DNA of 64,000 nucleotides from a bacterium. Lineage in GTDB: Bacteria; Electryoneota; Electryoneia; Electryoneales; Electryoneaceae. A program made the translations under genes and the position numbers. The notes below the pieces were generated by a model, which worked only from the letters and a program-made list of their open reading frames with translations, did no database searches and had not been told where the DNA came from. Shown piece by piece: positions 1-64,000 of the stretch (the first letter of the stretch is position 1; each line of letters begins with the position of its first letter). Where the stretch lies: assembly GCA_020444265.1 (NCBI GenBank), contig JAHLLH010000002.1:485033-549032 (forward strand), given 5' to 3'.

Positions 1-1526
1 AGGCGTGGGTCATCGACCGAAGTGGTCATTACCTCTATCACCCGGACAGCAGTTTGATCGGGGAGACGGTGCTCGATGTGCATGCGGGAAGGCACCCCAA
101 AACCCACTCCTGTGAATTCGAGGAACTTGTCGCCGCGATGATCGCGGGTAAGCAGGGGCGAGCCGAGGTAAAAAACGGCGTTCTTGTGAGGCGCGATACC
201 CCGGAGATGCAGCTTTTTGCGTACGCCCCTCTGCTGGCGGGTAGCGGAGAGGACAACCTGTTGGGGTCGCTCGCTTTCGAAACCCCGACCAAAAACGTGG
301 TTAGCGGACTTGAATCCCTCTACTACCGTCAGTACATCGCAGAGGGGGGATTACTAGCCGGGTTGCTGCTGTTTGGCCTGCTGGTGGCGAGTTATCAGCA
401 GCGGATGTCACGAAATCTCCGTTCGCTGGTAGGTGAACAGGACCGTATCCTCTCGGGCATTCTCAGCAACTCCGTGGATGCTGTGGTTGTCATTGACGAG
501 AACGATAACATCCAGATGTGGAACCGTGGCGCACAGCTCATCTTCGGCTTTGCGCCGGAAGAGGTGCTGGGCAAACCCCTGCAGCTTCTCATTCCGTCAG
601 ACATTGACGCCGAGGAGGAGCTGGAACAGATCCATGCAGAAATCCTTGAGAAGGGGTATGTCAGCAACTACACCACGCAACGTCTGACAAAGGATGGGCG
701 ACGAATTACGGTCGATATTTCACGGACTCCTTACCAGTCGCCGGATGGAAGCATCTCCGGCAGCACGGCTGTGATCAAGGACATTACCGAGAAGGTGGAA
801 CTGGACCAACGGATGTACAACACGGAGAAGCTCGCATCCATCGGTCTGCTGGCAAGCGGAGTAGCGCACGAAATCAACAACCCGTTGACGATCGTCCTCG
901 GCATTGCTGACCTGATGAAGGAGAATGTTCCGGAGGGTAGCGATGCCCGCCGTGACCTCGAAATGATCGAGGAGAATGCCAACCAGGCGCAAAGAATTGT
1001 CCAGGACCTGCTCAACTTTTCCCGGGTCAGCGAACGGGTTGAGGGGCAAACCGATGTCCGAACTGTGATTCGCAAACTGGTCGAGTTTGTTCAGCACACC
1101 AAGCTCAACGGCGATGTGGAGATTACCATCGATTTGCCCAGGGAACTGCCGCCGATTCTCGCTGATCCTCGTGAGTTGCAGCAGGTGCTGCTGAACCTGA
1201 TCAACAATTCAATCGCCGCTGTCGACCCGAAAGCAGGGACTATCCACATTTCGGCTTTGTACGAGGATGGTGAGGTGATTGTCGGGGTGCACGACAACGG
1301 GAGGGGTATCCCGGAAGAGATTCAACCACGCATCTTCGACCCCTTCTTCACAACGAAAGAGGTGGGCGAAGGAACCGGGCTCGGGTTGTCGCTCTGCTAT
1401 GGAATCGTGCGAAAGTGGGGCGGTGATATCCGGTTCGAGAGCCCGAGCACCCTTGGCGAGGATGAGGACATTTCCGGCACTACCTTTCTACTTAGCATTC
1501 CTGCAAACGGGGGAGAGCAGGCATGA
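1..1526 (+). CDS. Cache-PAS sensor histidine kinase (5' partial)
   Basis: The reading frame is open from base 3 of the window, so the true start lies upstream; the TTG at 54 is internal. Order of parts: the end of an extracytoplasmic Cache-type sensor (VIDRSGHYLYHP, GETVLDVHAG), one membrane helix near bases 350-410, a PAS domain (about bases 430-800), HisKA with the phospho-acceptor His in GVAHEINNP (about base 868), and HATPase with the N box (NLINNS), G1 (DNGRGIP), F (FDPFFTTK) and G2 (GTGLGLSL). The stop overlaps the next start by ATGA, so kinase and regulator are translationally coupled. Cache kinases usually sense small organic ligands outside the cytoplasm. The DASS transporter two genes downstream suggests a carboxylate, which is inference. 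Confidence 0.93.
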   Translation, partial: AWVIDRSGHYLYHPDSSLIGETVLDVHAGRHPKTHSCEFEELVAAMIAGKQGRAEVKNGVLVRRDTPEMQLFAYAPLLAGSGEDNLLGSLAFETPTKNVVSGLESLYYRQYIAEGGLLAGLLLFGLLVASYQQRMSRNLRSLVGEQDRILSGILSNSVDAVVVIDENDNIQMWNRGAQLIFGFAPEEVLGKPLQLLIPSDIDAEEELEQIHAEILEKGYVSNYTTQRLTKDGRRITVDISRTPYQSPDGSISGSTAVIKDITEKVELDQRMYNTEKLASIGLLASGVAHEINNPLTIVLGIADLMKENVPEGSDARRDLEMIEENANQAQRIVQDLLNFSRVSERVEGQTDVRTVIRKLVEFVQHTKLNGDVEITIDLPRELPPILADPRELQQVLLNLINNSIAAVDPKAGTIHISALYEDGEVIVGVHDNGRGIPEEIQPRIFDPFFTTKEVGEGTGLGLSLCYGIVRKWGGDIRFESPSTLGEDEDISGTTFLLSIPANGGEQA

Positions 1527-1990
1527 ACCAGCACATTCTCGCCATTGATGACGAGCCGCATATGCTCGTTTTGCTCGAACGGATTGTTCGGGAGAAGACC
1601 CCGTACGAGATTACCACCACCAGCAATGCCCTCGAAGTGCCTAAACTACTCGATGAAGAGCAGTACGACATGATCGTCACTGACCTGAAGATGCCGAAGC
1701 TGGGAGGGCTGGATATCCTGCGGCGGATTCAGGAAGATGGACGACGTGAACTGGTGGTCCTGATTACCGCGTTCGGTACCATTGACACCGCACGCGAGGC
1801 ACGTGCCCTCGGTGTTTTCGATTACATTACCAAACCCTTCCGCAAGGAAGAGATCCTTTCCTGTTTGCATCGTGGCATGGCGATGCAGCGAGCACGCAGT
1901 TGCTTGAGCAACTGGGAAGGGCTGATGGAAATGGATGAGGAGAAAGCGGTCGATGAGTTTCGGAAATTGTGGCGGGAGTCGAACAGCTGA
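1523..1990 (+). CDS. single-domain response regulator with C-terminal tail
   Basis: The protein has 155 residues with a CheY-like receiver: acidic pair D9-D10, phosphorylation site D54 in IVTDLKMP, conserved T82 and K104 in YITKPF. About 30 residues follow the receiver and do not resemble a DNA-binding or enzymatic output domain. It overlaps the upstream kinase gene by 4 bases and is surely its partner. Without an output domain it may act by protein contact or pass phosphate to another receiver. The start is fixed by the ATGA overlap. Confidence 0.92.
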   Translation: MNQHILAIDDEPHMLVLLERIVREKTPYEITTTSNALEVPKLLDEEQYDMIVTDLKMPKLGGLDILRRIQEDGRRELVVLITAFGTIDTAREARALGVFDYITKPFRKEEILSCLHRGMAMQRARSCLSNWEGLMEMDEEKAVDEFRKLWRESNS

Positions 1991-2034
1991 CTGTGCCCCG
2001 GCTTGGAGTGGCGCAGAATAAAGGGTGGATAGAT

Positions 2035-2199
2035 GTCATCCCCAGCGCGATAGGCTGTGCAAACAGCCTTGCGTCCGAAGGACGCCACCAGCGCGTCGGG
2101 GATCCCCTTTGGCGCTGCGAGATTGCGGGGGATCCCCGACGCGACCGGGTGACCTTCGGTCACGACACCGTTGGCACGGTGTTGGACGCTGGGGATGAC
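2035..2199. repeat. family A intergenic element (copy 1, MITE-like)
   Basis: The element begins with GTCATCCCCAGCG and ends with its exact reverse complement CGCTGGGGATGAC, giving 13-bp terminal inverted repeats around 165 bp. The interior has several short palindromes. Related copies lie at 35390-35567, 39331-39520, 41266-41425, 44097-44256 and 57731-57861. The reading frames through it are not conserved, so it is not treated as coding. It fills most of the 348-base gap between the response regulator and the CBS gene. Confidence 0.7.
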
Positions 2200-2208
2200 A
2201 GGTGGTTG

Positions 2209-2252
2209 TGGCCTGGGTGCCCCGTCACCCAGGCGTGCATGTCAGCACGATA
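2209..2252. repeat. family D hairpin repeat (copy 1)
   Basis: A short palindromic repeat of the form CTGGGTGCCCCGTCACCCAG followed by GCGTGCATGTCAGCAC. Near-identical copies are at 11703-11741, 44267-44305 and, in reverse, at 35343-35379. It often sits next to family A elements. Confidence 0.6.
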
Positions 2253-2338
2253 ATCTTGAGATTATCCCAGACACTGATGACAATAGATAGACTGGATACG
2301 TCAGAGACGTTTGGACCTACGATAGACAGGAGTGAACA

Positions 2339-2863
2339 ATGCATACCAAACGGGCCGGGGAAATCATGATCCAACTGGATCATTATCCCCACATCCCTTA
2401 CTGGTTTACGATACGCCAGGCAATCGCGGAGATGGAAACCGCGGAAATTGACCAGGATGGTCGTCGCTCCATCCCACGAGTCGTGCTTGTCTTCGATGAG
2501 GCATACCGCCTGATGGGTTTCGTCCGCCGTCGCGACATTCTGCGTGGCCTGCTGCCCAGCTTTTTACAGAACAGCCACTCTTCGCTGGGGGGCAAGGAGT
2601 ACGATATAAAGGTGGACCCGAATCTCTCGGAAGTCTTCTCGGATGAGGAGACGGATGAAATTCGTGAGCTGGCCAACACGCCCATCAGCACCGTGATGAA
2701 TCCCATCGTCCATACGGCGGACGCGGAGGACCATCTGCTGAAGGTGGTGCGTGAGATGGTGGTCAACAATTACTACATGCTCCCGGTACAGCGGGAGGGA
2801 AAAATCGTCGGTGTTGTACGCTCCATCGACGTGTTGCATGAAATCGCGGGGCTCGTGTTGTAG
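2339..2863 (+). CDS. CBS-pair domain protein
   Basis: The protein has 174 residues and consists almost wholly of two CBS motifs, roughly residues 7-75 and 115-174. The second starts with the typical VMNPIVHTADAEDHLLKVV pattern and ends with IVGVVRSIDVLHEI. CBS pairs bind adenine nucleotides and act as energy or ligand sensors. No enzyme or membrane domain is attached. The start has a good ribosome site (AGGAGTG, 6 bases upstream). It lies between a two-component system and a DASS transporter and may report on the energy state for one of them (inference). Confidence 0.85.
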   Translation: MHTKRAGEIMIQLDHYPHIPYWFTIRQAIAEMETAEIDQDGRRSIPRVVLVFDEAYRLMGFVRRRDILRGLLPSFLQNSHSSLGGKEYDIKVDPNLSEVFSDEETDEIRELANTPISTVMNPIVHTADAEDHLLKVVREMVVNNYYMLPVQREGKIVGVVRSIDVLHEIAGLVL

Positions 2864-2949
2864 TGGATCACCAAACCTGATGCGATGATCCACGTGAGCC
2901 GGCATCTCTCCGGGGGAACCCTCCAGGGGTTGAGAGACAAAGGACAGGC

Positions 2950-4488
2950 ATGGACACCAAAAAGGCGCGGACGGCGGCTTCCGGGCAACAGCACCCGGAT
3001 CACCTGCCAACCCAACCAGATGCGATTCAGCTCGCACCCTGGACCAAAAAAGTGGATGTCAAACGGCTGATTTGTATCGCCGTCGGCATTGTGCTTTTCT
3101 GTATCGTATTCTTCTCGCCGGAATGGTCCCCTGCGACCGATCCGGGGGGGCAAAGCTTTGAATTGACACGAGAGGGCAAGGCGGCGCTCGCCCTGTTCCT
3201 GCTCGCCGCGACCTGGTGGGTCTGCGAGGTGATTCCCATCGGGATTACCGCCATCGCCATCGGGGTCATCCAGGCCCTCTTCCTGATCCGTCCGGCGCAA
3301 ACCGCCTTCACCGACTTCATGGACCCGAGTGTCTGGTTTATCTTCGGCTCCCTGGTCATTGGCAAGGTCTTTTCCAAGACCGGTTTGACCCAGCGTATGG
3401 CCTACAAGATGCTCGTGCTGGTTGGGGAACGGACCAGCATGATCTATCTCGGGGTCTTCCTGATGACTGCCGCGATGACCCTGATCATGGCGCATACGGC
3501 TGTTGCGGCGGCGATGTACCCCTTGATGCGTGCCATCTACACGATGTATTCGACCTCGTCCACACCGACACGATTCGGCAAGGGTTTGTTCATCGGGATG
3601 GCCTTTGTCGCCGGGGCCGGGAGCATCATCACGCTGTTGGGTGCGGCACGAGGGGCGGTGGCGATTGGGTTCTTCAGTGACATTGTGGGCCGTGAAATCT
3701 CCTTCTTCGAGTACACTTGGTACCTCGGCCCGGTCGGCTGGGTTATGGCGGTGCTGCTCTGGGGCTACATCATGCTGGTTTTCCGCCCTGAACAAGCGAA
3801 AATCCCCGGTCTGCGCAGCCGCGCCAAATCGCTTTACAGCCGCCTTGGCCCGATGAGCAGCAACGAGTGGATCACCCTGATCCTGGTCTTCGCCGCCATT
3901 GCGGTGCTCAGCCTGCGCTCGTTCGTCCCGATGTTCGCCGCGTTCAACAAGAGTGCGGTGATCCTGGTGACCACCATCTGCTTCTTCCTGCTGAAGATCC
4001 TCGACATCAAGGACCTCGAAGAGATCCCGTGGAATATTGTGCTGCTGTTCGGTGGAGCGATGTCGATCGGTTTCTGCCTCTGGCAAACCGGTGCGGCCAC
4101 CTGGCTGGCGGTAAGCTTTATCACCCTGCTGCAGGATGCGCACTGGCTGGTCTTTGTCATCGGGATCGCATTCTTCGTCATGATTATGACCAACCTGATC
4201 ATGAATGTCGCCGCGATTGCGATTTCGCTGCCAGTGGCACTGGTGATCGCGGACTACCTCCATGTCGCACCGGAAGTGGTCCTCTTCTCCTGTCTGGCAA
4301 CCGCCGGGATGCCTTTCCTCTTCCTTGTCGGGGCGGCACCGAACGCGATTGCCTACGAGTCCCGTCAGTTCACCTCGGGCGAGTTTTTCAAGGCGGGTAT
4401 TCCTGCCAGCATCCTGTTGATGGTGGTGGTGACCCTGTTTGTCTGGTTGATCTGGCCGTTAATGGGGATGCCGGTGGTACTGAAGTAG
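2950..4488 (+). CDS. DASS/SLC13-family anion (di/tricarboxylate) transporter
   Basis: The protein has 512 residues with about a dozen hydrophobic segments after a 40-residue polar N-terminus. Features of the divalent anion:Na+ symporter family include the early WWVCEVIPIGITA segment and paired intramembrane segments around AHTAVAAAMYP and TNLIMNVAAIAI, which correspond to the family's ligand-binding hairpins. It probably imports succinate-, malate- or sulfate-like anions across the inner membrane; the substrate cannot be read from sequence. AAAGGA 6 bases before ATG 2950 supports this start. The nearby Cache kinase may control it. Confidence 0.88.
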   Translation: MDTKKARTAASGQQHPDHLPTQPDAIQLAPWTKKVDVKRLICIAVGIVLFCIVFFSPEWSPATDPGGQSFELTREGKAALALFLLAATWWVCEVIPIGITAIAIGVIQALFLIRPAQTAFTDFMDPSVWFIFGSLVIGKVFSKTGLTQRMAYKMLVLVGERTSMIYLGVFLMTAAMTLIMAHTAVAAAMYPLMRAIYTMYSTSSTPTRFGKGLFIGMAFVAGAGSIITLLGAARGAVAIGFFSDIVGREISFFEYTWYLGPVGWVMAVLLWGYIMLVFRPEQAKIPGLRSRAKSLYSRLGPMSSNEWITLILVFAAIAVLSLRSFVPMFAAFNKSAVILVTTICFFLLKILDIKDLEEIPWNIVLLFGGAMSIGFCLWQTGAATWLAVSFITLLQDAHWLVFVIGIAFFVMIMTNLIMNVAAIAISLPVALVIADYLHVAPEVVLFSCLATAGMPFLFLVGAAPNAIAYESRQFTSGEFFKAGIPASILLMVVVTLFVWLIWPLMGMPVVLK

Positions 4489-4888
4489 CTGGACGGCACG
4501 TCCTCATGGTGTCAGTTCCTGTCCTCGTTGCGTCAGGTCTCCGCTTCGCTACGGACCTGACAGAACGGGCGTGTCTCTCCGCACGTAAGAGGATGGAGTC
4601 ATCTGTCAATCGTGCGAGTGAACCTGGTTGAACAGAAGCAATTGCACCATGGTCCGAGAAGGTGGATACGTAAAGCCTGAAGAAACGGAACCTTGAAATG
4701 TCTGACTACCACATACTTGCACCATCCTTCCCAATCATTGTTTAAGAGAGTCTAAGTCTGTCTTACATGTTATTAAATATAAAGTTAGGGTGTCCTTACC
4801 CGTGCATTTGGCACGTTCCCAGTGCTACTTTCCCCTAACCCTCCCCAGGAAAGCCGAAACCAATACTCTTCATTGAATGGAGGCACGG
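4489..4888. other. 400-base gap before the cytochrome gene
   Basis: No gene is seen. A short family B repeat (CGTCAGGTC ... GACCTGAC) lies at about 4529-4562. The rest is AT-richer near 4735-4795, probably the promoter region of the pentaheme cytochrome. A TTGGCACG word at 4808-4815 resembles a sigma-54 -24 box, but the nearest GC lies 2 bases too far downstream. Confidence 0.5.
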
Positions 4889-6244
4889 ATGAAACCTGCC
4901 CGTTTGATTGTTCTGTTGATGTTGCTGGTCGCGGGGTTTGTTGTCGCTTTTGCCAGCCCTGCTGGCGAAGAGGCTCTGGGAAGCCGCAGCTACGACGACT
5001 ATGAAACCCCCAACACCTGCCGCCCCTGCCACCTCGATATTTTCCGTCAATGGGAACAGTCGATGATGTCGCAGGCCTACACACATGAGTGGGACGAGGT
5101 CGAGTACTTCGAACTCGCGGTTGAACACGCGAAAAAGGATGCCGATTTCAAGGGCGTGGATGATGGCTGCAATGGCTGTCACACCCCGATGGCCTTCCTC
5201 GCGGGGGATGTCCCACCGCCAAGGCCGGGGAACAGCCGTGCGGACGAGTCGGTTCACTGCGACATCTGTCATACGGTTACCGGGTTTGAAGGGGACACAC
5301 CTTTCAACTTCAACTGGATCAGCGAACCTGGGCACGCCAAGCAGGGACCGCGTACGAAGGATGAAGCGGTCGCATCCCCGCATCATGAGATGGTCTACAG
5401 TGATTTTGTGAAGACCCCGGAATTCTGCGGCACCTGCCACAACGAGATGGATCCCTTCGGCCAGTGGGTCAAGGGCACCCACCTCGAGTGGAAGGAAGGT
5501 CCTTATTCGAAAGAAGGTGTGCGTTGCCAGGATTGCCACATGACCTATGCACCCGGAAAGAGTGCGATTATGGGGGCAACGCATGAGGATATCGCTCAGC
5601 ACCTTTTCCACGGTGCGCACGATCCCGGCAAGGTGCGAGGTGTGATCGAGCTGCGTATCCACCCGGATCTGCGTGAAGCGGAACCAGGTGAGACGGTGAA
5701 GTTTACAGTGGCACTATTCAATCAGAAGACGGGCCACAAATTCCCAACCGGGTCGGTCGAGGACCGGATTGTCTGGCTCGAGGTACGTGCCACCGATGCC
5801 GATGGCAACACCTACTCCCTGCCTGTCGATCCGAAGGGTTTCGAGGGAGAAGAGACCACCATCGGGTCGGAAGTGCTGGCCTATCAGGACATGGGCCTGC
5901 CGCTGGACAAACCTGATTTTGAAGGGGTCCGTCGCGATGGATCGGTGCAAGTTGGCGACCGTATTTTCCGGATGGCGTACCTCGACCCGCAGGGACGAGT
6001 CACCATTCAGCAGTGGAACACAAAAACCTTCGGCCCGGACTACCGGATCGGACCGCGTGAAACCAAACTCGAAACGTTCACCTACGATCTGCCCTTTGAG
6101 GTAGCGCCGGGTGAGTTGACGGTGACTGCGACCCTCTACTACTCAAAGTTGGTCTCCTCGGTTGCCGAGCTGCTCGGTGTACCGGATGAAGCGGAACCAT
6201 ATCTGGTCAACGAGCACAGCACCACGCTGACCATTTTCGACTAA
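4889..6244 (+). CDS. pentaheme cytochrome c, secreted
   Basis: The protein has 451 residues with an N-terminal signal peptide (hydrophobic residues 6-22) and five CxxCH heme motifs at 44-48, 94-98, 124-128, 180-184 and 213-217. The first half resembles cytochrome c554/multiheme families. Residues 235-451 carry no hemes and look like a beta-sandwich (LRIHPDLREAEPGETVKFTV). ATG 4889 is preferred over the in-frame ATG 4877 because GGAGG lies just upstream of it and because it starts directly before the signal peptide. It probably moves electrons in the periplasm or at the cell surface. The monoheme barrel gene follows after a terminator-like hairpin. Confidence 0.88.
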   Translation: MKPARLIVLLMLLVAGFVVAFASPAGEEALGSRSYDDYETPNTCRPCHLDIFRQWEQSMMSQAYTHEWDEVEYFELAVEHAKKDADFKGVDDGCNGCHTPMAFLAGDVPPPRPGNSRADESVHCDICHTVTGFEGDTPFNFNWISEPGHAKQGPRTKDEAVASPHHEMVYSDFVKTPEFCGTCHNEMDPFGQWVKGTHLEWKEGPYSKEGVRCQDCHMTYAPGKSAIMGATHEDIAQHLFHGAHDPGKVRGVIELRIHPDLREAEPGETVKFTVALFNQKTGHKFPTGSVEDRIVWLEVRATDADGNTYSLPVDPKGFEGEETTIGSEVLAYQDMGLPLDKPDFEGVRRDGSVQVGDRIFRMAYLDPQGRVTIQQWNTKTFGPDYRIGPRETKLETFTYDLPFEVAPGELTVTATLYYSKLVSSVAELLGVPDEAEPYLVNEHSTTLTIFD

Positions 6245-6253
6245 GTCATTCCC

Positions 6254-6293
6254 ACGGGGTGGCCCGGGCAGTTCTCTGCCCGGGCCACCCCGT
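6254..6293 (+). terminator. strong hairpin terminator after the pentaheme cytochrome
   Basis: A perfect 18-bp stem (6254-6271 paired with 6276-6293) with a TTCT loop begins 9 bases after the stop codon. It is followed by a moderately T-rich stretch (GTTTCTTTTCC). It could end transcription or only attenuate read-through into the next gene. Confidence 0.75.
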
Positions 6294-6364
6294 TCGAGTT
6301 TCTTTTCCAACACGAAGCATGGAACAAGAGATAGATGTTGCTCCATGCCTTTTCAGGGGGAACC

Positions 6365-7528
6365 ATGAAACGCTTTACGATTGTCCTTTTGCTGACGCTT
6401 TTCGTTGTCGGCATGGTCGCCAGCGAGGCGATGGCGGTACCCGCTTTTGCACGGAAATACAGGATGTCCTGCACCACCTGTCATGCACCTTTCCCAAGGC
6501 TGAAGGCCTATGGAGATGATTTTGCTGGCAATGGCTTCCAGCTCGAGGATCAGGATTCGCCGCGCTATTTTGTCGACACAGGCGATGAAGAGCTCGATCT
6601 GATCCGCGACTTCCCCTTCGCGGTACGTTTCGACACCTGGGTCTTCAACGATGGTGCGAACGAGAAGGCGACCGATCTGCGCAGTCCCTATGGGGTAAAG
6701 CTGATTTCCGGCGGTGCCTTGTCTGAGAAATGGTCCTACTACTTCTATTTCTTCATGAACGAGCGCGGTGTAGTAGCCGGGATGGAGGATGCCTTCATCG
6801 GCTACAACGATGCGTTCGGCATGGACCTCGATATTGCCATCGGCCAGTTCCAGGTCTCCGACCCGCTCTTCAAACGAGAACTGCGATTGACCTACGATGA
6901 TTATGTGCTGTACAAGGTCGCGCCGGGCAATTCCAACATTGATCTCACCTATGATCGTGGTATCATGATCGCCTATGGTCTGCCCACCGGTACCGGGATC
7001 ACCCTCGAGCTGCTCAATGGCAACGGGATCGGTGGAGCCTACGCCGATCACAGCTTCGACAGCGATGCCAACAAGTCGATGTTCGCTAGTGTGTCGCAGG
7101 ATGTCGGTGAGATGTTCCGTGTCGGCGCCATGACCTACATGGGCTCGGAAGATGCTGCAATCGGCACGACCAACGATGTCACGTACATCGGGGCGGACGG
7201 AACAGTTGGTCTGGGCGCCTTTGAGATCAATGGCCAGTGGCTGCAGCGAACCGACAGCAACCCGCTGTTCTCGGTCAATGAGGTCGAGGTGGTGACCAAC
7301 GGACTGATGGCGGAGGTGATCTATTGGCCGCATGCCGATGCAAGCCGTTGGTACTGCGCAGGTCTTTTCAACATGATCACCAGTGATGATGCTGCCATCG
7401 AGGAGACGAGCGGCACGTTGCATTATGGTTACCTGGTGAAACGGAACCTGCGAATCGGGGTGGAAGGCACCTACGACACGGAAAACGAGCTATTCCGTGG
7501 CGGAATCGGGATGATTGTGGCGTTCTGA
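6365..7528 (+). CDS. outer-membrane beta-barrel with N-terminal monoheme motif
   Basis: The protein has 387 residues: a signal peptide (residues 1-24), then FARKYRMSCTTCH with one CxxCH heme site (C36-H40), then about 340 residues of alternating beta-strand pattern ending with GGIGMIVAF, a typical barrel C-terminus ending in F. Porin-like proteins with such a short N-terminal heme plug are known in bacteria that exchange electrons across the outer membrane. AGGGGG just before ATG 6365 supports this start over ATG 6335. It probably forms a pore or conduit that works with the upstream pentaheme cytochrome; that pairing is inferred from adjacency. Confidence 0.8.
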   Translation: MKRFTIVLLLTLFVVGMVASEAMAVPAFARKYRMSCTTCHAPFPRLKAYGDDFAGNGFQLEDQDSPRYFVDTGDEELDLIRDFPFAVRFDTWVFNDGANEKATDLRSPYGVKLISGGALSEKWSYYFYFFMNERGVVAGMEDAFIGYNDAFGMDLDIAIGQFQVSDPLFKRELRLTYDDYVLYKVAPGNSNIDLTYDRGIMIAYGLPTGTGITLELLNGNGIGGAYADHSFDSDANKSMFASVSQDVGEMFRVGAMTYMGSEDAAIGTTNDVTYIGADGTVGLGAFEINGQWLQRTDSNPLFSVNEVEVVTNGLMAEVIYWPHADASRWYCAGLFNMITSDDAAIEETSGTLHYGYLVKRNLRIGVEGTYDTENELFRGGIGMIVAF

Positions 7529-7558
7529 TCTGACGTATGATTCGCGCACAACCTGTTG

Positions 7559-7612
7559 CGTCAGGTCTCCCGACCTGACGCATCTTTCAGGCAGGTCAGG
7601 AGACCTGCCTGA
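7559..7612. repeat. family B palindromic repeat (copy)
   Basis: Two adjacent hairpins, CGTCAGGTC-tcc-CGACCTGACG and GGCAGGTC-agga-GACCTGCC, follow the barrel gene. Similar paired hairpins occur at 11593-11660, 27182-27242, 39541-39591, 43972-44028 and 44313-44365. A degenerate third copy follows at about 7627-7710. Confidence 0.6.
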
Positions 7613-7728
7613 GCTCTTTTAAGAGGTTGTGTCAGATCCTCAGATCTGCCACTTGATTCGTACCGCGGCGCGATCCTCTGTAAGTTCTCTGCTTCGCCAA
7701 GGACCTGACAAAACGAATGGGCACAAAA

Positions 7729-7756
7729 AAAGGCCGCGGCGTTAGCCGCGGCCTTT
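7729..7756 (-). terminator. rho-independent terminator of the cold-shock gene
   Basis: A 12-bp stem AAAGGCCGCGGC (7729-7740) with GTTA loop pairs with 7745-7756. On the minus strand it is followed by a run of T. It lies 19 bases past the stop of the minus-strand cold-shock gene. Confidence 0.9.
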
Positions 7757-7774
7757 GGGCATCAAGACTTTTAT

Positions 7775-7978
7775 TTACATGCCCGGCCGACGGACATTTC
7801 CGGCCGCAGGGCCTTTCTGTCCTTGCTCAAGTTCAAACTCAACTTCTTCACCCTCGTTGAGGGTCTTGAAGCCATCGGACTGGATGGCGCTGAAATGCAC
7901 GAAGACATCCTTGCCGTCTTCAGCTTCGATGAACCCGAAGCCCTTGGCTTCGTTGAACCACTTCACTTTACCCTTCAT
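7775..7978 (-). CDS. cold-shock protein, CspA family
   Basis: A 67-residue single OB-fold protein with RNP1-type KGFGFI and RNP2-type VFVHF motifs, the full usual length of CspA proteins. It binds single-stranded RNA and DNA and acts as an RNA chaperone. It is monocistronic, with its own terminator and a long AT-rich upstream region that may hold a structured 5' leader as in other csp genes. Confidence 0.96.
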
Positions 7979-8546
7979 GACACTCTCTGCTGTTCATTAA
8001 ACACTATATTCTGCCGTATTCTGCGGCAGGCTGTCGAGTGGAAGCTAAACGCATTTTTCAAGGGTACCAACACTTTTTCACAAGACAACAACTTTTGGAG
8101 CTTCTTTTCCGGGCGGGAGAGTACCCCTTGTTTACCACCCAATTCGACCAATATGACAAGGTTTGTGTAGTGACATAACTAGAGTATTAACAGTTATTTA
8201 CGTACCTATTGGGGATGGTTTTTTATTAGGTTTTCAGGTCGGATAAATCCCTGAAAATCACCCAAATCCGCACGAAAATGGGGCTCCGGAGGCCTCCTCT
8301 TCGACCATGCCCCCGGAAACTCTTGCCCCCTGAAACCAACTCGAAGGCAAAAGGGAGCTCCCAATAGCGCTCTCATTTCCGGGCTATTCCTCTCCAAAAC
8401 CCTGCCAACCCCACGTAATCCCGATACTTCCACCTCCGCTCTTCCCGTGGCATATCGTTTGCCAACTAGGCACGTGACAACTCTATCGAAAGATGACATG
8501 ACCCGGAGGCGACTGGAGGTCGTGTCCCGGAAGAAGGGAAGAGCGG
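7979..8546. other. 568-base divergent intergenic region (csp / pseB)
   Basis: Promoters for the minus-strand cold-shock gene and the plus-strand glycan operon both lie here. The first 250 bases are AT-rich and probably include the csp leader. A sigma-54-type promoter for pseB is at 8448-8463. A 97-codon frame on the minus strand (8206-8499) has no recognisable features and is not called. Confidence 0.5.
8448..8463 (+). promoter_or_regulatory. sigma-54-type promoter upstream of pseB
   Basis: TGGCATA at 8448-8454, a 4-base spacer, and TTGC at 8459-8462 match the sigma-54 consensus TGGCACG-N4-TTGC in its invariant GG and GC and in exact spacing. Predicted transcription start is near 8474, about 70 bases before the pseB start. 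Sigma-54 control is common for flagellar and flagellar-glycosylation genes. Confidence 0.65.
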
Positions 8547-9701
8547 ATGACGCGCGAAACGAGTGCTGCTCCGACGGGAGAAGGATCGATTCTCAAGGGT
8601 GGGACCATCCTGGTGACCGGAGGGACCGGATCCTTCGGCAAGATGTTTACTCGCCACCTGTTGAAACACTACCAGCCGAGAAGGCTGATCATCTTCAGCA
8701 GGGATGAACTGAAGCAGCACGAGATGCGCATGGCGGGCTTCAACGGCCCGCAGATGCGTTATTTCATCGGCGATGTACGTGACAAAGACCGTTTGCGCCG
8801 CGCCATGCGTGGGGTCGATGTGGTGGTTCATGCTGCCGCACTCAAGCAGGTGCCCGCATGTGAGTACAACCCGATGGAAGCAGTGCAGACCAACGTCAAC
8901 GGTGCGCGCAACATCATTGATGCCGCGATTGATACCGGTGTCAAGAAGGTGCTGGCGCTCTCTACCGACAAAGCGGTCAACCCTGTGAATCTTTACGGCG
9001 CGACCAAGCTGGTGGCCGAGAAACTTTTCATTCAGAGCAACGCCTATTCTGGTGGCGACGGTACGATGTTCAGCTGTGTCCGATATGGAAACGTCGTCGG
9101 CAGCCGTGGCAGTGTCATCCCGGTTTTTGCCAAGCAGCGCGCCTCCGGCAAGATTACCATCACCGACCCACGAATGACCCGCTTCTGGCTCACCCTCGCG
9201 CAGGGGGTGAAGTTTGTCGCGGACACGATCAATGTGATGCACGGCGGTGAAATCTTCATCCCGAAAATCCCAAGCATGAACATCATGGACCTTGCGATGG
9301 CGGTGGCGCCGGAGTGTGATGTCGATGTTATCGGCATCCGTCCCGGTGAAAAGCTGCATGAGCTGCTGGTAGGAGAAGATGAGGCACGACACACGCTCGA
9401 GCTGGAAGAGATGTTCGTGATCCAACCGGCGCACCCCTGGTGGTCCAAGAGCAATTTCGCCGATGGGCGCCCGCTGCCGGATGGTTTCAAGTACGACAGC
9501 AACTCAAATGACGAGTGGCTTGACATGGAAGAGTTGCGTCAATTCGTCGACACAGTCGAACACGAGGGCGATGAAGATCATGATCCCGTACGGGCGTCAG
9601 TGGATATCGCGGGAGGACGAGGAGGCGGTGCTGGAGGTACTTCGGTCACCGTGGCTCACAACCGGGCCGACAGTCGGGACGTTCGAGACACGATTCGCTG
9701 A
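8547..9701 (+). CDS. pseB: UDP-GlcNAc 4,6-dehydratase (inverting), PseB-like
   Basis: The protein has 384 residues with an extended SDR/Rossmann fold: GGTGSFG at 25-31, STDKAVNP at 139-146 and the catalytic YxxxK as Y150-K154 in LYGATK, all very close to PseB/FlaA1. It makes the 4-keto-6-deoxy-L-altro sugar that starts pseudaminic acid synthesis in the cytoplasm. PseB proteins are usually about 330-345 residues; this one has a 17-residue N-terminal extension and about 45 extra C-terminal residues, Gly/Arg-rich, that are read through the start of pseC in another frame. The natural stop was probably lost by mutation, frameshift or assembly error. It heads the glycan operon. Confidence 0.92.
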   Translation: MTRETSAAPTGEGSILKGGTILVTGGTGSFGKMFTRHLLKHYQPRRLIIFSRDELKQHEMRMAGFNGPQMRYFIGDVRDKDRLRRAMRGVDVVVHAAALKQVPACEYNPMEAVQTNVNGARNIIDAAIDTGVKKVLALSTDKAVNPVNLYGATKLVAEKLFIQSNAYSGGDGTMFSCVRYGNVVGSRGSVIPVFAKQRASGKITITDPRMTRFWLTLAQGVKFVADTINVMHGGEIFIPKIPSMNIMDLAMAVAPECDVDVIGIRPGEKLHELLVGEDEARHTLELEEMFVIQPAHPWWSKSNFADGRPLPDGFKYDSNSNDEWLDMEELRQFVDTVEHEGDEDHDPVRASVDIAGGRGGGAGGTSVTVAHNRADSRDVRDTIR

Positions 9702-10728
9702 AGCAGTAGGCGCGAAGCATGCGGTAGCTGTCAGCAATGGCACTGCCGCGTTGCATGCCGCTGTTCACGCTGCCGGGGTTGGTCCCGGTGATGAAGTGAT
9801 CGTACCCCCGATGACGTTCGCGGCCACCGCGAACGTTGTCCTGTTCATGGGAGCGACCCCGGTTTTTGTCGATGTCGACTCGTCTACCCTGCTGATCGAC
9901 CCTGAAAAAGTCGAGCAGTTGGTGACCAGCCGGACCAAGGCAGTCATCGGGGTGGACTATGCCGGGCAGCCCTGCGACTGGGTGGCGTTGCGTACCATCG
10001 CGGAGAAGCACAACCTCGTCCTGATCGCCGATGCCTGCCATGCGCCGGGCGCGACCCTGCATGGGAAACCGGTCGGTAGCCTGGCTGATCTCTCGACCTT
10101 CAGCTTCCACCCGGTCAAGCACATCACCACCGCCGAAGGCGGGATGATTACAACGGATGATGAGGCGATGGTCGAGGCAATGCGTCGGTTTCGCAACCAC
10201 GGCATCACATCGGACCATCGCAGCCGTCAGGAGAAGGGGACCTGGCGCTACGAGATGACTGGTCTGGGTTACAACTATCGTCTCAGCGATTTGCAGGCGG
10301 CACTTGGACTCAGTCAGCTCGGTCGCCTTGGGGAGTGGGTCGAGAAACGGCGTGCTATTGCGGCGCGTTACGACGAAGCCTTCGCCGACTTGCCCGGAGT
10401 GGAACCGCTTGGAGGGCTCCAAGGCGCCCGACCGGCGTGGCATCTCTATGTCGTGCGGATCAAGCAGGCTGTGACGGGATTGGATCGGGACACCCTCTTC
10501 CAGCGACTGCGTGAGCGAGGAATTGGGGCAAATGTCCACTACATCCCGGTCCATCTGCACCCCTGGTACCGTGAGCAACTCGGCACGGGTGAGGGGCTTT
10601 GTCCTGTGGCGGAAGAGGCGGCGGAGGAAATCCTCTCGCTTCCGATGTACCCGGCAATGAGATACGAAGAGATTGAAACGGTGATCGGTGAAATCAGGTC
10701 TGCACTGTCCAAGGAGGACGTAGCATGA
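9571..10728 (+). CDS. pseC: PseC-like sugar 4-aminotransferase (PLP)
   Basis: The protein has 385 residues of the DegT/DnrJ/EryC1/StrS fold. The PLP lysine is K183 in FSFHPVKHITTAEGG, and D154 of LIADACHAPG contacts the pyridine ring. In the Pse pathway it converts the PseB product to UDP-4-amino-4,6-dideoxy-L-AltNAc. The start is ATG 9571 (or ATG 9580, MIPYGRQWI), giving a 131-base overlap with the annotated end of pseB. The frame open to 9463 is an unlikely extension. Its stop overlaps the next start by ATGA. Confidence 0.92.
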   Translation: MKIMIPYGRQWISREDEEAVLEVLRSPWLTTGPTVGTFETRFAEAVGAKHAVAVSNGTAALHAAVHAAGVGPGDEVIVPPMTFAATANVVLFMGATPVFVDVDSSTLLIDPEKVEQLVTSRTKAVIGVDYAGQPCDWVALRTIAEKHNLVLIADACHAPGATLHGKPVGSLADLSTFSFHPVKHITTAEGGMITTDDEAMVEAMRRFRNHGITSDHRSRQEKGTWRYEMTGLGYNYRLSDLQAALGLSQLGRLGEWVEKRRAIAARYDEAFADLPGVEPLGGLQGARPAWHLYVVRIKQAVTGLDRDTLFQRLRERGIGANVHYIPVHLHPWYREQLGTGEGLCPVAEEAAEEILSLPMYPAMRYEEIETVIGEIRSALSKEDVA

Positions 10729-11483
10729 AGGTCGTGGCAATCATCCAAGCACGGATGGGCAGCACCCGTCTCCCGGCTAAGGTGATGAAACCGCTCCTGG
10801 ATCGCCCGATGATCGAGCATGTGATGCACCGAGTCGGGCAGGCGAAAACCTTAGACGATGTCGTGCTGGCAACCACCGACTTGCCACGGGATAATGTGCT
10901 CGCCTCCCTCGCGGAACAGCACGGATGGAACTGTTTCCGTGGCAGCGAGGACGATGTTCTGGACCGTTACTACGGCGCCGCCCTCGCGACCAATGCGGAT
11001 GTGGTGGTCCGCATTACCTCCGATTGCCCTCTGATGGATCCCAGCCTGATTGATGCGGCGGTGAAAAAATTCCTCGCGGCCCTGCCGGAAGCGGATTACC
11101 TCTGCAACTGGCTGCCGGAACGGACCTATCCTCGCGGTCTTGAGCTCGAGGTACTGACCTTCGAGGCCCTCGAACGAGTCTGGCGAGAGGACCACAACAA
11201 ACTCTGGCGCGAGCATGTCACCAGCTACATCGACTACCGTCGCGAGCTGTTCAACATCCACGGCATGATGCATGATCGTGGGTTGTCGCACCTGCGGTGG
11301 ACGGTGGATGAACCGTCAGATTACGAGCTGATTTCACGGATATACGACCACTTCGGGCACGCTGATTTCAGTTGGATCGAAGCGCTTGAGCTGGTTGAGT
11401 CTACACCGGAATTGAGCAAGATCAACGCCGATGTGAAGCAAAAGGCTTGGCCGGTGACGGCGGAGGAGTGGGAGAAGGCCTGA
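10725..11483 (+). CDS. SpsF-like cytidylyltransferase (candidate PseF role)
   Basis: The protein has 252 residues with the nucleotidyltransferase signature IIQARMGSTRLPAKVM at the N-terminus and the acidic metal site VRITSDCPLMDP. The family (CMP-NeuAc synthetase-like, SpsF) activates sugars with CTP. In this operon it is the likely enzyme for CMP-pseudaminate. True PseF proteins usually begin with an IPARGGSKR-type motif, so this is the SpsF branch rather than canonical PseF. It overlaps pseC by 4 bases. A related domain is fused to an oxidoreductase at 21646. Confidence 0.85.
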   Translation: MKVVAIIQARMGSTRLPAKVMKPLLDRPMIEHVMHRVGQAKTLDDVVLATTDLPRDNVLASLAEQHGWNCFRGSEDDVLDRYYGAALATNADVVVRITSDCPLMDPSLIDAAVKKFLAALPEADYLCNWLPERTYPRGLELEVLTFEALERVWREDHNKLWREHVTSYIDYRRELFNIHGMMHDRGLSHLRWTVDEPSDYELISRIYDHFGHADFSWIEALELVESTPELSKINADVKQKAWPVTAEEWEKA

Positions 11484-11952
11484 GTCTGGCCCGGCGGGTG
11501 GCCCGACTTGCTCGCAAGTCGGGTGTATTCATCAATGTAGGCCGGATTCTTGAATCCGGCGAGGATGGGCGAAGCCCATCGACCTTTTTTCTGTTCCGTC
11601 AGGTCTTTAGCGAAGCGGTGACCTGACGGATGTTCGCGCCGCAGGCGCGGAGAGGTGTAAAAACAGGATAAACCCGGGCGGCACGCCCGGGCCACGCGGT
11701 TTCATGGCTTGGGTGCCCCGTCACCCAAGCGTGCATGTCAGCACAATACCGCCCCGGTTGAGTAGACCACGCGGCCTCGGATCAGGTAGCTGAGCACGAC
11801 CAGGACAGCGTCAGCTGGATCCCGGGTCGAGCCCGGGATGACAGAGGTGGGAGCAGGGGGGCGAAAGTGAGCAGACCCGGGCAACCAGCCTACGCCAAGG
11901 CTACGGCTTGGCAGGCAAGATTGCCCGGGCCAGATGCAGCAGTGAGGATAAT
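11484..11952. repeat. repeat-filled 469-base gap inside the glycan locus
   Basis: Contents in order: a terminator-like hairpin CCCGACTTG-CTCG-CAAGTCGGG (11502-11523); a family B repeat (about 11593-11660); a family D hairpin (11703-11741); a family C palindrome around CCCGGGTCGAGCCCGGG (11814-11842); and a CCCGGGCAA/TTGCCCGGG hairpin arm pair near 11877-11930. No gene is seen. The gap may break the operon between the cytidylyltransferase and the radical SAM gene. Confidence 0.6.
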
Positions 11953-13131
11953 ATGAGCGAGAACAAAGGCAAAGCGGGATTCCGCAGGATTGTCAAACGA
12001 GTGGTCGACCAAGTGGCGTATGTCGAGAACATCCGTGAGGAGATGCCGCTCTTTCCGCAGTACATCCACATCGAACCGACCAACGCTTGCAACCTGAACT
12101 GCACCCACTGCCACCATCATATCCGTCCCAATGGCAAACGTGCGATCACTCGTCGCTTCGGCATGATGAAATGGGATGTCTACACCAGGATTATTGATGA
12201 GCTTGAAGGGCGGCAGGTTCCCGTCACCCTCGACACCCAGGGTGAGCCGACCCTACATCCTCGTTTTCTAGACATGATCGAGTACGCCCGATCCAAGGGG
12301 GTCTACACTTCGGTCATCACCAATGGCACCCGTCTGACCGAAGAGATGACACGACGTTTGATCGAGCTGAAGTTGGACCGTTTGGTCTTCTCCTTTGATG
12401 GCATCGACAAGCGGCTCTACGAATCGGTACGGGTGCGATCCAAGTTCGAACCGACCTTTCGAAACGTGCTGCGTTTCATCCGGATGAACCACGAGGCGGG
12501 GCACCCGACCCATGTCTGCATGTCTATGGTCTTCCAGGAGAAGACACGGGACCATGCCGATGAGTACAAGCGCTTTTTCCTATCGCTACCTGTCGACAAA
12601 GTCTTCCTCAACCCGCTACTCAACCTGGCGGGCTTGAGCGAGGTGGGTGAGGCGGAAGTGGACAACAGCGATCCTCAGGGGCGGCCTCAGTCGGACTGGC
12701 CGATCTGCCGAATCCCTTGGGAGAGCATGACCATCAACTGGGATGGGACCGTCGGTCCTTGCCCGGTGGATGTGAACGTGGTTTACGGCCTCGCGAATGT
12801 TACTGAATCCACGTTGGAAGAGATCTGGAACAATGATCGGATGAAGCAGTTCCGTCGTGCGCACATCACGAAGGATTACAGTCTCATTGAAGAGCAGGGT
12901 AAGCTCTGCGGCAGCTGCAATGCGAAGTTCGACGATGAGTACGATTTGCGTGACTACCCGAACTATGCGGTCGATGCCATAGAACGTCAAGCGATCCATT
13001 TCGCGCACCAGCTACGCGAGGATAGCCCGGAGGCGACGGATGACGAGGCACGGTACCAGCGTCTACTCGAAGTGATCGACAATCTCGAGTCGATTGAGGC
13101 ACCTGTCTCGGTGGGGACAAACGGAGTTTAG
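11953..13131 (+). CDS. radical SAM/SPASM enzyme of the glycan locus
   Basis: The protein has 392 residues. The SAM-binding [4Fe-4S] cluster is held by C46, C50 and C53 (CNLNCTHC). Further Cys at 252, 270, 319 and 322 form a SPASM-like auxiliary cluster. Such enzymes generate a 5'-deoxyadenosyl radical to modify peptides, sugars or cofactors; the substrate here is unknown. GTGAGGATAAT before ATG 11953 supports the start, and the in-frame ATG 11908 lies inside a repeat. It is followed 9 bases later by a formyltransferase gene, so the two may act on the same intermediate. Confidence 0.85.
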   Translation: MSENKGKAGFRRIVKRVVDQVAYVENIREEMPLFPQYIHIEPTNACNLNCTHCHHHIRPNGKRAITRRFGMMKWDVYTRIIDELEGRQVPVTLDTQGEPTLHPRFLDMIEYARSKGVYTSVITNGTRLTEEMTRRLIELKLDRLVFSFDGIDKRLYESVRVRSKFEPTFRNVLRFIRMNHEAGHPTHVCMSMVFQEKTRDHADEYKRFFLSLPVDKVFLNPLLNLAGLSEVGEAEVDNSDPQGRPQSDWPICRIPWESMTINWDGTVGPCPVDVNVVYGLANVTESTLEEIWNNDRMKQFRRAHITKDYSLIEEQGKLCGSCNAKFDDEYDLRDYPNYAVDAIERQAIHFAHQLREDSPEATDDEARYQRLLEVIDNLESIEAPVSVGTNGV

Positions 13132-13140
13132 GACGGGATC

Positions 13141-13971
13141 ATGCGCATCCTCTTTCTCGGTAACAATCGAGTCGGACTGGAAACTCTTCGCTACTTGCAA
13201 ATGCAGGGCGAGGAGCTGGTCGGTCTCGTGCTCCATCCCGAGGAGATGCGCAAGTGTGGACCCGAGCTGATCGAAACTGCAAGTGTGCCGGGTGATGCCC
13301 TGTTTCAAGCGAAAAGTCTTCGTGACCCGGACGTACTCGAGCGCATTCGTGACCTGAAGGCGGATATTGCGGTGTCGGTCTTCTTCGGCTTTATCCTTAA
13401 ACCAGAGTTCATCAATATCTTTCCGCAGGGTGTGATCAACCTGCATCCCGCCTACCTGCCATGGAACCGTGGCGGCTATCCCAATGTCTGGTCGATCATC
13501 GATGGCACCCCGGCTGGGGCGACCCTTCACTACATTGACCCGGGCGTGGACACCGGCGACATTATCCTGCAACGTGAAGTGGAGATCTCGCCCACCGACA
13601 CCGGGGAAAGCCTCTACGACAAGCTGGAACACTGCTGTGTTGATGTCTTCAAGGCTGGCTGGCCGATGATCCATTCCGGCAACGCGCCACGTGCTCCGCA
13701 AGATCCGTCTGAAGGCACCAGCCACCGTGACCGCGATGTCGAAACCGTCGATCAGATCGACCTTGACAAACAGTACACCGGGCGAGATCTGATCAACCTG
13801 CTGCGAGCGCGCACGTTCCCGCCGCACGCGGGCGCGTGGTTCGAAGAGAACGGGAAAAAAGTCTATCTCCGTTTGCAGCTCCTGACCAAGGAACAGCTTG
13901 AGGCGGAGCAGTCCATCGGGGGGATGGGCAAGGACGGCGAGCCGTCACGCCGGGAGGAGAAGCATGCCTGA
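13141..13971 (+). CDS. formyltransferase, methionyl-tRNA/sugar N-formyltransferase fold
   Basis: The protein has 276 residues. The catalytic triad of N10-formyl-THF transferases is visible as N100 and H102 in INLHPAYLPWNRGG and D137 in GVDTGD. The protein is shorter than Fmt and lacks its usual C-terminal tRNA-binding domain, which fits sugar N-formyltransferases (VioF/WlaRD type). Within a pseudaminic acid locus it may add an N-formyl group to an amino sugar. It overlaps the next gene by 8 bases. Confidence 0.85.
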   Translation: MRILFLGNNRVGLETLRYLQMQGEELVGLVLHPEEMRKCGPELIETASVPGDALFQAKSLRDPDVLERIRDLKADIAVSVFFGFILKPEFINIFPQGVINLHPAYLPWNRGGYPNVWSIIDGTPAGATLHYIDPGVDTGDIILQREVEISPTDTGESLYDKLEHCCVDVFKAGWPMIHSGNAPRAPQDPSEGTSHRDRDVETVDQIDLDKQYTGRDLINLLRARTFPPHAGAWFEENGKKVYLRLQLLTKEQLEAEQSIGGMGKDGEPSRREEKHA

Positions 13972-15463
13972 TCTCGTATCCTGGCTTCCCCTCGATACCC
14001 TGCTTGGGATTGTCCGCATCGGCTTCGGGTTGATGTTCCTCGTCAAGCTGGGGTATTCGTTCGATGCCGTCCAGCTCGTATGGGCGCACAAACGGCCCGG
14101 AGGGGAGGGGCTCTTCCGTGCATTGAGGATCATTCTCTTCTCCAGCGCGGTCTTCTTCACTCTTGGCCTTTTCACCGGTCCGGCGGCGCTGGTGATGTGG
14201 TTGCTCTACGTGGTTTTGTGGAGGTACGCCTCCCTCTACGGCATGGAGGACATCGCCTTCCATGCAATCGCCTTCTATTTTGTCTTCGCAGGAGCGGGGG
14301 ATGCGGTCTCACTCGACGCCTTGTTTGGGGTCATCGCCTGGAGTCGCCTGCCTGCGGGTACACTGATCCCTGAACTGGCCCTCGCGGTTGCGCTGGGCAA
14401 CATCTTTTTGTCCGCCGGTGTGACCAAGCTCCCGAGCAAGATGTGGCAACGGGGGCTGGGGGCCTACTACTTCTTCCTGATGCCCAATTTCAGACGTTTC
14501 GATACCAGCCTGATTACACGTTTCGAGCTGCCGATCCGAATCCTGAACTATGTCGCGCTGGTGATGGAAATCGGGATGCTGCCGGCGATTCTTCTGAATG
14601 GCTGGCCGGTCGGGCTGCTCTTCTGGTTCCTCGCTTTCGGCTTCACCATCACCCTTGCGACCATCTTTGTCTTGACCTGGATCGGCGAGGCGCTTTCGCT
14701 GGTGATGCTGCTCGTCCTCTGGCTTTTGTTGCACCAGCAGGGTGCGGGGCTGTTGCCACTGCTGACGACTGAACTGGGCGCACTGTCCTGGACACCCCTG
14801 AACATCACCCTGATTGCCCTGATGACCACGACCCTCGGGGCGGGCCTCTGGGTTTCAATCATCGCCTTCCCGAAATGGGTGGAGAAGGTGCCCTTTGTGC
14901 GTGAACTGGATCGTCTCTTCCGAACCATCTCACGAAACACCTGGGGTCTGATCCCCTGTATCGTCTTCACCGAAACCCACATGGAAGGACCGGTGGTCTA
15001 TCGTGTCTGGGCGGAGGACGGTGAGGGTAGCCGTGAGGTCTTCCGTATATTTGGCGAACAGTCGAACCCCGGTCCGGATCGCCCGTTCAGACCCGCTTTC
15101 TACGAAGTAACGTCCTACAAAGTAGCAGAAGCCTGTATGGAGCTCGACAATTGGGGCGAGGTACGCACCGAGCCGAGGCGTGCCTTCATCCTGCGGCTGG
15201 CGGAATTGATCGCACGGAAAGCGTCACACCAGGGTACCCATCCGGAGAGTCTTCGTTTCCGCATGCGTCAGATCATCCCGCCGAAAGGCTTCGCCGGATC
15301 GATCCAGCCGCACCTCGAGAAACCGTGGCGAGATGCCTTTGTTGTCCGCTTCAACCAGGGGCAGGCAGTGAGTATCGAGGGGCTGGGTGACAAGATCCTC
15401 GAAGGACCGACCGGGCGGGACATAAACCGTATCTCGTTCGCGTTCAACCCACGTCAACCGTGA
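13964..15463 (+). CDS. HTTM/DoxX-like polytopic membrane protein
   Basis: The protein has 499 residues. Residues 1 to about 310 hold some eight hydrophobic helices, and the rest is a soluble domain (starting near CIVFTETHMEGP). The layout resembles the horizontally transferred transmembrane (HTTM) domain found in vitamin K-dependent carboxylase relatives and DoxX-like proteins. The next gene encodes a DCC-family protein, a partner often seen with HTTM proteins. GGGAGGAGAAGC before ATG 13964 fixes the start. The function is unknown; a membrane redox role is possible. Confidence 0.6.
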   Translation: MPDLVSWLPLDTLLGIVRIGFGLMFLVKLGYSFDAVQLVWAHKRPGGEGLFRALRIILFSSAVFFTLGLFTGPAALVMWLLYVVLWRYASLYGMEDIAFHAIAFYFVFAGAGDAVSLDALFGVIAWSRLPAGTLIPELALAVALGNIFLSAGVTKLPSKMWQRGLGAYYFFLMPNFRRFDTSLITRFELPIRILNYVALVMEIGMLPAILLNGWPVGLLFWFLAFGFTITLATIFVLTWIGEALSLVMLLVLWLLLHQQGAGLLPLLTTELGALSWTPLNITLIALMTTTLGAGLWVSIIAFPKWVEKVPFVRELDRLFRTISRNTWGLIPCIVFTETHMEGPVVYRVWAEDGEGSREVFRIFGEQSNPGPDRPFRPAFYEVTSYKVAEACMELDNWGEVRTEPRRAFILRLAELIARKASHQGTHPESLRFRMRQIIPPKGFAGSIQPHLEKPWRDAFVVRFNQGQAVSIEGLGDKILEGPTGRDINRISFAFNPRQP

Positions 15464-15470
15464 GGGAGCG

Positions 15471-15902
15471 ATGTACCTGTCATTAAAAAAGGACCAGGGA
15501 CGTTTACAGCGTCCTATCTTCCTCTATGATGCCGATTGTGGAGTCTGCACACGGACGGTTCACTGGCTGAAGGATCGTGGTGCGGGCATTGCGATCGAGT
15601 TCACCCCCTACCAGATGCAGCTCGACCTGCTGAGACGAGTCAACCTGACTGAAGAAGAATGTCTTGATGCGGCCTGGGTGATCGAACCAAACGGGTCCAA
15701 GGTCCGGCTATACCGTGGCGCCGCGGCGATCAATTACGGTTTTAGGAAAACCACCTTGCCCTCCTCGCTGGGCTGGCGTCTATTGGGTAGGCTTTATCCC
15801 CTGCCGGGGATCCGCCAGGCGGAAGACCTTGGCTATGCCTGGTTCGCGAAAAACCGTCGCCGCTTCTCCCGCGAGGGAGAGGTTTGCTCGGTGGAGATGT
15901 GA
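15471..15902 (+). CDS. DCC-family (DUF393) thiol-disulfide oxidoreductase-like protein
   Basis: The protein has 143 residues with the family signature DADCGVC (D20, C23, C26) at the N-terminus, followed by a thioredoxin-like pattern ending with the characteristic GWRLLGRLYPLPGIRQAEDLGYAWFAKNR region (residues about 100-130). DCC proteins have a CxxC redox pair and commonly pair with HTTM-domain membrane proteins, as here (7-base gap). The biochemical substrate is not known. Confidence 0.85.
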   Translation: MYLSLKKDQGRLQRPIFLYDADCGVCTRTVHWLKDRGAGIAIEFTPYQMQLDLLRRVNLTEEECLDAAWVIEPNGSKVRLYRGAAAINYGFRKTTLPSSLGWRLLGRLYPLPGIRQAEDLGYAWFAKNRRRFSREGEVCSVEM

Positions 15903-15906
15903 TGCG

Positions 15907-16584
15907 ATGAATGAGTCCCGTTACAAGCCGGTCAGTGTGCAGGAAGTAGTGGAGGAGTACTCTGCCTCCGCCGATGCCGGGACTCCTTATCAACGGGCCA
16001 AATGGGGCAGTGAAGCGAGCATGGTCAACCGGTTCCGTTTCGCGCTGCGCCTCCTGCCGATGTCGGATATCCGCACCTGGCTCGACATCGGCTGTGGCGA
16101 GGCCGATTTTTTTGCCCTCGCGGAAGAAGAGGGTTACATCTTCGACCAGCTCACCGGCCTTGACATCACCCCGGCGATGCTGCAACGAGCACGTACGAAA
16201 GCCCTCATCAGTCCGTCCCGTTTCATCGAAGGAACGCTCGAGCAGGCAGGTTCGCCAGGGGAAAGATTCGACCTGGTCACCCTGCTGGGGGTGTTGCAGC
16301 AGTGTGGCATGCGGCCTGCGGAGGCCTTGAGCTCCGCTGCGAGGGCAGTAAAACCGGGCGGTGTGCTCTTCGCCACAACCAAACATCTCGGATGGAATGA
16401 ATTTACCTCTGGACGGTTGTCGCCGAATGAAAACCACTCCTGGTTCTTGTTGCCGGAGTTGGAAGAGGCGGTCGATCTGTCCGGCTTACAACTGATCAAA
16501 AGCGGTGGATATCTGCCACGAGAAGACCTGGAGGTTCCCGTCGAGGAATCGCACATGGTTTATCTCCTGGCCCAGCGGCCCTGA
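15907..16584 (+). CDS. class I SAM-dependent methyltransferase
   Basis: The protein has 225 residues with motif I WLDIGCGEADFF (residues 58-70), the motif II acidic region TGLDITPAML, and a post-motif DLVTLLGVLQQC. It is a small Methyltransf_11/25-type enzyme. The start is ATG 15907, 4 bases after the DCC stop; the frame opens further upstream only as a shadow of that gene. In this operon the likely substrate is a sugar hydroxyl, amine or carboxyl group (inference). Confidence 0.82.
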   Translation: MNESRYKPVSVQEVVEEYSASADAGTPYQRAKWGSEASMVNRFRFALRLLPMSDIRTWLDIGCGEADFFALAEEEGYIFDQLTGLDITPAMLQRARTKALISPSRFIEGTLEQAGSPGERFDLVTLLGVLQQCGMRPAEALSSAARAVKPGGVLFATTKHLGWNEFTSGRLSPNENHSWFLLPELEEAVDLSGLQLIKSGGYLPREDLEVPVEESHMVYLLAQRP

Positions 16585-16593
16585 GGGGGGAGT

Positions 16594-17595
16594 ATGGGAT
16601 CCATGAAAGTGACGGTTCGTGCCGATGGCGGCTCGGAGATTGGGTACGGACACCTGATGCGGACCAGCACCATCCTCCGAACGATCGGACGAATTGTTGA
16701 TCTGGATGTGCGATACCTCGTACGGTCCTGGTGCGACACCGCACCGATTGAGGAAGCGGGTTGGTCGGTCGAGGTGGTAGAGGATGATTCTTGGATCGAT
16801 GAAGTTATACCTGATGCCGGTCCCCTGCTGATCGATAGCTATGAGACGACTGTCGAGCAGTTGGATCGTCTCCGTGGCACCGGTGCGATGGTGGTGATGC
16901 TCGAGGATGGGCAGAGGTTGGATCGTTACCCGGTGGACCTGCTGATCGATTCAGCTCCGGGGGCATCCAAACTCGCGTACCAGGGAGAAGTGGCCACTCT
17001 CTTCGCACTCGGAGTGCAGTATCTGCCCCTGCGGCGAGAGTTCCTGACTCTTGACCGTCTGGACACTCTACGGGAACGCACCCCCCACATCCTGCTCACC
17101 TTCGGAGGCAGCGATCCCGATGATCTGAGTAGCCGTCTCTTGCCCATGGTGGAACGGATGGAGGGAGTTGGACGCATCACCGTTGTGCTTGGTCCGGGGT
17201 ACCAGGGGCGGGTCAGCCCCTCGGATGCCGGGGGACGGGTTGTGATTTTACGGAATGTGAACCGGATGGCGGAGTTGATGCAGGATGCCGACCTGGCCAT
17301 CTCGGCGGCGGGCGGGACAGCATTGGAACTGGCATATGTCGGTGTGCCTACCCTGCTGCTGCCATTGACACGGGATCAGGAGCCAATTGCGACGGCGCTG
17401 GTCGAGGCTGGTGCGTCAAGGATGTTGAGCTTTGCCAAGGGCGAGGGGGAAACCGTCGCCGAACAGATCGGAAACATTTTGAAGGACAGGGATGCCCGTC
17501 TCGCAATGAATCGTGCGGGACGAACCCTGGTGGATGGACGAGGGGCGGAACGGATCGCCCATCTCATGTTGGATCAATGGCGAGGCAGAATGTGA
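16594..17595 (+). CDS. pseG: PseG-like UDP-sugar hydrolase
   Basis: The protein has 333 residues of GT-B fold, similar to MurG. The N-terminal RADGGSEIGYGHLMR contains the catalytic-type His (H20) of PseG, and the C-terminal domain has the FGGSDP and AISAAGGTALELAYVGVP nucleotide-binding segments. PseG removes UDP from the 2,4-diacetamido sugar before condensation by PseI. GGGGGGAG lies 1 base before ATG 16594 and 10 before ATG 16603 (MKVTVRADGG); the second start is also plausible. Its end overlaps the next gene by up to 19 bases. Confidence 0.88.
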   Translation: MGSMKVTVRADGGSEIGYGHLMRTSTILRTIGRIVDLDVRYLVRSWCDTAPIEEAGWSVEVVEDDSWIDEVIPDAGPLLIDSYETTVEQLDRLRGTGAMVVMLEDGQRLDRYPVDLLIDSAPGASKLAYQGEVATLFALGVQYLPLRREFLTLDRLDTLRERTPHILLTFGGSDPDDLSSRLLPMVERMEGVGRITVVLGPGYQGRVSPSDAGGRVVILRNVNRMAELMQDADLAISAAGGTALELAYVGVPTLLLPLTRDQEPIATALVEAGASRMLSFAKGEGETVAEQIGNILKDRDARLAMNRAGRTLVDGRGAERIAHLMLDQWRGRM

Positions 17596-18467
17596 TCTCA
17601 ATACCCGGTAGTGGGATTCGTTGGATCGATGCGGAGGTGCATCTCTTCCCGGCGGAATGGTGCACCGAAAGCTGGCAACCGCCCCATGAGGAGCGAGTGC
17701 TTAGACGCACGATCTACGAGCACCCCGACCGGGAGGTTGCGCTCGCGGGGGCCGATATCAATGGCTTGATCGCCGAGATGGATCGTGCCGGAATCCACGG
17801 ATCGGTCATCATGGGGTTGCCCTGGCTCAGTCCTCGACTCTGCGACGAAAACAATGCTGCTATCGCGGAAGCAGTGAAACAACATCCCGACCGTCTCATC
17901 GGACTTGGAGTCCTGCCGCCACCGGACCGTGTCGACCCGGTGCATGCAGTGCGCACGATCCATGAAGAACACGGGTTGAGCGGGGTGAAGGTGATTCCAG
18001 CCTGGCAGGATTGGCGTCTCGACACCTCTTCGATGGATGACGCATACCGCGAAATGGCTGAGCGTGGCCTCGTCCTGATGCCCCACACCGACCACCCCTA
18101 CCTGCCCGATGAGGGGTTCGATGCTCCGCATCGCCTGCTGAATGTGGCGAGACGGTTCCCCGACCTGAAGATTGCCGCACCCCATCTGGGCGGAATGCTG
18201 GCGGGCTATGGGTTGTACGAGCCGTTGCGTGAGGAGCTGAACAACATTCTCTTTATCGGAACTGTCCCCAAGACCATGCCGATGATCCGTTGGGCGGTCG
18301 AAGCGGTGGGGGCTGGACAGGTCGCGTTCGGGACCGATTTCCCCTTCAATCCCACCCACGAGCAATCATCGATGCTGGAAACTGTGGCCGCAATGGGTTT
18401 CAGCGATGCTGATCTGAAACGAATCGCTGGTCAGAATGTGCTGGACTTTTACGGGGTCGAGTGGTGA
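17577..18467 (+). CDS. amidohydrolase (ACMSD/amidohydrolase_2-like)
   Basis: The protein has about 296 residues of TIM-barrel type. Likely metal and catalytic residues are D18 and H22 in IDAEVH (the usual H-x-H has Glu at the first position), the His pair in MPHTDHPY, His in APHLGG and Asp in FGTDFPFNP. The family covers decarboxylases and hydrolases. In this context it might act on an acyl or carboxyl group of a sugar intermediate. The start may be ATG 17577 or GTG 17592; both overlap pseG. It overlaps the following WbqC gene. Confidence 0.75.
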   Translation: MARQNVISIPGSGIRWIDAEVHLFPAEWCTESWQPPHEERVLRRTIYEHPDREVALAGADINGLIAEMDRAGIHGSVIMGLPWLSPRLCDENNAAIAEAVKQHPDRLIGLGVLPPPDRVDPVHAVRTIHEEHGLSGVKVIPAWQDWRLDTSSMDDAYREMAERGLVLMPHTDHPYLPDEGFDAPHRLLNVARRFPDLKIAAPHLGGMLAGYGLYEPLREELNNILFIGTVPKTMPMIRWAVEAVGAGQVAFGTDFPFNPTHEQSSMLETVAAMGFSDADLKRIAGQNVLDFYGVEW

Positions 18468-19246
18468 GGATTGTTTCTGGACATCAGCCGGTTTACCTGC
18501 CCTGGCTTGGCCTGTTCCACAAGGCGAGCCTTGCCGATGTCTTTGTCTTTATGGACGATGTCCAGTACCTTCGTCAGGATTGGAACAACCGCAACAAGAT
18601 CAAGGGTTCGCAGGGCGCTTTCTGGTTGACGGTTCCGGTTCGTTTGAAACAATCCGCCAGCGAAAGGCTGCGCGATATCCGTGTCGACAGCGATGGTTTC
18701 GGAGCGAAACGTCACTGGCAATCCGAGCATTTCCGCGCCCTCGAAACCTGTTACCGTAAGTCTCCCTACTGGGAGCAGTACGCTCCCTTCCTCGACTCTT
18801 TCTACCATGCCAAGCCATGGGACTGGCTCTGGGAAATCAACTTGACGCAGCTTCAATTTTTCTTCGAAGAGCTGGCTATCACCCCCGAACTGTTGATCGC
18901 CACCGAAGTCGGTTTCGAGGGGGCCAAATCCGACCTGGTGCTGGATCACTGCCGAAAGACCGGGGCCGGGTTGTGTGTGACGGGGACCTTTGGACGGGAC
19001 TACATCGATGTTCAGTCCTTTATTGATGAAGGCTTGTCCCTCCATTTTCAGGAGTATCAGCACCCGGACTATTCGCAACGCTACGGTGATTTTGTCAGCC
19101 ACTTGAGTGTGATTGATCTACTTATGAACCACGGACCAGACAGCCGAGATCTCCTCCTTACGGGCAATGTTACACGCTCCGAGCTCGAGCAGGCTGTGAA
19201 GCAGAAGGGCGAACCGGGAGTGATCGAGAGGAGTTCGGGGAAATGA
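18461..19246 (+). CDS. WbqC-family protein
   Basis: The protein has 261 residues with the family hallmark HQPVYLPWLGLFHKASLADVF (first 20 or so residues after the start) and FWLTVPV. WbqC-like proteins occur in O-antigen and nonulosonic acid loci and are thought to help in sugar modification, possibly acyl transfer; no reaction is firmly established. GTG 18461 or GTG 18464 overlaps the stop of the amidohydrolase, and its own stop overlaps pseI by ATGA. Confidence 0.85.
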   Translation: MVRIVSGHQPVYLPWLGLFHKASLADVFVFMDDVQYLRQDWNNRNKIKGSQGAFWLTVPVRLKQSASERLRDIRVDSDGFGAKRHWQSEHFRALETCYRKSPYWEQYAPFLDSFYHAKPWDWLWEINLTQLQFFFEELAITPELLIATEVGFEGAKSDLVLDHCRKTGAGLCVTGTFGRDYIDVQSFIDEGLSLHFQEYQHPDYSQRYGDFVSHLSVIDLLMNHGPDSRDLLLTGNVTRSELEQAVKQKGEPGVIERSSGK

Positions 19247-20295
19247 GCCAACGATTTGTCCTCGGATCTCGCACCCTCCAGCCGGGCCAGCCGCCCTATG
19301 TGGTCGCTGAAATTGGGGTCAATCACAACGGTGATTACGACCTCGCCGTGCGGAGTATCGATGCCGCCGTCGAGGCGGGGGTCGATGCAGTCAAGTTCCA
19401 GACATTTCGCGCCGAAGAATTCATGGCCGACCCGGACCACATGTATGAGTATGAAAACCAGGGCGAAGTGGTTCGTGAGTCGATGTACGAGATGTTCAAA
19501 CGGCTGGAGTTACCGGAAAGCTGGCACGGGAAGCTGAAGGCGTACTCGGAAGAGAAAGGGGTTGATTTTCTCTCGAGTGCCGCCGATCCACTCTCCGCCA
19601 ATTTGCTGGTACGGTTGGGTGTTCCGGCGTTAAAACTCGCCAGCGAAGATCTGATCAATTTGCCGTTGCTCGCCCATGTCGGCAGCCTCGGGCAACCGGT
19701 GATCGTTTCGACCGGAATGGGGGACGAACACGAGGTTGAGCAGGCGCTCGAGACCCTGAAATTAGGCGGCTGCGATGATATTCTGCTGCTGCACTGTGTT
19801 TCCCTCTACCCGACCCCGGACGAAGAAGTCAATCTCCAGCGCATGATCGCCCTGCGGGACCGGTTCGGGCTGCCCGTGGGTTATTCGGACCACAGCTGGG
19901 GCATAGAAGCATCCCTTGCTGCCACCGCGCTGGGCGCCCTCTTCATCGAAAAACATTTCACCCTGGACCGTACCCTGCCCGGCCCCGACCACGCCCTTTC
20001 CAGCGACCCCGCTGAGATGAAAGCATTGGTCGAGGGGGTCCGCAAGGTGGTACGCCAACTGGGCGCCACCACCATTCAGCCTTCCCCTGGCGAAGCGGCA
20101 GCACGCCGTTCCTTCCGACGGTCCATCGTCGCCAAAACCGACCTCCCTGTGGGGACCGTCCTCAACTCGACCCATCTCCACCTGAAACGACCCGGAACTG
20201 GCCTCCCACCAAGCCGTCTCGAAAGGCTGCTGGGCAAGACCCTCCTCCGTCCACTCACGCAGAACGAACAGCTTCGCGACGAGGATGTTGGATAA
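19243..20295 (+). CDS. pseI: pseudaminic acid synthase-like (NeuB family)
   Basis: The protein has 350 residues: a NeuB TIM barrel (AEIGVNHNGD at the start, KFQTF, KLASEDL, STGM, GYSDH, EKHFT) followed by an antifreeze/SAF-like C-terminal domain (about 290-350). It condenses phosphoenolpyruvate with the 6-deoxy-diacetamido sugar to form a nonulosonic acid. The presence of PseB, PseC and PseG makes pseudaminic acid the better guess than legionaminic or sialic acid. It is the last gene of the first transcription block; a 217-base gap follows. Confidence 0.9.
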   Translation: MSQRFVLGSRTLQPGQPPYVVAEIGVNHNGDYDLAVRSIDAAVEAGVDAVKFQTFRAEEFMADPDHMYEYENQGEVVRESMYEMFKRLELPESWHGKLKAYSEEKGVDFLSSAADPLSANLLVRLGVPALKLASEDLINLPLLAHVGSLGQPVIVSTGMGDEHEVEQALETLKLGGCDDILLLHCVSLYPTPDEEVNLQRMIALRDRFGLPVGYSDHSWGIEASLAATALGALFIEKHFTLDRTLPGPDHALSSDPAEMKALVEGVRKVVRQLGATTIQPSPGEAAARRSFRRSIVAKTDLPVGTVLNSTHLHLKRPGTGLPPSRLERLLGKTLLRPLTQNEQLRDEDVG

Positions 20296-20512
20296 GCCAC
20301 ACGTCATCCCCCCAAAGGCACATCATTTGCTCCATTAGACGTGTACCATTCCACGAGCTGCGTGATCGAGATCGGTCCTCTCCGTGATTGGTTTAAGCTG
20401 ATCGTGGAATGTCGCTGATAGTCGTGTGTTCGGTAGTCATGGAAGATGGCTGACGGCACAGTGAACCGGGACAGGTGTGCCCGGTTCAGGACGCCGACAG
20501 GAAAAATGCACC

Positions 20513-21649
20513 ATGAAGACGATCATTCTTGCCGGAACGGGACGGAGCGGGACCACCATCGCGGCCGATGTAATCAATGCGGCGGGACGGTTCCGGTTCC
20601 TGTTTGAGCCGCTTTTCGCAGAGCGGGTGCCGCTTTTCTCCGACCTCAGGGCTCGCGAATACCTCGGCCCGGAACGAGAACGTCCCGATCTCAACGAGCT
20701 CTTCGACCGTCTCCTTGAAGGGGATGTCAGCAACGAGTGGACCGACCGTCACCCCATTCCCGAATCGCCACAAGGCTTGTTCATCAAAATGGTCCGTGCC
20801 AACCTGCTGCTGGGCTGGCTGCACCGTCAGTATCCCGAACTGAAGCTGATCCTGATGCTGCGTCACCCTCTTGCGGTGAGCGAGTCACGGTTACGGATGA
20901 AGTGGCCTGTTACACTGGGCACCTATACCGGGCAGAAGGTGCTTCGGGAACGGTACCTGGAGCCGTACGAAGAAGTGCTGGCGGGATGTGGAAACCTGCT
21001 CGAAAAACATGTAGCTGCCTGGTGCATTGAGACCCTGATTCCCCTCGCGGAAGTTCCCGTTGAAGCGTGTCGCCCGTTGGTCTACGAGCAGCTTGTCGAG
21101 CAGTCCGGTCTTACCCTGCTGGATCTCGGGGCATACCTGGGCGAATCCTTCGGGGAGATTGAACTTGCACGGCTGGATCGTCCTTCCGAAACGAGCATGG
21201 CCAGTAGCGCGAATGCGATCCGTGCCGGGAAAAAGGTTACCAAACGCTGGATGACAGCCTTCTCGCCTGAGTTGATCGACCGATCCTTCGAGATTGTCGA
21301 GAGCTTTGGTTTGGTCGGGTTGTACGGCAGGGGCGGCGAGTTTCCCACCATCCAGACCTACCGAAACGTGCGAAACGAGGTCCTGAAGAAGCTGGGTCGA
21401 GAGGATGAGATCAACCTTCGTGAACGGTACAATCCACCGGCTATCCTGTCCGTTGGACGGAAACGTCCGCTTCGGGTTGAGGAAGCGGTGGCGCTTGCAC
21501 GGAGGGGGCTGCATCGGGCCGCGCTCGCACGTCTCGATCGCCTCACGAACCAGCCCGAGTTTAAGGGTGCGGTTCGGGAGGCAAAACGTGAGATTACGTT
21601 AATGCGCCAGAAACACAGCAACCAGGTCCTACAGCAACAGGCAGGATGA
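20513..21649 (+). CDS. sulfotransferase-like protein
   Basis: The protein has 378 residues with an N-terminal PAPS-binding loop GTGRSGTT (residues 8-15) and the second PAPS contact region LILMLRHPLAVSESRLRMKW. The C-terminal 100 residues are charged and not typical of the family core. It probably sulfates a glycan or lipid. ATG 20513 precedes the P-loop strand directly; the longer frame from 20477 overlaps a GAACCGGG/CCCGGTTC hairpin (20463-20487). It overlaps the next gene by 4 bases. Confidence 0.82.
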   Translation: MKTIILAGTGRSGTTIAADVINAAGRFRFLFEPLFAERVPLFSDLRAREYLGPERERPDLNELFDRLLEGDVSNEWTDRHPIPESPQGLFIKMVRANLLLGWLHRQYPELKLILMLRHPLAVSESRLRMKWPVTLGTYTGQKVLRERYLEPYEEVLAGCGNLLEKHVAAWCIETLIPLAEVPVEACRPLVYEQLVEQSGLTLLDLGAYLGESFGEIELARLDRPSETSMASSANAIRAGKKVTKRWMTAFSPELIDRSFEIVESFGLVGLYGRGGEFPTIQTYRNVRNEVLKKLGREDEINLRERYNPPAILSVGRKRPLRVEEAVALARRGLHRAALARLDRLTNQPEFKGAVREAKREITLMRQKHSNQVLQQQAG

Positions 21650-23418
21650 TGGGATCACGATACGCAGTTGAGAACCCCACAATTGGGGCGGTGGTCGTGG
21701 CACGAATGAAGTCGAGCCGTCTGCCGGGAAAATCGATGATCGACATTGAGGGTTACCCCTCCCTCGGCTGGCTGGTGGACCGCATCTCAAAATCCACCAC
21801 GTTGCAGCATATCTCTATCGCGACCACTGATGATCCCGCCGATGATCCAATCGAGGACTATGCCCTCGACCATGGCCTGCTCTGCTACCGTGGCAGCATG
21901 GAGGATGTGCTGGGCCGTGTGCACGGCGCTGTCCAACACGCCGGGTTCGATGTCGTCGTCCACCTGACTGGTGACTGCCCCCTGCTCGATCCGTCCATCA
22001 TTGATCGTGCTGTCGTAGCCTTCCTCGAACGCGACCTGGACTACCTGATCACCAACCCGGAACAGCATCCTCGCGGGTTGGATACGGAAGTTTTCTGGGC
22101 GACAGCATTGGCCGATGTGGAAGCTTCGTATGATGACCCCTGGATTCGCGAGCATGTCACCGAACCACTCTATACGACCCCGGATCGTTATTCCGCGGGT
22201 CGCCTGGATGCACCCGACGAGCTGCACCGTCCGGACTACCGTCTCTGCATCGACACTCCCGAGGATTATGCACTGATCGACAACATCGCCAAACATTTTG
22301 CCCCGGAGCGTTTTTTCCCGGCGAAGGCAGTGATGGAGCTGCTCGACGGACGGCCCGACCTGGTGGCGATCAACTCTTCGATTAAGCAGAAAAAGTACAA
22401 CGCAGCTGTGATCGGTCTAGGCCAGATCGGCTCGACCTATGACCAGGACCCGAAGCTGGGGAAGCGAGTGAGCACCCATGCGGGTGCCTATCTGCGCTAT
22501 GGCAAAACCCGTCTTGCCGCCGGGGTTGATCAGGATCCTTCCGCGCGTGAAGTCTTTCGCAGCATGAGAAAGGTTCAGGACGTTTACACCTCGTTTGAGG
22601 AACTGCTCGATGCTCAGACGCCTGACCTCGTCTCCATCGCCACCCATACTTCCAGTCATGCGGAATTGTGTGATCGTGCGCTGGATGCCGGGATCAAGGT
22701 AATCTTTTGCGAAAAACCCTTTGTCGATGACCTCGAAGCCGGGCAACGGCTGCTGGAAAAAGCCGACGCTGCCGGAGCGATCATCGCGGTCAACCATTGG
22801 ATGCGCTGGTCTCCGCTCTTTCGTGAGTTGCGTGACTACATCCGGGATGGCCGCCTGGGCGAGGTGATGAGTGTGCGCCTGCACTACAGCCGTGGCTCCA
22901 TGAATTCCGGCAGCCATGCAGCTGACCTGGTCCGTTTCCTCTTCGGCGAAGTTGCTGGCGTCCGTGCCACAGAACGGATGGAGTTGGACACCGGCGACCC
23001 GAACATAGGCGGCATTCTGGAGTTGGAAAGCGGGGCGCTGGTCCATCTCACCATCGGCGACTACCATCACCATTTCACGTTCGACCTCGACATCATTGGC
23101 AGTCTTGGGCGTGTCCATGTGCATGATGAGGGGGTCGATTTCTGGCGAGTGGCGGAAGGGGAACGTGCCAATGACATCCGTTCCCTGCTCAAAGCGCCCT
23201 CTCCCTTTGAAGAGGAACCGGTGACCGATTTTACGGCGCCGGTGGAGGAGTTGGTAAACGTCCTCGATTTTGGCACCGGTTCGATCAGTTGCACCGGGGC
23301 CGATGGATTGGCAGCGGTGCGGATTATCAAAACGTTGCAGGCATCCTGGGAGCAAGGGTGTGCACGGCTCACCTTTGATCAGCAACACGTTGTGACGGAG
23401 TCAGGAGAGAACCCATGA
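21646..23418 (+). CDS. fusion: SpsF-like cytidylyltransferase + Gfo/Idh/MocA oxidoreductase
   Basis: The protein has 590 residues. Residues 12-245 form an SpsF-like nucleotidyltransferase (SRLPGK at 24-29, LTGDCPLLDP at 107-116) that ends with the usual INSSIKQK. At 251 a Gfo/Idh/MocA oxidoreductase begins, with the Rossmann motif GLGQIG at 257-262 and EKP at 356-358. Each part is about full family length, so this is a true two-domain fusion. The pair might oxidise a nucleotide sugar and activate a product, with the aminotransferase encoded next (4-base overlap). The fusion itself is uncommon in my knowledge. Confidence 0.85.
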   Translation: MMGSRYAVENPTIGAVVVARMKSSRLPGKSMIDIEGYPSLGWLVDRISKSTTLQHISIATTDDPADDPIEDYALDHGLLCYRGSMEDVLGRVHGAVQHAGFDVVVHLTGDCPLLDPSIIDRAVVAFLERDLDYLITNPEQHPRGLDTEVFWATALADVEASYDDPWIREHVTEPLYTTPDRYSAGRLDAPDELHRPDYRLCIDTPEDYALIDNIAKHFAPERFFPAKAVMELLDGRPDLVAINSSIKQKKYNAAVIGLGQIGSTYDQDPKLGKRVSTHAGAYLRYGKTRLAAGVDQDPSAREVFRSMRKVQDVYTSFEELLDAQTPDLVSIATHTSSHAELCDRALDAGIKVIFCEKPFVDDLEAGQRLLEKADAAGAIIAVNHWMRWSPLFRELRDYIRDGRLGEVMSVRLHYSRGSMNSGSHAADLVRFLFGEVAGVRATERMELDTGDPNIGGILELESGALVHLTIGDYHHHFTFDLDIIGSLGRVHVHDEGVDFWRVAEGERANDIRSLLKAPSPFEEEPVTDFTAPVEELVNVLDFGTGSISCTGADGLAAVRIIKTLQASWEQGCARLTFDQQHVVTESGENP

Positions 23419-24728
23419 GCGAACTCGCCCTGCTGGGGGGCAGCCCCCTGGTAAATCGGAAGTGGCCGGCCTACAACACCATCGGCGACGAGGAAAAAGC
23501 CGAGGTGCTCGATGTGCTGGAGAGCGGCATTCTTTCGGCGTTCCACGCCTCGCCCGGGAAGACGTTCGGTGGTGGCCCGAAGGTGATGCAGCTCGAAAAG
23601 GAGTGGGCAGACCACTTCGGAGTGAAGCACGCCATTTCAATGAACAGCGCCACCTCCGCGCTCTACGCAGCGGTAACTGCCTGCGGGATTGGGCCGGGGG
23701 ATGAGGTGATCGTCAACCCGTTGACCATGACAGCAACCGCAAGCGCGGCGCTGGTCAATGGTGCGGTGCCGGTTTTCGCCGATGTTGATCCACACACGAT
23801 GAACCTCGATGCGAAATCGGTTGAGGAGAACATCACCCCACGCACCAAAGCGATTTATGCCGTCCATCTTGCCGGTCTGCCGGACGACATGGACCCGTTG
23901 ATTGCCCTCGCGAAAAAGCACAACCTCTGGCTGCTCGAGGACAATGCACAGGCGCCGGGAGCATTTTACAAGGGGCGCTACGCCGGGACAATTGGCGACA
24001 TCGGGGTCTTCTCGCTCAACTGCCACAAGGTGATCCAGAGTGGCGAGGGCGGTATCGCGGTGACCAATGACGATGACCTCGCGCTGAAGCTCAAACTGGT
24101 ACGGAATCACGGGGAAAAACTGCTGCACCGTTTCGGTCTGGGTGGCAAAGACAACCTGATCGGCTACAACTACCGCATGACCGAGATGGAAGCGGCGGTC
24201 GCCTATCATCAGCTGCGTCGCCTTGACAAGCTCAACGAATGGAGCGTCCGTCTGGCGGACTTCCTCTCGGCACGCATCCGTCGCGAGTTTGATTTCCTCA
24301 CCCCGCCGCTGGTCCCGTCCAGCTCGACCCATGTCTACTACTTCTACCAGATGGAGTACGACGAAGACAAGGCCGGGCTGCCGCTGGACCTCTTTACCGA
24401 AGCGGTTCGTGCGGAAGGAGTACCCGTCGCAAGCCGTTGGCCGATGCCGCTGTACCGTCAGACAATTTACCGTGACCGGAGCGCCATCGGCACCACCGGC
24501 TACCCCTTCAGCAAGCCGTGGACTGAGAGCGATGTTTCCTACGAAGAGGGCATTTGTCCTGTCGCGGAGCAGTGGGAACATCGTTCCTTCTTTATCGAGA
24601 CGCTCGTGCGCTGGCCCAATGAGGAAGAACACATGGAATTGATCGTGCAGGCGATCCAGAAGGTGATGGAGAATCGTGGTGAACTACTCGATGCACAGAG
24701 GAAAAGTGCAGCGGAGCTGGTCGGTTGA
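23415..24728 (+). CDS. DegT/DnrJ/EryC1/StrS aminotransferase
   Basis: The protein has 437 residues, longer than PseC (385). PLP sites: D176 in LLEDNAQAPGA and K205 in FSLNCHKVIQSGEGG. It is a second sugar aminotransferase in the locus and follows an oxidoreductase domain. That order resembles routes where a keto-sugar made by oxidation is transaminated, as in WbpB/WbpE-type pathways. The substrate is not known. ATGA and TTGA overlaps tie it to both neighbours. Confidence 0.85.
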   Translation: MSELALLGGSPLVNRKWPAYNTIGDEEKAEVLDVLESGILSAFHASPGKTFGGGPKVMQLEKEWADHFGVKHAISMNSATSALYAAVTACGIGPGDEVIVNPLTMTATASAALVNGAVPVFADVDPHTMNLDAKSVEENITPRTKAIYAVHLAGLPDDMDPLIALAKKHNLWLLEDNAQAPGAFYKGRYAGTIGDIGVFSLNCHKVIQSGEGGIAVTNDDDLALKLKLVRNHGEKLLHRFGLGGKDNLIGYNYRMTEMEAAVAYHQLRRLDKLNEWSVRLADFLSARIRREFDFLTPPLVPSSSTHVYYFYQMEYDEDKAGLPLDLFTEAVRAEGVPVASRWPMPLYRQTIYRDRSAIGTTGYPFSKPWTESDVSYEEGICPVAEQWEHRSFFIETLVRWPNEEEHMELIVQAIQKVMENRGELLDAQRKSAAELVG

Positions 24729-25879
24729 TTGAGGGCCCTCGCATCCTTGTTGGAACCGAACCACCGGGCGGGGCGGTAACCCTCTTCCCGGTGGTGGATG
24801 TACTGCGTTCACGAGGAGCGGATGTCCGCCTCCTGGGTGCTGGGTATGCTAGTGTCGTTTTTCGACGGCGGGGGATGCGTTTCCAGGATATTGCCGCGCA
24901 GTTTGGACGGTATATGGATGATGGCGCGGTGCTGAACGAGATCAACCGGTACAAACCTGATGTCATTCTGACAGGAGTGGTCGGAGATCGGGAAACCGGG
25001 CTGGACTATCGCCTCCTGCGCGGCGCGGCTGCGTTCAATATCCCTCGTGTTGGAATTCTCGACTCCTGGATGCACTTGTCGGGACGGTTCGAGGCTGAGG
25101 ATGGCAGCAATCCACTGCATTACCTGCCCGATATGCTGGGTGTGCCGGACCATGCGACGGTGGATGAACTTGTAGCGTTGGGAATTAAACGGGACCACCT
25201 GGAGGTGGTTGGACATCCCTACCATGCGGAGATTAAATGGCTTGCCGGGCAAATGGACAGTATTCGAAAACGGGTACGATCCGAGCTCGGTATTCGTGAA
25301 CGAGAAATGCTTCTGGCCTTTATTTCCGAACCCCTTAGCTGGCTTCGGGAACGAGACGGTTCTGATATCGGGTATGACGAGTTTGATGCTTTTTCCCTGC
25401 TACATGCAGGAGCGGACAAGTCCGGTTTGTCGATGACTGTGGTAGTTAAAGATCACCCACGTCGTCCCACCCTGGCTGCGGAAGTAGGTACACGTTTCCA
25501 CAGCATGAAAAAGGTTCGGCTGTTACCGTTGACCGATCCAGCGTTTGATGCGCTCGACCTGGTGCTGGCCTCGGACATTGTCGCGGGTATGTCTTCGACC
25601 TTGCTGGTTCATGGGGCGTTGCTGGGAAAACGGACTCTCTGCCTTCAACCGGGCTTGAAGGAGGGGATGGATTTAAACGTGCTTACCCGTCGTAAACTGC
25701 TGCCGAACCTTGGGACGGTCGATGATGTAGCGTCCAGCATCTGGGACGGAGTTGTTTCCCGCGGAGGAACTGAGGGGATCCGGGCCCTTTTCGGGTGGGA
25801 GTCTGCGCCGGATAAACGTGCGGCGGACATGGTACTCGGGACGGTGGACAGCAGCACCAACAGAAAAGGCCGACAATGA
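24725..25879 (+). CDS. GT-B-fold glycosyltransferase/epimerase-like protein
   Basis: The protein has 384 residues. It begins RILVGTEPPGGAVTLFPVVDVL, and the C-terminal region DIVAGMSSTLLVHGALLGKRTL resembles the nucleotide-binding half of GT-B enzymes and UDP-GlcNAc 2-epimerases. No close family is recognised. The start is TTG 24725, overlapping the upstream TGA; no better ATG lies near. It is the only candidate glycosyltransferase of the locus apart from PseG's fold. Its exact role is open. Confidence 0.55.
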   Translation: MIEGPRILVGTEPPGGAVTLFPVVDVLRSRGADVRLLGAGYASVVFRRRGMRFQDIAAQFGRYMDDGAVLNEINRYKPDVILTGVVGDRETGLDYRLLRGAAAFNIPRVGILDSWMHLSGRFEAEDGSNPLHYLPDMLGVPDHATVDELVALGIKRDHLEVVGHPYHAEIKWLAGQMDSIRKRVRSELGIREREMLLAFISEPLSWLRERDGSDIGYDEFDAFSLLHAGADKSGLSMTVVVKDHPRRPTLAAEVGTRFHSMKKVRLLPLTDPAFDALDLVLASDIVAGMSSTLLVHGALLGKRTLCLQPGLKEGMDLNVLTRRKLLPNLGTVDDVASSIWDGVVSRGGTEGIRALFGWESAPDKRAADMVLGTVDSSTNRKGRQ

Positions 25880-26451
25880 ACGTGAAGCGGTTGGAACACC
25901 CCTTCCTGGTAGGCAAGCAAGTCTACCTGCGTGGGTTGCAGCGTAGCGATATTGATGGGCCCTGGTTCGACTGGTTCCATGACCAGGATAATACACGGTT
26001 TATGTTCAATGGCTCACGTCCCAACAGCCGTGAGTCGATGGAAGCCTTCTACGAGCATGCGGCCACCTCGAAAGATGACCTTATCCTCGCGATTTGTATG
26101 AACGAGGACAATCGTCACGTCGGCAACATCTCCCTTCAGCAGGTGAGCTGGTTTTACCGTCGTGCTGAACTGGGGATCATTGTCGGGGATCGTTCGGTGC
26201 AGGGTCGAGGTGTAGCGACCGAAGCGTTGAAACTGATTCTCGCGCATGGCTTCAACCGCTTGAACCTGCACAAGGTCTACCTTCGAGTGGAAGAAGGGAA
26301 TAAGGCGGCGCGGCGTGCCTTCGAAAAGGCCGGCTTTGTCGAAGAGGGCATTTTGCGGGATGAAATCCTGCATCATCGAGCATGGCAGAATTCGGTCTAC
26401 ATGGGCGTGCTGGAGGACGAGTTCTTCAAAACATTCCCGGAGTTTGCCTGA
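25876..26451 (+). CDS. GNAT N-acetyltransferase (candidate PseH role)
   Basis: The protein has 191 residues of the RimJ/RimL type: RGLQRSDIDG near the N-terminus, the acetyl-CoA loop DRSVQGRGVATEA and the LRVEEGNKAARRAFEKAGFVEEG tail. The Pse pathway needs an N-acetyltransferase at C4 (PseH) and no other candidate is seen, so this gene may fill that step although it lies far from pseC. It might instead serve the second aminotransferase. It overlaps neighbours on both sides. Confidence 0.8.
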   Translation: MNVKRLEHPFLVGKQVYLRGLQRSDIDGPWFDWFHDQDNTRFMFNGSRPNSRESMEAFYEHAATSKDDLILAICMNEDNRHVGNISLQQVSWFYRRAELGIIVGDRSVQGRGVATEALKLILAHGFNRLNLHKVYLRVEEGNKAARRAFEKAGFVEEGILRDEILHHRAWQNSVYMGVLEDEFFKTFPEFA

Positions 26452-27161
26452 TGAAAGGGAAGCCGATTGCGGGTCTTGAGGGCTCGGTACTGGTGATTGC
26501 GGCCCATCCTGATGACGAACTACTCGGTTGTGGCGGGACCATCGCACGATTGGCCCTGGCGGGGCAGGATGTCCACATCGCGATCTTTGGCGAAGGGATC
26601 ACCTCGCGGCAAAAAGCTCGAGACGATGCCGACTCCGCAGAGCTCGACACCTTGCACACCACCGCCCACCAGGTGGCGCACCACCTCGGCGCGGTCAGCC
26701 TTGACCTCTTCAAACTGCCCGACAACCGGTTTGATACCGTCCCCATGCTCGAGGTAGCCAAGCAGATTGAGGAGCTGATCGAACGCTATCAGCCGCGTGT
26801 GGTTTTTACCCACAGCGGCGGCGATCTGAATGTCGACCATGTCGTGCTGCACCGTGCCACCCTGACCGCAACTCGTCCGATGGAAGGGCACCCGGTCAAA
26901 GATGTCTACTGCTATGAGGTCGCCTCCTCGACCGAATGGACCTTCCAGCAGTTCTCGCCAGTTTTCCGACCGAGCCTTTTTGTCGACATCAGCGAGCAGC
27001 TCGAGCGGAAAGTCGAGGGGATGGCCCTCTACGAGAGCGAAGCACGTGAGTTTCCGCATCCCAGATCAGGGGATGCGCTACGTGCGATTGCGAGACGGTG
27101 GGGGACGGTCGTCGGTTTGCAGGCCGCGGAAGCCTTTGAGTTGATCAGGTCGGTGAGATAA
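26451..27161 (+). CDS. PIG-L/LmbE-family deacetylase
   Basis: The protein has 236 residues with the zinc motif AAHPDDE (H19, D21, D22) and the second metal site DHVVLH (around residue 130). PIG-L enzymes remove N-acetyl groups from GlcNAc-type sugars. Placed after an aminotransferase and a GNAT gene, it could expose an amine for re-acylation, for example by the formyltransferase. ATG 26451 shares its A with the upstream TGA; the longer frame from 26382 is a shadow of the GNAT gene. Confidence 0.88.
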   Translation: MKGKPIAGLEGSVLVIAAHPDDELLGCGGTIARLALAGQDVHIAIFGEGITSRQKARDDADSAELDTLHTTAHQVAHHLGAVSLDLFKLPDNRFDTVPMLEVAKQIEELIERYQPRVVFTHSGGDLNVDHVVLHRATLTATRPMEGHPVKDVYCYEVASSTEWTFQQFSPVFRPSLFVDISEQLERKVEGMALYESEAREFPHPRSGDALRAIARRWGTVVGLQAAEAFELIRSVR

Positions 27162-27242
27162 AGCGTTCGGTGATACCGCCGTTCCGTGAGGTCTTTAGCG
27201 TAGCGGAGACTTGACGGATGATCGCGCCGTTGGCGTGAATGG

Positions 27243-27268
27243 TGTGTCAGATCTGAGGATCTGACACA
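27243..27268 (+). terminator. hairpin after the deacetylase gene
   Basis: TGTGTCAGATC (27243-27253), loop TGAG, GATCTGACACA (27258-27268): an 11-bp perfect stem without a strong T tract. It lies in a family B repeat region and may end the second glycan transcript. Confidence 0.5.
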
Positions 27269-27343
27269 ACGACGATTACCCGAGAGAGTTGGATTGCCAG
27301 GTTTCGCTCGCAAGGACGATTACCATCAGGGAGAGTAAGGTTC

Positions 27344-28540
27344 ATGATCCTCGACAAAAGGCAACTATTCCGCCTGACCCAGTCGAAAAAAGTGGTCGCT
27401 TTCGGTGCGGGGGTGACGGCGGAGAAGACTCTCCATGTCGTGCAGGATGCCTTCGACTACTTTGTGGACAACAACGAGGAACTGTGGGGCACCACATTCG
27501 AGGATCGTCTCGTTTTTTCACCGGAAAAATTGCGTGAAGAAGACCCAAACGACCTCTTTATCGTCATCTGCAGCACCTTCTATGAGGAGCTGATTGTCCA
27601 GCTCGAAGGGATGGGTTTTCAACCGGGACGGAATATTGGCTTCTCACCCCTGCTGCATACGGTTGTCGCCTATCGTACTCTCGACACAGGCTCTACCAGG
27701 CTGCTGGTCAGCGGGTATGGGGGACATGGGGGGCTCTACCTCGTCAACACGCGCGATGGTAGCCATGAATGTGTCCATGAGGGCCCATTCCGTGGCGTCA
27801 AATTGCTGGACAACGAGCTCTTTGCAGTGGTGGAACGGGAAGGGATCTGGGTGCTCGACCCGGAATCCCTCGAGGTCAAGCAGAAGCACAGCTACCCGGA
27901 CTTCCGCAATGCTCTCGGCATCGAATACTGCCCCGACCGAAACCGTTTCTATGTCGCCCTCTCGGGAAGGGACGAGATTCTTGTCATCGACCGTGAGACG
28001 ATGAACGAGATCGACCGTATCACCCTCTTCGCAGAAAAATTCCAAGCGACGGGGAAGGAGCAGCACCACATCAACGACATGCTGGTAATGCATGATGGCC
28101 GGAAGCTGCTCGTCTCGATGTTTTCCTTGACCGGCTACTGGCGTCAGAATGTCTATGACGGCTGCCTGGTGGAACTCGACCTCGACCGGATGGAGCTCGG
28201 TCACACCCTGATGAGCGGGATGGCGAAACCGCATACGGTCCGCCTGTTTGAGGATGATATCTATCTCGTTGACTCGTTCCGAGGCCAGGTCATGCGCGGT
28301 AGCGACAATGTGATTGCTGAGTTCAATGGCTTCGTGAGAGGGTTGGAACGGGATTCCGAACGGTACTACATCGGTCTCAGCCGGAACCGTCACATCGAAG
28401 AATCCTACCGCCTTGACAAAGCGATCATGGCCAATCCAGGGCTGATGGTCTACCTGCACGAGGACAACGTTTACAAGTTCATCGAGCTGCCTGTCAGCGA
28501 TGTCTATGCGATCCTCGACTTGGGGAGGGACGGGGAGTAA
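27344..28540 (+). CDS. Rossmann-like + beta-propeller-like protein, unknown
   Basis: The protein has 398 residues and no signal peptide. Residues 1-105 (KKVVAFGAGVTAEKTL ... STFYEELIVQLEGMGF) resemble the small Rossmann-type domain seen in capsule and glycan enzymes. Residues 115-395 show repeating short strands (LLVSGYGGHGG, GIWVLDPESLEV, RDEILVIDRETM, DDIYLVDSF) like a beta-propeller. The C-terminal segment resembles DUF4915/TIGR03032-type proteins, with low certainty. It sits 180 bases after the glycan operon, so a role there is plausible. GGGAG and AAGG precede ATG 27344. Confidence 0.6.
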   Translation: MILDKRQLFRLTQSKKVVAFGAGVTAEKTLHVVQDAFDYFVDNNEELWGTTFEDRLVFSPEKLREEDPNDLFIVICSTFYEELIVQLEGMGFQPGRNIGFSPLLHTVVAYRTLDTGSTRLLVSGYGGHGGLYLVNTRDGSHECVHEGPFRGVKLLDNELFAVVEREGIWVLDPESLEVKQKHSYPDFRNALGIEYCPDRNRFYVALSGRDEILVIDRETMNEIDRITLFAEKFQATGKEQHHINDMLVMHDGRKLLVSMFSLTGYWRQNVYDGCLVELDLDRMELGHTLMSGMAKPHTVRLFEDDIYLVDSFRGQVMRGSDNVIAEFNGFVRGLERDSERYYIGLSRNRHIEESYRLDKAIMANPGLMVYLHEDNVYKFIELPVSDVYAILDLGRDGE

Positions 28541-28648
28541 GCTCTTGGTCTTGTTAGAGCTACTCCCAATGAATTCCCTTTCTTCCCCTTGAGCTGACTC
28601 TCTCGCCTGTGTACGTTTGGGAATCATCCCAGAACCGAAAGAGAATCC

Positions 28649-29344
28649 ATGCCAAAACAGGCGATTGACTACCATTCAGCCTTTGCCGACAGTCGTGTCG
28701 GGCAATCCCTTGGTGAAGAGGTCAGCCGTGATCTCTTGCTGCGTGGCGAAATGCGTCACTGGAGCAAGGGGGAGCTCATTTTCCAGGAAGATGATGAGGT
28801 ACCTGGTCTCTGGCTGGTGGTCGATGGGCAGGTGAAGCTGAGCCGTTTCACCGCCGATGGCCGTGAGGTAATCCTGCACATGGCTTCTCCCTTCATGATC
28901 ATCGCGGAGGCGGCCATCTTCCTCGGCAAATACCCCGCCTCTGCCACCGCGACCAGCGACTGCGCCATGGTCCTGCTCCGTACCCCGATGGTCTTCGAAC
29001 TGATGGAAAGCCATCCGAAATTTATGCGACGCATCTTCGGCAGCATGTCGGTCTGGTTGAAACGGATGGTGGATAAGGTCGATCAGCTGACCATGAACGA
29101 CGCCACCGCTCGCTTGGTGCGCTACCTGCTCGACTTGAAGGGCGAGAAGGGCTCGACCAAAGACCGTGTCGTGCTGCCAGTGAAGAAGGGCGAACTGGCG
29201 GTGATGCTCAACATGAACCAGGCCACTCTCAGCCGCAGTTTGCGCCGTCTCCAGGACGAGGGTGCCATCGCGGTCGACGCCAAATATGTCGACCTTCTCA
29301 ACCACCCCAAACTGCAGAAGCTCGCCTTGCCACCGATTGAATGA
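28649..29344 (+). CDS. Crp/Fnr-family transcription regulator
   Basis: The protein has 231 residues: a cyclic-nucleotide-binding-type beta-roll (about residues 15-130, with GLWLVVDGQVKLSRF and the EAAIFLGKYPASATA region), a long dimer helix, and a winged helix with NMNQATLSRSLRRLQDEGAI as recognition region. There is no N-terminal Cys cluster like Fnr, so it is more like Crp, Dnr or HcpR types that sense nucleotides or NO through heme. It is encoded 1.1 kb upstream of the HAO gene and is a candidate for the palindromes at 30305, 37955, 41563, 45259 and 60454. Confidence 0.9.
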   Translation: MPKQAIDYHSAFADSRVGQSLGEEVSRDLLLRGEMRHWSKGELIFQEDDEVPGLWLVVDGQVKLSRFTADGREVILHMASPFMIIAEAAIFLGKYPASATATSDCAMVLLRTPMVFELMESHPKFMRRIFGSMSVWLKRMVDKVDQLTMNDATARLVRYLLDLKGEKGSTKDRVVLPVKKGELAVMLNMNQATLSRSLRRLQDEGAIAVDAKYVDLLNHPKLQKLALPPIE

Positions 29345-29376
29345 GGCGCATCCAGCAGGGGAAGACAGGTAGCCTA

Positions 29377-30171
29377 TCACCCTCCCAGAAACCAAAGCCG
29401 GAAGAGCAGCCCACCTGTCACATGAAATGTAGTCAGGTTGACAGAATGCGCTACCAGTTCCTTCTCACCGTTCCTGACCTTGGGTAGGTCCATCCGTTGA
29501 GGAATGACAAACGATCCTCGAACTACCATTGATACGATGGCTCCGAGATGAATGTGTGCCTCCCCACCCGCAAGCAAGTGAGGGACAATAGTCTCGACTG
29601 ACTTGTCAACGGGTGGATCGTCGCTCTCGACACCAGTTACATGCAGGTTGGCGGTCGCCGAAGTAATCCCGGCGCCGAACAGCAACCAGGTTTCCGTTCG
29701 AAAGGCCTTGTAGCGGTGGCTCGCCGGGATTGGGTTCAACGATATCATTCCAACCAGACTTGCATGGTCCGCGAAGAGACGTTCCGTCTCACGACCGATA
29801 CCCTTTGCTCGGTATCCTGGTGACCGGTAGGCCATTACTCCTGCTGAAAAACGGGGCAGGAGACCCACCCGGATCGAGAGTGATGCAGGTCGAAGTTCCC
29901 ATTTATACACAGGATAGCTGAACCGGATAGGCGCTGGAATCCATTCGGGATAGTCTGGTGTGCCGCTGAACCCGGATTGATCAAACGCCTCTTTCAGGTC
30001 GGGCTTCATCATGTGAAGGCCTGCGGAATAGGCAAACTCCAAAGTTATCTGCGGTACACGACCATCGAAACGTGAGGATGAAAGTCGCCCGTCGGCGTCT
30101 TGGGCAAACAGGACGAGGGGAAAAACCTGGAAGATCAATGTGACAAAGAAGAGTGAGCGATACCGTGTCAT
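29377..30171 (-). CDS. outer-membrane protein, probable beta-barrel
   Basis: The protein has 264 residues: a signal peptide (MTRYRSLFFVTLIFQVFPLVLFAQ, about 24 residues), then a barrel-like alternation of strands with a C-terminus of aromatic and hydrophobic residues (LLFRLWFLGG). No family is recognised. ATG 30171 is chosen because the signal peptide starts there; the frame extends to 30264. It is convergent with the Crp/Fnr gene and divergent from the HAO gene. Confidence 0.6.
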   Translation of the reverse strand: MTRYRSLFFVTLIFQVFPLVLFAQDADGRLSSSRFDGRVPQITLEFAYSAGLHMMKPDLKEAFDQSGFSGTPDYPEWIPAPIRFSYPVYKWELRPASLSIRVGLLPRFSAGVMAYRSPGYRAKGIGRETERLFADHASLVGMISLNPIPASHRYKAFRTETWLLFGAGITSATANLHVTGVESDDPPVDKSVETIVPHLLAGGEAHIHLGAIVSMVVRGSFVIPQRMDLPKVRNGEKELVAHSVNLTTFHVTGGLLFRLWFLGG

Positions 30172-30469
30172 TCGTTGATCCGCTGTTCGAACTGATACTG
30201 TAATCCTAAGAACATAATCATTGTTTGATCTGTGGTGCCCACTGAAATGCGGGATAGTTGACACAGCCCCACCCGAGATTCTCTACAAGTTTTTAGCTGA
30301 GCGTTTTTGACCTGTGCAAAAACTCCTGATCCCCTCTCCACCCATCTTACCGCTGCGGAGGTATGTCTGAACTGGATTCAGGTGCGGTTTGCCTCCACCT
30401 TGTGAAGGATACCACAAATTCAGAATAAAGCGTCACCCATGCAGGGGGCGGAACAACGAGGGTGGACCC
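30172..30469. other. divergent promoter region, OMP / HAO
   Basis: The 298-base region holds the palindrome at 30305-30321. A possible -10 (CATCTT, 30343-30348) lies about 30 bases past its centre, which would place the palindrome near -41.5 of a plus-strand start. The leader to the HAO start is then about 115 bases. No gene is seen. Confidence 0.5.
30305..30321 (+). promoter_or_regulatory. Crp/Fnr-type palindrome upstream of the HAO operon
   Basis: TTTTG-ACCTGTG-CAAAA, a 17-bp imperfect palindrome flanked by one further T and A. The same 5-7-5 pattern with the same outer bases occurs upstream of the NapH-like gene at 37955-37971. Confidence 0.6.
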
Positions 30470-31807
30470 ATGAAACGTCTGACGATCATCATCACAAGCA
30501 TCCTGCTGCTGGCCGGTTTTGCGCAAGCGGCGGACCGTGCAACGGTCGAGGGCAAGTGCATGACCTGCCACAAGGAGAAGAGCCCCGGCCTCTATCAACA
30601 GTGGTATTCATCCGAGCACTCGCTGCACAATGTGACCTGCTATGATTGCCACAAGGCGGAAAAGGGCGACAAGGATGCCTTCATGCACGAGGGTGCCCTG
30701 ATCGCCACCCTGGTCACCCCCAACGATTGCTCGGTCTGCCACACGAAAGAGTCCGAGGAATTCCAGCGCAGCCATCATGCGAAGGCGGGGAAGATCCTCT
30801 CCTCGAACGATGCCTACCTCGCCCATGTAGTCGCGGGCGAACCGGCAGCGATTGGCGGGTGCGAAACCTGCCACGGTGGCGTGATGAAGCTCGACAAGAA
30901 CTCGCCGAACCTCCTCGCCAAGGGCACCTGGCCGAACAGCGGTATCGGGAGGATCAACCCGGATGGCAGCCTTGGTTCATGCAATGCCTGCCACACACGT
31001 CACGAGTTCAGCATCGCCCAGGCACGACAACCGGAAACCTGCGGCAAGTGCCACCTCGGCCCCGATCACCCGCAGAAGGAGATCTACGAGGAGTCGAAGC
31101 ATGGCATCATGTACTTCACCAACAAAGAGAAGATGAACCTCGACTCGGACCACTGGGTCGTCGGTGAGGACTACTACTCCGCGCCGACCTGCGCCACCTG
31201 CCATCTCTCAGCGACCCCGAACCAGCCGGTGACCCATGATGCGGGTGAGCGTTTGTCCTGGACCCTTCGTCCCCCGATTTCGAAGCATCAGGAAGATTGG
31301 GAAGAGAAGCGCGACAACATGAAAGAGGTCTGCTCCGCGTGTCATGGTCCCGTCTTTGTCGACGGTCACTATGCTCAGTTCGACGGTGTCGTCAACCTCT
31401 ACGATCAGAAATTCGCGAAGCCGTCCACCGAAGTCATGGCGATCATCAAGAAGAACAAGTCGCTCGAGAACGAAGCGAACATGTCCAACGATCTCGAATG
31501 GACCTACTGGGAGTTGTGGCATCATGAGGGACGGCGGGCACGTCACGGTGCAGCGATGATGGGTCCGGATTACACCTGGTGGCATGGCATGTACGAGGTC
31601 GCGAAACACTTCTACTTCAACTTTATCCCAGAAGTGCGAGCTACTGGCGACCAGGAAGTGATTGACTACATCGACAACATGCTTGCTAACGATCCGATGC
31701 ACCAGTGGATGGATCGTCCCACTGCCGAGCTGAAGAAAGACATCCAGAACGGCAAGATGCAGGCAATGTTCAAAGATTACTACCAACCCGTGATGGACGA
31801 AAAATGA
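30470..31807 (+). CDS. octaheme HAO-family cytochrome c
   Basis: The protein has 445 residues: a signal peptide (1-20) and eight CxxCH motifs at 30, 57, 87, 131, 171, 191, 241 and 288. The hydroxylamine oxidoreductase family is shown by CHLGPDHPQKEIYEESKHG and, near the C-terminus, by WHHEGRRARHGAAMMGPDY followed by WWHG. It is smaller than nitrifier HAO. Together with the NapC/NrfH-like gene directly downstream (ATGA overlap), it fits the reductive epsilon-type HAO arrangement, where the enzyme takes electrons from quinol and reduces nitrite or hydroxylamine in the periplasm. The direction of the reaction is inferred from context. ATG 30470 starts the signal peptide. Confidence 0.9.
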   Translation: MKRLTIIITSILLLAGFAQAADRATVEGKCMTCHKEKSPGLYQQWYSSEHSLHNVTCYDCHKAEKGDKDAFMHEGALIATLVTPNDCSVCHTKESEEFQRSHHAKAGKILSSNDAYLAHVVAGEPAAIGGCETCHGGVMKLDKNSPNLLAKGTWPNSGIGRINPDGSLGSCNACHTRHEFSIAQARQPETCGKCHLGPDHPQKEIYEESKHGIMYFTNKEKMNLDSDHWVVGEDYYSAPTCATCHLSATPNQPVTHDAGERLSWTLRPPISKHQEDWEEKRDNMKEVCSACHGPVFVDGHYAQFDGVVNLYDQKFAKPSTEVMAIIKKNKSLENEANMSNDLEWTYWELWHHEGRRARHGAAMMGPDYTWWHGMYEVAKHFYFNFIPEVRATGDQEVIDYIDNMLANDPMHQWMDRPTAELKKDIQNGKMQAMFKDYYQPVMDEK

Positions 31808-33303
31808 GACGCACCTACCTGGCCTTTCTGCGTGGCGTGTCGGTCAACACGTTCAGCAAGCTGGGTGCAGCGTTCGCCACAGCAGCAGCGATCACCTTCC
31901 TGCTGTTCCAGGCGCTGAGCCTGGTGGGAATGCTGGGCAACGCCTACTTCGGGCTGGTGCTCTACCTTGGCTTTCCCTCACTCTTCATCCTCGGCCTGCT
32001 GCTGATCCCGGTTGGCTGGTGGGTCGAGATGAAGAAAACGGGACAACCCCTCCGAACACTGTTGTCGAAGCGATTTGGGGACGAGGACCTGGAGGCGAAA
32101 GCGACCGGAGCGAGGTTGCTGCGTACAGTCACCCTGTTCACCGCGATTAACGTGTTATTGTTGGGGGCGGGGACGGTCCGTATGCTCCACTTCATGGACA
32201 GCGCCCACTTCTGTGGCACCGCCTGCCACAGCGTGATGAACCCGGAGTGGACCACCTACCAGCAGTCGCCGCATGCACGGGTGAAGTGTGTCGAGTGCCA
32301 TGTTGGAGAGGGAGTGGATGCGCTGGTGAAGTCGAAGATCAATGGTGCATGGCAGATGGTGTCGGCCACCTTCGACCTCTACGAGCGCCCCATCCCGACC
32401 CCGGTGCATCAGTTGCGCCCGGCACGTGAGACCTGTGAAAAATGCCACTGGCCGGACAAGTTCAGCGGCAACCGTATCCGCAGCTACGTTCACTACGAAT
32501 CCGATTCGACCAACACCGCCCGCTATACCACCCTGATGATGAAAATCGGAAGTGGTCGTGAGGGCCATGCCACTGGTTCCCACTGGCATGTTGCGGAAGA
32601 GAACGAAGTACGGTACGCGTCGGTTGAGGATGAACGTGAGCAGATGCTCTATGTCGAAGCGTTGCAGCCGGACGGCAGTTGGAAGCGGTATACCAACAAG
32701 AAACTGGCGTGGTGTGGTGAGCTGGAGCACGAGGACCTTCGGACAATGGATTGTGTCGACTGCCACAACCGTGCGACGCACATCTACGAGCAGCCGGAGG
32801 ATGCGGTCGATGAACGTATGCGTCTCGGGCTGATCCCGGAGACCCTGCCCTTCATCAAGAAACGTGCGCTTGGGGCTCTGCTGAACGGCTACCCGGACGA
32901 GGCCGCCGCGATGAAGGGGATCGATGCTCACATCCGAAACTGGTACCGTCGCGAATACCCGAACCGAATCGCGCCGATGTCAAAGGAGATTGATCGGGCT
33001 GTTGAAACGGTTCAGGCGATCTGGCTCCGCAACATCCATCCCGGTATGAACATCGGTTGGGGGGCGTACCCGAGCCATCTCGGGCATCAGGAGGGCGAAG
33101 GCTGTTTTCGCTGCCACACGCCTGATTTGGTGGATGATGCGGGAGAAAGCATCCCGATGGACTGCACATTGTGCCACTCGATCCTCGCTGAGGATGCCAT
33201 CGACCCGATGGAATACCTGGTGACCGAACCGGACGACACGACCGCGAACGGCATGCAGGCGCACTACCTCTCGCGGGAATTCGAGCAGTCGTTCCGGGAC
33301 TGA
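31804..33303 (+). CDS. NapC/NrfH-like multiheme quinol dehydrogenase
   Basis: The protein has 499 residues. Three membrane helices (about 22-45, 50-73, 108-128) are followed by a periplasmic part with the unusual first motif CGTACH (137-142, CxxxCH) in SAHFCGTACHSVMNPEW, then CVECH (162), CEKCH (211), CVDCH, CFRCH and CTLCH: six heme sites. NapC/NrfH proteins have four hemes and are shorter, so this has a C-terminal extension with extra hemes. It should pass electrons from menaquinol to the HAO-type cytochrome encoded just upstream. Confidence 0.88.
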   Translation: MRRTYLAFLRGVSVNTFSKLGAAFATAAAITFLLFQALSLVGMLGNAYFGLVLYLGFPSLFILGLLLIPVGWWVEMKKTGQPLRTLLSKRFGDEDLEAKATGARLLRTVTLFTAINVLLLGAGTVRMLHFMDSAHFCGTACHSVMNPEWTTYQQSPHARVKCVECHVGEGVDALVKSKINGAWQMVSATFDLYERPIPTPVHQLRPARETCEKCHWPDKFSGNRIRSYVHYESDSTNTARYTTLMMKIGSGREGHATGSHWHVAEENEVRYASVEDEREQMLYVEALQPDGSWKRYTNKKLAWCGELEHEDLRTMDCVDCHNRATHIYEQPEDAVDERMRLGLIPETLPFIKKRALGALLNGYPDEAAAMKGIDAHIRNWYRREYPNRIAPMSKEIDRAVETVQAIWLRNIHPGMNIGWGAYPSHLGHQEGEGCFRCHTPDLVDDAGESIPMDCTLCHSILAEDAIDPMEYLVTEPDDTTANGMQAHYLSREFEQSFRD

Positions 33304-33360
33304 TGCTGGATGGTTTTGTGTTGTGCTACTGGGTGGCCCGGGACGTCAGTCCCGGGTCTC
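33304..33360. repeat. short palindrome after the NapC-like gene
   Basis: TGGCCCGGGAC-gtca-GTCCCGGGT around 33331-33355 forms a strong hairpin that may end the HAO-NapC transcript. There is no clear T tract. Confidence 0.45.
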
Positions 33361-33830
33361 TCTGTCTACTACATGTCATCCCGGGCCCCGACCCGGGATC
33401 CAGCCGAGGGACTAGCCTATTGGGCAGACTGTCAGCCTTTCTGCGACACTCTGCCCAACCAGAGTAGATAGCCACGCCTGCATTCTTTGTCCCTGTCGAA
33501 AGGGACAGACTGCGAGCATGGCAAGCTACGCTTACCATGCCATCCTGGCGCTCTGTCTACGACATGTCATCCCGGGCCCCGACCCGGGATCCAGCCGAGG
33601 GAGGTAGCTACCAGGCACCCTGTCAGCCTTTCTGCGACGCCCTGCCCAACCAGAGTAGATAGCCACGCCTGCATTCTTTGTCCCTGTCGAAAGGGACAGA
33701 CTGCGAGCATGGCAAGCTACGCTTACCATGCCATCCTGGCGCTCTGTCTACTACATGTCATCCCGGGCCCCGACCCGGGATCCAGCCGAGGAAGCTGGCT
33801 ACCAGACAGACGATCAGCCTTTCTGCGACA
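33361..33830. repeat. 191-bp tandem repeat array (about 2.5 copies)
   Basis: The unit starts with TCTGTCTAC at 33361, 33552 and 33743, giving an exact 191-base period. Each unit contains the family C palindrome (GTCATCCCGGGCC ... GGGATCCAGC), a CAGCCTTTCTGCGAC block, a GTCCCT-gtcga-AGGGAC hairpin and a GCATGG ... CCATGC arm pair; the last copy is cut after the CTGCGAC block. Copies differ by few substitutions apart from a short variable segment after CCAGCCGAGG. Frames across the array run open only because of its composition. Units are too long and have no spacers, so it is not CRISPR. Confidence 0.85.
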
Positions 33831-33842
33831 CTCTGACCAACC

Positions 33843-33960
33843 ACGTCATTGCGAACAAGCGCCCCAGGCGCGCAGTGCGGCAATCTGCCCTTGATTGGGG
33901 GCGTCAGCCCCCACAGGGTCGGGACGGGAAGAGGGCAAATGGTAGAACCTCAATCACTCA
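33843..33960. repeat. GTCATTGCGA-type dispersed repeat fragment
   Basis: CACGTCATTGCGAAC ... GCGGCAATCTG ... TTGATTGGGGGCGTCAGCCCCCA resembles the repeat at 57535-57715 (GTCATTGCGAGG, GCAATCAATCTTGATTGGGGGC). This sequence type recurs in intergenic DNA of many bacteria. Confidence 0.55.
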
Positions 33961-33967
33961 TAAAAAA

Positions 33968-33990
33968 CCCGACTTGACAAGCAAGTCGGG
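33968..33990 (-). terminator. rho-independent terminator of the AraC-type gene
   Basis: CCCGACTTG (33968-33976), loop ACAAG, CAAGTCGGG (33982-33990). On the minus strand the stem is followed by six T (33967-33962). It lies about 30 bases past the stop of the minus-strand regulator. Confidence 0.92.
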
Positions 33991-34021
33991 CACCCAGCAT
34001 CCATGCCAGTCATCCGTTTCC

Positions 34022-34990
34022 CTACGCCGGTTTCACCGGCAGCCAGATCTCGACACAGTGCTTGCCTTCAGGACCCTCGCCCGGCTGTCCGATGTACTTC
34101 TCGAAGGCGGGGCGGTCATCCGGGGTGTAGCCGCTTTCGGGCAGCCATCCAGCATAGACCGCTTCCCAGACCTGACCGTACTGCGAAGGGTCGATCTCGA
34201 AGAAGGCGACCGCATATCGTCCCCCAGCGAGAGTCATCGTGCCCACGTCGCCCTCGCCCTTTGTGCCTTCGGGCACGCTGATGCAGCAGGAGGTGCGCAG
34301 CTTGTCCTCATCGACCACCTCCGGCGAATCATGGTAGATCGAAAAGGTCATGGTCTCGGCGTTGATCAGGTCACGTGGCCCGGCCCACTGATAGAGCCGT
34401 CCGAAGAGGCGCTCGAACAGGGCGCCATCGCCGGCATAGGGGCCAACGTGACGGACATAGGCGACGGGAATCGGGTCGATGTCACGGACGGTGACATCTG
34501 CGGTGATGGTGGATTGCTCTTTCATGGTCACTCTCCAACGTTGTGTGAACGGAACGCTGGAAGAAGGGATGATTTGTACCTCCCATTCTACCGGAGGATT
34601 GCTGTGCATGTGCTCATTCTTGCGGAGTTCTTGATCGAAGTTGCTACCAAGCGGGTAACGAGTGCGCCACTCCTTTGCGGACACCCCCCATTGTTGCTTG
34701 AACGCATGGGCGAAAGCGGCAGAGGAGGAGAAGCCGGTGTCCAACGCGATCCGTGTGATCGACATTTCCGGGTTCGAGGTCAGCTTGCCGGCTGCCCAGT
34801 TCAAGCGAATGCGCTGGACAAATTTCCCCAACGATTCGCCCATTGTGGCACGGAAAATCCGATGGAAGTGATAGGGCGACAGATGCGCCACCTCGGCCAG
34901 CTCGTTCAGGGTCAACGAATCCCCTTTGTGTTCCTCGATATAATCAAGGACACGGTTGATCCGTGCGATGGTCTCTTTGTTCCCCTGCAT
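34022..34990 (-). CDS. AraC-family regulator with GyrI-like effector domain
   Basis: The protein has 322 residues. Two helix-turn-helix motifs of AraC type fill residues 5-105 (LTLNELAEVAHLSPYHFHRIF; ITRIALDTGFSSSAAFAHAFKQ). Residues about 165-320 form a GyrI-like/AraC effector-binding domain (VRDIDPIPVAYVRHVGPYAG ... GRYAVAFFEI ... PAFEKYIG). This order is that of Rob/SoxS-relatives that respond to small hydrophobic compounds. GGGGAGGACA just before ATG 34990 fixes the start. It is monocistronic. Confidence 0.93.
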   Translation of the reverse strand: MQGNKETIARINRVLDYIEEHKGDSLTLNELAEVAHLSPYHFHRIFRATMGESLGKFVQRIRLNWAAGKLTSNPEMSITRIALDTGFSSSAAFAHAFKQQWGVSAKEWRTRYPLGSNFDQELRKNEHMHSNPPVEWEVQIIPSSSVPFTQRWRVTMKEQSTITADVTVRDIDPIPVAYVRHVGPYAGDGALFERLFGRLYQWAGPRDLINAETMTFSIYHDSPEVVDEDKLRTSCCISVPEGTKGEGDVGTMTLAGGRYAVAFFEIDPSQYGQVWEAVYAGWLPESGYTPDDRPAFEKYIGQPGEGPEGKHCVEIWLPVKPA

Positions 34991-35654
34991 TGTCCTCCCC
35001 AGATGGCTTCCGTTCCGCCGTGTCTCCCGTCCTGGTGGAAAGATCGGTAAGGTCGGGAGACCTGACCGAACCAACGATTGACCGAACCAGGGATAATATG
35101 CTGAAGATTTGTTCAGTCCACAAGTCATGGCGGAGAATGCAGCGGTGAAGCACGCCTTTCAGGTAAGGGAGGTGTCATCCCGCCAGAGGCGGGTAAACCC
35201 GGACTTCACTCGCCAGTGGCGAGTTGACCCGCGATCCAGCTGAGGGAGCAGGCTACAAGGCTGACAATCGGCCTTTCTGCGACATCGTATGCAACCACCG
35301 TTCCGGGTCCAACACCTGTTCGTGCGATCAATGCAAGGGGCGCTGATATGCACGCTTGGGTGACGGGGCACCCAAGCCACGGACCGTCTGTCATCCCCAG
35401 CACGAAAGGTCGCGTCAGCGGCCTTGTGTGCAAAGCACACCATCGCGCGTCGGGGATCCCTCGTGGCAATGAACGAAGGGGCGGAACTCAACCAACGGGA
35501 ATGCCCGACGGCCCCGAACACCAACACCATGTCCCTCAATCGCCGGACATGGGGCCTGGGCATGACAGGTGAGTTAAGCTGTTAAGTCACCTGCCACATC
35601 CCTACGCTTCGCTTCGTTCCTCACAATGACGAATTCGGGAGAAGGTGATGAGTA
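34991..35654. repeat. repeat-rich 664-base gap
   Basis: Contents: a family B fragment (about 35045-35075); variant family C hairpins with CCGCCAGAGGCGG and ACTCGCCAGTGGCGAGT (35170-35245); a family D copy in reverse (35343-35379); and family A copy 2 (35390-35567). A GCTTCGCTTCG...CACAATGACG fragment follows near 35605-35630. No gene is seen; the promoter of the AraC-type gene is at the left end. Confidence 0.6.
35390..35567. repeat. family A intergenic element (copy 2)
   Basis: It begins GTCATCCCCAGC and ends with CATGGGGCCTGGGCATGAC. It shares the GCGTCGGGGATCCC and GACGGCCCCGAACACCAACACC blocks with the copies at 39331 and 44097, more diverged than those. Confidence 0.6.
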
Positions 35655-37340
35655 TTACCGGATCAGCAGCGCCCTGCGGATTTGTGTGGTACTGCCTTCG
35701 ACCCGGACAAGGTAGAGCCCACTGGCGACAGGGGTTCCATGTTGATCGGTTCCCTCCCACGCCCAGACAACAGTCGTACTGCCTGCAGATCGTTCAGGGA
35801 ATTCTGAACGGTTTACGACCCGCCCGAGCAGATCGTACACGATAACCTCGGTAGGGCGATCTCGAGTGAGAGGGACAGTCATGCGGATGAGACCGTTGGT
35901 GGGGTTGGGGTACAAGGGGCCAAGCTCGGAATGAACCGGCAGGGATGAGTTATCCTGCTCCTCAACCCCGACAGGTAAGGTTGGCTGGTAATAACGATTC
36001 CCGCCTGGCGTATTCCCCGGCATCGGCCATTCGAAACGGTCGATGGGGGTGTCGAGGGAAACATCGTAGAGCACGATTTCACCACGAGGAGTAGCTACGA
36101 CAAGATGTAACATAGATGGAGAGGAATTAAAAATCGCCGACACAGAATATGCAAGCACGTGATTATCAAACAGTTGACTAAAGGGAAACCCTGCTAAAGG
36201 GCTACCATTATAAAAACCGTAAATTGTTGCACGAAACATATCATTTGATACTGATGAACCGAAGATAAGCGGGAGGTTTCCGGCGATGGCAATTACTGCG
36301 GGTTCAGCACCGCCATTGTCTCCGGCAGTTAGTGGAAAATCAGGAATGATAGCTCCCGTATGATCACGAGCATACAGGTGGAAACTGAAATTTTTAAAAA
36401 GTAATTCTGGCTCATTATTACCCTGAATGTCAGCAGCGATTAAGTCGTAGGATGAACCAGAATGGCCATCCCAAATCGGGTTGGATGCCGGAAATCCTTC
36501 AAGTAGTGTTCCAGTTTGGTCGAAGAGGTAAGCATGCCTTTCGTCAATCAGCCCTACATACCATTCATCTGAGTTGCCAAAGAGGGTAAGGGGTGAGTAA
36601 TAGTCATCAGGTTGAAGTTCTGTGTAAGGAACAGGCCAGCCTGCGATTTCTGTATCACTCCACAGGAAGCGTGCGTGCAAAAGATTTTTTGTGCCCCAGA
36701 CTAATATCGCTTCACCACCCCATGAACTACCGATTCCCACAACAACAGTACCATGAAATGAGCCATCAGCTTCGCCTTTAGGCCAAGGGAAACCCTGAAT
36801 GTTGTTTCCAGTTCCTTCGACTCCATAGACCATCGAGTCTGCGATATAAAACAATTCATCTGTGCCGTCCTCGTCAATATCAACAAGAACAGGGGCGCTG
36901 ATCGGATTCTGGTACCCCTCGACGAAGGGGTGAAAACGTGTCAACTCGGTCCTCTCCATTCCATTCAAACCAAAGATGCGATAAAAGTATCCTGAGTCAG
37001 CCTTAACTGTTTGAACCACAAACTCAGGAATGCTATCACCATCCAAGTCTCCAATTTGAGGGCCATTACGGATGTGTCCAATATCCTGCGAACTCGCCCA
37101 TTCTCTCGGCCATCCAGGTAAGTGGTTGGCATCGAGATCGAGAACGGTCATTCCATTGCTAGAGGCTACGGCAATTAGTGTGCTTCCGTCAGCATTAGTC
37201 CAGGTTGATAGGTAATCGAAGTGCCAAGCCCCCCATTCCGGATTTCCGATTTGTACCGGCCAGCCGGGGTGGAGGGTGGGCACGGCGAAAGATGTCGACA
37301 AGAAGGACAGGAACAGGAAGCCGAGCAAGCTATGTCTCAT
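35655..37340 (-). CDS. secreted FG-GAP-like protein with C-terminal sorting domain
   Basis: The protein has 561 residues with a signal peptide (about 1-19), then a long region of beta-propeller-type repeats with Asp-rich turns (IGDLDGDSIPEFVVQT, LVDIDEDGTDELFYIAD, AADIQGNNEPELLF). The last 85 residues match the FlgD-like/type IX secretion sorting fold: LYPNPTNGLIRMTVPL, VYDLLGRVV, GTPVASGLYLVRVE, RRALLIR. Such tails direct secretion and surface attachment in FCB-group bacteria. The middle part (36120-37100) is AT-richer than neighbouring genes, which may indicate separate ancestry. Confidence 0.82.
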   Translation of the reverse strand: MRHSLLGFLFLSFLSTSFAVPTLHPGWPVQIGNPEWGAWHFDYLSTWTNADGSTLIAVASSNGMTVLDLDANHLPGWPREWASSQDIGHIRNGPQIGDLDGDSIPEFVVQTVKADSGYFYRIFGLNGMERTELTRFHPFVEGYQNPISAPVLVDIDEDGTDELFYIADSMVYGVEGTGNNIQGFPWPKGEADGSFHGTVVVGIGSSWGGEAILVWGTKNLLHARFLWSDTEIAGWPVPYTELQPDDYYSPLTLFGNSDEWYVGLIDERHAYLFDQTGTLLEGFPASNPIWDGHSGSSYDLIAADIQGNNEPELLFKNFSFHLYARDHTGAIIPDFPLTAGDNGGAEPAVIAIAGNLPLIFGSSVSNDMFRATIYGFYNGSPLAGFPFSQLFDNHVLAYSVSAIFNSSPSMLHLVVATPRGEIVLYDVSLDTPIDRFEWPMPGNTPGGNRYYQPTLPVGVEEQDNSSLPVHSELGPLYPNPTNGLIRMTVPLTRDRPTEVIVYDLLGRVVNRSEFPERSAGSTTVVWAWEGTDQHGTPVASGLYLVRVEGSTTQIRRALLIR

Positions 37341-37399
37341 TTTATTTACCCTTCATTGATATCTTGATAGTGTAGTATTACTCTTATCATTGTATGACA

Positions 37400-37418
37400 T
37401 TGACACGGGGTTTGTCAA
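37400..37418. promoter_or_regulatory. perfect palindrome TTGACA-N7-TGTCAA
   Basis: The 6-7-6 palindrome lies 22 bases before the start of the small secreted protein gene and 60 bases from the divergent sorting-domain gene. It could be an operator. TTGACA also matches a -35 box, but no -10 lies at the right distance. Confidence 0.5.
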
Positions 37419-37439
37419 CGATTTCAATCCGGAGGACGC

Positions 37440-37853
37440 ATGAAACGCACCATGCTCGCCTTCTTTTTCATTCTGCTCGGGCTTTTCAGCACAGCTCAAC
37501 TGTATTCCGCAGATCCGCCGCCATCTGAGCTTTTCGATCTCTTTGGCGAGTCCGTTTTTGCGAACACTTCATCTGGTGCACCGACACAAGGATTGTCTCA
37601 ACTCTATCGGACAAGTGGAAGCCCAAAGGTTTATTATCATAGTGAAGGTACGAATTGGAGTATCCTCGACCGTGTCAATGAGGCTCCTTACTATACCACA
37701 TGGAGGACGGAACTCACGCCAACAGAAGAAGGAATAGTTCCCTACGGAACATGGGAAGATTTTTCTTCGTACCAGTTCCAGGATACAACCACTGCGATCG
37801 GTATCCGTACCCACACCCTTCGGTGGGATTTTGTCGCGGGTGATGAAGACTAG
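37440..37853 (+). CDS. small secreted protein, unknown
   Basis: The protein has 137 residues with a clear signal peptide (MKRTMLAFFFILLGLFSTAQ and following, cut after about residue 23). The mature part has no recognised domain; it is rich in Ser, Thr and aromatic residues and ends acidic (VAGDED). GGAGGACGC before the ATG gives a strong ribosome site, and a terminator follows, so it is a single-gene transcript. Base composition is AT-richer than the metabolic genes around it. Confidence 0.7.
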   Translation: MKRTMLAFFFILLGLFSTAQLYSADPPPSELFDLFGESVFANTSSGAPTQGLSQLYRTSGSPKVYYHSEGTNWSILDRVNEAPYYTTWRTELTPTEEGIVPYGTWEDFSSYQFQDTTTAIGIRTHTLRWDFVAGDED

Positions 37854-37886
37854 ATTACATTTGGCAGAAGTGTCAATGATATCAGA

Positions 37887-37915
37887 GGGAATCGCACAAG
37901 CGATTCCCTTCCTTT
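37887..37915 (+). terminator. rho-independent terminator after the small secreted protein
   Basis: GGGAATCGC (37887-37895), loop ACAA, GCGATTCCC (37900-37908), followed by TTCCTTTT. Confidence 0.88.
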
Positions 37916-37954
37916 TGTCCCCACTTTGCGCTCCAGTCTCCCCCCTCCAGAGCC

Positions 37955-37971
37955 TTTTGACTTACGCAAAA
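37955..37971 (+). promoter_or_regulatory. Crp/Fnr-type palindrome upstream of the NapH-like gene
   Basis: TTTTG-ACTTACG-CAAAA, the same 5-7-5 palindrome as at 30305. TATCCT (37993-37998) lies about 30 bases after the centre, so the site would sit near -41.5 of a start around 38005. Confidence 0.6.
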
Positions 37972-38061
37972 AAGGATATCTGAACCCCGCCGTATCCTGT
38001 GTCTGAAACAGGGACATCTCGTGCGGGGGCGCGAGTTTTTTTGGACGAGGAGTTCGGGACG

Positions 38062-39276
38062 ATGATCAAGTACCGTGAAGCTGGACCCGGAGGGGGGACG
38101 AGTGGAGCGGAAGTACTCCCAACTGTAGAACAGACCCATAATACCGCAGAGGGCACCATTCTCGTCAACGGGCACAACGGGAATGGTGCCGGTTTGCGGT
38201 CTGGCAAAGTATCATCGGCCAAACCGAAGAAGGCGAAGCTGGTCAAGTGGGACAAAAAGAAGTTCGCGTTAAAGGTGCGCTTAACACGGACCAGCGGCTG
38301 GCGGCTGATTGTCCAAACCGCCTTTCTCGCCACCTGCCTCTATCTCGGCTACCTCTTCCTGGTCTTTGTAGAAGCGGCGAAAACCACCACCAACGGGCCA
38401 TTGCCCCTTCGTCCACCCGGAGTGGAGGGCTTCCTCCCGATCAGCGGGCTGATGGGGCTGATCGACTGGGTGAACCAGGGTGCGCTGAACACGATCCACC
38501 CGGCGGCGACCATCCTCTTCATCCTCTTTGTTGTCCTATCGCTGGTACTGCGTAAAAGTTTCTGCGGATGGATCTGCCCGGTCGGCTTTTTCAGCGAGAA
38601 CCTGGCCCGCTTGGGACGTGTTCTTTTCAAGAGGAACTTCCTGCTGCCGACCTGGCTGGATGTGCTGCTGCGTTCGATCAAATACCTGATTCTCGGCTTC
38701 TTCGGCTGGGCGATTTTCAACATGACGCCGAGTGCATTGGACGCCTTCATCCAGAGCCCCTACAACAAGGTCTCCGATGTCAAGATGCTCGACTTCTTCC
38801 TGCAACTGAGCGGGGTGGGCTTGATCGTGATCGCGGTCCTCGCGATTGGCAGTGTCTTCATCAATGGCTTCTGGTGCCGCTACATGTGCCCCTACGGCGC
38901 GTTGATGGGCATCGCCTCCTGGCTGAGCCCGGTGAAGGTGCGTCGTGACCCGGTCAGCTGCACCGATTGCGGCCTCTGCGACAAAGCCTGCCCAGCACGT
39001 CTGCCGGTGATGACCAGCCTCAAGGTGACCAGCCCGGAGTGCATCGGTTGCAACGATTGTGTTACTTCCTGCCCGGTGCCAACGGCCCTCTGGATGGGCA
39101 CCCCGAAGCGGAAACTCGCTCCGAAACGGATCGCCATTGTGATCGGCCTGGTCTTCATCCTCGGGGTGATCGGGGCACGGTTTGGCGGCTGGTGGTACAA
39201 CGATATCCCGGATGATGAAATCCGGATGCACGTAGAAAAGATGCACAGCGATGAATATGGCCATCCCGGCCGGTGA
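38062..39276 (+). CDS. NapH/NosR/CcoG-like membrane ferredoxin
   Basis: The protein has 404 residues. After a 60-residue polar stretch come about five membrane helices with two cytoplasmic CxxxCP motifs (CGWICPVG, CRYMCPYG), then two [4Fe-4S] motifs (CTDCGLCDKACP, CIGCNDCVTSCP) and a last helix. This is the NapH layout; NapH takes electrons from quinol towards periplasmic nitrogen-oxide reduction. GAGGAG before ATG 38062 favours this start over GTG 37999, which would leave little promoter room after the palindrome. No napA gene is in the window, so its redox partner is open; qNOR or the HAO system are neighbours. Confidence 0.88.
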   Translation: MIKYREAGPGGGTSGAEVLPTVEQTHNTAEGTILVNGHNGNGAGLRSGKVSSAKPKKAKLVKWDKKKFALKVRLTRTSGWRLIVQTAFLATCLYLGYLFLVFVEAAKTTTNGPLPLRPPGVEGFLPISGLMGLIDWVNQGALNTIHPAATILFILFVVLSLVLRKSFCGWICPVGFFSENLARLGRVLFKRNFLLPTWLDVLLRSIKYLILGFFGWAIFNMTPSALDAFIQSPYNKVSDVKMLDFFLQLSGVGLIVIAVLAIGSVFINGFWCRYMCPYGALMGIASWLSPVKVRRDPVSCTDCGLCDKACPARLPVMTSLKVTSPECIGCNDCVTSCPVPTALWMGTPKRKLAPKRIAIVIGLVFILGVIGARFGGWWYNDIPDDEIRMHVEKMHSDEYGHPGR

Positions 39277-39330
39277 TGGGGGTGGTCTGGGCAGTCCCCT
39301 ACCCGGGTTGCATCCCCGGTTTGACAAGCG

Positions 39331-39520
39331 GTCATCCCCAGCGTGCAATCCGGTGTCAACCGGATGGTGACCGCAGGGAACAGGCACGCGTCGGGGATCC
39401 CCCTGATTGCGCGCCGGGGTGGGGATTCCCGACCCGTCTTCGCCAAGGCTACGCCCAGGCAGGCGGCCCCAACCCCAAAACCTTGTCCGGCAGCTGCCGG
39501 ACATGGGGCCAGGGAATGAC
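39331..39520. repeat. family A intergenic element (copy 3)
   Basis: It starts GTCATCCCCAGCGTGC and ends GGGAATGAC, with internal CCGGTGTCAACCGG and TCCGGCAGCTGCCGGA palindromes. It is very similar to copies 4 and 5, and all three separate the nitrogen-oxide genes from one another. It fills half of the 363-base gap before the DUF438 gene; family B follows. Confidence 0.7.
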
Positions 39521-39540
39521 AGCTACAACAGGTCAGGTGG

Positions 39541-39591
39541 TTCGGTCAGGTCTCCTGACCTGACCGTAGAGGCGGCAGGTCAGGAGACCTT
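39541..39591. repeat. family B palindromic repeat (copy)
   Basis: CGGTCAGGTCtcctGACCTGACCG followed by GGCAGGTCaggaGACCTTCC. The same two-hairpin pattern is at 7559 and 43972. Confidence 0.65.
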
Positions 39592-39639
39592 CCGCAACGA
39601 CTGAGACAGAATGCGTGATGGGGGAGAAAGAAGGATACG

Positions 39640-41232
39640 ATGATTTCTGTGAACGAGAACAAGACGATTACACCCGATACAAAGGTCCTCGACCTGGTCG
39701 AGCAGTACCCGTTCCTGACGGACACCCTTGCGAAAATCAGCCCGAAGTTTAAGGCACTGGGCAACCCGTTGATGCGCAACACCATTGGTAAAGTCGCAAC
39801 CCTGAAAATGGCAGCGGTGATGGGATCGGTGCCGTTGCAGGGGTTGATGAGCGCGCTGGTGACTACTATCCGTCGCGAAACTGGCGAGGAGCTTGGTGCC
39901 ACCACCTCGAGTGGAAATTTGGAAAAGGACGAGAAACGGGAAGCATTGAAAGGTATCATCCTCTCGCTGCACGCGGGCGAGGATGTTGAGACGGCTCGTC
40001 AACAGTTCAACGACCTGTTCGGCGATGTGGACGCTTCCGAAATCGCGATGATGGAACAGCAGTTGATCGCCGAAGGACTGCCGGCCGAATCAATCAAAGA
40101 TCTTTGCGACATCCATGTTGGAGTCTTCAAGGATGCGCTCGATGGCGCACCTGCCAGCCCTGACCAGAAACCCGGCCACCCGGTCCACACCTTTATCGTT
40201 GAAAATGCGGAAATCAAAGCACGCACCCAGGATCTCCGTGATGTGCTCGAGAAAATCGGCGGCACCCCGAAACCGAACTGCGGCTGTGGATCCTGGCACC
40301 AGATTGTGGCGCTTGTCAACGAGATTGCCGAGGTCGAAAAGCACTACCTGCGCAAGGAGCATCAACTCTTTCCCCTGCTCGAAGAGAAGGGATTCGATGG
40401 CCCCAGCCAGGTGATGTGGGCGATTCATGACGATGTCCGTGGCTGGTTCAAAGAGGCACAGAAGCACATCGCGTCCGAGGATGGTCCAGCCCTGGGTGAG
40501 CTGCTGCCGACATTGCTGACCGCGATCGAAGAGATGATCTACAAGGAAGAAGCGATCCTCTTCCCGACCGCCATCGACATGCTGGAGCACGAGGACTGGG
40601 CGAAAATCCACAAGGGCGAAGAGGAAATTGGATTTTGCTTTGTCGAACGTGGCAGCGAGTGGAGCCCGCGCATCAAGATCAACCTCCCGAAAGAGGGCGA
40701 AAAGAAAACCGCCCTCGATTCCCCGGCAGTGCAGGCGGTCGATGCGGTCCGTGACAAGCACGCCGCGCTGTTGGAAACCTCGAAGAACAACAACGGTTCT
40801 GCCAACGAAGTTGAAGAAACTGGCGAGATTCCGCTCGATGTGGGACGCATGTTCCCGCAGCAGATCAGCCTGATGCTTAAACATCTGCCGGTGGAAATCT
40901 CCTTTGTGGACGAGAACGATACGGTCCGGTACTACACCGGTGTCGAACACAAGATTTTCCCGCGTACCCCGGCGGCGATCGGACGCAAAGTGCAGAACTG
41001 CCACCCGCCGAAGAGCCTGCATCTCGTGCAGCAGATCCTCAACGACTTCAAGGCGGGAACCCGTGAGGTCGCGGAGTTCTGGATCGATGATTTCATGGGC
41101 AAGTTCATCCACATCAGCTATGTCGCGGTGCGGGATGAGCAGGGGGTCTATCGAGGTACGTTGGAGACGGTTCAGGACATCACCCACATCCGCACCCTCG
41201 AAGGGCAGAAGCGGCTGTTGGACGAGGAATAG
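39640..41232 (+). CDS. DUF1858-DUF438-hemerythrin-PAS protein
   Basis: The protein has 530 residues. In order: a DUF1858-like domain (VLDLVEQYPFLTDTLAKISPKFKAL, residues 15-65), DUF438 (about 90-160), a hemerythrin-type four-helix region (about 170-325, with HPVHTFIVEN, EVEKHYLRKEHQLFPLLEEKG, WAIHDDV and IYKEEAILFP supplying His and Glu ligands), and a PAS domain (about 415-525). A NCGCGSWHQ loop is inserted in the hemerythrin part. Proteins of this layout often accompany NO reductases and hybrid-cluster proteins and may bind O2 or NO through the di-iron site. AAGGA precedes the start. Confidence 0.85.
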   Translation: MISVNENKTITPDTKVLDLVEQYPFLTDTLAKISPKFKALGNPLMRNTIGKVATLKMAAVMGSVPLQGLMSALVTTIRRETGEELGATTSSGNLEKDEKREALKGIILSLHAGEDVETARQQFNDLFGDVDASEIAMMEQQLIAEGLPAESIKDLCDIHVGVFKDALDGAPASPDQKPGHPVHTFIVENAEIKARTQDLRDVLEKIGGTPKPNCGCGSWHQIVALVNEIAEVEKHYLRKEHQLFPLLEEKGFDGPSQVMWAIHDDVRGWFKEAQKHIASEDGPALGELLPTLLTAIEEMIYKEEAILFPTAIDMLEHEDWAKIHKGEEEIGFCFVERGSEWSPRIKINLPKEGEKKTALDSPAVQAVDAVRDKHAALLETSKNNNGSANEVEETGEIPLDVGRMFPQQISLMLKHLPVEISFVDENDTVRYYTGVEHKIFPRTPAAIGRKVQNCHPPKSLHLVQQILNDFKAGTREVAEFWIDDFMGKFIHISYVAVRDEQGVYRGTLETVQDITHIRTLEGQKRLLDEE

Positions 41233-41265
41233 GCTTGGGTGGCCCATGCAGGGGACTGCCCGGGT

Positions 41266-41425
41266 TTCATCCCCAGCGTGCAATCCGGTGCTAACCGGAT
41301 GGTGACCGCAGGGAACTGGCACGTGTCGGGGATCCCCCCTGATTGTGTACCGGGATGGGGATTCCCGACGGCCCCAACCCCAAAACATTGTCCGGCGGTC
41401 GTCGGACATGGGGCCTGGGAATGAC
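41266..41425. repeat. family A intergenic element (copy 4)
   Basis: TCATCCCCAGCGTGC ... GGGAATGAC, close to copies 3 and 5, in the 446-base gap between the DUF438 gene and qNOR. A partial family D hairpin and a family B fragment follow (41433-41520). The rest of the gap (41521-41678) is AT-rich promoter DNA. Confidence 0.7.
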
Positions 41426-41562
41426 AGGTAGTCATGGCTTGGGTGCACCATCTCCCCACCTGCGGCACGTCGGGAGACCTGCTGCAACGAAGTATTGAAC
41501 CTGCTGCAACGCTTTGGCAAAGAATAAAGGTCACTATAGTTGTTTAGAAAGCCTAACAGTCT

Positions 41563-41576
41563 TTGATCTAATTCAA
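41563..41576 (+). promoter_or_regulatory. FNR/DNR-like box upstream of qNOR
   Basis: TTGAT-CTAA-TTCAA is a near-perfect FNR-family palindrome (consensus TTGAT-N4-ATCAA). The same bases can be read as a Bacteroidetes-type promoter: TTTG (41562-41565), 20 bases, then TAGATTTG (41586-41593). Both readings may hold. Confidence 0.55.
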
Positions 41577-41678
41577 TATCCGTTATAGATTTGGTGTTGA
41601 AATGTCCGGTGGCGGGGGAAAGGCGGTACCGGACGGGAGACAGGGGCCGCGCAGTGCGCGGACAACAAGGAGCAGGAC

Positions 41679-43961
41679 ATGCGTTACACACGTCTCTGGG
41701 TTGCCCTCGGGCTGACCATAGGCCTTTCCTTCCTCGTTCTGGGGTATTACGGGGTCGAGATTTATCGTGAAGCACCACCCATTCCGGACAGGGTTGTCAC
41801 CGAATCGGGTGAAACCCTGATAACCGGTGCAGATATTCGCGAGGGTCAGCAAGTCTGGCAATCGATGGGGGGTCATTCGGTGGGTACGGTCTGGGGCCAC
41901 GGTGCCTATGTTGCGCCGGACTGGTCCGCGGACTGGCTTCATCGTGAAGCTACCTGGCTGCTCGACCACTGGGCCTGGCGAGAGGACAGCGTCGGGTACA
42001 ATGAGCTCGCTGCGGAACGTCAAGCGGCTCTGCGTGAGCGTCTGAAAGCCGAACTGCGAACGAATACCTATATAAAAGCCACAGGTGACCTGATCGTGTC
42101 GCAGGATCGGGCGGACGCTATGGACGCCGTGGCGAGCTACTACATCCGCCTCTTCGGGGACGACCCGGAATTAGATGCTCTTCGTGATGACTATGCGATT
42201 CCATCCAACACCCTGAAGACGGATAAAGCTCGTCAGAAGATGGCCGATTTCTTCTTCTGGGCCTCCTGGTCCTGCGCGACCAATCGTCCCGATTCGGATA
42301 TTACGTACACCAACAACTGGCCCGCGGAACCGTTAATCGACAACAAACCGACCGGGGCCATCATTCTTTGGTCTGTTTTCTCGTTCATTGTCCTTCTCGC
42401 CGGAGTAGGTGGGCTTTCCTGGTACTACGCAGTAGAAGCGCGCAAGGGAGAGGATGAACTCGCAATTCCACCGGAACAGGATCCTTTGCTTGGCCTGAAC
42501 CCGACCCCTTCGATGAAGGCAACCCTGAAATACTTCTGGGTGGTCACCGCGTTGGCGGTCGTGCAGATTATCATGGGTGTAATTACCGCCCATTATGGTG
42601 TCGAGGGTCATGGTTTTTACGGTCTCAAGCTGGCTGACCTCTTCCCCTATTCTGTGAGTCGAACTTTCCATGTGCAGATCGGCATCTTCTGGATCGCGAC
42701 TGCCTGGCTAGCAACCGGTCTTTTCATTGCCCCGGCGGTATCCGGCAAGGAGCCAAAGTTCCAGCGTCTCGGGGTCAATGTCCTCTTTGTCGCCCTGTTG
42801 GTGATTGTGGTTGGATCGTTGATCGGTGAGTGGCAAGGCATTATGCAGAAGCTGGGCCTCGTGCAGAACTTCTGGTTTGGCCACAGCGGCTACGAGTACA
42901 TCGAGCTGGGTAAATTCTGGCAGATCTTCCTCTTCGCCGGCCTCTTCATCTGGCTCTTCCTGATGCACCGTGGCATGTATCCGGCCTTCAAGAAGCAGTC
43001 CGCAAACCGTCACCTGCTCATCCTCTTCTTCATCTCCTCGGCGGCGATTGCACTCTTCTACGGTGCAGCGTTGATGATTGGACGTGAGACCCACCTGGCG
43101 ATGGCGGAGTACTGGCGCTGGTGGGTGGTGCACCTCTGGGTCGAAGGGTTCTTCGAAGTTTTTGCGACGGTCGTGATTGCTTTCCTCTTCACCAGGATGG
43201 GGCTGTTGCGCGAGCGCCTGGCGACTCTGGCGGTGATGGCAGCGACGGTGATCTTCCTCTTTGGTGGTATCATTGGCACCTTCCACCACCTCTACTTCAC
43301 CGGAACGCCGACCGCAATCCTTGCGCTGGGTGCGACCTTTAGTGCCCTCGAAGTGGTGCCGTTGGTCCTGATCGGGTTTGAGGCGTACAAGAACCTCAGC
43401 CTGACGAAATCGATGGACTGGGTCGCTGAGTACAAGTGGCCGATTTACTTCTTTGTCGCGGTTGCTTTCTGGAACCTTGTCGGTGCGGGTCTCTTTGGTT
43501 TCCTGATCAACCCGCCGATCGCCCTCTACTACATGCAGGGCCTCAACACGACACCAGTTCATGGACATACCGCATTGTTCGGTGTCTACGGCATGCTTGG
43601 GTTCGGCCTGATGCTCTTCAGTCTGAAGGGATTGACGGTGCGCAAAATCTGGAAGACCAAGGTTCTCTCCTTTGCCTTCTGGGCGATCAACATCGGGCTT
43701 GCCCTGATGGTGCTGATCAGCGTGCTGCCGATTGGATTGCTACAGACGGTAGCCTCGGTGAATGTCGGTCTCTGGTGGGCACGTTCCGCGGAGTTCATGG
43801 CCACACCCGTGATGGACACCCTGCGTTGGTTGCGTGTCATTGGCGACAGTATTTTCGCCGTCGGTGTGCTCGCATTGGCATGGTTTGTCGTTGGTCTGAA
43901 AACCGGCTGGTCGATCAAGGATGAGATCACAGTGATCGGCCAGATGGAGCAGGATCGTTAA
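41679..43961 (+). CDS. norZ: quinol-dependent nitric oxide reductase (qNOR)
   Basis: The protein has 760 residues: an N-terminal helix, a periplasmic domain, and a heme-copper oxidase-type core of about twelve helices. Key residues seen: HLWVEG (H485 and the FeB glutamate), H536-H537 in FHHLYF for heme b3/FeB, and GVEGHGFYGLKL. The fused N-terminal domain without CxxCH marks the quinol type (NorZ/NorB single subunit) rather than cNor. It reduces 2 NO to N2O at the inner membrane, for respiration or NO removal. AAGGAGC precedes the ATG. Confidence 0.95.
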   Translation: MRYTRLWVALGLTIGLSFLVLGYYGVEIYREAPPIPDRVVTESGETLITGADIREGQQVWQSMGGHSVGTVWGHGAYVAPDWSADWLHREATWLLDHWAWREDSVGYNELAAERQAALRERLKAELRTNTYIKATGDLIVSQDRADAMDAVASYYIRLFGDDPELDALRDDYAIPSNTLKTDKARQKMADFFFWASWSCATNRPDSDITYTNNWPAEPLIDNKPTGAIILWSVFSFIVLLAGVGGLSWYYAVEARKGEDELAIPPEQDPLLGLNPTPSMKATLKYFWVVTALAVVQIIMGVITAHYGVEGHGFYGLKLADLFPYSVSRTFHVQIGIFWIATAWLATGLFIAPAVSGKEPKFQRLGVNVLFVALLVIVVGSLIGEWQGIMQKLGLVQNFWFGHSGYEYIELGKFWQIFLFAGLFIWLFLMHRGMYPAFKKQSANRHLLILFFISSAAIALFYGAALMIGRETHLAMAEYWRWWVVHLWVEGFFEVFATVVIAFLFTRMGLLRERLATLAVMAATVIFLFGGIIGTFHHLYFTGTPTAILALGATFSALEVVPLVLIGFEAYKNLSLTKSMDWVAEYKWPIYFFVAVAFWNLVGAGLFGFLINPPIALYYMQGLNTTPVHGHTALFGVYGMLGFGLMLFSLKGLTVRKIWKTKVLSFAFWAINIGLALMVLISVLPIGLLQTVASVNVGLWWARSAEFMATPVMDTLRWLRVIGDSIFAVGVLALAWFVVGLKTGWSIKDEITVIGQMEQDR

Positions 43962-43971
43962 GTACCGTTTC

Positions 43972-44028
43972 CGGTCAGATTCTCAGACCTGACCGAATGT
44001 TGCGGCAGGTCTGAGAATCTGCCGCTCA
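43972..44028. repeat. family B palindromic repeat after qNOR
   Basis: GGTCAGATTCTCAGACCTGACC followed by GGCAGGTCTGAGAATCTGCC: two mutually complementary hairpins directly after the qNOR stop. They may serve as its terminator. Confidence 0.6.
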
Positions 44029-44096
44029 GGATTGGGTGAGCAGAGGGGTGACCCGGGCAGTCCCCTGCCCGGGTCTCATCCCCGGTTTGACAAGCT

Positions 44097-44256
44097 GTCA
44101 TCCCCAGCGTGCAATCCGGTGCTAACCGGATGGTGACCGCAGGGAACAGGCACGCGTCGGGGATCCCCCCTGATTGCGCACCGGGATGGGGATTCCCGAC
44201 GGCCCCAAACCCACCACCTTGTCCGGCAGCTGCTGGACATGGGGCCTGGGAATGAC
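44097..44256. repeat. family A intergenic element (copy 5)
   Basis: It starts GTCATCCCCAGCGTGC and ends GGGAATGAC. It is nearly identical in long stretches to copies 3 and 4. A family D hairpin (44267-44305) and a family B copy (44313-44365) follow, so the 481-base gap is almost wholly repeat. Confidence 0.75.
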
Positions 44257-44442
44257 ATGTGGTCATGGCACAGGTGCCCCGTTCACCCAGGTGTGCATGT
44301 CAGTGCACGGCGGTTCGGTCAGGTCTTCAGCCTTGGCCGAAAATGCGGCAGGTCGGGAGACCTTCAGCAACGATAAAATGGAATGGAAGCGTGGCAAGCA
44401 GTACTACCCACGCCACCCATGAGCACGTTTTGGAGAAGAAAG

Positions 44443-45207
44443 ATGGCATCGAGAACCATTGTCCACATTGACGAGTCCCGTTGCGACGGCTGCGGGGAGT
44501 GTATCCCGTCGTGCGCGGAGGGGGCGCTGATGATCATCGGCGGGGTCGCGAAACTGGTCAATGACAAATATTGCGATGGGATGGGCAGCTGCCTCGGTGT
44601 CTGTCCGCAAGATGCCATCACCCTCGAGGAACGTGAGGCAGTGGAGTTCGACGAGAACGCTGTCGCCGCACGAGACCCCAAAGAAGACGTATCCCACAGG
44701 GAGGGGAGGGCTGCTCCGCCCCCCGCAGTAGCCGCCCCTTCCTGCTCGGGATCGATGCAGCAGGCATTTGGTGTTTCGGTGGAGGAACGAGCCGCTTTAG
44801 AACCGAGTGCACCAGCACCCTCGATGCTCGAACACTGGCCGGTGCAACTGACGCTGTTAAACCCCGGAGCAGAATTCCTTCGCAATGCTGACCTGCTGCT
44901 GACAGCCGATTGTGTGCCTTTTGCTTACCGGAATTTTCATGCCGACTTCCTGCCGGGACGAGCGGTAGCAGTGGCTTGTCCCAAGCTCGACCAGGCGGAC
45001 CGTCACATCCAGAAGCTGGCCGCCATCTTCGGACAGGCCGGGCTCAAACAGGTCACCATTCTGCGCATGGAAGTGCCCTGTTGTGGTGGGCTGAATCGCT
45101 TGGTCGGCGAAGCGATGCGGATCAGCGGAGCACGTTTCCCGGTCCGTGAGATGGTTGTATCAGTCCGGGGGGAACTGTTGAGCGAGCAGGTCCTGCTCGC
45201 AGGATAA
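44443..45207 (+). CDS. dicluster ferredoxin-like iron-sulfur protein
   Basis: The protein has 254 residues. The first cluster motif is complete (C14, C17, C20, C24). The second reads CDGMGSCLGVCP (C44, C50, C54) with Met47 where the second Cys is expected. A Pro/Ala-rich linker (residues about 85-140) leads to a C-terminal domain with conserved-looking Cys (TADCVPFAYRNFH, VACPKLDQ, EVPCCGGLNRLV). Proteins of this kind often accompany hybrid-cluster proteins and NO-stress genes in anaerobes. ATG 44443 has GGAGAAGAAAG upstream; the frame from 44383 starts in repeat DNA. Confidence 0.82.
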   Translation: MASRTIVHIDESRCDGCGECIPSCAEGALMIIGGVAKLVNDKYCDGMGSCLGVCPQDAITLEEREAVEFDENAVAARDPKEDVSHREGRAAPPPAVAAPSCSGSMQQAFGVSVEERAALEPSAPAPSMLEHWPVQLTLLNPGAEFLRNADLLLTADCVPFAYRNFHADFLPGRAVAVACPKLDQADRHIQKLAAIFGQAGLKQVTILRMEVPCCGGLNRLVGEAMRISGARFPVREMVVSVRGELLSEQVLLAG

Positions 45208-45258
45208 TTCAAAGAAAACGATGGGAAGCGCTTGAGCTTCCAACCATCATCAACCATT

Positions 45259-45276
45259 TTGTGCAAACTATCACAA
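45259..45276 (+). promoter_or_regulatory. CRP/HcpR-like box before the porin gene
   Basis: TTGTGC-AAACTA-TCACAA matches the TTGTGA-N6-TCACAA pattern with one change. It lies only 22 bases before the start codon, a position that would suit repression or a start site within the palindrome. Confidence 0.5.
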
Positions 45277-45297
45277 ATGGAAGAAAAGGGGGATAAG

Positions 45298-46524
45298 ATG
45301 ACCAGAATTCGCATCATGCTTGTCGCATTGGTCCTGCTCGCATCCGTTTTCGGCGCTTTTGCAGATAGCAAAGCGGATTATGGCCTGCAACTCGATGCAC
45401 GATGGCGTGGCGAGAGCGATGGCCGTGACATGAGCAGCGACACAAACATGATCCACGCCAGTGCCTTGCGCAGCCGTCTCGGTGTCTGGATGAAACAGGG
45501 GGATGTCAAGGCGTACGTCCAATTTCAGCATCCTCACACCCTGGAATGGAACTCGTCCGCGCTCGCAACCGACAACACGGTCGACGTTCACCAGGCCTTT
45601 ATTCTCGTGGATCGTTTCCTCACCGACCATTTGACGATGAAGCTTGGCCGTACTGAGTTGAAGTATGGTGATGAACGTCTCGTTGGTGCGGTCGGTTGGT
45701 CGAACATCGGACGAGTCTTCGATGGTGTCGTATTCCGGTACAAGGCGGACGCCAACTGGATTGACTTTTTCTACACAAATCAGTCAGGTCCGGGCATGGC
45801 GAATTCTCCCAACAGTCTCTTTACAGGTTTATGGGGACGGATGGATGCGCTGAACCTGGAAGCGTACCTGCTGCATAAAAACCTGGTCGGCCCTCGTCCG
45901 GATGGAGAAGTGGTCCGTACCGAGGCACGTACCACCGCCGGTCTCTATTACAAGAACATGTTGACCGATCAGATCAGCACGTCGGGGAATGCGGCCTACC
46001 AGTTCGGGACGTTTCGAAACTGGAATGGTGTCGGCAACAGTGTCGATTCGGATATCGGCGCCTGGTTGTTTGCATGGCAGGTGTGGTACAGCATGAATCC
46101 TGAAACGATGCCCGCAATCGGTGTCGGAGTCGATTTGACCAGTGGGGACGACGATCTGGGTGACACCAGCATTGGAACATTCGACAATCTTTACTACACC
46201 GGCCACAAGTTCCGTGGGCACATGGACCTGTTTCTCGGGTCGAATTTGCGTGGTTTGAGGGATGTCTATTTTACGATCAAGATGACTTCATACGACCGTT
46301 TAACGACTGCCTTCAGCTTCCACAATTTTGCAGAAATGGCAGCACCTTCAGGCAGTTCAACATCGGTTCTTGGCAACGAGATCGATTTGGATAGCAGCTA
46401 CAAGCTCAAACCCAATCTTTCATTGGGCGCAGGCGGCGGTCTCTACCTGCCCGATAATTCCAACCTCGACAGCGCCCTCTGGGGTTACCTGATGTTGAGT
46501 ACGGTTTTCAACACGGGCAAGTAA
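45298..46524 (+). CDS. outer-membrane porin (alginate-export-like barrel)
   Basis: The protein has 408 residues: a signal peptide (1-21, ending VFGAFA), then amphipathic strands and a repeated Asp/Asn/Gly turn pattern; DVHQAFILVDRF and LKLGRTELKYGDERLVG resemble alginate-export/porin family barrels. It probably allows small solutes across the outer membrane, perhaps nitrogen oxyanions given the neighbourhood. The start ATG 45298 has GGGGGATAAG upstream; the longer frame from 45232 lacks a leader peptide. A strong terminator follows. Confidence 0.78.
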   Translation: MTRIRIMLVALVLLASVFGAFADSKADYGLQLDARWRGESDGRDMSSDTNMIHASALRSRLGVWMKQGDVKAYVQFQHPHTLEWNSSALATDNTVDVHQAFILVDRFLTDHLTMKLGRTELKYGDERLVGAVGWSNIGRVFDGVVFRYKADANWIDFFYTNQSGPGMANSPNSLFTGLWGRMDALNLEAYLLHKNLVGPRPDGEVVRTEARTTAGLYYKNMLTDQISTSGNAAYQFGTFRNWNGVGNSVDSDIGAWLFAWQVWYSMNPETMPAIGVGVDLTSGDDDLGDTSIGTFDNLYYTGHKFRGHMDLFLGSNLRGLRDVYFTIKMTSYDRLTTAFSFHNFAEMAAPSGSSTSVLGNEIDLDSSYKLKPNLSLGAGGGLYLPDNSNLDSALWGYLMLSTVFNTGK

Positions 46525-46547
46525 AAGGCCCGAGTCCTGATGAATCT

Positions 46548-46581
46548 GAACAGCACTGTCCAATTGTGGACAGTGCTGTTC
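46548..46581 (+). terminator. terminator after the porin gene
   Basis: A perfect 15-bp stem, GAACAGCACTGTCCA (46548-46562) with loop ATTG and its complement at 46567-46581, followed by TGTCTTG. Confidence 0.85.
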
Positions 46582-46625
46582 TGTCTTGCCCTCCGCAGAC
46601 CCTTGTCATTCCACCAGTTACAAAC

Positions 46626-46641
46626 TGGCACGCCATGTGTA
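46626..46641 (+). promoter_or_regulatory. sigma-54-like promoter of the efflux/two-component operon
   Basis: TGGCACG at 46626-46632 is a perfect -24 box. At the correct spacing stands GTGTA (46637-46641) where TTGCW is expected, so the GC is GT. It lies between the porin terminator and the first gene, with the predicted start about 18 bases before that ATG. The operon itself encodes a sigma-54 activator. Confidence 0.5.
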
Positions 46642-46669
46642 TTCATTGTCCAAAAGAGGAGGAGTGTGC

Positions 46670-47917
46670 ATGGACATGGCGATCAACCAGAACGAGATCC
46701 GCAAGGGATGGTTCAAGCGAGTGACGGTCGGACTGATCGTTGTTGTCGCTCTCGTACTTTTTGTCATCGTTCTGCGCTTCTTGCTCGCTCCTTCGGTGAA
46801 ACGATCCGCGATACGCACGGCAGTGGTGGAACGTGGACGTGTGGCAGAAGCGCTCAATGGTACGGGCACCATCATCCCTGAATTCGAGCAGGTAATCTCC
46901 TGCCCCTTCGAAACTCGCCTGCTATCCCTCAATAGTCATCCGGGAGCCCTGCTCGATTCAGGGGATGTGATTGCTAATCTCGATGACCGTGAAGTCGCGG
47001 CCAATGTCAAATCGCTATCTGATCAAATTGAACTGAAGCGCAACAAGCGCGAACAACTTGATCTCGACCTGGCACGTCAGCTTGGGGAACTCGAAGGAGA
47101 AATTGCGATTCTTGGGCAACGGATCGAGTACCTCGCTGCCAAGACCGAGCAACAGCGTGAATTATTCAAAAGCGAAGTCGCAACCGTCTGGGCGGTTCGT
47201 CAGGCGGAGCTGGACGAGAGCATTGAACGAATCCGTCTGGATCAGGCACAGTCGAAGATGGAGCGGTTGCGTGAGACGACACAGAAGCAAATCGAGGGGC
47301 TGAACATCGAGCTGCGCTTGCTCGATCAGCAGCTCGATCAGGCACAGGAGCAGCTCGACCGTGCGATTGTCCGGGCAGCCTGGTCCGGGGTGCTGACCTG
47401 GGTGGTGGACGAGGAAGGCATGGCCCTGCATCGCGGCGATGTGTTAGCGCGAGTATCCAACCTGAGCAGCTACCGTGTTGAGGCGACCTTGTCGGACATC
47501 CATGCGAGCCGTCTAACGGCCGGCATGCCTACCGAAGTCGTCCTGGGTGATTCTGTGCTGACAGGTCGCGTGCAGTCGGTCCTGCCCTCAACGGAAAGCG
47601 GGACAGTCAAGCTGGTTGTTAGCCTCGATCAACCATCCCATCCCCTGCTGCGAAGCAATCTCCGAGTCGAGACCTATGTGATCCCCTCGCATGTCGAAAA
47701 GACATTGCGTCTGAAAAAAGGGGCCTACGCATCGGGTTCTGGACGGACCGGATTGTTTGTCATCCATGGCAGCCGTGCCGTCCGTGTGCCCTCGTCCATC
47801 GGTCTGACAGGTCGAGCCTTCAACCAGATCAAGTCAGGCCCCGCCGAGGGAGATGATGTGATTCTCTCTGATATGAGTCGTTTCCAGCACCTTGATGAGG
47901 TGCGTGTCAGAAACTAA
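46670..47917 (+). CDS. HlyD/MacA-type periplasmic adaptor
   Basis: The protein has 415 residues: a cytoplasmic start, one membrane helix (about residues 21-41), a split lipoyl-like domain (ALNGTGTIIPEFEQVISCPF ... IVRAAWSGVLTWVVDEEGMALHRGDVLARVS) around a long coiled coil (residues about 105-225, rich in Glu, Gln and Leu), and a beta-barrel C-terminal part. It bridges an inner-membrane ABC transporter to an outer-membrane channel. GAGGAGGAG before ATG 46670 gives the start. It is first of six genes in one operon. Confidence 0.88.
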   Translation: MDMAINQNEIRKGWFKRVTVGLIVVVALVLFVIVLRFLLAPSVKRSAIRTAVVERGRVAEALNGTGTIIPEFEQVISCPFETRLLSLNSHPGALLDSGDVIANLDDREVAANVKSLSDQIELKRNKREQLDLDLARQLGELEGEIAILGQRIEYLAAKTEQQRELFKSEVATVWAVRQAELDESIERIRLDQAQSKMERLRETTQKQIEGLNIELRLLDQQLDQAQEQLDRAIVRAAWSGVLTWVVDEEGMALHRGDVLARVSNLSSYRVEATLSDIHASRLTAGMPTEVVLGDSVLTGRVQSVLPSTESGTVKLVVSLDQPSHPLLRSNLRVETYVIPSHVEKTLRLKKGAYASGSGRTGLFVIHGSRAVRVPSSIGLTGRAFNQIKSGPAEGDDVILSDMSRFQHLDEVRVRN

Positions 47918-47956
47918 TTGGGAAGCAGTACAGAGCAGGAGCCGAAGGAGATGTCC

Positions 47957-48622
47957 ATGATCATGCTTGAAAACGTCGACAAGGTCTACCGCACGGCGCG
48001 GATTGAGACCCTTGCATTGGCGAACATCAATTTGACGGTTGAGGATGGTGAATTTGTAGCGGTGATGGGTCCCTCGGGCTCTGGGAAGAGCACCCTGCTT
48101 CACCTGATGGGTCTGCTCGACGCACCATCGACAGGCAGCATCCATCTGAGCGGAAAAGAAGTGCGGGCCTGGGGGGATCGACGGTTGGCACGCCTCCGCA
48201 ACGAGTCTATCGGCTTCATTTTCCAATCCTTCCATCTCGTGCCGGATTTGACCGTGTTAGACAATGTGGAAATCCCCCTGCTCTACCGGAAGATGACCGG
48301 GTCAGATCGTCGCAAACGATGCATTCGCGCCCTCGAGCAGGTCGGCCTCGGCAGTCGGATCCACCATCGTCCCGGCCAGCTTTCCGGCGGCCAGCAGCAG
48401 CGTGTCGCGATCGCACGTGCGATTGTCGGCGAACCTCGTATCCTGTTGGCGGACGAACCCACCGGCAACCTTGACAGCCAGATGGGGGATGAGATCCTGC
48501 AAATCATCGAGGAGCTGAACAAGCAGCAGGGAACGACGGTGGTTATGGTGACCCACGATCCTCGTATGGCAGAGCGGACGGCACGGACGATTCGGCTGTT
48601 CGACGGCCGCCAGGTAAACTAA
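47957..48622 (+). CDS. MacB/LolD-type ABC transporter ATPase
   Basis: The protein has 221 residues with Walker A GPSGSGKST, Q-loop FIFQSFHLVP, signature LSGGQQQR, Walker B ILLADEP and switch THD. GAAGGAG ends at 47950, which leaves 6 bases to ATG 47957 and none to ATG 47951, so 47957 is favoured. It powers the two FtsX-type permeases encoded next. Confidence 0.93.
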   Translation: MIMLENVDKVYRTARIETLALANINLTVEDGEFVAVMGPSGSGKSTLLHLMGLLDAPSTGSIHLSGKEVRAWGDRRLARLRNESIGFIFQSFHLVPDLTVLDNVEIPLLYRKMTGSDRRKRCIRALEQVGLGSRIHHRPGQLSGGQQQRVAIARAIVGEPRILLADEPTGNLDSQMGDEILQIIEELNKQQGTTVVMVTHDPRMAERTARTIRLFDGRQVN

Positions 48623-48632
48623 GGGGACGGTC

Positions 48633-49895
48633 ATGTTCAAAAACTACCTGAAAACAGCGTGGGCCGTCTTCAAACGAAGGAAGTTCTTCACCTTTGTCAA
48701 CCTCTTTGGCATCGTTTTTACCCTTGCGGTGTTGCTGACGGGTGTCACGTTCCTTGACAACATCTTTGGTGCGATTCCGCCGGAAGTGAATGCAGACAGG
48801 ACGGTTGGGGTTTACATGGTCAACATCCACGGCGAGTACGAGGATGGCGGATCAACCAACTCGAACGGTCCTTCGGGGCATTGGTTCCTGCGGACGACCA
48901 CCACCGATCTACCGGGAGTGGAACGTGTTTCCATTTTCGGGATGATTGGAAAAGTGCAAGCCTATCGCGAGGATCGAAAGATTGAATCCTGGCTCAAGTA
49001 CACCGATTCCAACTTCTTCCGAACCCTCGAATTCGATTTTATCGAGGGCCGTGCCTACACGCAGGATGAATACGATAATGCCGACAATGTTGTCGTGATC
49101 AACAAGACAACTCGCGACCTCTACTTCAATGGCGAGTCCGCTGTCGGGAAAACACTGTTGGCCAATGGACGCAACTACCGCGTTGTCGGGGTGGTTAAGA
49201 ATATTTCTTTTCTGAGGATTGTGCCCTTTGCAGACATTTGGGCACCGACCACGATCTCACCGACGTTCGATCCGCTGGACCGTAGCCTGATGGGCAACTA
49301 CATGTGTCTGATCGAAGCGAAGGATCGTGCCTCCATTCCCCTGATTCAGGAAGAATATGAGGCACGCATCAGTGCCTTCGACATGAGCGAGTACAAACCT
49401 TTTACAGAATTGGTCGCACGTCCCGAGTCTTTCTTCGAAACAGCGGCGCGCAATATAGCGGGGTTGAGGCGGGAAGAAGGTGGTGCGGTGACACGAGTGC
49501 TCACCATCTTTGCATTGATGGTGCTCTTGTTCATGTTGCTACCGACCATCAACCTGGTAAACCTCAATGTGAGTCGTATCCTCGAGCGGGCATCTGAAAT
49601 CGGTGTACGAAAGGCTTTCGGTGCCCCATCCAAAACCCTGATCGGCCAGTTCATCATCGAAAACATGCTCCTGACCCTGTTCGGTGGTGTGCTGGCACTT
49701 GGCTTGGCATGGGTACTCCTCGACATCATCTCGGCAACAGGTCTGATCCCCTACGCCAACTTCAGTCTCAACATCCGTGTCTTTGGTTATGCCCTGCTGA
49801 TGGTACTGGTTTTCGGATTTCTTTCCGGTGTTTATCCAGCATGGCGTATGTCCAAAATGAACCCGGTCGATGCGTTGCAGAGGAGGGAACAATGA
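48633..49895 (+). CDS. FtsX/MacB-type ABC permease 1
   Basis: The protein has 420 residues: one N-terminal helix (about 23-43), a large periplasmic MacB-like domain (about 45-285), then three helices near the C-terminus (FALMVLLFMLLPTINLVNL; MLLTLFGGVLALGLAWVLL; FGYALLMVLVFGFLSGVYPAW). The stretch SRILERASEIGVRKAFGA is the FtsX-type coupling helix. It overlaps the next permease by ATGA. Confidence 0.9.
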   Translation: MFKNYLKTAWAVFKRRKFFTFVNLFGIVFTLAVLLTGVTFLDNIFGAIPPEVNADRTVGVYMVNIHGEYEDGGSTNSNGPSGHWFLRTTTTDLPGVERVSIFGMIGKVQAYREDRKIESWLKYTDSNFFRTLEFDFIEGRAYTQDEYDNADNVVVINKTTRDLYFNGESAVGKTLLANGRNYRVVGVVKNISFLRIVPFADIWAPTTISPTFDPLDRSLMGNYMCLIEAKDRASIPLIQEEYEARISAFDMSEYKPFTELVARPESFFETAARNIAGLRREEGGAVTRVLTIFALMVLLFMLLPTINLVNLNVSRILERASEIGVRKAFGAPSKTLIGQFIIENMLLTLFGGVLALGLAWVLLDIISATGLIPYANFSLNIRVFGYALLMVLVFGFLSGVYPAWRMSKMNPVDALQRREQ

Positions 49896-51082
49896 TACGT
49901 CACTTGCTTCGACTCGTCTGGGCTCGGAAACGGTCCAATCTGCTGCTGATCCTCGAAATTTTTGTTTCAACTCTTGTGCTGTTTGCGGTCTTCACCATGG
50001 CTTTGATCGGGCTGAACCGTCTGCTAACACCCATCGGGTTCAACCCCGAGAATGCCTACCGCATTTCCATTGATGTCGGCCAATTGGGTGATGACAGTTG
50101 GGCCTCGGAAGCCATCGAAATAACACACCGTCTCCAGCAGGAGCTACTATCTCTGCCGGGTGTGGTGACAGTGGGTGGTGTGTACCCACCACCTTATTCG
50201 CAGATGACCTCTTCGACGACCGCGCAGCCAGACAGCAATGCTGCTGAGGTGAGAACACTCCAGACTTATGTCACCGATGAGGCGCGGGAGGCACTTCAGC
50301 TCAATCTTGTCGCGGGACGATGGTTCGATGAGCAGGATGCCGAAGTATCCTACCGTCCCGTAGTGATTACTCAACGATTTGCCGACGAGCTCTTTCCCAA
50401 CGAAGATCCAGTGGATAAGGAGTGGGGATCGGAACACGTTTACAAGATCATCGGGGTGCTGGATGAGTATCGTAAAAATGGCGAGCTCTCCGGACTCGAC
50501 AACCACATGTTCCAACGGGTCAGCTTGACCTCAGCAAAAGGTCGTCCGATTCGTAATTTCATCATGCGGGTTGAATCAGGAACCCCTGTTTCCATTGAGG
50601 AGATGGTGGTCAAGCGGATGCGTGCGATTTACCCGGATTGGACCTACCGGATTGCCCCGGTGGAGGCTGATCGTGACGCGACAAATCGGTTAAACGTGGT
50701 GCCCTTTGTCGTGGTGGTTATGATCGGAGGCTTCCTGATGTTGATGGTTGTACTTGGGATGCTGGGTGTGCTCTGGCAATCGGTGACCAGAAGGACCGAT
50801 GAGATTGGCCTTCGGCGTGCTTTGGGCAGTCCGAAGGATACGGTTTACCACCAGATTCTCGGCGAAATAACGTTGGTAACACTTTTCGGCTGTACCCTCG
50901 CAGTCTTGCTCCTCCTGCAACTGCCCTTGCTTGGCATCCTGGGCAATATCGGTTGGCAAACGATTATCGGTGCCCTTATGCTTTCTCTCGGGTTCATGGT
51001 GATCCTCGCACTTGTCAGTGGGCTGTATCCCGCCTGGCTGGCGGCACGTGTCCAACCAGCGCAGGCGCTGCACTACGAATAA
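49892..51082 (+). CDS. FtsX/MacB-type ABC permease 2
   Basis: The protein has 396 residues with the same topology as its upstream partner: an N-terminal helix, a periplasmic domain (about 45-265), then three helices and the coupling motif VTRRTDEIGLRRALGSP. The two permeases probably form a heterodimer. ATG 49892 overlaps the previous stop. The end is 11 bases before the regulator gene. Confidence 0.9.
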   Translation: MIRHLLRLVWARKRSNLLLILEIFVSTLVLFAVFTMALIGLNRLLTPIGFNPENAYRISIDVGQLGDDSWASEAIEITHRLQQELLSLPGVVTVGGVYPPPYSQMTSSTTAQPDSNAAEVRTLQTYVTDEAREALQLNLVAGRWFDEQDAEVSYRPVVITQRFADELFPNEDPVDKEWGSEHVYKIIGVLDEYRKNGELSGLDNHMFQRVSLTSAKGRPIRNFIMRVESGTPVSIEEMVVKRMRAIYPDWTYRIAPVEADRDATNRLNVVPFVVVVMIGGFLMLMVVLGMLGVLWQSVTRRTDEIGLRRALGSPKDTVYHQILGEITLVTLFGCTLAVLLLLQLPLLGILGNIGWQTIIGALMLSLGFMVILALVSGLYPAWLAARVQPAQALHYE

Positions 51083-51093
51083 GGAGTGGATGG

Positions 51094-52485
51094 ATGGTCC
51101 AGCTTCCACGTACCGTGCTGGTGGTGGATGATGATGTCGCGGTCACAACGTCACTCGAATTGCTGCTGAAGCAAGCCGGGTATCGGGTTCGGTCTGTCTC
51201 CGGACCCGATGCCGCTCTGGCACGGATCGAAGATGATCCGCCAGACCTGATCTTGCAGGATATGAACTTTTCTCGTAGTACCGAGGGTGAAGAAGGCCTT
51301 GCCCTGCTCGGACGGATCAAGGCCGTCCAGCCCAATCTGCCAGTCATCCTGATTACTGCTTGGGGGTCAGTGCCGTTGGCGGTTCGCGGCATTAAGGCGG
51401 GTGCATCCGATTTTGTCACCAAGCCCTGGAGCCACGAGCAGATTCTCCACTCGGTACGGACAACCATCGGCTTGGCAGATGCAAAGAGATCGCCACTCAA
51501 TGCCGATCCACCATCACGCAGCGAATTGGACAGCCGGTTTACCTTCCGGGATATTGTCGGCGAAGACCCCATGTTGCTACGTGTACTCGATCTGGTCGGA
51601 CGAGTTGCCGCGACGGATGCGCCGGTGCTGATCACCGGCGAGTCGGGGACCGGTAAAGAGTTGGTGGCCGAAGCGATCTGGCGCAACAGCACACGGGTCA
51701 AGGAACCTTTCGTCAAGGTAAACCTCGGTGGGATTCCAACGACCCTGTTCGAAAGTGAGATGTTCGGCCATGTGCGCGGAGCGTTCACCGATGCACGAAG
51801 CAATCGTGTCGGACGATTTGAAGCGGCGGATGGAGGTACCCTTTTTCTGGACGAGATTGGCGACCTCGAAGCACCCAGCCAGGTGAAGCTGTTGCGTGTC
51901 TTACAGGATCGTACGTTTGAACGGGTGGGGTCGAGCACGAGCCAGACCGTTGATGTACGCATCATTTCTGCCACAAATCGTGACCTGTCGACCCTGATTG
52001 AGGATGGCGATTTTCGTGAGGATCTGCTCTATCGTCTCAACCTGATCGCCATCCAGCTTCCCGCCTTGCGGGAACGACCTTCGGATATTCCGCTGCTGGC
52101 CCGTCACTTCCTGCAAGAGCTCGCGGATCGGTACAATCGTCCCGTTCCCCACCTCACCGATGCGGCGCTCGAATGGCTGCGGTCCAGGCCCTGGCCCGGC
52201 AATGTGCGTCAACTGAGGCAGACCATTGAACGGACCTTGCTGCTGGCAAAGGGAGATCAGCTCGACCGACGAGAGTTGACCCTGGCCGATGAAATGCAGC
52301 CGGTGGAACGCAGCCGTGCGAAGATGCCCCGTCCCGGCTCCATGACCCTCGAAGAGATGGAACGGGAAATGATTCGGCAGACGTTGAAGCGTTTCGAAGG
52401 CAATGTCAGCCAGGCGGCGGATGCCCTCGGGCTGAGCCGTGGTGCACTCTACCGCCGGCTTGAGAAACATGGGCTGTTGCCATGA
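51094..52485 (+). CDS. NtrC-family sigma-54 response regulator
   Basis: The protein has 463 residues: a receiver (acidic pocket D12-D14, phospho-site D56, K110), an AAA+ domain (Walker A GESGTGKE 182-189, Walker B FLDEIG 251-256) and a Fis-type helix-turn-helix at the end (NVSQAADALGLSRGALYRRLEKHG). The sigma-54 contact loop reads GAFTDA (229-234) instead of GAFTGA. It is co-transcribed with the pump and the kinase, and a sigma-54-like site stands in front of the operon, so it probably activates its own operon. Confidence 0.93.
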   Translation: MVQLPRTVLVVDDDVAVTTSLELLLKQAGYRVRSVSGPDAALARIEDDPPDLILQDMNFSRSTEGEEGLALLGRIKAVQPNLPVILITAWGSVPLAVRGIKAGASDFVTKPWSHEQILHSVRTTIGLADAKRSPLNADPPSRSELDSRFTFRDIVGEDPMLLRVLDLVGRVAATDAPVLITGESGTGKELVAEAIWRNSTRVKEPFVKVNLGGIPTTLFESEMFGHVRGAFTDARSNRVGRFEAADGGTLFLDEIGDLEAPSQVKLLRVLQDRTFERVGSSTSQTVDVRIISATNRDLSTLIEDGDFREDLLYRLNLIAIQLPALRERPSDIPLLARHFLQELADRYNRPVPHLTDAALEWLRSRPWPGNVRQLRQTIERTLLLAKGDQLDRRELTLADEMQPVERSRAKMPRPGSMTLEEMEREMIRQTLKRFEGNVSQAADALGLSRGALYRRLEKHGLLP

Positions 52486-53795
52486 CGTTGCGACGTCGGC
52501 TGCTGCTCTACCTTGTGCTGCTTCACCTGGTGCTGGGAGCACTGGGCGTGGCGCTGCTCTGGCAGGACCATCGCCCCTGGATCATGGCCGTCGAACTCTT
52601 CCTTATCGTCTCGCTTTACCTCGGCATCCGTTTTACAAGCGGTTTTCAACAGCACATCGAGATTGTCACCACTGGTGCGGAGTTCATCCGCGAAGAGGAT
52701 TTCACCCACACCTTCACCGAAGTTGACGCTGCCGACGTGAACGATCTGGTGCGCCTGTACAACGAGATGATCCGTCGTCTGCGAGAGGAACGTCTGAAAC
52801 AGCATGAGCAACACGCTTTCCTGACACGTGTCCTCGAAGCCTCACCGACCGGGATGTTGACTCTCGATCTGGACGGTCGGATTGATATCGCCAATCCAGT
52901 AGCCGCTCGCCTTCTCGAACGATCGCTCGACACCCTGCACGGTACCCCGCTGAATCAAATCGACTCAAAGATCGCGGAAGCGCTCCATAGCCTTGCGCCG
53001 GATACCTCACAGATGGTTTCGCTCGGTGGAAGGAGACGGATCAAGTGCACGCATTCTCATTTCTATGAGCAAGGTTTTGCGCACTCCTTTTTCCTGATTG
53101 AGGAGCTGACCGATGAACTGTGGCGCAGCGAGAAAAAAGCGTATGAAACCCTGATTCGGACCCTCTCACACGAGGTCAACAATACAGTCGGTGCATCCAA
53201 CTCCATCCTGCGAAGCAGCCTTGCTTTCGGCGAGCAATTGCGTGAAGGAGATCGTCAGGATTTCGAAAAGGCGATTACGGTAGCCATCGAACGGACCGAT
53301 CACCTCAATGCCTTTATGCGCGGCTTTGCCGATGTCATCCGTTTGCCGGAACCCAATCGACGCCCTACAGACCTTGTCGAACTGCTGGAACGAATCGTCA
53401 CCCTGCACGAACGAGAGTGCGGGGAGCGTAACATCGCTCTGCGTCTGGACTGTTCCGAGGAGAAGGTGGTGGTGTCCCTTGATGTGGTTCAGGTTGAGCA
53501 GGCGCTCGTCAATGTGATGCGTAATGCGATTGAAGCAGTCGATCAGGATGGTAGCATCCGGTTGGCCGTGCGCCTGGCTTCCGAAGGGTGGGAACTGGTG
53601 GTCGAGGATAGTGGGCCGGGCCTGAGCGAGGAAGCCCGTCAGAACCTGTTCATCCCCTTCTTCAGCACCAAGCAGCATGGCCAGGGCATCGGCCTGACCC
53701 TCGTCCACGAGATCCTTACCCGCCACCACTTCGCCTGCTCCCTCGACAGCGACCCCGGTCAACCGACACGCTTCAAGGTGGTGATGGGGCGGTGA
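52482..53795 (+). CDS. sensor histidine kinase (HAMP-PAS type)
   Basis: The protein has 437 residues: two close N-terminal membrane helices (about 7-27 and 34-52) with almost no periplasmic loop, a HAMP-like segment (to about 105), a PAS domain (about 115-215), the phospho-acceptor H230 in TLSHEVNNTVGAS, and an HATPase domain (NVMRNAIEAV, DSGPGL, GQGIGLTLV). Lack of a periplasmic sensor suggests it senses within the membrane, as in envelope-stress or peptide sensors. ATGA overlap with the regulator gene. Confidence 0.92.
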   Translation: MTLRRRLLLYLVLLHLVLGALGVALLWQDHRPWIMAVELFLIVSLYLGIRFTSGFQQHIEIVTTGAEFIREEDFTHTFTEVDAADVNDLVRLYNEMIRRLREERLKQHEQHAFLTRVLEASPTGMLTLDLDGRIDIANPVAARLLERSLDTLHGTPLNQIDSKIAEALHSLAPDTSQMVSLGGRRRIKCTHSHFYEQGFAHSFFLIEELTDELWRSEKKAYETLIRTLSHEVNNTVGASNSILRSSLAFGEQLREGDRQDFEKAITVAIERTDHLNAFMRGFADVIRLPEPNRRPTDLVELLERIVTLHERECGERNIALRLDCSEEKVVVSLDVVQVEQALVNVMRNAIEAVDQDGSIRLAVRLASEGWELVVEDSGPGLSEEARQNLFIPFFSTKQHGQGIGLTLVHEILTRHHFACSLDSDPGQPTRFKVVMGR

Positions 53796-53818
53796 GGTGT
53801 CTCAAAGGTGCGGGCAGA

Positions 53819-53855
53819 GTGTCATTCCGGGCTTGACCCGGAATCCAGCTGAGGC
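53819..53855. repeat. family C palindrome
   Basis: GTCATTCCGGGCTTGACCCGGAATCCAGC. Other copies with CCCGGG cores are at 11814-11842, in the tandem array 33361-33830, 54264-54301, 57319-57350 and 57478-57507. It directly precedes the GIY-YIG gene, and another copy follows it. Confidence 0.7.
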
Positions 53856-53895
53856 TGGTGATTATGAACACGAGTGTAAAATCTTGAGCTTAACC

Positions 53896-54189
53896 ATGTC
53901 AACCAATTCCTACGCCGTCTACATCCTCGCCAGCAAACGAAATGGCACTCTCTACGTGGGTATGACGAGTGACATAAACCGTCGCATGAACGAACATTAT
54001 CGAGCTGAGAAGAAAGGGTTTACTCAGAAATATTATGCCCATCGTCTAGTTCATTGCGAGTTTTTTGAGGATGTTCGAGAAGCCATCAACCGCGAAAAGC
54101 AGCTAAAGAAATGGCGGCGGAAATGGAAGCTGGAACTAATCGAAAAGGACAATCCTAATTGGGAAGACCTCTCTGGAATGTTGTTTTAG
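53896..54189 (+). CDS. GIY-YIG domain protein
   Basis: The protein has 97 residues and is a single GIY-YIG fold: YAVYILASKRNGTLYVGMT, the Arg in INRRMNEHY and the Glu in INREKQLKKWRRKWK, as in the small YhbQ/UvrC-N-like group. These are putative nucleases, usually encoded alone. It sits between two family C palindromes, so it might be linked to the repeats, or only be tolerated there. ATG 53896 gives the normal family length. Confidence 0.85.
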   Translation: MSTNSYAVYILASKRNGTLYVGMTSDINRRMNEHYRAEKKGFTQKYYAHRLVHCEFFEDVREAINREKQLKKWRRKWKLELIEKDNPNWEDLSGMLF

Positions 54190-54263
54190 GTATTTGGGTA
54201 TGACGAGGGCGAGTTCTCTTCGTTTGCGGGCTAGCTCGGACCGGTTTGTATCGCTCTGTTAAC

Positions 54264-54301
54264 CAGCGTCAGCTGGATCCCGGGTCAAGCCCGGGATGAC
54301 A
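54264..54301. repeat. family C palindrome (reverse copy)
   Basis: GCGTCAGCTGGATCCCGGG-tcaa-GCCCGGGATGAC. It is the same as 11808-11842 over nearly its whole length. Confidence 0.7.
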
Positions 54302-54318
54302 TGTTTTAACCTTCTCGC

Positions 54319-55227
54319 TTACCCGTCCATCTCCCCGTACACCTCCCCCGGCCCCAATTCATCAGGAAAGAGGTCGCGGAGAGCTTTGCGAGCGTTGTAG
54401 CAGAGTTGGCAGCCGTCAATCCAGTCACCACGCAGAGTGAGGCCGTGGGCACGGACCAGCTCGGCAGGACCGCCACGCATCAACGGGCCAATGATTGGGT
54501 GGGTGTCAGGGTCGTACTCCTCAAGGATGGTGGTGAGGGGTTTCTCGTTCAGATTGCCCAATGAAACCCCCTGGCAAGGATAGAGACGGCCGTAGGGATC
54601 GAGGTGTAACCGTCCCAGGTCCACCCAGTCCTCGTCCGTGCAGGAGCAGAAGCTGCTCCACGGTTGACGTGGTAGGGACTCGTCCACGAGGGATGTGGCG
54701 GCTCGTCCACGGAAACGGACTCCACCGCCGACAATCGGGGTGCCGGGCTGATGCGGGTCCTCTTCGATACCGGGCGGGTCGATGCAGATTGTGCCGGCAT
54801 CGATGCCCAGTTTTTCCGCTGCGGCACGGGCACGGTCCGCCGGGGTTTCTGATTCGTCTTCTCGACCATGAAAGCCATCATCGCTGAAGGAGATCGCCAC
54901 TCCGCCCATTTCGGCAAAGGGTTTCAGCCATTCGACCGCGTCCTCGATTGTTGTCGCGAAATAGCCGTTCGACACGATCCCGACTTGCATCCCGAAGCTG
55001 CGTGCTTCCTTCGCTGCTCGCACCAGCACCGGGTAGACGAGAAAAGGTTCACCTCCCTCGAAATAGATCTCGCTCACCGTGCCAAGTTTATTCGCCTGAC
55101 GGATACTGCTGAGCGCCAGCTCAAGCGGCATGGTTGCACCGGTTCTAGGGGAGGAATGGACAAAGCAGTGGTCGCACTCGTAGGTGCAGCGGTAGGTCAA
55201 TAGCAGGTGCAGGCCTGTGAGATTCAT
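54319..55227 (-). CDS. radical SAM protein, unknown substrate
   Basis: The protein has 302 residues. The SAM cluster motif is C14, C18, C21 in TYRCTYECDHC. A short C-terminal region has several Cys (SSFCSCTDEDW, LYPCQGV, GCQLCYNARKAL) that may bind another cluster. Radical SAM proteins with this layout modify peptides or act in cofactor synthesis; no precursor peptide was seen beside it. ATG 55227 has GGGGGCAACG upstream, while the frame extends to 55368 without a better site. Confidence 0.8.
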   Translation of the reverse strand: MNLTGLHLLLTYRCTYECDHCFVHSSPRTGATMPLELALSSIRQANKLGTVSEIYFEGGEPFLVYPVLVRAAKEARSFGMQVGIVSNGYFATTIEDAVEWLKPFAEMGGVAISFSDDGFHGREDESETPADRARAAAEKLGIDAGTICIDPPGIEEDPHQPGTPIVGGGVRFRGRAATSLVDESLPRQPWSSFCSCTDEDWVDLGRLHLDPYGRLYPCQGVSLGNLNEKPLTTILEEYDPDTHPIIGPLMRGGPAELVRAHGLTLRGDWIDGCQLCYNARKALRDLFPDELGPGEVYGEMDG

Positions 55228-55350
55228 CGTTGCCCCCGGATCGATAGAATACCAATAAAGTACGACGAATCGTTTGACAAACCATAGGGAACGGCCCGGG
55301 TCCTCATAGGGGTTATTTTGTTGGCCATGCTGAGTCTGCTTCATCCCCAA

Positions 55351-55386
55351 CAAAAAGGTGACAGTCACCCTAATGTGACTGTCACC
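55351..55386 (-). terminator. rho-independent terminator of the NAD(P)HX repair gene
   Basis: GGTGACAGTCAC (55357-55368), 6-base loop, GTGACTGTCACC (55375-55386). On the minus strand five T follow. It lies about 25 bases past the stop of the minus-strand gene at 55411. Confidence 0.92.
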
Positions 55387-55410
55387 CTGATCACAATATT
55401 TTTTCTTGGT

Positions 55411-57093
55411 TTAGCAGTCGCAGTTTCCGCCGCAGCCACATCCGCCGCCGGAGCCTTCCGCGTCTCCGCCACCGCATCCACAGCCACCACCTCCGCCGCC
55501 ACTACCACAACCGCAGCCGCCGCTGTTCTTAGGCTGGGGGTAGGAGGCACGGCCCGCAATGATGTCCTGGGACAGCGGCAAGCGCTCCACCACATCACCA
55601 GCGACGATGCCAGTGCTGCCGACTTCGTCCGCCGCGAGGTTGCCTGCGAGGCCATGGATCGTTGTCCCGGCAATCGCCGCATCTTGCGCGGAAAGGCCTT
55701 GTGCCATCATGCCGGCAATGGTGCCGGTCAACACATCACCCATGCCTGCCGATGCCATGCCGGGATTGCCGGCGAGGATCGAATAGACCGGGCCGGTCGG
55801 GCTGGCGACAAGTGTTGGCACACCCTTCAGCAGCAGGGTACAACCCCATTTGCGGGCGTACTCACGCACGATCCCGACTCGATCTGCCGCGATTTCCTGG
55901 CTGGTCTTGCCTGTCAGGCGTGCCAGCTCACCGAGGTGAGGCGTCAGGACAATCTTGTCGTTCAGGTTCGCGAGGGCGTCCGGAAGCTGCGCGAGAGCGT
56001 TGAGACCATCGGCATCGATGACCGTCGGTAGGGGCAAGTCCTTGACATGCTCCTCGAACCAGTGAACCGTTTCCGGGTTCAGCGACAGGCCGGGCCCGAT
56101 CACTTCGACATCGGCCCATTCACGGGCTTCGTCGATGGTAGTTTCTGCTTCTGGCGAGATGGAGCCTTCTGCGGTGTCGGCCACGGGGATGGTCATCACT
56201 TCGCTGGCGCTGCCTGCCATGATCGCCTGGGCGTTCTTCGCGGTGGCCACCTTAACCATGCCCGCGCCGCTGCGCAATGTCGCCTTGCTGGCCAGTTCCG
56301 CCGCGCCGGTCATGCCGACCGATCCCGCGACCACCAGCACCTTGCCAGCATCACCCTTGTGGGCATCCATGCCACGATCTGGCAACATCTCGTAGACGTC
56401 TGCCGGTTCGACGAGGAAGAGGGGGACATCCAGTTCCATTACAAATTTCGGCGGAATCTGGATGTCGACACGGCTGATACGGCCCGCGAACTCGAGTCCG
56501 GGGCTGATCAAATGGCCGATCTTGATCTCACCGAAAGTTGCGGTGATGTCGGCACGGACCGCCGGGCCATGAGCATAACCGGTCGAACCGTCCACACCGG
56601 ACGGAATATCGACACTGACCACAGGCGCGGCGTGCAGGTTGATCGCCTCGATCGCATCGGCGACCAGACCATCAGCCCCGCCACGAATACCGGTGCCCAG
56701 CAAGGCATCGACCATCACATCGGCGAACGGGAGACGGTTGAAGTCATCGCTTTCCTTCACCTCGACCGTTGATCCACCGAGCTTCTCGTAGATGTCGAGG
56801 TTGGTTTTCGCGTCACCCTTGATCCGGGCACGTTCCGCGACGAGATAGACCATCACTTCCGCGCCTGCGTTCAGCAGACGGCGTGCGATGGCGAACCCAT
56901 CGCCACCATTGTTTCCCCCACCGCAAAAGACCAGGGCGCGTGCCCCGGCAACACGGCCACCGAGGATCTGCTCGACTTCGAGCATCACACCACGGCTGGC
57001 CAATTCCATCAAAACGATTCCGGGCAGGCCGACTTCTTCAATCGTCCTGCGGTCCAGGTCACGCATCTGGTCGGGAGCGATGATTGGACGCAT
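55411..57093 (-). CDS. nnr: bifunctional NAD(P)HX epimerase/dehydratase with Cys/Gly tail
   Basis: The protein has 560 residues. Residues 1 to about 215 are the YjeF_N epimerase domain (FCGGGNNGGDGFAIARRL), and residues about 230-510 the ribokinase-like ADP-dependent dehydratase (GSVGMTGAAELASKA, GNPGMASAGMGDVLTGTIAGM). Together they repair hydrated NADH and NADPH. The last 40 residues are an added tail of Gly and eight Cys in CGCG/CDC clusters, not usual in the family; it could bind metal. ATG 57093 matches the family start MRPIIAPDQMR; GAGG lies 10 bases upstream. Confidence 0.93.
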   Translation of the reverse strand: MRPIIAPDQMRDLDRRTIEEVGLPGIVLMELASRGVMLEVEQILGGRVAGARALVFCGGGNNGGDGFAIARRLLNAGAEVMVYLVAERARIKGDAKTNLDIYEKLGGSTVEVKESDDFNRLPFADVMVDALLGTGIRGGADGLVADAIEAINLHAAPVVSVDIPSGVDGSTGYAHGPAVRADITATFGEIKIGHLISPGLEFAGRISRVDIQIPPKFVMELDVPLFLVEPADVYEMLPDRGMDAHKGDAGKVLVVAGSVGMTGAAELASKATLRSGAGMVKVATAKNAQAIMAGSASEVMTIPVADTAEGSISPEAETTIDEAREWADVEVIGPGLSLNPETVHWFEEHVKDLPLPTVIDADGLNALAQLPDALANLNDKIVLTPHLGELARLTGKTSQEIAADRVGIVREYARKWGCTLLLKGVPTLVASPTGPVYSILAGNPGMASAGMGDVLTGTIAGMMAQGLSAQDAAIAGTTIHGLAGNLAADEVGSTGIVAGDVVERLPLSQDIIAGRASYPQPKNSGGCGCGSGGGGGGCGCGGGDAEGSGGGCGCGGNCDC

Positions 57094-57900
57094 ATCGTAA
57101 AACCTCACTGTTGTTTCGTTGGCTGGGCACATGCCCCGGGGGAAGAGTACGGAGAAAGGAGGCCGGGTTCAATCCGTCCGGGGAGACAGGCTGCCCTCGT
57201 TGCCGATAAAAGTAAGCTCTCCTAACTCTTGGACCAAGACCCCGGGAGGGGGCAAGGGAGATTGGGGAGGGTGGAGTCGCTCAAGGGGGGGCTGGTAGCG
57301 GGGGCACACAAGACGATGTCATCCCGGGCTTGACCCGGGATCCAGCATCCGTAGGGAGGGACATGCGACCATGTTGATTCCGAGGTCCATGGCAGATTCA
57401 GAGGCCGGAAGTGGGTTGTCGCTCGCATCCACGTATGACCTCGGAATCGGCTGTGTCGCTCGTGTCGAGGGCTGGTAGCTGGATCCCGGATCAAGTCCGG
57501 GATGACAGGGTTACTGCATGAGACGCGCGTTAGATCACGTCATTGCGAGGACCGAAGCGAAGCGCAGGGAGGTGGCAATCAATCTTGATTGGGGGCTCAA
57601 GCCCCCAGTGCCGTTGGGGTGGAAGCAGGACCGTATCTGGCGACACGGTTGGTAAGGCTCAGATTGCCGCGTCAGGCCTGCGGCCTTCCTCGCAAAGACG
57701 GGTGCTGGAAGTGGCAGCGTGAATCCTGCTGTCATGCCCAGTCCCCATGTTCGGTGGTAGCCGGATAAGGTGTTGGTGTTGGGGACGTCGGGCTTGCCCG
57801 CCTTTGGCGGGTTCCCTTTGGTCACGACGCCGCTATCGCAACGTTGTGCGCTGGGGATGACAGACTGACACGCCATCGACCAGCAAGGCGGCCAGGCAGC
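57094..57900. repeat. 807-base gap full of dispersed repeats
   Basis: Contents: family C palindromes at 57319-57350 and 57478-57507; between them a 12-bp inverted repeat GATTCCGAGGTC (57376-57387) / GACCTCGGAATC (57437-57448); a GTCATTGCGAGG...GCAATC repeat with GGGGGCTCAAGCCCCC (57537-57715); and family A copy 6 in reverse (57731-57861). No gene is supported. Confidence 0.65.
57731..57861. repeat. family A intergenic element (copy 6, reverse)
   Basis: It starts GTCATGCCCAG and ends CGCTGGGGATGAC, the same terminal repeats as copy 1 in the opposite orientation, 131 bp long with internal CCGCCTTTGGCGG. Confidence 0.6.
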
Positions 57901-58299
57901 CTACTCCTCTGCCCGTACATAGGAGTAATGCAATTCTGGATCGTTACGGAAGTCGATCAGGGTGAGGTTGTCGAGGCCGGGTTTTTCGAAACGGAGCGAG
58001 AACCATTTGTTGCTCTGAGTGAAGTTGATCTGGTCCGCTTCGACCGCCCAGTAAAAGGTGTCGAGTTCGTACTCGCGGTTGAGATCCATCAGGAAGCCGG
58101 TGCCCTGCTGGGTAAGAATCATTTCGGAATGGTCGAGGGTGTGCAGCGAATCGGTGCTGGCGATTCTAGTCAGAGTCCAGGTGCCGTAAAGAGAAACATC
58201 CACCTTCCCGGGCGGGAAGGGGTTGTGGTCCTCACGGCAGCCGGTAAACAGTAGGATTGGCACCAGGAGAAGCAGGGGCAAACGTGTGCAACGGTTCAT
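57901..58299 (-). CDS. small lipoprotein, lipocalin-like (paralogue 1)
   Basis: The protein has 132 residues with a lipobox LFTGC (C21). The mature part has GTWTLTRI, a middle QQGTGFLM strand, and FYWAVEADQINFTQ, suggesting a small beta-barrel of the kind that measures a Gly-x-Trp start. Residue pattern and length match the next gene upstream (58327-58731), so the two are tandem paralogues. Function unknown. Confidence 0.7.
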   Translation of the reverse strand: MNRCTRLPLLLLVPILLFTGCREDHNPFPPGKVDVSLYGTWTLTRIASTDSLHTLDHSEMILTQQGTGFLMDLNREYELDTFYWAVEADQINFTQSNKWFSLRFEKPGLDNLTLIDFRNDPELHYSYVRAEE

Positions 58300-58326
58300 G
58301 GTAGCCCCGAAATCGGGTCAGCGGCT

Positions 58327-58731
58327 CTACTCCATCCGTAGAAAGATAAACGTAAGATCAAGAGTGTCACGATCCGCATGGAGGGTCAGACGTTCTTCAA
58401 AAAAGAGGCTGTAGGTCATCGAGTTTGCAAAAGGGAACCCTGCAAAGTTGATCTGACCATCCTGGCATGCCCATTCCAGGTTGCCGTCGGAACCGTCTGT
58501 CATGACGAAACTTCCAAATCCCTGGGAATTCAGGAACAGATCATCCAGCTCAATATCAACTTCAAATTCCCCCTCAACCTGTTGGACACAATCCCATTCA
58601 CCGACAACAGCGGCAACAACTTCGCCCTCTGGATGGACGGAGGTTACTCCATCGTCACCAGAACAACCGAGGCAGAGTAGAAGAGAGAGTCCGCACAGCA
58701 GAGTGGTGCCGAGCATAGGGTAGACTTTCAT
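58327..58731 (-). CDS. small lipoprotein, lipocalin-like (paralogue 2)
   Basis: The protein has 134 residues with a lipobox LCLGC (C23). Shared pattern with the neighbour: G-x-W near the N-terminus (VVGEWDCVQQ), QGFGSFVM, LEWACQDGQINF, and a C-terminal strand ending in ME/EE. ATG 58731 starts the signal peptide; the frame extends to 58842. The two genes are 27 bases apart and likely one transcript. Function unknown. Confidence 0.7.
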   Translation of the reverse strand: MKVYPMLGTTLLCGLSLLLCLGCSGDDGVTSVHPEGEVVAAVVGEWDCVQQVEGEFEVDIELDDLFLNSQGFGSFVMTDGSDGNLEWACQDGQINFAGFPFANSMTYSLFFEERLTLHADRDTLDLTFIFLRME

Positions 58732-58892
58732 GGTTCTTCCTGATTTGTCATGCTTATAGCGGGGATGCATTCGAAGGACAATATACGCCAAAACTGAGTG
58801 TACCAGCCAGACGATCATCATTGTAGTGTTGATTCGTACCAACTGATGCCCACTGTTTCCAAGCTCGACCCAATTCCCCTATCTTCCACGCG

Positions 58893-59507
58893 ATGACTAT
58901 AGCAACACGCAAAAAGACAACGGTCACCGGACCCGTGGTGATCGGGTTCGATCCGGGGACGACGGTAACCGGATACGGAGTGATCCGTGCCGGGGTCCGT
59001 TCCGAGCTGATCGAGGTGGGAGTGGTCCGTCCAAAACGTGGCGACTTGATCGAGAGACGTTTGCAGGCGATCTACTCCAATGCCATTGACCTGATCCGCA
59101 AGTATGATCCGAAAACGGTCGCGGTGGAAGACCCCTTTGTCGGGAAAAACCCGCACAGTGCGATCGTTTTGGGGCAGGCACGTGGAGTGCTGTTGCTGGC
59201 GGCGGCGGAGCTGGGTGTCGAGGTGGCGCACTACTCGCCGAAAGCGGTGAAATCGTCGATAGTGGGGCGAGGCTCTGCCTCGAAAGAGCAGGTGCAGTTC
59301 ATGGTGCAGAAGCTGCTCGGGTTGAGCGAGATGCCGGGGCCGCTTGATGCCTCCGATGCCCTCGCTGTGGCCCTCTGCCATGTTCATCGTGGACCATCCA
59401 CCTCCTCGGCGCAAAGTGAGCCAGTGGACGTGTCGAAACTGGTAAAAAATCCGGGGGATGCCGATGCAATCGCCCGTTGGAAAGCAGGAAAAGGGAGAGG
59501 ACGATGA
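58893..59507 (+). CDS. ruvC: Holliday junction resolvase RuvC
   Basis: The protein has 204 residues. The catalytic acidic residues are D20 (GFDPGTTVTGYG), E79 (VAVEDPFVG), D152 and D155 (DASDALAVALCH), the same set and spacing as in E. coli RuvC (D7, E66, D138, D141). It cuts Holliday junctions after RuvAB branch migration. There is a 13-residue N-terminal extension and a 35-residue C-terminal tail. It overlaps ruvA by ATGA. Confidence 0.97.
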   Translation: MTIATRKKTTVTGPVVIGFDPGTTVTGYGVIRAGVRSELIEVGVVRPKRGDLIERRLQAIYSNAIDLIRKYDPKTVAVEDPFVGKNPHSAIVLGQARGVLLLAAAELGVEVAHYSPKAVKSSIVGRGSASKEQVQFMVQKLLGLSEMPGPLDASDALAVALCHVHRGPSTSSAQSEPVDVSKLVKNPGDADAIARWKAGKGRGR

Positions 59508-60103
59508 TCGACAGGATTGAAGGACGTATTGTTGAGCTGGAGCCGACCCATGTGGTGCTCTCTGTGGGTGGAGTAGGCTTTTTCCTGTCGATCAGCCTGC
59601 AGACCTACGAAAAAATCGGTCGCAGAGACAAGGTTCTGCTTCACACCTACCTGCACGTACGCGAGGATATCCTCCAGTTGTTCGGGTTCGTGGACAAGGA
59701 GGAACGGGCTGCGTTCAAGATCCTCATCTCAATCAGCGGGGTGGGACCTCGTGTCGCCCAGGCGATTCTTTCCTCGCTGAGTGTTGCGACTCTGCGTGAT
59801 GCTGTCGCCGCAGGGGATTGGAAACGATTAACTGCCGCACCGGGGGTGGGAAAGAAACTCGCTGAACGAATGGCGGTTGAGCTGCGGGATCGCCTCGGAG
59901 GCACCGAGGCAGCAGAGACTGCAACAGGTGAGGGTCCCGCTGGTTATGCGGGAGTGGCGGGATCGATCCACGATGCTGTGCAGGCACTGGTTGCCCTCGG
60001 CCACAACCCCGGCAGCGCGGAAAAGCTGGCCACCCAGGCCGCGAAGAAGGCGGGGGAGGGCGCGAATGTGCAGGAGCTGATCAAGATCGCATTGAAGGGG
60101 TAG
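59504..60103 (+). CDS. ruvA: Holliday junction DNA helicase subunit RuvA
   Basis: The protein has 199 residues: an OB-fold domain I (IDRIEGRIVELEPTHVVL), tandem helix-hairpin-helix motifs (ISGVGPRVAQAIL, APGVGKKLAERM) and a C-terminal domain III that contacts RuvB. ATG 59504 is inside the ruvC stop overlap. ruvB does not follow; the next gene is icd, so ruvB must lie elsewhere in the genome. Confidence 0.97.
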   Translation: MIDRIEGRIVELEPTHVVLSVGGVGFFLSISLQTYEKIGRRDKVLLHTYLHVREDILQLFGFVDKEERAAFKILISISGVGPRVAQAILSSLSVATLRDAVAAGDWKRLTAAPGVGKKLAERMAVELRDRLGGTEAAETATGEGPAGYAGVAGSIHDAVQALVALGHNPGSAEKLATQAAKKAGEGANVQELIKIALKG

Positions 60104-60251
60104 GGTTTGGCTCCCAACCAGTTTGGAATTCAAGTGCTGCCAACAGGCATCCTGTTTGTGTTCACGGTCTGATGTTGCGCTGTCCTACCGACTCTCGATT
60201 TCCGAATTCCAAACTGTCTGGGACTGTCCTGCCTCAAGTGGTCATGAAAAG

Positions 60252-60284
60252 GGTGCCCCGGCTTGGCTTGCAAGCCGGGGCACC
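60252..60284 (+). terminator. hairpin downstream of ruvA
   Basis: GGTGCCCCGGCTTG (60252-60265), 5-base loop, and its complement CAAGCCGGGGCACC (60271-60284), with no T tract. It lies about 150 bases after the ruvA stop. Confidence 0.6.
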
Positions 60285-60453
60285 TGGTACACACGTCGCG
60301 TACCAAGACAGAAGGCGACCTGCGAGAGCCCGATTATCCCCAAAAAGTAGAGGCTCGGGGAGACGGAGTGGCGCACGGTAGGGGTTGCTGCCGTATCATA
60401 CCTCCCCTGTGGCAGCAACCATTGTATCAGGTCCTGATGGAGGTAGATGGTTG

Positions 60454-60469
60454 TGTGACATGGATCACG
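60454..60469 (+). promoter_or_regulatory. CRP-like box
   Basis: TGTGA-CATGGA-TCACG matches the CRP consensus TGTGA-N6-TCACA in 9 of 10 positions. It is centred about 37 bases before a TATATT candidate -10 box (60498-60503), close to activator spacing. Confidence 0.55.
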
Positions 60470-60917
60470 GGAGCTTGCACAGGTTCCAGACCGCGAGTAT
60501 ATTAGTCTATTGCCTCGGCGTTGGATCTTTGAGGGAGGATCCGGCGCATATCGCTCGAAGAAGGTGGTGACGTTGTACGGTTTCCGTCGAACTGCAGAGG
60601 TTGGTATCTGGTATGGCATGAAGGTCCGTAACCAAGTGCGGGCGTTTAGTAGCATCCAGGACCGTTGATCGCAGCCCCGGCCAATGGGGCCGTATGCGGT
60701 GGAATCCGCTGTACGGCCATCTGCTGGGGCATTCTTCTTGCAGACCATCTTTGAGCGACTCCCGCACAGGCAGGCAGGATTAGCACAACGGTGCAGTACT
60801 AAAACCGGATCGCGGGCGTGGCCGCGACCGTCGGCATGGGAGAGCTTTGTCCCTGCCACGGAGGCGGTACGTCGGCGTTTTTCAATAGGCGAAAGAAGGC
60901 AAAGGAGCAGGTGTACA

Positions 60918-62240
60918 ATGGCCGACTTCCAGAAAATCCAAGTCCCCGCCGAGGGTCAGGCGATCACTGTGGCGGACAATCGACTGAACGTCCCCGACAA
61001 TCCCATCATTCCGTTCATCGAAGGTGACGGCATTGGCCGTGACATCTGGAAAGCCAGCGAACGTGTCTTCGATGCTGCAGTTGAAAAAGCGTACGGCGGT
61101 TCCCGCAAAGTCGCATGGATGGAAGTCTATGCGGGCGAGAAAGCGGTTGAAACCTATGGTGGCGACACCTGGATGCCGGAAGAGACTTTCGAGGCGATGC
61201 GTCAGTACCTCGTCGGTATCAAGGGACCGTTAACCACTCCGGTGGGTGGCGGCTTCCGCAGTCTCAACGTGACCCTGCGTCAGGTGCTGAACCTCTTCGC
61301 CTGTGTCCGTCCGGTCAAATACTTTGAAGGTGTCCCGAGCCCGAATCGCAAAGCGGGCGAGATGGATGTGATCATCTTCCGTGAGAATACCGAGGATGTC
61401 TACAGCGGCGTCGAGTTCGAATCGATGTCGCCCGAGGCAAAGCGCCTCATCGAGATCCTCAAGAAGGAATACGGCAAAACCCAGATCCGTGACGATGCCG
61501 GTATCGGGATCAAGCCGATCAGCCCGACAGGCTCGAAGCAGTTGATGCGCAAGGCGCTCGACTGGGCCGTCGAGAACAAGCTGCCCAGCGTGACCATCAT
61601 GCATAAGGGCAACATCATGAAGTTCACCGAGGGCGCGTTCAAGACCTGGTGCTACGAAACCGCCATCGAGGAATACCGTGATCACATCATAACCGAAGCA
61701 GAGCTTTGGGATGAGACAGTGGCCGAGGATGGTGTCACCCCGATCGAGGCGAAGGGCAAGTTCGCCCACCTGCGTGGCGGCAAGCCGGCTGGAGATGCGA
61801 ACGGTCGTATCGTGGTCAAGGATCGTATCGCGGATAGCATGTTCCAGCAGATCCAGACCCGTCCAGGCGAGTACAGCTGCATCGTTTCGCCGAACTTGAA
61901 CGGTGACTACATCAGCGACGCCGCGGCGGCGTTGGTCGGTGGTCTGGGTATGGCGCCGGGTGCCAACATTGGTGACTATATCGGCCTGTTCGAGGCGACT
62001 CACGGCACCGCACCGAAGTATGCGGACAAGGATGTGATCAACCCGTCCTCCGTGATGCTTTCCGGCTGCATGATGTTCCGCTACATCGGCTGGGGCGAAG
62101 TGGCTGACATGATTGAAAGTGCGATTCAGAAGACGATTGAGAAGAAGACGGTGACCTATGACTTGCACCGTCTGATGGATGGCGCGACCAAGCTGAAGAC
62201 GAGCGAGTACGCGTCCGCGATTATCGAGAACATGGGTTAA
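60918..62240 (+). CDS. icd: isocitrate dehydrogenase (NADP-type)
   Basis: The protein has 440 residues of the IMDH/ICDH fold: [14 protein letters not shown] near the N-terminus, the substrate segment [17 protein letters not shown] with the key Ser, [18 protein letters not shown], and the cofactor region [19 protein letters not shown] (with Lys and Tyr typical of NADP use). It oxidises isocitrate to 2-oxoglutarate in the cytoplasm. AGGAG lies 9 bases before ATG 60918. The frame continues upstream to 60684 with no family similarity and is taken as leader. Confidence 0.97.
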
Positions 62241-62451
62241 AACCCTCCCGATCCACCCGTAAGCAATTGCGAAACGGATGGTTCGGGAACGGTTGATATG
62301 CGTCGACAGGTGTGGGCTGTATGTCACTGGACATAGGAGTTCGTACCAGATCGGCGGGAATGTGATTCGCAACGACAGGTTGCTTGCCCGATGTTGGGGG
62401 CGAGTGTACCTTGAGGGTTCTGATGTTTGAGAACGAAGACGGAGGTATGGT
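62241..62451. other. gap between icd and the TonB-dependent receptor
   Basis: The 211 bases hold no recognised repeat or gene. The region probably contains the receptor promoter; no clear sigma-54 or Crp/Fnr box was found. Confidence 0.4.
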
Positions 62452-64000
62452 ATGCGAGGCATAGGCGCTCGGGCATCGTTAGCGATGGCGATCGTGCTTT
62501 GCATGCTGCTGCCCAGCATGGCGTTTGCACAGTCCGGCAAGGTTGTCGGTGAAGTCGTTGAGCAGGGGACGGGAGATCCCATCATCGGCGCAAACGTTGT
62601 GATTGAGGGTACCAGCCGCGGTGCGGCGACAGACTTGGACGGCCGTTTTGTGATTCTGGCAGTCCAGCCTGGCTCCTACACCGTGAAAGCGAGTGCGGTC
62701 GGTTATGCGGCCACAGTGATTGAAGATGTAAAGGTCAACATCGACCGCACCACCAACCTTGAATTCCAGCTCCAATCCTCTGCGGTTCAGCTGGAAGAGG
62801 TGGTCGTAACCTACTCGAAGCCGACGGTGGAGCTCGATGTTTCCTCGAAGGTGGAACGTATTTCCTCGGAAAGCCTCGGGATGATGGCCAACGACGACGT
62901 TGCTGCCGCGTTGACCGCAACCCCCGGTTTCAAGATCGATGAGGAAGGCAAAATCCACATTCGTGGTGGTCGTGACACCGAGGCTCGTTTCCTCGTGGAC
63001 GGTATCGACACCCGTGACCCGATTACCGGTGAATCGCTACCGCTCAACCTCTCCTCGATCAATATTCAGGAAATCCAGATTCTGACCGGTGGTATGTCCG
63101 CGGAATACGGCCAGGCAATGTCCGGTTTCGTGACCATTTCCACGCCAGAAGGTGCGCCGGACAGCTACAACGGCAGCATCACCTGGCAGACCGATCAGAT
63201 GACAGACGACTACTCGTTCAATCAGGACGAGCTTAACGCCGCTCTGGGTGGTCCCGTTCCGTTCACTCGTAACATCATGGGTCGTCCATTGACCTTCTAT
63301 GCGACGATGAACGGGAATATCACGGATACCCATACGAACCTCGGCGTGGATTACGACCCGAACGATTACATTGGCACAGGCTTCTCCCTTCCCCAGCGTC
63401 AGTACAATGACTGGGGTGCCAGCCTGAAGCTCGCGTATGACCTGGGTCGCGGCAAAAAACTATCCGCCTATTTCACCGAACGCACCCTGACCTGGGATGT
63501 GTACGGGCGTGGTACCGCGGATGTGTCCGGCAACTATGGTTGGCAGTATGCCTTCAATACGGACAACCTGCCGCTGGCGCGCGACAAGCGCTCCTCCTTT
63601 AATATTGACTTCACCAGCCAGGCTTCTCAGAACACGGTGATGACCCTTTCTCTCGGTCGCCGGGTGATCAATGCCTCCGTCCGTCCGCGCGGCAAAACCC
63701 CGGGTCAGTTCACCCTCGAAGAAGAAGTGGAAGCTTTCCGTGGCACCGGCATCGACCAGAATGAAAATGGTCGCCTCGACCAGGATGCAGACGGTGACGG
63801 TGTGGTCCATAGCACCCTGGATGAGTTGAGCAACGATGTCGACCAGAACAATTTCCTGGACGGCTACTTCGATGCCAACCGTTCGTCCGCCTATGAAGGT
63901 GGGAATGAGGGCTATGAGGACCTGAACCAGAACGGTCGCTGGGATCGTGGTGAAGACTGGATTGATCTGAACGGCAACGGTGTCTACGATTATGCTGAAC
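62452..64000 (+). CDS. TonB-dependent receptor with carboxypeptidase-like N-domain (3' partial)
   Basis: The frame is open to the window end, giving 516 visible residues. In order: a signal peptide (1-27, ending MAFAQ); a carboxypeptidase regulatory-like/CarboxypepD domain (GKVVGEVVEQGTGDPIIGANV, about 29-112); a plug domain (LEEVVVTYSKP, then HIRGGRDTEARFLVDGIDTRDP); and barrel strands. Asp/Asn-rich loops typical of Ca-binding (DQNENGRLDQDADGDG; DLNQNGRWDRGEDWIDLNGNG) lie at about 442-457 and 494-513. SusC/CirA-like receptors with this domain order take up large substrates in FCB bacteria. GGAGG lies before ATG 62452. Confidence 0.88.
   Translation, partial: MRGIGARASLAMAIVLCMLLPSMAFAQSGKVVGEVVEQGTGDPIIGANVVIEGTSRGAATDLDGRFVILAVQPGSYTVKASAVGYAATVIEDVKVNIDRTTNLEFQLQSSAVQLEEVVVTYSKPTVELDVSSKVERISSESLGMMANDDVAAALTATPGFKIDEEGKIHIRGGRDTEARFLVDGIDTRDPITGESLPLNLSSINIQEIQILTGGMSAEYGQAMSGFVTISTPEGAPDSYNGSITWQTDQMTDDYSFNQDELNAALGGPVPFTRNIMGRPLTFYATMNGNITDTHTNLGVDYDPNDYIGTGFSLPQRQYNDWGASLKLAYDLGRGKKLSAYFTERTLTWDVYGRGTADVSGNYGWQYAFNTDNLPLARDKRSSFNIDFTSQASQNTVMTLSLGRRVINASVRPRGKTPGQFTLEEEVEAFRGTGIDQNENGRLDQDADGDGVVHSTLDELSNDVDQNNFLDGYFDANRSSAYEGGNEGYEDLNQNGRWDRGEDWIDLNGNGVYDYAE

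Follow-up and report, generated by a model that had tools for sequence, protein, structure and literature searches.

A probable PseJ-type nonulosonic acid gene cluster with a BtrN-like radical SAM enzyme in a Calditrichota genome

The window (the whole 64,000-nucleotide stretch of a Calditrichota genome that was analysed) carries twelve genes, from pseB to a NeuB-family synthase gene, that probably specify a PseJ-type nonulosonic acid pathway with accessory tailoring genes (Table 1). A preliminary description had listed pseB, pseC, an SpsF-like enzyme, a radical SAM enzyme, a formyltransferase, an HTTM-like/DCC pair, a methyltransferase, PseG, an amidohydrolase, WbqC and PseI, all on one strand; presence of the gene families, their order and the common (+) strand were borne out. 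It had also proposed a decorated nonulosonic acid, for which gene content gives good support, predicting an N-formylated and probably methylated form. What makes the window an unusual variant is that its radical enzyme belongs to a separate lineage, that its sugar synthase is off-type, and that a membrane protein is paired with a thiol protein.

Table 1. Features of the cluster, with window coordinates
Feature	Position	Strand	Evidence
pseB, UDP-GlcNAc 4,6-dehydratase (inverting)	8547..9701	+	TIGR03589 506 bits, cut-off 408
pseC, PLP aminotransferase	9580..10728 (start 9571 or 9580)	+	TIGR03588 467 bits, cut-off 424
SpsF-like cytidylyltransferase, presumed CMP-sugar synthetase	10725..11483	+	PF02348 (CTP_transf_3) 110 bits
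Non-coding spacer, 469 nt	11484..11952		Mosaic of genome-wide repeats
Twitch-type radical SAM enzyme, BtrN-like	11953..13131	+	PF04055; BtrN top PDB match
PseJ-like sugar N-formyltransferase, C-terminal PF18216 domain	13141..13971	+	Top PDB match PseJ
HTTM-like membrane protein, ~170-aa C-terminal extension	13964..15463	+	Weak HTTM-protein and HTTM-DCC-fusion matches
DCC1-like thiol-disulfide oxidoreductase (DADCGVC)	15471..15902	+	PF04134 59.4 bits, cut-off 27.8
Class I SAM-dependent methyltransferase	15907..16584	+	PF08241
PseG-like UDP-sugar hydrolase	16594..17595	+	TIGR03590 131 bits, under cut-off 153.6
Amidohydrolase (Amidohydro_2)	17577..18467	+	PF04909 81 bits
WbqC family protein	18461..19246	+	PF08889 235 bits
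NeuB-family synthase, not PseI type	19243..20295	+	TIGR03569 and TIGR03586, both under cut-off
Sulfotransferase-like protein, first gene of downstream module	20513..21649	+	PF13469
Cytidylyltransferase fused to Gfo/Idh/MocA oxidoreductase	21646..23418	+	PF02348 and PF01408
Second DegT aminotransferase	23415..24728	+	PF01041
Uncharacterised protein travelling with second DegT	24725..25879	+	Relatives in L134, L163, L170
GNAT acetyltransferase	25876..26451	+	TIGR03585 41 bits, cut-off 93
PIG-L deacetylase	26382..27161	+	PF02585

We infer each reaction from family assignments and gene context. PseB and PseC would convert UDP-GlcNAc to a 4-amino-4,6-dideoxy sugar, the formyltransferase would formylate its 4-amine in place of PseH, the PseG-like hydrolase would remove UDP, and the synthase would condense the free sugar with phosphoenolpyruvate. 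CMP activation by the SpsF-like enzyme would give a 5-acetamido-7-formamido nonulosonic acid, which the methyltransferase may modify further. With less confidence, a further change may be ascribed to the BtrN-like radical SAM protein, by two-electron oxidation or a switch of configuration at a C-OH carbon.

PseB and PseC both score above their curated cut-offs, as the canonical CMP-Pse pathway requires. The last ~45 residues of PseB are non-homologous, and the 122-nt overlap with pseC runs through this tail. The SpsF-like enzyme scores 29 bits with the PseF model, below the cut-off of 206; SpsF-like enzymes are found in other PseJ cassettes also.

The formyltransferase is not foreign to a Pse locus: it is PseJ-like, and its relatives lie in PseB-PseC-SpsF-PseG-Fmt-PseI cassettes of more than 12 phyla, Calditrichota included. 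Its closest solved relative in a PDB sequence search is PseJ (6ci2_A/6ci4_A, E 1e-30), with which (PDB 6ci2, 6ci4, 6ci5, 6edk) it has in common the formyltransferase core and a cassette position adjoining PseG and the synthase; it is longer (276 aa, versus 192-217 aa for the PseJ chains) and, unlike PseJ, carries the dTDP-sugar-type C-terminal domain. Residues N100, H102 and D137 (NxH...D) are invariant, and we take them to be the catalytic Asn-x-His and Asp of formyltransferases. Among 80 loci with the formyltransferase gene (fmt), pseB was found in 50, pseC in 49, pseG in 45 and neuB in 63, and a natural PseG-formyltransferase fusion exists. No PseH was found in the cluster by curated cut-off, the sole GNAT gene (25876) falling well below it. 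To judge from the sequences, the formyltransferase most likely replaces PseH, giving a 7-formamido sugar, though the GNAT protein could still serve as PseH. The passage of PMC7281560 that cites Muldoon 2001 gives 7-formamido-Pse as a known polysaccharide sugar. Cassettes of the PseJ type have a broad distribution that takes in Armatimonadota, Omnitrophota, Myxococcota, Planctomycetota and haloarchaea, among others, so the small number of formylated nonulosonic acids with known structures may greatly understate how common such sugars are.

Two loci bear closest comparison. Calditrichaeota AABM5.125.24 (L044, identical with L140), of the same phylum as the window, has pseB, pseC, spsF, pseG, fmt and a synthase gene, with identities to the window of 70% (pseB), 59% (pseC), 55% (spsF) and 53% (fmt). 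Unlike the window, it is compact, has a true PseI and a TIGR03587 methylase, and is without the radical SAM, HTTM/DCC, amidohydrolase and WbqC genes. The gene order of a same-phylum cassette is pseB-pseC-methylase-spsF-pseG-fmt-PseI. Locus L088 (genome G188) resembles the window in having pseB, an off-type NeuB (46%), spsF, a PseG-like gene, fmt and DegT, with methyltransferases, WbqC and PIG-L also present; it differs in that no radical SAM relative, HTTM or DCC was detected there and the DegT falls short of the PseC cut-off.

PseG and PseI had both been reported for the window. Both families are indeed present, but neither protein reaches its curated cut-off, and by the curated model the synthase is not PseI: it scores 285 bits with the PseI model (TIGR03586, cut-off 340) and 372 bits with NeuB_NnaB (TIGR03569, cut-off 400), while cassette relatives with an ordinary PseI score 457-509 bits with the former. 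In the tree it falls outside the PseI clade and groups with the L088 and L038 synthases (99/87). Because the synthase fails a PseI model that the cassette relatives pass, pseudaminic acid is not a safe name for the predicted product; and because both the PseG-like protein and the synthase are under their cut-offs, the latter outside the PseI clade, the stereochemistry may be other than that of Pse.

The radical SAM enzyme could bear on this. It had been called a radical SAM/SPASM protein, of which the first half stands; its cysteine pattern makes it a Twitch enzyme, with core cysteines at 46/50/53 (CxxxCxxC) and others beyond the core only at 252/270/319/322. The seven-cysteine SPASM motif, CX9-15GX4C-CX2CX5CX3C-C (PMC6231123), is absent, though Pfam's SPASM model matches. 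The best PDB match, by sequence and by fold, is the butirosin aminocyclitol dehydrogenase BtrN (PDB 4m7s, 4m7t), which has the same radical SAM core and four-cysteine Twitch; identity is low, and the N- and C-terminal parts of the window enzyme are longer. Radical SAM genes recur inside or beside Pse-type operons of several phyla, and radical SAM relatives are some tenfold denser in nonulosonic acid loci than across whole genomes (12 hits in ~1 Mb versus ~175 in 61 genomes), a rough arithmetic with thresholds that differ between the two counts. Five radical SAM proteins from such loci form one clade in the tree, which gives no support for including the window enzyme; no relative above ~35% identity was found in the genomes searched, and by these comparisons it is a lone lineage. 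An empty single-protein contig scan with it was rejected as a sign of uniqueness, the method reaching close relatives only.

Radical tailoring of the nonulosonic acid is a plausible prediction, and a single operon of the window would allow it to be tested directly. A less likely alternative is that the enzyme acts on the sugar made by PseB and PseC, by oxidation or epimerisation, so that a non-Pse isomer results, which would explain the off-type hydrolase and synthase. The grouping and low PseI score of the synthase, the aminocyclitol dehydrogenase as nearest solved relative and the clade of five all speak for this; yet the off-type synthase also occurs in L088 and L038, where no radical SAM relative was detected, radical SAM accompanies an ordinary PseI in L142 and L147, and the window enzyme has only those distant relatives. 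The specific proposal that it alters the oxidation state or configuration of the N-formylated PseB/PseC sugar, with the off-type PseG and NeuB proteins leading to an undescribed nonulosonic acid, is unlikely. Quite improbable is a peptide or metalloenzyme maturase with no tie to the sugar: the top NCBIfam match is indeed TIGR04317, for a W-oxidoreductase maturase, as a partial hit that stays well below its cut-off, but no adjoining oxidoreductase of that kind was recognised in the gene map, an unsystematic look at the map noticed no substrate peptide, and the Twitch pattern, BtrN match and density in nonulosonic acid loci all argue against it. Searches of the open-access literature found no paper on PseJ or on HTTM with DCC, and in full text no evident paper linking radical SAM to nonulosonic or pseudaminic acid.

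The inserted genes had been presented as non-canonical for a Pse locus. This is not borne out for the formyltransferase and radical SAM genes, as described above, nor for WbqC and the methyltransferase: both kinds recur in or beside Pse-type cassettes of unrelated phyla, a 43% relative of the methyltransferase adjoins PseG in a same-family genome, and TIGR03587 is a methylase family named for Pse biosynthesis. HTTM/DCC and the amidohydrolase alone fit that description, being present in no other nonulosonic acid locus examined. The amidohydrolase's only match is in this genome; an amidohydrolase adjoining a formyltransferase and flagellin in G307 is suggestive but was not counted as a parallel, being a single case with no sequence kinship detected to that of the window.

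The HTTM-like protein has no Pfam match at E <= 1 (HTTM, PF05090, included), and its putative identity comes from weak but consistent matches to HTTM proteins, among them one of G190 (E 4e-4), and to an HTTM-DCC fusion (pairwise E 1e-5). Its structure model was unusable (pLDDT 48), hhalign gave no support for kinship with LMF1, and it was found neither in the plasmid search nor in the other Calditrichota genomes searched. The DCC1-like protein has its CxxC as CGVC. HTTM and DCC are, by sequence comparison, a natural pair, because fusions exist elsewhere: L214 joins both kinds in one chain in the window's order, and L216-L218 are DCC-LMF1 fusions of like kinds. Nonulosonic acid genes are not known beside these fusions, and the HTTM portion in the window has diverged strongly. 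The two may form a membrane redox pair with a putative link to the sugar. Several candidate parallels were rejected: the G066 DCC close to PseG (it adjoins a glycosyltransferase, hence no HTTM/DCC pair), the HTTM-DCC fusion that G213 carries at a distance of 17 kb from PseG (adjoined by housekeeping genes, by eye presumably truA-, pgpA- and rodZ-like), and the genome's own second DCC on contig C9 (beside a glucose/sorbosone dehydrogenase, without HTTM).

The absence of HTTM/DCC and the amidohydrolase from the other nonulosonic acid loci examined, that of the HTTM-like protein from the other Calditrichota genomes searched, and the mosaic repeats of the spacer would fit a chance patchwork, in which rearrangement joined a normal PseJ cassette to unrelated radical SAM, HTTM/DCC and amidohydrolase genes, the repeat-rich spacer being one junction. 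We consider this unlikely: from the radical SAM gene to neuB, genes overlap by 4-19 nt or lie 4-9 nt apart throughout, GC and GC3 are uniform, leading us also to reject a recent HTTM/DCC insertion by composition, and other loci of this sort also contain radical SAM, WbqC and methyltransferase genes. The PseJ-type pathway with accessory genes is preferred. The spacer has 75 further partial matches within its own genome and a terminator-like hairpin at 11564-11580, ahead of the radical SAM gene, and may split the operon. Tight overlaps had been taken to imply co-expression; they exist within pseC-spsF and from the radical SAM gene to neuB but fail at the 469 nt between, and the repeat-derived spacer with its hairpin makes co-expression of all twelve genes doubtful.

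Beyond 20295 the cluster continues with six further genes to 27161 (~27.2 kb), parts of this downstream set (20513-27161) recurring beside the same cassette in other loci. The cytidylyltransferase/oxidoreductase fusion has two separate genes as its counterpart in L139. The second DegT recurs in L134, L139, L163, L170 and L094, in the last of which its companion protein shares one open frame with it. Together the fusion, DegT and GNAT proteins may make a second amino sugar. PIG-L is present in 13 of the 80 fmt loci.

The analysis establishes family membership and gene context. On that footing the cluster is a nonulosonic-acid locus of PseJ type whose accessory genes are unusual; all its reactions, its product and the co-expression of its genes are inferred. 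All twelve genes listed in the preliminary description were found, on the forward strand at 8547-20295 of the window, which sits on contig C11 of a 4.33-Mb genome. PseB and PseC score above curated NCBIfam cut-offs, whereas the other two members of the proposed PseB/PseC/PseG/PseI set fall short: the PseG-like protein scores 131 bits (cut-off 153.6), and the synthase scores 285 bits as PseI (cut-off 340) and 372 as NeuB_NnaB (cut-off 400). The cytidylyltransferase is SpsF-like, not PseF. PseH is absent, the sole acetyltransferase recognised nearby scoring 41 bits against a cut-off of 93.

Features of the cluster and its downstream block
Feature	Positions	Remarks
pseB	8547-9701	
Spacer	11484-11952	
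Hairpin	11564-11580	terminator-like, inside the spacer
Radical SAM gene	11953-13131	Twitch-type
Formyltransferase gene	13141-13971	
HTTM-like membrane protein	13964-15463	499 aa
DCC1-like	15471-15902	
PseG-like	16594-17595	
Amidohydrolase	17577-18467	
Synthase (neuB)	19243-20295	
Third block	20513-27161	sulfotransferase, CTP-transferase/Gfo-Idh fusion, DegT, unknown protein, GNAT, PIG-L
Protein without Pfam or NCBIfam match	24725-25879	
Acetyltransferase	25876-26451	

The best solved relative of the formyltransferase is PseJ, and Asn100, His102 and Asp137 are invariant across four aligned cassette formyltransferases. The same four, used as queries against the genome_contigs collection, gave 90 relatives; by tblastn, the best 80 of these loci contained neuB (63), pseB (50), pseC (49), pseG (45) and spsF (38). 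A same-phylum cassette (L044) runs pseB, pseC, Pse-associated methylase (TIGR03587), spsF, pseG, formyltransferase, PseI, with no acetyltransferase within that row. PseG-like and formyltransferase domains form one protein, a natural fusion, in genome G307 (L078:8949-10772). PseH is likewise missing from the flagellin islands of Geobacillus, some of which have formyltransferases (PMC5109656). The simplest reading is that the formyltransferase takes the place of PseH, giving a 7-formamido sugar. Position 7 is taken from the known course of Pse synthesis, which turns altrose C4 into C7. Sugars of this kind have already been reported from Pseudoalteromonas distincta, as cited in PMC7281560. Genome G307 also has, side by side, genes for an amidohydrolase, a formyltransferase and a flagellin that is interrupted internally by a beta-propeller-like insert (L127:1897-5760).

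Ordinary PseI proteins in five compared loci (L044, L134, L142, L146, L147) score 457-509 bits. The window synthase groups outside the PseI clade with those of loci L088 and L038 (support 99/87), which score like it, and so the configuration of the product may differ from that of Pse. Locus L088 has, in common with the window, pseB, spsF, PseG-like, formyltransferase, methyltransferase, WbqC and PIG-L genes.

In the radical SAM protein the CxxxCxxC motif is intact and four more cysteines (252, 270, 319, 322) are conserved, which form a Twitch site and not, as first labelled, a SPASM site (motif from PMC6231123). The protein's best PDB match is BtrN (E 6e-8 by single sequence, 4e-37 by profile), also ranked first by Foldseek for a fair model (pLDDT 78); BtrN performs a two-electron oxidation of an aminocyclitol alcohol (PMC9012708). 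Such genes had been thought unusual in Pse loci, but they are recurrent in nonulosonic-acid loci. Relatives occur in 7 of 60 PseG loci sampled across the domain, at roughly tenfold the whole-genome density (by simple arithmetic rather than a formal test), and inside two Pse-PseJ operons, one (L147) with WbqC and PIG-L, the other (L142) with its pse genes interspersed with methyltransferases and WbuX/HisH/HisF-type amidotransferase genes. The window enzyme stands alone on a long branch, apart from a supported clade of five nonulosonic-locus enzymes, so it may have arisen independently. The two halves of the spiro-SPASM model TIGR04321 match different proteins here, the first half the SpsF-like protein and the second the radical SAM protein, a hint that the two domain kinds are fused in some organisms.

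For HTTM/DCC the expectation of rarity stands: searches of ~140 nonulosonic-acid or formyltransferase loci, and of 38 further genomes from the phylum, turned up no relative of the HTTM protein. The protein matches HTTM proteins weakly, and it also aligns with the HTTM portion of an HTTM-DCC fusion (pairwise E 1e-5). HTTM and DCC are a natural unit, because fusion proteins join DCC1-like domains to HTTM (L214:3719-5164) or to lipase maturation factor (L216-L218). The window's own genome holds no second match to the amidohydrolase family, and in 52 other genomes no member of that family sits close to PseG. Within this sample, the HTTM, DCC and amidohydrolase genes were not seen in other Pse loci, which is the outcome that the preliminary description itself had named as refuting its reading. 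GC is uniform across the cluster, with no sign of their recent insertion.

The tight overlaps first described hold within the pseC-spsF and radical SAM-neuB blocks (overlaps 4-19 nt, gaps 4-9 nt), but a 469-nt spacer parts the two. It is a repeat mosaic with 75 further partial matches across its own genome; the repeats are interspersed, some palindromic, and spacer positions 13-104, 110-211 and 222-262, for example, recur many times genome-wide. Terminator-like sites such as its hairpin turn up at least as often in shuffles as in the region. PseB has a non-homologous C-terminal tail of ~45 residues that overlaps the pseC start out of frame by 122 nt, whereas in L044 pseB stops 6 nt ahead of pseC; the overlap may be genuine or may stem from a minor assembly error.

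The third block starts ~217 nt past neuB. All or part of its CTP-transferase/Gfo-Idh, DegT, 24725-25879 protein and GNAT set recurs with the cassette in Armatimonadota (L134), Verrucomicrobia (L139), Synergistaceae (L163) and Lachnospiraceae (L170). In several phyla the 24725-25879-type protein is encoded alongside a DegT aminotransferase; in one genome of the window's own family (L094) the two are one open frame (6624-9281) adjoining PseG and methyltransferase genes. Read on the model of oxidation-transamination-acetylation pathways, this module may, by analogy, make a second acetamido sugar. The glycan cluster is flanked by multihaem cytochromes and NorB-like nitric oxide reductase (30389-33303, 41679-43961).
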